Of a stretch of DNA of 15,291 nt, positions 1 through 15,291 are shown piece after piece (positions within the stretch are counted from its first letter, which is position 1; every line of letters starts with the position of its first letter). The DNA comes from Nostoc sp. CHAB 5834 (GTDB taxonomy: Bacteria; Cyanobacteriota; Cyanobacteriia; Cyanobacteriales; Nostocaceae). The position numbers were made by a program, and so were the translations under genes. Location of the stretch: assembly GCA_020829485.1 (NCBI GenBank), contig JAIVFU010000137.1, positions 1 to 15,291 of the forward strand. The letters run 5' to 3'. The notes beneath the pieces were generated by a model. It was not told the DNA's origin. It ran no database searches and saw only the letters and a program-made list of their open reading frames with translations.

Positions 1-140
1 TTATTCGTTTGGCATCTGGGAAATGTCTTTGTGGGCGGTGGCTAGGTAACTTTACTATCACGGAGGAATGTCTGCTGGTAGGTGTTTTTCAGTTTACTTG
101 CAAACAACACCAATTAGATAGCTAGGGACCAGATTCGCTT

Positions 141-2153
141 TTGGCCTCGGTACAGAGTAGTTTGCGACAAGCTATGAATGCGGGTCGTGTACCGCGCATT
201 TTCCAGGAAGATAAGGGTAATGTCTTTGACGCAGAATCAAGCTCAGTAGCAATAGCATTCAGTCCAGATGGGCAAAAAATTATCAGTGGTAGTGAAGACG
301 GTACACTAAGATTGTGGGACTTGCAGGGAAACCAAATTGGCGAAACATTTCCATCTCATCAGGAACAGATTTGGGCAGTTGCATTCAGTCCGGATGGTGA
401 AATGGTTGTTAGTGGTAGTAATGACGGCACATTGAGAATATGGGATTTACGGAATAATCATATCGGAAAACTTTTAATAGGACATACAAGCAGGGTTACG
501 GCAGTAGCAATTAGTCCAGAGAGAATAGTCACTGGTAGTATGGACTCCACCATAAGATTGTGGGATTTGCAGGGAAATCAGATTGGAGAACCCTTTGGAG
601 AATATCAAGTCGAATCGGTGGCATTCAGCCCAGATGGCGAGAAGATTGTCAGTACCAGTAGTGGTAGTGGCGAACTGAGTTTATGGGATTTGCAAGGCAA
701 GCAAATTTGGCAAATATCAATTGATTCTTATGCGGTCAGTTCAGTCGCATTTAGTCCAGATGGGGGGATGATTGTTAGTGGTAGTGTGAACAGCATCAGA
801 TTGTGGAATTTGGAAGGAAAACCAATTGGGAAAGCATTTGCAGGAGATGTGGGTAGCGTACAATCAATATCATTCAGCCCAGATGGTCAGATGATTATCA
901 GTAGCAACTTGTACGGCGAAGTGAGTTTATGGGATTTGCAGGGCAAACTGATTCGGAAACTATCTGCAAGCAGTCAAGGGTGGAATAGAGGAGCAGTATT
1001 CAGCCCAGATGCCCAGTGGATGGCCATTGGCAGTTCTAAAGGTGAATTTGGCTTGTGGGATTTCCGAGGTAACGAGATTGGGTTACCATTTCGAAGGCAT
1101 GAGTCTGATGTTGTTGCAGTAGCATTTAGCCCCGATGGTCAGAAAATTGTCAGTGCTAGCTTTGATCACACGCTGAGATTATGGGATTTGCACGGTAAAC
1201 CCATTGGGCAACCTTTTCAAGGGCATAAAGAACATCTTTGGGCAGTAGCATTTAGCCCCGATGGTCAGAAAATTGTCAGTACCAGTGCGGATGGAACACT
1301 GAGATTATGGGATTTGCAGGGTAACCCCATTGGAAAACCCTTTGAGGAGCATCAATTTAGTTTCTATTCAGTAGCATTTAGCCCAGATAGTCAGATGATT
1401 ATCAGTGGTGGTATCGCTGCCAGTGACAGCAGCAGGGGTGAAAGTGGCACATTGAGGTTATGGAATTTGCAGGGCAATCCCATTGGGCAACCTTTTCAAG
1501 GACACCCAGGTAGGGTCACGTCAGTAGCCTTCTGTCCGACAACGGGTCAGACTATTGTGAGTGGTGGTGATGGCAGTACACCTAACAGTGGCACGCTGAG
1601 GTTATGGGATTTGCAGGGCAATCTTATTGGGCAACCTTTTCAAGGACATCGGGATAGGATTACGTCAGTAGCATTTAGCCCAGATGGTCAGATGATTGTC
1701 AGTGGTAGTTGGGACAATACCCTAAGGTTGTGGGATTTGCAGGGCAATCCCATTGGGCAACCTTTTCAAGGACATCAAGATAGGATATGGTCAGTAGCAT
1801 TCAGCCCAGATGGTCAGACTATTGTCAGTGGCGGTGCGGATCGCACAACCAGATTGTGGGATTTACAGGGTAACCAGATTGGTCCAGGATTTGCAGTACA
1901 TCAGGATACAGTATGGTCGGTAGCATTCAGCCCGGATAATCAGACAATTGTCAGTGGCAGTGCCGACAGAACAGTACGCTTGTGTCGAGGCAATTGGCGG
2001 GTGTGGTTGCAAATCTGCTGCGATCGCCTCCGCTACCACTCCATCTTCAAAAATCCTGAATCAATTGAAGATATAGAACAGCGCAAGATTGCGATCGCAG
2101 CCTGTGAAACTTGCCAAAAGTATGTCTGGAGCAAGGAAGATACCTCAGTTTAG
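141..2153 (+). CDS. WD40 repeat protein, 14 blades, probably a 5'-truncated larger signalling protein
   Basis: Fourteen WD40 units of about 42 residues fill residues 35-610, each with the pattern VAFSPDGQ...IVSGS.D.TLRLWDLQGN. This is enough for two seven-bladed beta-propellers, a protein-interaction scaffold. Two units (10 and 11) carry loop insertions and three central ones (5-7) are degenerate. After the last blade comes a non-WD tail with W..WLQICCDRLRYH and ACETCQKYVW, a tail I associate with cyanobacterial proteins that have an N-terminal AAA/NACHT-like domain before the WD40s (family recollection). No such domain is present: the frame opens only after a stop at 123-125, and the start shown is TTG at 141. 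ATG at 174 is an alternative. No Shine-Dalgarno is clear for either. The gene may be the 3' part of a longer, broken gene. Two GCGATCGC octamers lie near its 3' end. The WD40 identity is certain; the start and full length are not. Confidence 0.88.
   Translation: MASVQSSLRQAMNAGRVPRIFQEDKGNVFDAESSSVAIAFSPDGQKIISGSEDGTLRLWDLQGNQIGETFPSHQEQIWAVAFSPDGEMVVSGSNDGTLRIWDLRNNHIGKLLIGHTSRVTAVAISPERIVTGSMDSTIRLWDLQGNQIGEPFGEYQVESVAFSPDGEKIVSTSSGSGELSLWDLQGKQIWQISIDSYAVSSVAFSPDGGMIVSGSVNSIRLWNLEGKPIGKAFAGDVGSVQSISFSPDGQMIISSNLYGEVSLWDLQGKLIRKLSASSQGWNRGAVFSPDAQWMAIGSSKGEFGLWDFRGNEIGLPFRRHESDVVAVAFSPDGQKIVSASFDHTLRLWDLHGKPIGQPFQGHKEHLWAVAFSPDGQKIVSTSADGTLRLWDLQGNPIGKPFEEHQFSFYSVAFSPDSQMIISGGIAASDSSRGESGTLRLWNLQGNPIGQPFQGHPGRVTSVAFCPTTGQTIVSGGDGSTPNSGTLRLWDLQGNLIGQPFQGHRDRITSVAFSPDGQMIVSGSWDNTLRLWDLQGNPIGQPFQGHQDRIWSVAFSPDGQTIVSGGADRTTRLWDLQGNQIGPGFAVHQDTVWSVAFSPDNQTIVSGSADRTVRLCRGNWRVWLQICCDRLRYHSIFKNPESIEDIEQRKIAIAACETCQKYVWSKEDTSV
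240..1975 (+). repeat. Tandem coding repeats of WD40 blades, about 126-bp period
   Basis: The blades are also alike as DNA. The string ATTGGGCAACCTTTTCAAGG recurs near 1203, 1482, 1626 and 1752, and variants of GCATTTAGCCCAGATGGTCAG open most units. The spacings are 126 bp or 126 plus a loop insertion. The second half (about 1100-1900) is far more uniform than the middle (600-1080), which suggests recent duplication or gene conversion of the last blades. Confidence 0.8.
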
Positions 2154-2650
2154 CTAATGAAGTCTAGGCAGTTTACACGCTTATCTGCAAAAGATGAGGG
2201 GCAATTACCTTCGGATAGCTTTGCTTCATGCACGCTTGGCAGATAGAGAATATTGTTATCCCGCTTCAATCGAGTACACTTTGAACAAAGACTGTTGTTC
2301 AGCGTAGAATCTTCATGGCAAGGTGGTTATATTATGTCAACAGAAGATTTTTCTTCTCAATAAGCTCAAAAAAGTCGCATTAATAGCTGCTGATTGACAC
2401 AGCTTTAAAGGTTGAAATCACACTAGAATTATGCCGTTGGTTTTTATACTCAATAACCAGCTTGCACAAAGGCCATAGTGCTTTTCTACGGAACTGTTTG
2501 ATTGAGCAAGTGCTGAGTGAATATCTCTTGGACGGTGTATATTTCTTTTTGTGTACAATTCCACGCTGGGCAATCTGTGTCGCTAGGTCAATCATTACTT
2601 GCAGTCAACATCTGTGTTGATAGCAATCCTTGTTAGAGAAATCAGAAAAA
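2154..2650. other. Intergenic region without a convincing gene
   Basis: About 500 bases separate the WD40 gene from the partition cassette. A 37-codon frame (ATG 2194 to TAG 2307, plus) looks protein-like (LRIALLHARLADREYCYPAS) but has no ribosome binding site and I do not recognise it; it may be a gene remnant. A 71-codon minus frame (2595-2380) has no recognisable motif. A small perfect hairpin, AGAAGA/TCTTCT, lies at 2342-2357 without a T-tract. I see no RNA gene and no insertion-sequence end. Confidence 0.5.
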
Positions 2651-2703
2651 TGATATAACATTATCTCAAAATTCTTTGCACAAACTGATATAACGTTATC
2701 TCA
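2651..2703 (+). promoter_or_regulatory. Two direct repeats with palindromic core before parA (operator or parS-like)
   Basis: TGATATAACATTATCTCA (2651-2668) and TGATATAACGTTATCTCA (2686-2703) differ at one base and are 35 bp apart start to start. The second contains the perfect palindrome ATAACGTTAT. They end 44 bp before the preferred parA start. Autorepression of par operons through repeats in this position is common for type I systems; that this applies here, and whether ParA, ParB or another protein binds, is inference. Confidence 0.6.
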
Positions 2704-2747
2704 TGACTGGGAGTCGGAAATATAGTAATCAAGAAAGAGAAAAAATT

Positions 2748-3551
2748 ATGCCTGCCAATTTGACCCTTTCTATTGAGACAAACGCTGGAGGAGTAGCGAA
2801 AAGTACTATTTCATACAATCTTGCGTATGAATTGGGTGTTCGTGGCTATTCAGTGGCACTGTTAGACATCGATCCTAACGAATCATTGACATTATTTTGC
2901 GGATTAGGAGAATTTAAAACTCAGGGAACAATGGCTAATGTTTACCATCCAGACTTCAATGGCAACTGGCCTTTAGTTACAGCTTGGCAAGGTAAGATTG
3001 ACAAAATTCAAGTTTGTAAAGGCGGAAAAGAATTACACGAAACAATTCGGGAAGTTTCAAAGGATCTGCGTGGAGCTTATACTCTTGCAGATCGGTTGAG
3101 TGATTACCCCTTATCTCATGATTTTGTAATTATCGATTGTCCTGCAACATTGGAGCCTTTACCACTGACTGCTCTTGCAGCTTCTAGCCACGTGTTAATT
3201 CCCATTCAACCTGAATACAAGGCTTCTCAAAGTGCTGCGGCGATGATTGAGTGGTACTATTTCAACTGCAAGCGGCTGAGATTGAAACCGACTCCGAAAA
3301 TATTAGGTATAGTTCCTACTCGTTGGAAAAGTGATTGGGGAGCGCATAGAAGTATTGTTGAGGAACTTCCCCTAATCTGTAAGAATTTGGGAATTCAGTA
3401 TTTTAGCCCAATTCGAGAATCAGCTGATATTCTTAATGCTTCTGGTAGAGGGCTACCTCTGGGAATTTACAGACCAGGTAAAGAGGCAAGAGGAGATTTT
3501 CTGCCAATTGTTGATGCACTAGTTCAAGAACTTAAGCTAATAAGAGGTTGA
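2748..3551 (+). CDS. parA: ParA-type partition ATPase
   Basis: A 267-residue MinD/ParA-family ATPase that would move or position plasmid copies on the nucleoid together with ParB. Visible motifs from the chosen start are the P-loop AGGVAKST (13-20), Walker A' LLDIDPN (38-44) and Walker B VIIDCPA (127-133). In the usual deviant P-loop KGGxGK(S/T), the first lysine is the signature residue. Here it is alanine (A13), and the glycine before the ATP-binding lysine K18 is also alanine. The frame is open from ATG 2703, but that codon overlaps the upstream repeat. ATG 2748 follows purine-rich AAGAAAGAG and begins directly with the first beta strand, so it is preferred. parB follows after three bases. 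The length fits small plasmid ParAs without an N-terminal helix-turn-helix. Confidence 0.9.
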   Translation: MPANLTLSIETNAGGVAKSTISYNLAYELGVRGYSVALLDIDPNESLTLFCGLGEFKTQGTMANVYHPDFNGNWPLVTAWQGKIDKIQVCKGGKELHETIREVSKDLRGAYTLADRLSDYPLSHDFVIIDCPATLEPLPLTALAASSHVLIPIQPEYKASQSAAAMIEWYYFNCKRLRLKPTPKILGIVPTRWKSDWGAHRSIVEELPLICKNLGIQYFSPIRESADILNASGRGLPLGIYRPGKEARGDFLPIVDALVQELKLIRG

Positions 3552-3554
3552 TCG

Positions 3555-4706
3555 ATGACAAAATTAAACAAACCGAGTGTACTTGGAATGTTTGCTTCTG
3601 CTGCTGATTCACAACAGATATTTGAGCTTGAAGAACGAGTAGAAGATTTACAAGCAGAGATTACAAGATTAAAAGATGAACAAGCACAGGGAAAGCTTGC
3701 TGAAGAAGAACGTACAGTTCTCAATCAAACTATTGAAGACCTACGAGAACATTTGAAAGCATCTGGAATTTTTAAGATTCACTATAGTGAAATAAAACCC
3801 AATCCGAAACAAGCAAGGCAAACATTTACTTCGGATAGTATTCGGAGTATGGCTGTTTCAATTAGAGAGGAAGGGCAACAACAGCCGATTATCTTACTAC
3901 CGGGAAATCTCATTTTTGATGGAGAACGGAGATGGAGATCAGTTGCAGAAGAGTTACAGCCAGAAATTGAAACGCTTGATGCAGTGATGCTTCAGAAAGT
4001 TCTTTCTGAAGAGGAATTACATGCACGCACTTTATTAACTAGTCTTCACCGAGAAAGCTTGAATGAGCTAGATTTAGCCGAAGGTTTGATTCAACAGGCT
4101 AAGTTAGCTTTGGAATTTGAACAGGAAGAAGTAGTTAGAGCACTTAGGAGAGCAATAGCTAGATTAAACGCAAAAAAACTTTTGCCCCAATTAACTGAAT
4201 TGGTTATTTTAACTAGAAAAGAGCAGTCAGAAGGCATTAAAGAATTTAATTTAGACGAAATAGAACAAAGTATTCTTCTGTTGTTACTACGTTTTCAACA
4301 AAATCCAGCATCAGTAGATGCAAATGTCTTTCCTTGCTTACGGCTTTCAGAAGACTTAAAAACTGCGATTAGACAATCAGGACTTGGTGCAAACCATGCC
4401 CGGTCACTCCAAAAACTAAATTCTAAAAATTTAAAAGTTGAAGAAACTAAAGCTCTTAAAATCCGACAAGATGCTACATCACAAGTTTTGCAAGAAAGGC
4501 TAACAGTCGCTCAAACTCGTTTTCTAGTTGCCCAAACTATTGCTGAACATGCTCCTGAAACAAAACCTAAACCAAGTCACCAAATCAGTTCTCTAATTCG
4601 AGATGTCTCAGCAACTAAGATCGAAGATATTCAGCAAGAGCAACTGAGAGATTTATTGGCTGTATTAGAAGCTAAGGTAAAAGAGATTCGGAAAAAGTTG
4701 GACTAA
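3555..4706 (+). CDS. parB: ParB-type partition protein with N-terminal coiled coil
   Basis: A 383-residue ParB/Srx-fold protein, the DNA-binding partner of the ParA encoded just upstream. Residues 21-67 are heptad-rich and charged (coiled coil). The ParB N-domain follows with PNPKQAR (82-88), a box I-like region around 105-113 and GERRWRS (123-129), the arginine-rich nucleotide-binding motif of ParB CTPases. LTSLHRES (161-168) occupies the place of the usual EN.QR..L segment. SGLGANHARSL (275-285) resembles the ParB helix-turn-helix segment. The C-terminus is charged and helical. An AAGAGG Shine-Dalgarno (3542-3547) sits inside the end of parA, so the two genes form one operon with tight coupling. 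The coiled coil ahead of the ParB domain differs from chromosomal ParB and may mediate oligomerisation (inference). Confidence 0.9.
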   Translation: MTKLNKPSVLGMFASAADSQQIFELEERVEDLQAEITRLKDEQAQGKLAEEERTVLNQTIEDLREHLKASGIFKIHYSEIKPNPKQARQTFTSDSIRSMAVSIREEGQQQPIILLPGNLIFDGERRWRSVAEELQPEIETLDAVMLQKVLSEEELHARTLLTSLHRESLNELDLAEGLIQQAKLALEFEQEEVVRALRRAIARLNAKKLLPQLTELVILTRKEQSEGIKEFNLDEIEQSILLLLLRFQQNPASVDANVFPCLRLSEDLKTAIRQSGLGANHARSLQKLNSKNLKVEETKALKIRQDATSQVLQERLTVAQTRFLVAQTIAEHAPETKPKPSHQISSLIRDVSATKIEDIQQEQLRDLLAVLEAKVKEIRKKLD

Positions 4707-4734
4707 TACTATCTCGTCCGACTTAGTTCACTGA

Positions 4735-5073
4735 ACCGGAGATGTCCATGAAATCTATCGAGTGCCATCTAAACTACCCAAACGGCTTTCGCCTGAATCC
4801 CGCAGAGTCAAACCAGAATTATCAGCCGAACGGTTTCAGCATGTGAGATTTCTAGACTGCGACAAAGCAGTGAGCCGAATTATATTTGAGTACTGACACT
4901 GCCAAGAGGGGATACTTTGTGAGTTTACGGGTGAGCCTGTAGTTGGAGAATATAACGGGCGACCTTCAATCATCCAAGTTAAAGTTCAATGCCCCAACTC
5001 TGAGCAAACTGCTATTAGAATTAGTACGGAAGAAGTGCTTTCTACAATAGTGATTCCTTTTCCTTGGACATAA
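4735..5073 (+). pseudogene. Unrecognised broken gene, two open blocks in one frame separated by a TGA
   Basis: After a TGA at 4732, one frame runs 53 codons to a TGA at 4894-4896. It then continues in the same frame for 58 codons to TAA at 5071-5073. Both halves read like real protein: IYRVPSKLPKRLSPESRR and VRFLDCDKAVSRIIFEY before the stop, then EGILCEFTGEPVVGEYNGRP and a C-terminal IVIPFPWT after it. A single TGG-to-TGA change would explain the break. No ATG exists in the frame; GTG 4762 is the only early alternative start. I do not recognise the family. The basic first half could bind nucleic acid (speculation). It lies just after parB and abuts another pseudogene, which supports decay rather than chance. 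Confidence 0.5.
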
Positions 5074-5080
5074 ATAGTTT

Positions 5081-5534
5081 TCAAGAAACCAAATAATTTT
5101 TAATCTGGTCTTGCTCACGTCGTAAAGCTTTCATTCCTTGTCCATGAGCAGAGCGTACCTTGGAATGACTAAAATTGAATTTTTGTGCAATCTGTTTTAC
5201 AGTTAGCTTGCCCTGTCCCTCCAGTCCAAACTGTAACGTTAAGACTTGGACGTTGATTTGGCTTAAAGTCATCTGACAAATTCTCCAAATCTGACCAGTT
5301 GACCAAGCTTTTGGATTTGGGTTAACTGTGCTTCTGTTTTATTTACCTCGGCAGCTAGTTCAGCCCTAGTTGGGGAACGCTCTAGTCGTTGCACTTGAGA
5401 ATCGTTTTGCTTATCAAGTTTTGCATTGACCTTACAAGTCTTGTGTAGACAATCTTTTCCTCTGGCAATAGCCTTGGAAAGCGACCAATTTCTCGTAGAT
5501 AAATTCCATCGGTATCAGATATAGGGCTAGACAT
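5081..5534 (-). pseudogene. Decayed sigma-70 family factor (SigB/SigC-like), regions 2 and 3 lost
   Basis: Three minus-strand frames join into the ends of a cyanobacterial group 2/3 sigma factor. Frame A begins at ATG 5534 with SDTDGIYLREIGRFPRLLPE, a clear region 1.2, and stops at 5384-5382. Frame B (about 5424-5269) holds AKLDKQ and RSPTRAELAAEVNKTEAQLT, matching the helical segment between regions 1.2 and 2 (or region 3). Frame C (5272-5081, 63 codons) holds VLTLQFGLEGQGKLTVKQIA and the region 4 recognition helix around FSHSKVRSAHGQGMKALRRE, then a natural-looking C-terminus. Regions 2.1-2.4 and most of region 3 are absent, so the remnant has about 150 codons against roughly 320 in the family. 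It cannot make a working sigma factor. Frame C alone could still give a small region-4-like DNA-binding peptide, with no ribosome binding site in support. Plasmid-borne sigB-type genes are known in Nostoc. Confidence 0.85.
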
Positions 5535-6090
5535 CTTGCGGGAAGCTATTTAATAACAAAGACATTGACAGGAGAGTATAAATCAAACAGTCAACCATTT
5601 TAGAGGGTGTAGGGAACCAACGTTTTGAAACGCGGGATTGAAGCAAGGAAGCTTTGTATTTCGCGCTATGCGTCTCGAAATAAATATTTTTTTAAGTGGG
5701 CTTTAGATCCACAACTAAAGTTTTTTATTCCTTCTTCTCTATTTTTCTTGTAAGTTAATTTCTACTGCGTTGATAGATAAAGATTTCAAAAATTGCTTAT
5801 GGAGGTTATATGGGTGCTATATGTACCCATGAATAGATTAGACTTCGACGAAAATTTGACACCTATATGGGGTTATTTAGGTGTCAAGTGGGGTATAAAA
5901 TGTCGTTTAAGTAAACGTATCCCACTTAGCCCCCAAAAGGTTATGATAAGCTCTTGAGGTTAGAGAAGGAAGGGGCAGAGTTCTGGGGAAAGACTCATAG
6001 CAAGTTATTCTTCTCTCCCCTGCTTTCCTGCTCCCCTAGATAATCTGAACATATAACTTTCAAAAATCAAAACGTATTGACTTGATCCCT
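5535..6090. other. Non-coding region rich in inverted repeats, upstream of the actin-like gene
   Basis: About 550 bases hold no gene. From left to right: an inverted repeat TATTTCG/CGAAATA (5657-5682); an AT-rich stretch (about 5680-5800); ATGGGT/ACCCAT (5810-5830); two overlapping larger hairpins (5856-5927, listed separately); a purine-rich run (5963-5991); and a pyrimidine-rich run with three degenerate 8-mers, TCCCCTGC, TTTCCTGC and TCCCCTAG (6016-6039), of the kind seen as short tandem repeats in Nostoc genomes. It lies directly before a plasmid segregation operon, so a centromere (parC-like), a promoter region or a replication origin are all possible; the sequence alone does not choose. 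Confidence 0.5.
5856..5927. repeat. Two overlapping hairpins, candidate centromere or origin structure
   Basis: Hairpin 1 has perfect 10-bp arms, TTGACACCTA (5856-5865) and TAGGTGTCAA (5878-5887), with a 12-nt loop. Hairpin 2 shares two bases with it. Its outer arms AAGTGGGGTA (5886-5895) and TATCCCACTT (5918-5927) pair over 10 bp with one G-U. Inside it sits a further perfect hairpin, CGTTTA/TAAACG (5904-5917), with a 2-nt loop. Neither has a T-tract, so they are not ordinary terminators. Confidence 0.65.
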
Positions 6091-7029
6091 ATGTCAAACA
6101 TTCACGCCTTGCAAAAAATTTTTCCTGCTGGCTTTGATAACGGTTACGGAAGTCTCAAACTTTTAGTCGAAGGGTTTGAAGTTGTTCGTGTCCCCAGCTA
6201 TATTTCCACAGCCGACATGGAAGATGTACCAGGGAGGGTAGTTTTTAACGGTAGTGCCTACACAGTTGGAGAATCAGCTTTCCGTACAGGTTATCATTTT
6301 GACCGGAACACAGACAATAATGAAAATAAAGTCAACAACGCATTATTGACTTTATTCGGTGCATTGGCACATCTGCCACACCGTAAGGCTTGGCACTTAA
6401 AATTAGTTGTCAGCTTACATGATGTTGGTCTGGCTGAAGAATTACAAAAAGTACTCAATGGAGAATATCAGCCAATACTTGCTGGCAAGCAATCAGACGT
6501 AAAAGTAGAAGTGGTTAAAGTTGTACTAGAGGGAATGGGTGCGTTGTTTGGGCATCCACTACCAAAAAAATTAACCATTTTAGACTTTGGCAATGGTACG
6601 ACCCTGTATTCTCGTTACAACCGGGGTCAGCGCGAAGTTCACACTGCCTACCCTATAGGTGTAGAAGTTCTCATCGATGATATCTCCCAAAAAATGAAAC
6701 ATCTAAATGGCGGAAAAATTGGGGATGCCTCCAAAATTCGATTTTGTCTAGAGATGGGGCATACCAAGTACAACCGCGATATCGATATCAAAGATATATA
6801 CAGTGCAAGTTTAAAAGATTGGTATGAAAAATACTTAAAAAAAGTGGTGAATCTGACACTTGATGCCAAGCACCAAGGGGATGAAATCTGGGCGATAGGT
6901 GGAGGCTGTCTCTTACCTGGATTTAAAAAGTTGTTAGAAAAGAATGGCTTCAAAATCCTGGACAATCCAGTGGAAACTAATGTCTTTGGGCTTCTAGAAA
7001 TGGCAAAAACCATTACGAGCAAGAATTAA
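6091..7029 (+). CDS. Actin-like plasmid segregation protein (ParM/StbA type)
   Basis: A 312-residue actin-fold ATPase, likely the filament-forming motor of a type II partition system. Nucleotide-binding signatures are in order: phosphate-1 motif DNGYG (16-20), EGMGALFG (147-154) near the connecting segment, phosphate-2 LDFGNGTT (164-171) and adenosine motif AIGGGCLLPG (268-277). The length is typical of ParM and Alp proteins and short of MreB-type actins. The frame can be extended to TTG 6082, but ATG 6091 gives a more natural N-terminus; no strong Shine-Dalgarno is seen for either. The small gene 35 bp downstream is likely its DNA-binding adaptor. The inverted-repeat block just upstream is the natural place for the centromere. 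The alternative is an actin-like protein with another role, such as the archaeal Ta0583-like group. Confidence 0.85.
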   Translation: MSNIHALQKIFPAGFDNGYGSLKLLVEGFEVVRVPSYISTADMEDVPGRVVFNGSAYTVGESAFRTGYHFDRNTDNNENKVNNALLTLFGALAHLPHRKAWHLKLVVSLHDVGLAEELQKVLNGEYQPILAGKQSDVKVEVVKVVLEGMGALFGHPLPKKLTILDFGNGTTLYSRYNRGQREVHTAYPIGVEVLIDDISQKMKHLNGGKIGDASKIRFCLEMGHTKYNRDIDIKDIYSASLKDWYEKYLKKVVNLTLDAKHQGDEIWAIGGGCLLPGFKKLLEKNGFKILDNPVETNVFGLLEMAKTITSKN

Positions 7030-7064
7030 CCAAACACATCTGGAAAGTGAAGTTATAACAAACA

Positions 7065-7355
7065 ATGATAGATAAACAAGACTTAGCTCCGGTAAAAATT
7101 CGGCTCAAAGAAAACTACCGAGAACGCATATTTGCAGAATCCCAACAACTAGGTAAAAGTTACCTGGAGACGCTTTATTTTATTATTGATTGCTATTTTG
7201 TTTTCATAAAGGCTGGATTAGCCACACAAGAAGTAGCTTTCACGCCGCTTACTACTAACGAAAACAGACTCCAGCAGCCAATTCCCCAGCCATCTACAGA
7301 CCAAAAACTAGAAGAGCCTGATAGCGAAACATTCAGTCTTGATTTTGAATTATAA
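7065..7355 (+). CDS. Small ParR-like adaptor (ribbon-helix-helix candidate)
   Basis: A 96-residue protein directly after the actin-like gene. Residues 8-48 have the layout of a ribbon-helix-helix DNA-binding domain: a short strand (PVKIRL), a helix (NYRERIFAESQQLG), then SYLETLYFIIDCYFVFI. The second half (55-96) is proline-, glutamine- and acid-rich and probably unstructured, ending in SLDFEL. In type II systems the ParR adaptor binds the centromere through an N-terminal RHH and the filament through a flexible C-terminal tail, which this architecture fits. The call rests mainly on position and layout, since no residue signature is decisive. A weak inverted repeat AGTTGG/CCAACT follows the stop at 7367-7390. 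Confidence 0.55.
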   Translation: MIDKQDLAPVKIRLKENYRERIFAESQQLGKSYLETLYFIIDCYFVFIKAGLATQEVAFTPLTTNENRLQQPIPQPSTDQKLEEPDSETFSLDFEL

Positions 7356-7520
7356 CCGTCAGATGAAGTTGGCAACGGTAATTCCCAACTCGTGGGGTAA
7401 TTATGTCAAAAAACTTTTAAATTTAGCTTTTGTGTAAGTATTTCAGTATTTATGTACTATATAAGATGAGTTAATGTCAGCGATTCTACCAAACAGTAGA
7501 TTTTTATTCTGGATTTCTAT

Positions 7521-7571
7521 AAAAAAATAATGCCAGTACTAACAAGTAACCCTGTATGTACTAGCATTATT
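7521..7571 (-). terminator. Intrinsic terminator of the SSB operon
   Basis: On the minus strand, AATAATGCTAGTAC (7571-7558) pairs over all 14 positions (one G-U) with GTACTGGCATTATT (7539-7526) across an 18-nt loop. The stem runs into seven T residues (7527-7521). It lies 14 bp after the stop codon of the SSB-like gene. Confidence 0.85.
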
Positions 7572-7584
7572 CAGTTAATTGGGT

Positions 7585-8004
7585 CTAGAACGGAGGTTCT
7601 TGATCTAGGTCTTCATCTGTCGAAGTAACGTTATCTTCGAGTAGTTCTTTGGCAAAATCGGGAGTTTCAGGCGAGTGAGGGGTTTTACTAACCTGGGTGA
7701 GTTCGTTGATGGGTTGTGCTGACATAAAGTTTCTGATTACGAATGTGGCAATCTTTTCTTTGTAATCACCCCTGTTATCAACTAGCAAATCGAGATATCC
7801 TTCTGCTGTGCCGTGTACGCCTTCCCCCTGTTCGTTAATAACGACGGCGGGTGCGCCCTTGGAACGGAATGGCATCTCGTCAGCAACTACTCCTTCCTTG
7901 GAACGGTAGTAGAATTCGGCGATCCCAAAGGCAATCAAGGAACCTTCTTTGTCGTGGGTAGTGTTCACTGACTTAAGATTGATAGTTGCAGTATTATGAA
8001 TCAT
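7585..8004 (-). CDS. Divergent small protein with SSB-type acidic C-terminal tip
   Basis: A 139-residue protein, second gene after ssb on the same strand, and likely a single-stranded-DNA-binding or replication accessory protein. Residues 1-95 look like a compact beta-rich fold (alternating strands such as TATINLKSV, LIAFGIAEFYY and IATFVIRNF) compatible with an OB fold, but they are not clearly homologous to bacterial SSB. Residues 96-130 form a polar linker. The last residues, DEDLDQEPPF, match the acidic, Phe-terminated tip by which SSB recruits partners (E. coli ends DDDIPF). The neighbouring SSB lacks this tip, so the pair may share one job (inference). The alternative is an unrelated protein with a mimic tail. 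Confidence 0.6.
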   Translation of the reverse strand: MIHNTATINLKSVNTTHDKEGSLIAFGIAEFYYRSKEGVVADEMPFRSKGAPAVVINEQGEGVHGTAEGYLDLLVDNRGDYKEKIATFVIRNFMSAQPINELTQVSKTPHSPETPDFAKELLEDNVTSTDEDLDQEPPF

Positions 8005-8037
8005 GTTCGTTTTATTTGTAGATTGATTAGATGGTTT

Positions 8038-8067
8038 ATCGCCTACGATTTATAGTACATAGGCGAT
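8038..8067 (-). promoter_or_regulatory. Perfect hairpin between the two SSB-type genes
   Basis: ATCGCCTA (8038-8045) and TAGGCGAT (8060-8067) form an 8-bp perfect stem with a 14-nt loop. The stem lies 34 bp before the start of the downstream gene and 10 bp after the ssb stop. The T-run (8067-8071) lies on the plus-strand side, so for the minus-strand operon it is not a standard terminator. It could be an mRNA processing or stability element that sets different expression of the two genes (inference). Confidence 0.5.
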
Positions 8068-8077
8068 TTTTAATTTC

Positions 8078-8461
8078 CTAGAAATTTGCGTTAGCTACAG
8101 TCTGTGTTTCGTTTGGTGCAGAAGTGGATGTAGATTCTTCCTTACGGGGTGAACCTAACAATTCAATAGCGTTGATTGTAATTACGGGTTTTTGCCGCAT
8201 AGTCCCAGAATTTTTATCTGCCCAACGATCAAATCCAAACTCGCCAGTAATTGCAATTTGGGTTCCTTTACGAACGTAATTTCCAATCACTTCTGCTTGA
8301 TTTCCCCAAGCGACTAAATCAAACCAAAGAGCTTGTTCACTTCTGTAAGGTGGTCTTACTGCAATAGATATTGAAGCCTTAACTGCGCCAGACTCGAAAT
8401 ATTTGAGTTCCGGTTCTTGTCCGCATCTGCCAACCAGCATGACTTTGTTGATATAGTTCAT
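8078..8461 (-). CDS. ssb: Single-stranded DNA-binding protein without acidic tip
   Basis: A 127-residue SSB. The OB fold spans residues 1-105 with hallmark segments NKVMLVGRCGQEPELKYFES (5-24), WFDLVAWGNQAEVIGNYVRK (46-65) and GTQIAITGEF (66-75). It would coat single-stranded DNA during replication or repair of the element. The tail after residue 105 is short and ends TVANANF, with no DDDIPF-like acidic tip for recruiting partner proteins. Tail-less SSBs are known in Nostoc, so this need not be a truncation. The last Phe is kept, but the acidic residues are missing. It is the first gene of a minus-strand pair, with the SSB-like gene 73 bp downstream. Confidence 0.93.
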   Translation of the reverse strand: MNYINKVMLVGRCGQEPELKYFESGAVKASISIAVRPPYRSEQALWFDLVAWGNQAEVIGNYVRKGTQIAITGEFGFDRWADKNSGTMRQKPVITINAIELLGSPRKEESTSTSAPNETQTVANANF

Positions 8462-8471
8462 AACACGAGGA

Positions 8472-8500
8472 TTTATATATTTCTCTTATTGCTGCGTCAG
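8472..8500 (-). promoter_or_regulatory. Candidate sigma-70-type promoter for ssb
   Basis: On the minus strand, CTGACG (8500-8495) and TATAAA (8477-8472) are separated by 17 bp. The -10 element ends 10 bp before the ATG, so a transcript from it would be almost leaderless. This is odd and lowers confidence. Confidence 0.3.
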
Positions 8501-8545
8501 CATTAGTTCTTTCAGGATTTATTATTTTGACGAGTTATTTTATTT

Positions 8546-8614
8546 AAACCACATTCTTTTTTATTCATACTTATGAGTTATTTTTTGTCCTTGTTTATCG
8601 TAAAATTGTGGTTT
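8546..8614. repeat. Long-loop inverted repeat in the divergent intergenic region
   Basis: AAACCACA (8546-8553) and TGTGGTTT (8607-8614) are perfect 8-bp arms 53 bp apart, between the divergently transcribed ssb and the unknown gene at 8699. They could be paired operator half-sites; chance is possible at this length. Confidence 0.3.
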
Positions 8615-8698
8615 TTACTAGGGAACGACTAGTTACCCTGTGCTATGGTGGTATCGCAATTAATCTGGTCTGTATCTAAAAATTATAAGTAATGACTT

Positions 8699-9877
8699 AT
8701 GCCTGAATATCTTCTCCTTAAGCGAGTAAGTATTTGTAAGCTGATGCTTTTGGCTTTGATGTGGATACAGTCGGATGAGGATAGCCAAAACCAGCTGACT
8801 TCTGACTACTCATCTTCTTTGCGGGTAGAAAATCTTACCTGGTTAGGAGAAACATCTGTTGGAGAAGATGTAGAGCATTTTTGCGATCTTTCCAATACAA
8901 CTAGAATAGGCGTTTGGGGAGAAATCCTAGAACTGAAATTAGTAGATTTAATTGCTGATTTACCGACTTGTTTGCACGATGCGTCATGGTTTGCCTTACT
9001 GGCAATTCCCATGATGCTAGTGGATAAGGAACTAGACCGAGTATGCGTGCATCCACAAGATGAGTATTTTGCCCGGACTATCGCGCTTGAAAGTTTAGCA
9101 GATTTAGGTGATTCTTACTTAGGCAAAGGCCACCCTTATTTAGATTTTCCTCTATCGTTAGAAGATGCTAAGTCGTTACTACCAGTTAATAGAAAGCAAG
9201 AGCTAGAAATCGAGCTAGAGAAATTTATTGTTGATACTTATGAAGACGATTTTGATGATGAATCTCCAGATATTAATGAGTTTTCACCCATCTATTTACA
9301 AGAGATTTTAAAAGAGTTTTTTATTGAATCTGATTGGCAGGGTGATATCAATCAAGAGGCTGTCGTCCAACTCCAACAGAAGTACGGTTCGCAGTATTCA
9401 GAAGGTGCGTTTTCTCCTGAAACTGAGGGACACGAACGTTGGGGGAAAACGCTTGTTTTTCTCAAACAGGTTATAGGTCTGGATTCCAGTTTTATCGAAA
9501 GCCAGAGCGATTTATTCCTTGATGATGAATCTCAGGTGGCTGATTTACCTGATTACTTCTGTATCGAGTCTCATTTAGAACGTTGGCAAGACCGAACAGT
9601 TGTTTTATCACGGTTGGTTCATACTTTGGTTTATTTTTTGTTAGTAGGGCAAAATTATCATCCCAGTCATCTGCAAGATTTGATGGCTATTCCAGCTTCC
9701 TCGCGGGCCACATCTAGCTTACAAGCTTGTTTAGGTGTAGCTGCTTACAGAAGTGGTTTTTATATGGCTGCTTATAATATTCCTGAATCAGAAGTTGGGC
9801 GCAACTGGCTTTTAGAAAAAGCTTTCCCTAGCCTGTGTGATTTTTATCAAACAGGTCGGTTGAGTGGGAAGCAATAA
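8699..9877 (+). CDS. Unrecognised acidic protein, 392 residues
   Basis: I do not recognise this protein. The first 24 residues include a hydrophobic stretch (ICKLMLLALMWI, 12-23), but no cleavage site or lipobox follows, so it is likely the first buried helix rather than a signal. The body is mostly helical and strongly acidic, with YEDDFDDESPDINEF at 181-195. Later segments, such as DRTVVLSRLVHTLVYFLLVG and the Ala-rich run LQACLGVAAYRSGFYMAAYN, look like packed helices of a soluble domain. Cysteines are scattered with no metal-binding spacing. It is the first gene of a plus-strand pair with the lipoprotein 41 bp downstream. No clear Shine-Dalgarno precedes ATG 8699. Codon use and AT content look like those of its neighbours. 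Confidence 0.75.
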   Translation: MPEYLLLKRVSICKLMLLALMWIQSDEDSQNQLTSDYSSSLRVENLTWLGETSVGEDVEHFCDLSNTTRIGVWGEILELKLVDLIADLPTCLHDASWFALLAIPMMLVDKELDRVCVHPQDEYFARTIALESLADLGDSYLGKGHPYLDFPLSLEDAKSLLPVNRKQELEIELEKFIVDTYEDDFDDESPDINEFSPIYLQEILKEFFIESDWQGDINQEAVVQLQQKYGSQYSEGAFSPETEGHERWGKTLVFLKQVIGLDSSFIESQSDLFLDDESQVADLPDYFCIESHLERWQDRTVVLSRLVHTLVYFLLVGQNYHPSHLQDLMAIPASSRATSSLQACLGVAAYRSGFYMAAYNIPESEVGRNWLLEKAFPSLCDFYQTGRLSGKQ

Positions 9878-9918
9878 TTAATATTTTATTGTTAGTTGAC
9901 AAATACAAATTTATTTTT

Positions 9919-10617
9919 ATGAAAAACTACTTATTTATAGGATTGTTATTCTTACTGATTGGATGTTCATCTCCAGAAAAAGAAGATAAAGTCTCGGCTA
10001 TAGAATCGAATTATTCACCTACGCCATCATTATCCCCAGCTAATGTTAATAATGCTACGCCATCGCTAAATCCAGAAGTGTTGCCTGATTTATCAAATAA
10101 AGAGAAGCTTGGAGAAGTTAATGCAGAGAACGACTTAATTGACTTGTTTTATTTTGATGGTAATGGTGTGAAAGTGAGTTTAACTATAGCAGCTGATAAA
10201 GGTTGTTTTGTCTACGTGCGGCGCAGTACTCCAAACCGAATTGGTGAAGTTGAAATTGAGTCACTACAGCGTGAGAAGTTAGGTCTGTGGCGTTCGTATA
10301 ACACTCAGCGACTTCTAACTCAAGCTGCTGGCAATAAACTAAAGATTTATTCATCAAGTGAGGAACTTTCTTCTACTTATGAAAATCCTGCAATATCGCA
10401 AGAAATGCTTGTGGCAGTAAAGGAATTGAAAGAGCGTGAAAAATCGTTTAAATTACTTTTACGTCAGGACTTGAGGGCGAGTGATTCAGCAAGACGAATT
10501 TATATCAATCAGTGTCAGAAATTAGGTAATTTTTATTATAAAGAAGAACTACCTCCTCTCACAGAGAAGGAGAGGAAGGACTTTGAAAAGAGTGTTGAAA
10601 AAAGTACTGAAAATTAG
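9919..10617 (+). CDS. Predicted lipoprotein, unknown function
   Basis: A 232-residue protein beginning MKNYLFIGLLFLLIGCSS, a lipoprotein signal with lipobox LIGC and the lipidated cysteine at 16. An upstream TTG (9889) would add ten residues before the signal and is rejected. Residues 17-65 are a Ser/Pro/Asn-rich linker with two copies of a TPSL motif. The mature domain (about 75-215) contains VKVSLTIAADKGCFVYVRRS and ends in a charged helical tail with EKERKDFEKSVEKSTEN. No family is recognised. It is probably anchored in the plasma or outer membrane, facing the periplasm. Its stop codon (10615-10617) directly abuts the stop of the convergent gene, with no terminator between them. Confidence 0.75.
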   Translation: MKNYLFIGLLFLLIGCSSPEKEDKVSAIESNYSPTPSLSPANVNNATPSLNPEVLPDLSNKEKLGEVNAENDLIDLFYFDGNGVKVSLTIAADKGCFVYVRRSTPNRIGEVEIESLQREKLGLWRSYNTQRLLTQAAGNKLKIYSSSEELSSTYENPAISQEMLVAVKELKEREKSFKLLLRQDLRASDSARRIYINQCQKLGNFYYKEELPPLTEKERKDFEKSVEKSTEN

Positions 10618-11292
10618 TTATGAGAACAGTGATAATTGCTCCATCTTAGTATTACTTTCAGTTGAAGTTGCTGTAACAGTGTGTTTGTTCTTATTTGACG
10701 ACTTTTTACCCCATCCTTCTTTCGCCGCGTGTTTGACTACACGGGAGCGGATATCAGTAGCCAGGGTTTCATAATTAGAGCGGATTTTGTCATACGAAAC
10801 CGGAGTTGTACCAATCTTCTCCCAGAGGTTTTCGTAGTTGAAATTCTTGAAAGGTCTGTGCCTGACGAGGGCATCATAACTTGCCCAGAGGTAAACATCT
10901 GTCCATTCGGATGATAGCGGCACTTCAAAAGCAATTGGCATCATCAGTGCAACAACTTCGCTGCTAGAAGCGAGTTTACCTACTTCTCCCTTGTCTATCT
11001 CTTCTAGCACTGCATCTAATCTATCGACTGCGATCGCTTTTCCTACCCAGGATGGAATTGACTGTTGCCAGCCGTTCTGCTGAGTTACAATTGGCCCAGC
11101 TATGTATTGAACAATTTCACGACTTGCTCCTGCTAGATCAAGTAGACTGGCTGTTACAACTTTGTTAATCCCTTGGCTGGTTAGTAGCTGAAGCATCTTT
11201 CTAGTGCTAGGAGTAAGAATTTCGCTAGCTTTTTCGCTTTTGCTGTTACGGATGGTTTCTTCGACATTGAATAAGCTTTGCTGCTGGTTCAT
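10618..11292 (-). CDS. Unknown protein with beta-clamp-binding motifs at both ends
   Basis: A 224-residue protein of unknown family. Its last residues are EQLSLFS: QLSLF at 219-223 is the canonical beta-sliding-clamp-binding pentapeptide (QL(S/D)LF). The N-terminus, MNQQQSLFNVEE, carries a second match, QQSLF at 4-8. The body (26-195) is predominantly helical, with SWVGKAIAVDRLDAVLEEID at 81-100 and a Trp/Tyr-rich region at 130-160 (WTDVYLWASYDALV). A Lys/Ser/Thr-rich flexible linker (192-216) would present the C-terminal motif. It is the last gene of the replication block, downstream of the delta and delta' genes. I infer a clamp-associated replication or repair factor, possibly bridging two clamp protomers. 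No enzymatic motif is visible. Confidence 0.8.
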   Translation of the reverse strand: MNQQQSLFNVEETIRNSKSEKASEILTPSTRKMLQLLTSQGINKVVTASLLDLAGASREIVQYIAGPIVTQQNGWQQSIPSWVGKAIAVDRLDAVLEEIDKGEVGKLASSSEVVALMMPIAFEVPLSSEWTDVYLWASYDALVRHRPFKNFNYENLWEKIGTTPVSYDKIRSNYETLATDIRSRVVKHAAKEGWGKKSSNKNKHTVTATSTESNTKMEQLSLFS

Positions 11293-11313
11293 ATTCTTTA
11301 TGTGTAAATAAAT

Positions 11314-11345
11314 ACTGCCAGCTAGAAGTACTTCTAACTGGCAGT
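11314..11345. repeat. Strong hairpin between the delta' gene and the 224-residue gene
   Basis: Arms ACTGCCAG (11314-11321) and CTGGCAGT (11338-11345) enclose the perfect palindrome TAGAAGTACTTCTA (11323-11336), giving about 15 paired bases with one mismatch. T5 follows on the plus strand (11348-11352). On the minus strand, which carries the genes, the stem is followed by the weaker ATTTATTTAC. It may act as a partial terminator or attenuator that lowers expression of the last gene, or as a terminator for antisense transcription. Confidence 0.6.
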
Positions 11346-11370
11346 GCTTTTTGATAATGGGTGTGTTTTG

Positions 11371-12246
11371 CTATGGCAGAAGTAGGTTATCCCAAACGCT
11401 TCTAGGAGTAACGTGATGCAGCAATTGCTTCTTTGCTTGAGTAAATTTAGCTAGCAATTGAGTGTTTTTTAATTTCTGCCACCAGTTGTGTTGCAGGTAG
11501 GTAAGCAGCCATAATTGTGTCTCGTGATTCCAGCTTGAGATGGAGTTACTCAAACTGAGTGCGTTGAGAATATCGTCAGGAGGCACTTCCAGTTGAGTTA
11601 TGATTTCTTTTGAGATGGAAGCTAACATTGTGATGTTGGCGATCGCTTGACCAGGACTACCTGAACTGATAGCTAGTATTTTTTCTGTTACCTCGATTTG
11701 TTGGTCTTTGAGTACAGAAATAACCTCCTCATCAGTTAACCTTTGGAAAGGTATGATTTGACACCTACTCTTGATAGTGGGTAATAGCTTTTGAGGATAG
11801 GACGAGATCAGGATAAATGTTCCAGTTTTCGGTTCTTCCAGCGTCTTGAGAAGTTTGTTGGCGGCGCTAGGGTTGAGCATATCTGCTTCGTGGATAATCA
11901 CCACCTTTTGCTTGGCCTTGACTGCACTAGTTGATAGAAATTCAATGACCTCGCGCACCTGTTCTACTCGAATAGCAGGTATACCTTTCTGCTGGGGGGT
12001 GTTTTCGGGATGGGTTGGTTTGATTTGTAAGATGTCTAGATGGTTATTTTCTCCTGCCTTCGCGGAGCGACTCCCTCTTGGGAGTATCGCATTTGCGATC
12101 GCCAGAGCAGTTTTTCCTTTCCCCACTCCCTCAACTTGACTGCTAAATAGGTATGCAGGAGCAATTTTATTCTGTTCGATTGCTTCAGTCAGGAGAAGTT
12201 TGGCGGTATGCTGTCCGGTGATTTGTGTAAATGGGTTGTTTTTCAT
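11371..12246 (-). CDS. holB: DNA polymerase III delta' subunit (clamp loader)
   Basis: A 291-residue clamp-loader subunit of the AAA+ fold; delta' helps open the beta clamp and place it on primed DNA. The start chosen is ATG 12246, whose ATGA overlaps the stop of the delta gene, a classic coupling. The open frame reaches TTG 12255. From ATG: ITGQHTAKLLLTEAIE, P-loop-like VEGVGKGKT (38-46, an irregular Walker A as expected for delta'), KVVIIHEADML (114-124, Walker B-like with His for the usual Asp) and the SRC arginine-finger motif in TIKSRCQIIPF (157-167). The cysteines of the delta' zinc module of E. coli are absent. In that place is LPRGSRSAKAGE, encoded by an inserted palindromic repeat. 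Chromosomes carry their own holB, so this is an element-borne second copy. Confidence 0.88.
   Translation of the reverse strand: MKNNPFTQITGQHTAKLLLTEAIEQNKIAPAYLFSSQVEGVGKGKTALAIANAILPRGSRSAKAGENNHLDILQIKPTHPENTPQQKGIPAIRVEQVREVIEFLSTSAVKAKQKVVIIHEADMLNPSAANKLLKTLEEPKTGTFILISSYPQKLLPTIKSRCQIIPFQRLTDEEVISVLKDQQIEVTEKILAISSGSPGQAIANITMLASISKEIITQLEVPPDDILNALSLSNSISSWNHETQLWLLTYLQHNWWQKLKNTQLLAKFTQAKKQLLHHVTPRSVWDNLLLP
12052..12090 (-). repeat. Interspersed palindromic repeat inserted inside the delta' gene
   Basis: The stretch contains ACTCCC-TCTT-GGGAGT (12070-12085, perfect 6-bp stem) inside GCGA...ATCGC, next to CTTCGCGGAG. It is GC-rich compared with its surroundings and touches a GCGATCGC octamer at 12095-12102. 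It adds the in-frame peptide LPRGSRSAKAGE. Palindromic repeats of this style, inserted in frame in genes, are familiar in heterocyst-forming cyanobacteria (recollection). Confidence 0.6.
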
Positions 12247-13202
12247 ATCGTACAAATTTCAGCAATTCGACTGGTTAGGTTGTCAATTCCGCTTTTGAGT
12301 TCGGCTTCGAGTTGTACAAGTAAAGTAAGGCTGTTTTTAAGCTTTTGAACGCCTACAAACTTGACTTCATCTTTGAGGTAATACAATCTTTTGGGGTTTT
12401 TCAGTTCGGCTATTTCTGCAATCTTCGTATCAGATAATTTAGTTTCTACCCCAGCTTTGGTTATTAAGCAAGTGCGGAAAATAGAGGTAAGTGTTGCTAC
12501 TATTTTGAGCGGGTGTTCATTATTACTTAGTAGTTTTGATACCTGCACTATTGCTAAACTTGGATGGTTTCTTAACATAGCAATAGTAAGCTTTAGGTAG
12601 TCAGTATTCTGATTACCAACGAGCTGTTTTACTTCCTCAACAGAGATTATTTTTCCACTTGCATAAACAGCAATTTTAGCGAATTCGCTATTGGCTCGTG
12701 CAGTGTTATTGCCAATTGCTTCAGCTAGGTAATCAGTGACATCTGGCGTGAGTTTAACTTGATGGATGGCTGCATATTTTCCTATCAAGTTAACTATCCC
12801 CTTTTTATCCCAACTAGAGACAAGGGGAAACTCTTCTTGTTGGGCATATTTTAGGATAGTTTTTACTACTGTCCTGCGCGAATCTGGCTTTTTATTACCA
12901 GTAATTAGAAGAATGTTGCTTGACGGTATTCGGGAAAGGTGATTTTCAAGTTCTTGGTTATTATCTTCATTTGATAAACTTTCAATTAGAGAGTCGCTGT
13001 CTGTATGAATAATTTTGTTACCTTCTCCAAAGGGCAAAGTCATAACCTCGGTAAAGACTTTGGCAGCAATATTTTTCTCATTTCCAGATAGCTTAACGTA
13101 ATTGAAAGCTTTCCATTCCGCATGAACATTTTGATTCACTAAATAATCAATTCTTTGATTGAGTGAGTAGCTATCTTCGCCGTAGTATAGATATACAGTC
13201 AT
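12243..13202 (-). CDS. holA: DNA polymerase III delta subunit (clamp loader)
   Basis: A 319-residue delta subunit, the clamp-loader component that wrenches the beta ring open. The N-terminus MTVYLYYGEDSYSLNQRI and the body match cyanobacterial HolA. The beta-interaction site falls at TEVMTLPFGEGNKII (51-65), equivalent to QAMSLF of E. coli delta; the Gln is replaced. RIPSSNILLITGNKKPDSRR (91-110) is the conserved 'L...N.KPDSRR' segment. The C-terminal helical collar domain (about 205-319) is complete. The length is normal. It is the first gene of a two-gene operon with delta', overlapping it by 4 bp. A terminator of the preceding gene (13255-13282) lies 53 bp upstream, so its promoter must be in the short gap. 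Carriage of delta and delta' together on a mobile element is unusual. Confidence 0.88.
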   Translation of the reverse strand: MTVYLYYGEDSYSLNQRIDYLVNQNVHAEWKAFNYVKLSGNEKNIAAKVFTEVMTLPFGEGNKIIHTDSDSLIESLSNEDNNQELENHLSRIPSSNILLITGNKKPDSRRTVVKTILKYAQQEEFPLVSSWDKKGIVNLIGKYAAIHQVKLTPDVTDYLAEAIGNNTARANSEFAKIAVYASGKIISVEEVKQLVGNQNTDYLKLTIAMLRNHPSLAIVQVSKLLSNNEHPLKIVATLTSIFRTCLITKAGVETKLSDTKIAEIAELKNPKRLYYLKDEVKFVGVQKLKNSLTLLVQLEAELKSGIDNLTSRIAEICTI

Positions 13203-13254
13203 GATAGATTAGATAAACATTTATTTATCAGGCGTTAGTCGTAAGCGGTGGTTT

Positions 13255-13282
13255 AAAAAAAGAAGAGTTAGTGTTAACTCTT
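13255..13282 (-). terminator. Intrinsic terminator after the 260-residue gene
   Basis: On the minus strand, AAGAGTTA (13282-13275) and TAACTCTT (13270-13263) form a perfect 8-bp stem with a 4-nt loop, followed by C and seven T residues (13261-13255). It separates the 260-residue gene from the delta-delta' operon. Confidence 0.85.
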
Positions 13283-13346
13283 TCTATATCCTTAGTGTTT
13301 GTTATATAGCCGCTAGCAAAATATAGCGATCAGCAAATACTTACAC

Positions 13347-14129
13347 TTAATTTTGTATTGGCTGTACTGACTTATGATTTGAGACTTTCTCAACAGTATT
13401 TTCTACTGGTTGAATACCCAAATATTTCCGCCAATAATCCAATTGTTGGAGATACTCTACGACTCCACTAGAACCAGTTACCTCATATAGCGCAATAGCT
13501 GTTTCCCACTCCTTTAAGCTAGCTTTTTTCTTAGAAAGAATTTTGACTATAGCTCCTGGAAGTTTAGTCTCTTTACCAGTATCTAAATTTAGGTGTGATA
13601 CCCTTTCTAGTAATAGTTCTTGTTCCGATAAAGGAACACCACCATCTTCGATGTTTATAGTATGAAGTTGGGCACTAATTCCTGATAGAGGAAGAGTATG
13701 CTGAATTAATTTTTTAACTTTCTTGGTTTTAGTATTCCTCCTTTTTGGTTTAACGATAACTGGGTTGTTTGGGTCTGCAACTTCGTAACACTGGGGAAGT
13801 TCTAGAGAGAGTTGACCTGTTAAGTGCCATGATGCAGTTCGTTTTTCTGGCGGGGTGATGCGGTAAAAGAACTCTGCTGTTTTTCTCGCATCGCCAAATT
13901 TCCTTAGTTTGACCCGCATCTTGTAGCTAATAATTCCTTGAATGTAGGTTTTTGGGTCTAATATTATTCGGTTTGTATTTTCCCACCACTCAATTTCAAC
14001 AACGCGATCGCCATCTAATTCATAGATATTTCTAACTCTGGCATTAGGATGAGATGCAAGGAATGAGTTTACCCAAGCCCTTTGTTTTTTATTAAGCCTG
14101 GGCTTGCGATATGAGGATTTATTTTTCAT
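13347..14129 (-). CDS. Unknown basic protein in the replication block
   Basis: A 260-residue protein that I do not recognise. The N-terminus (1-16) is Lys/Arg-rich (KNKSSYRKPRLNKKQRAW). Residues 31-72 look like a small beta sheet (RVRNIYELDGDRVVEIEWWE). A lysine-rich stretch at 128-140 (PKRRNTKTKKVKK) suggests nucleic-acid contact. Two stretches resemble beta-clamp-binding hexapeptides: QLSLEL (106-111) and QHTLPL (143-148, compare QLSLPL in Hda); either may be chance. The C-terminal part (195-245) is helical, with LKEWETAIALYEVTGSSGVV. It lies between the polymerase and the clamp-loader genes, with its own terminator downstream, so it is a separate transcript from both. One GCGATCGC octamer is inside it (14004-14011). 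Confidence 0.75.
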   Translation of the reverse strand: MKNKSSYRKPRLNKKQRAWVNSFLASHPNARVRNIYELDGDRVVEIEWWENTNRIILDPKTYIQGIISYKMRVKLRKFGDARKTAEFFYRITPPEKRTASWHLTGQLSLELPQCYEVADPNNPVIVKPKRRNTKTKKVKKLIQHTLPLSGISAQLHTINIEDGGVPLSEQELLLERVSHLNLDTGKETKLPGAIVKILSKKKASLKEWETAIALYEVTGSSGVVEYLQQLDYWRKYLGIQPVENTVEKVSNHKSVQPIQN

Positions 14130-14347
14130 TAATTACCTTCCCACATTTAAGAATGATATTTCCACCAATTCATCCATCAATTAATCAACTCACTTAATTA
14201 GTTAATTAATGTCTGATACTGTGTTTGCTAATATAATTTTTGCTAATATATTTTTATTTGTTTGAATGCCTAAAAATACTTTAATGAAAGCCGATTTAAT
14301 TGTAGGTATTTGTTATTATTTACAAATTCTTGATAATTCATGAATTG
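14130..14347. promoter_or_regulatory. AT-rich intergenic region with palindrome and direct repeat
   Basis: This is the upstream region of the 260-residue gene. It has a near-perfect palindrome TTAATTA-GT-TAATTAA (14194-14209) and a direct repeat TTTGCTAATATA at 14224-14235 and 14239-14250, offset 15 bp. Either could be a regulator binding site. No clear -35/-10 pair can be singled out in such AT-rich sequence. Confidence 0.45.
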
Positions 14348-14398
14348 AAAAAAAGACTTGATATTTATTATTTTCAGTGCTTAGGCTAAATATCAAGT
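14348..14398 (-). terminator. Intrinsic terminator after the family B polymerase
   Basis: On the minus strand, ACTTGATATTTA (14398-14387) pairs perfectly over 12 bp with TAAATATCAAGT (14367-14356). The stem is followed by C and seven T residues (14354-14348). It lies eight bases after the polymerase stop codon. Confidence 0.9.
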
Positions 14399-14406
14399 TT
14401 ATTCAT

Positions 14407-15216
14407 CTAGAAGAGAGATAACTGATGTCTATTACCTTCTAGTATTTCAGGAGCGGCTATTTTGAGGACTTCTTCTCGCCTTTTTTCAATAATGTCAAGA
14501 TAGTATTGACGTGAATAGCTCTCATTAGTGCTGGTATTAGTAATACCTCTGATTCCGTAATAGTAAATTACTACATCACCAGGCTTTCCTAATTTAAGAA
14601 GTTCTTTTTCACCAATACGAATTTTGCGAGTAATGCAGAGTTTTTCTCTCGGGTATTTTCCTGATAAAATCTGCGATTTTACTTCTCTGAAATATTCCTC
14701 TGCCGTGGATTGGTTTTGGATTAAGTAGGTTAGATATTCAACAGGGAATTCTTTCTCTAGTTTTGAGCGAGAACGGCTTCTCCAACTACCTTTGCGGATA
14801 ATCCAGTTATCTTTTAGCCATAACAGATAGTTCTTAGTTCCCCTTTGCGGAATAAACATTGCATTGGCAATAAACTCTAATTTGACGGTTATTCCTTTGG
14901 GTAATTCAGACTGAAGTGTGGCATACACTTTTTCTGGGTTGGGGTGAGTAAAGAACACCCCGTCAGTATCAACTTCTACAGGGATTGCACCAGCTTCATT
15001 GATTACCTCAATCATGAATTGTAGGATGCGCCGACCGTAAGCTGTTACTAAAGCGGCTGCTTCCATATCGTTGAAGGCGAGTTCCGATGTTCCGAAGAAC
15101 CCAAACTGAGAATTAGCTAAAACTTTGGTGGATTCTCTTTTTTCCTTGGCAACAATGTCTCCGGTGCAGCAATTCTCATTTTGAAATAAATAGAGTATTA
15201 ACCCCGATTTTGGAAT
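14407..15216 (-). CDS. Family B DNA polymerase, C-terminal part; 5' end broken or interrupted
   Basis: An open frame of 269 codons encodes the palm-thumb part of a family B polymerase. Motif B is seen as RESTKVLANSQFGFFG (15135-15088), with the NS.(Y/F)G core. Motif C is VEVDTDGVFF, with both catalytic Asp and Gly for the usual Ser. KNYLLW and KGSWRSRSRSKLEKE correspond to the KK(N/R)Y and following region, and KPGDVVIYYYG to the thumb. The last residues are HQLSLF, a beta-clamp-binding motif, as in E. coli Pol II. The exonuclease domain and motif A (DxxSLYP) are missing. Going upstream the frame meets TGA at 15219-15217, and no ATG, GTG or TTG precedes motif B; the first ATG (15066) lies after it. 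The gene is therefore truncated, frameshifted, or split by an insertion extending beyond the window. Polymerases of family B are reported in Nostoc cyanophages and plasmids, which fits a mobile element. Confidence 0.85.
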   Translation of the reverse strand: MPKSGLILYLFQNENCCTGDIVAKEKRESTKVLANSQFGFFGTSELAFNDMEAAALVTAYGRRILQFMIEVINEAGAIPVEVDTDGVFFTHPNPEKVYATLQSELPKGITVKLEFIANAMFIPQRGTKNYLLWLKDNWIIRKGSWRSRSRSKLEKEFPVEYLTYLIQNQSTAEEYFREVKSQILSGKYPREKLCITRKIRIGEKELLKLGKPGDVVIYYYGIRGITNTSTNESYSRQYYLDIIEKRREEVLKIAAPEILEGNRHQLSLF

Positions 15217-15291
15217 TCAAAATGTAGTACAAAATAACTAGTTTTTCAGCTAAAGGCAATCGCTAAAAAACAATTGGGTCGAGGAATTAAG

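Follow-up and report, generated by a model that had tools for sequence, protein, structure and literature searches.

Large Nostocales plasmids probably encode their own sliding clamp, clamp loader and family B DNA polymerase

Introduction

The usual description of plasmids is that they borrow the replisome of their host and encode, at most, an initiator, a primase or an SSB. A stretch of DNA from Nostoc sp. CHAB 5834 (contig JAIVFU010000137.1, positions 1 to 15,291; here called the window, 15,291 nucleotides in all) carries part of a gene for a family B polymerase together with genes for two clamp-loader subunits, and this raises the question of which sliding clamp, and whose, these proteins serve. 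The original prediction was that a plasmid or phage-plasmid module reprograms the clamp loader of the host and recruits its own polymerase to the host beta clamp.

An interrupted polymerase gene beside two clamp-loader genes

The features of the window that bear on this question are as follows.

7585..8004, minus strand: 139-aa protein adjoining ssb, with the acidic end DEDLDQEPPF
8078..8461, minus strand: ssb (PF00436; ends ANANF), linked on the same plasmid family
10618..11292, minus strand: q, a 224-aa protein with motif-like segments at both ends (QQSLF, residues 4-8; QLSLF, residues 219-223)
10624..10638, minus strand: C-terminal QLSLF of q, from the sequence and its conservation in orthologues
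11371..12255, minus strand: holB, clamp loader delta' (NF005638, 335.7 bits; cut-off 230)
12243..13202, minus strand: holA, clamp loader delta (TIGR01128, 177.1 bits; cut-off 80)
13347..14129, minus strand: u, 260-aa protein in which alignment shows two conserved hexapeptide-like motifs
13686..13703, minus strand: u motif 2, QHTLPL, residues 143-148 (alignment of 47)
13797..13814, minus strand: u motif 1, QLSLEL, residues 106-111 (alignment of 47)
14407..15167, minus strand: polB, family B DNA polymerase, 3' part only (C-terminal 253 of 605 residues)
14410..14424, minus strand: C-terminal QLSLF of polB, from the sequence
15168..15291, no strand: end of an insertion sequence (IS) interrupting polB, cut off by the window edge

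Both clamp-loader subunits do lie between polB and q, and both exceed their curated cut-offs; in relatives holB begins at the ATG at 12246, as against 12255 in the open reading frame of the window. The polymerase fragment belongs to family B (PF00136, 29.6 bits against a cut-off of 23). Motifs B (KVLANS) and C (VDTDG) are retained, but homology ends at about 15167, where the IS end starts, so that the fragment lacks the exonuclease and motif A. Matching IS ends occur in Calothrix PCC 7716, where a transposase adjoins them, and on A. cylindrica plasmids; they have inverted repeats of 21-30 bp, spaced about 1.87 kb from each other. In Trichormus variabilis, too, the plasmid polB is cut by an IS. 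Because polB is interrupted, a whole PolB cannot come from this copy as assembled. The full-length PolB of relatives has 605 residues and contains both PF00136 (31.9 bits, cut-off 23) and PF03104 (47.5 bits, cut-off 23); a glutamate two residues before DTDG is present in some, not all, of the aligned PolB rows. Of the two proteins noted as ending in QLSLF, PolB ends exactly in HQLSLF, whereas q ends in EQLSLFS, its motif lying one residue short of the C-terminus. The SSB, with its ANANF C-terminus, has no acidic tip; the DEDLDQEPPF end of its 139-aa neighbour resembles an SSB tip.

The clamp and the rest of the loader are encoded in relatives

No beta clamp or tau/gamma gene had been seen, and none lies in the window; in the relatives, however, both are encoded immediately past the window edge. 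The gene order in close relatives, which are large Nostocales plasmids of about 215-300 kb that are mostly typed conjugative, is DUF5895, dnaN, dnaX, polB, u (260 aa), holA, holB and q (224 aa). A search for co-occurrence in cyanobacterial plasmids showed this synteny to be present in 11 annotated plasmid loci and in most of 54 genome loci, in line with the idea of a plasmid replication module centred on the sliding clamp. One genome, G001, carries an intact copy of the module and a partial one. Even where PolB identity has fallen to about 41% the order is retained. Argonema and one Phormidium locus differ in that dnaN follows holB instead of preceding dnaX, u and q were not detected in A. cylindrica, and q was not detected in Chroococcidiopsis.

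Among the plasmids in PLSDB, dnaN, holA and holB were matched in all 18 cyanobacterial plasmids with PolB, and the full holA list included none of the nine Deinococcus PolB plasmids. Taken alone, plasmid-borne dnaN is no rarity, with 293 matching records in PLSDB. Genes for SSB and a prim-pol are also plasmid-borne in the relatives, and the hosts retain their own dnaN and holA besides the plasmid copies. A phage or phage-plasmid source found no backing: the two PolB relatives from viral contigs have no flanking loader genes; loader genes were absent from the flanks read around phage PolB genes; and, although phage records matched PolB (18) and dnaN (136), holA gave a single weak match among 50,697 records.

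The beta clamp of the relatives scores 253.2 against TIGR00663 (cut-off 137.65) and has all three clamp domains, PF00712, PF02767 and PF02768. DnaX exceeds the cut-off for the N-terminal domain (TIGR02397, 437.7 against 250) and falls below that for full-length DnaX (NF011510, 488.7 against 593 bits), aligning only with positions 5-399 of 640. The plasmid DnaX ends near residue 430-450, well before the end of the 640-residue cyanobacterial DnaX model, and for this reason the plasmid loader is probably not coupled to host DnaE. All 11 plasmid type-I clamps examined share the pocket signature T[DN][GS]H[RK]L and a C-terminal extension of 56-100 residues with a basic end. Eighteen of 21 type-I plasmid clamps group with two from other genomes in a supported clade, separate from the presumed chromosomal rows; the other three lie outside this main clade.

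Clamp-type motifs in PolB, q and u

Conservation of QLSLF in orthologues, which the original prediction called for, was found in both proteins. Among the 59 intact PolBs surveyed, a QL[ST][LI]F end is present in every one of the 49 that have two or more loader genes nearby, and in one of the 10 whose flanks, as far as read, contain no loader gene. This association is phylogenetically clustered and could reflect as few as two changes on the PolB tree, and the loader-less Deinococcus PolB carries, 38 residues before its C-terminus, a QPGLF that is compatible with the loose QxxLF consensus. The q motif is retained in 34 of 37 locus-derived frames, the exceptions (L009, L028 and L043) being cut or shifted frames; Q219, L220 and L222 are invariant in 17 aligned sequences, where they follow a variable linker, and a structure model of q is disordered from residue 193.

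No motif had been credited to u, a protein with no Pfam or NCBIfam match. In the alignment, Q106 is present in 47 of 47 sequences and QLxLx[LIF] in 38, and at the second site Q143 is again present in all 47 and P147 in 43. A clamp-type motif also occurs in a small protein beside prim-pol, and in 104 of 109 family A polymerases of sister plasmids the same site reads Qx[SP]L[LF].

In plasmid pC052_E, a near relative, the strict pattern QL[SDT]L[FL] falls within the last 10 residues of three of 210 open reading frames, against 0.02 expected by shuffling; the clamp-type ends in the module are not due to chance. The PolB, q and u sequences agree with the QL[SD]LF or QxxLF pattern of beta-clamp-binding proteins, and the PolB tail looks built to hold a clamp. 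Clamp binding by the peptides QLSLF and QLSLPL has been measured (PMC12309361).

Proposed role of the module and alternatives

The window is likely, in our view, to derive from a large plasmid, one of a family in which the beta clamp, all parts of the loader and a compact family B polymerase of 605 residues, with a proofreading exonuclease domain, are plasmid-encoded. The observed basis for this reading is gene order, domains, conserved motifs and purifying selection, from which we infer roles in loading, tethering and copying. A gamma-like DnaX, with delta and delta', would load the plasmid clamp wherever the plasmid prim-pol has synthesised a primer; PolB, held to the clamp by its C-terminal QLSLF, would copy plasmid DNA; and u, q and the prim-pol neighbour could ride the same clamp via their own motifs. 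The task of the module might be routine replication, synthesis of the second strand once conjugation has taken place, or both.

A narrower role deserves consideration, although we would not put it at even odds: the module may be reserved for special synthesis, either of the second strand after conjugative entry or in repair and lesion bypass, in which E. coli Pol II acts, with routine copying left to the host DnaE replisome. In keeping with this, a conjugative type is assigned to 28 of the 41 plasmid records with holA, ssb and prim-pol are carried on the plasmid, polB is cut by an IS in T. variabilis plasmids as in the window, and the PLSDB gene table of the whole of pC052_E, which may be incomplete, names no DnaE, DnaB or DnaG. 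A full private clamp and loader, however, exceeds what Pol II needs, and the Brasilonema plasmid is typed non-mobilizable and that of Calothrix PCC 7716 only mobilizable. By a crude length rule, polB was scored broken in seven of 58 loci (T. variabilis, with its IS, among them, and L034 near a contig edge), and u and q in four loci each; PolB may therefore be dispensable for plasmid maintenance.

The prediction that delta and delta' reprogram the host loader and that PolB binds host beta now appears unlikely. QLSLF fits the general consensus and would also suit the host clamp, so that cross-binding is plausible. In the relatives, however, dnaN and dnaX adjoin polB on the plasmid itself, and the model of a hijacked host clamp therefore gives way to a plasmid-owned clamp, loader and polymerase. 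The motif, moreover, tracks the plasmid clamp: the nine PolBs that have neither the motif nor a loader gene within the flanks read come from phages, Deinococcus, a viral contig and three orphan cyanobacterial copies, whereas the genome of the tenth, motif-bearing one (L049) has two plasmid-type dnaN and two plasmid-type holA genes. That the genes are host-derived passengers, carried without function and decaying, is very improbable: polB, u and q of several plasmids show IS and frameshift damage, but all eight module genes are under purifying selection (median dN/dS 0.10-0.38, well below 1), their order survives at the polymerase divergence given above, and short motifs are preserved beside variable linkers.

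Relation to known systems

E. coli DNA polymerase II is a family B enzyme that uses a C-terminal clamp motif on the bacterial clamp, loaded by a DnaX loader, and the window family shares both the polymerase family and the motif. Pol II, however, is host-encoded and lies outside any clamp-loader operon, and plasmid PolB stays below its NCBIfam equivalog cut-offs (NF004421, 43.7 against 570 bits).

PolB genes on Nostoc phages N-1 and A-1(L) and on plasmids pP742402, pCC7120beta and A. variabilis plasmid C were published in 2016 (Chenard, PMC4916379); these are homologous polymerases, with 38-40% identity to the phage enzymes, and of the same plasmid lineage as the window. The terms clamp, dnaN, DnaX and polymerase III do not occur in its text. 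The three cyanophage PolBs examined lack the C-terminal motif, and the flanks read contain no loader genes. Nostoc-phage PolB has been placed in bacterial group G3 (Kazlauskas 2020, PMC7544198), whose clamp partnership is not treated in the relevant passages of that paper. T4-type phages are mobile elements with their own PolB, clamp and loader (PMC7544198); their clamp is gp45 and their loader gp44/62. The plasmids, by contrast, encode a bacterial beta as clamp, and their loader consists of the bacterial DnaX, delta and delta'.

Planktothrix p1, pANSO36B and pMIC7113.01, which carry dnaN and holA, follow the same clamp and loader idea but have a family A polymerase with an internal motif. dnaX lies beside dnaN and holA in Planktothrix p1 and pANSO36B, and q homologues occur in pANSO36B and pMIC7113.01. 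Clamps of the family A plasmids have N-terminal extensions, in contrast to the C-terminal ones of the PolB family. Thirteen of the other 23 holA plasmids have a family A polymerase, and among the rows listed none has both it and PolB. In the openly licensed literature we found neither the clamp-loader set nor the motif code described.

Conclusions

A more ambitious reading, which we hold only tentatively, is that large cyanobacterial plasmids carry a second, largely orthogonal bacterial replisome with a private, basic-tailed clamp, a private gamma-delta-delta' loader, its own SSB and prim-pol, and a swappable slot for a family B or a family A polymerase, all joined to the clamp through one short QLxLF-type code, and that plasmid DNA synthesis has no need of host DnaE. 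A plasmid lineage equipped with clamp, loader and polymerase of its own would be a bacterial counterpart of the self-sufficient T4 replisome, built of bacterial-type parts with a family B or family A polymerase in place of DnaE. Whether one cell can house two clamp systems free of cross-talk becomes a testable question, and the module provides a starting point for orthogonal plasmid replication tools and a short-motif annotation for the families of u, q and the prim-pol neighbour. If the plasmid-owned module is real, these plasmids would bring a private copying apparatus into the cell instead of only borrowing that of the host.

The window and its broken polymerase gene

The part of the module that lies inside the window occupies one stretch:

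10618-15167, minus strand, q (224 residues), holB (delta'), holA (delta), u (260 residues) and the 3' end of polB, in this reading order

The holA and holB products pass curated cut-offs and the polymerase piece belongs to family B, while q and u gave no matches among the Pfam and NCBIfam models. Elsewhere the window encodes ParA, ParB, an actin-like protein, SSB and a WD40 protein, which fits a large plasmid. Identity to the near relative Nostoc C052 is about 95% up to position 15167, where matching ends, and the sequence beyond it matches the ends of insertion sequences found elsewhere, which have inverted repeats of 21-30 bp about 1.87 kb apart; the element in Calothrix PCC 7716 encodes a transposase. 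The polymerase gene is broken in the window: 253 of 605 residues are left, with motifs B and C present and the exonuclease and motif A absent.

ParA/ParB and the actin-like protein form two partition-type systems side by side (2703-7029). Within this region, about 270 bp (5162-5428) have no counterpart at the same site in Nostoc C052 and overlap a short sigma-70 region 4-like ORF; repeats were looked for there and none was found. Genome G001 has an intact module on contig C30 (locus L080), and its 4.5-kb contig C117 (locus L100) has another, partial copy. Identity to the window is about 95-97% for each of the two, and the C117 copy is without the q stretch.

A plasmid clamp and clamp loader beside polB

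Past the window edge, polB is followed by dnaX, dnaN and the DUF5895 gene or a homologue on plasmids of Nostoc C052, N. linckia, Scytonema, Microchaete, Aulosira, Brasilonema and T. variabilis. The order dnaN, dnaX, polB, holA, holB is kept on the more distant plasmids of Chroococcidiopsis, Anabaena cylindrica, Calothrix and Gloeothece, whose PolB identity is 41-56%. In Argonema and one Phormidium locus, dnaN is placed after holB instead. PolB matches 27 PLSDB records (18 cyanobacterial and 9 Deinococcus), and all 18 cyanobacterial ones also match dnaN, holA and holB. dnaX was seen in each of the 14 records examined of these 18: in 11 of them at annotated loci, and in three (L024, L053 and L065) through tblastn against their genome loci. 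Of the 41 plasmid records with a holA match, 40 are cyanobacterial, a bias to be read with caution because the query was cyanobacterial and delta is a fast-diverging protein. dnaN alone is commoner (293 plasmid and 136 phage records). Many module plasmids have a ThiF (E1-like) gene near dnaN on the same strand (L001:35780-37928, L011:4795-7203 and L010:228-1642 in relatives, and others), and in some plasmid records Mov34/JAB and E2-like names appear beside it.

The plasmid clamp is a lineage of its own. It shares about 40% identity with the DnaN found in nearly every relative (some match in 58 of 59 genomes), which we took as chromosomal. A supported clade of 20 in the DnaN tree comprises 18 of the 21 type-I plasmid clamps and two further clamps, separate from 15 rows taken as chromosomal; the clamps of Gloeothece, Argonema and one Phormidium lie outside it on long branches. 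All 11 type-I clamps measured keep the T[DN][GS]H[RK]L signature of the pocket and add a C-terminal extension of 56-100 residues with a basic end (e.g., L003:21016-22350), and four of five other plasmid clamps measured, these four from sister plasmids, have N-terminal extensions instead. DnaX is 429-453 residues long in seven close relatives, matching only residues 5-399 of a 640-residue cyanobacterial model. In tau, the host polymerase would be contacted by a part that, judging from where the match ends, is probably missing from plasmid DnaX.

The PolB C-terminal motif accompanies loader genes

PolB proteins were collected from plasmids, genome contigs, viral contigs and phages (69 distinct loci after three duplicates were dropped), of which 59 are intact (at least 560 residues); a locus was scored as having loader neighbours when its flanks held at least two of dnaN, dnaX, holA and holB. 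The motif accompanies loader genes: all 49 intact PolBs with loader neighbours end in QL[ST][LI]F, and nine of the ten without them lack this end. The nine are as follows:

one Deinococcus copy (QPGLF, 38 residues before the end)
phages N-1, Dfl-JY23 and A-1(L)
a Salinibacter phage
a viral contig
three orphan cyanobacterial copies (one ending QLTLL)

The flanking sequence read around these nine gave no matches to other module genes. The tenth (locus L049) has the motif, and its genome has two copies each of plasmid-type dnaN and holA; the three orphan genomes have one dnaN and one holA each. The remaining ten loci are fragments, with the motif in four and absent from six. Because many rows are near-copies and as few as two changes suffice on the PolB tree, the association amounts to one or two events in evolution rather than 49. 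Conservation of the QLSLF end in orthologues, as predicted, was borne out for PolB and for q, of which 34 of 37 frames keep QL[ST]LF behind a variable linker.

Other proteins carry related motifs. In u, Q106 and Q143 are invariant (47/47 sequences) and motif 1 matches QLxLx[LIF] in 38 of 47. On pC052_E, the Nostoc C052 plasmid, 3 of 210 ORFs have the strict motif in their last ten residues, against 0.02 expected, the third carrier being a 164-residue protein adjoining the prim-pol:

L001:39302-40821, Prim-Pol/PriCT_2 primase and small neighbour ending QLSLF

This neighbour ends QL[ST]LF in 5/5 readable copies, including A. cylindrica (QLTLF), a sixth (Brasilonema) being cut by the locus edge. 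The start of a plasmid DNA methyltransferase, MQLSLLNL in three copies read (L001:33675-34727, L007:32082-33137 and L008:29357-30412), is a possible N-terminal clamp motif. On sister plasmids, holA is accompanied by a family A polymerase: among the matches listed, which leave out 21 records, such a polymerase occurs in 13 of 23 holA plasmids without PolB and in none with PolB. Counted without regard to replicon, 104 of the 109 sequences of these polymerases examined (from 120 listed of 1854 matches) share Qx[SP]L[LF] at a single position. The known clamp-binding consensus is QL[SD]LF and QxxLF, and bacterial clamps bind both QLSLF and QLSLPL peptides (PMC12309361).

The plasmid SSB (7585-8461 with its neighbour, minus strand) ends ANANF with no acidic tip in 7/7 copies read. 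The 139-residue neighbour has an acidic run followed by EPPF (6/7) or SDIPF (Brasilonema), an end that we take to resemble the SSB C-terminal tip.

Selection, prevalence and proposed working

Median dN/dS is 0.10-0.38 across the eight genes in 11-12 close plasmids. Under a crude length rule, which flags divergent and edge cases as well, broken copies at the 58 loci scored number seven for polB, five for DUF5895, four each for dnaN, u and q, three for dnaX and two each for holA and holB, which argues against a simple claim that PolB is essential.

PolB has been reported on three plasmids and in phages (Chenard 2016, PMC4916379), in a paper whose searched text makes no mention of a clamp, and the Nostoc-phage PolB is assigned to group G3 by Kazlauskas 2020 (PMC7544198). 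Searches among openly licensed papers listed none on the loader set.

We propose that the loader would open the plasmid clamp and set it at prim-pol primers, that PolB would dock on the clamp through its tail, and that u and q would dock through their own motifs as accessory factors. Of 291 genomes sampled from the order-level group, 15 contain PolB relatives, marking a minority plasmid lineage, and the module may serve either vegetative replication or conjugative establishment, both of which are compatible with it.
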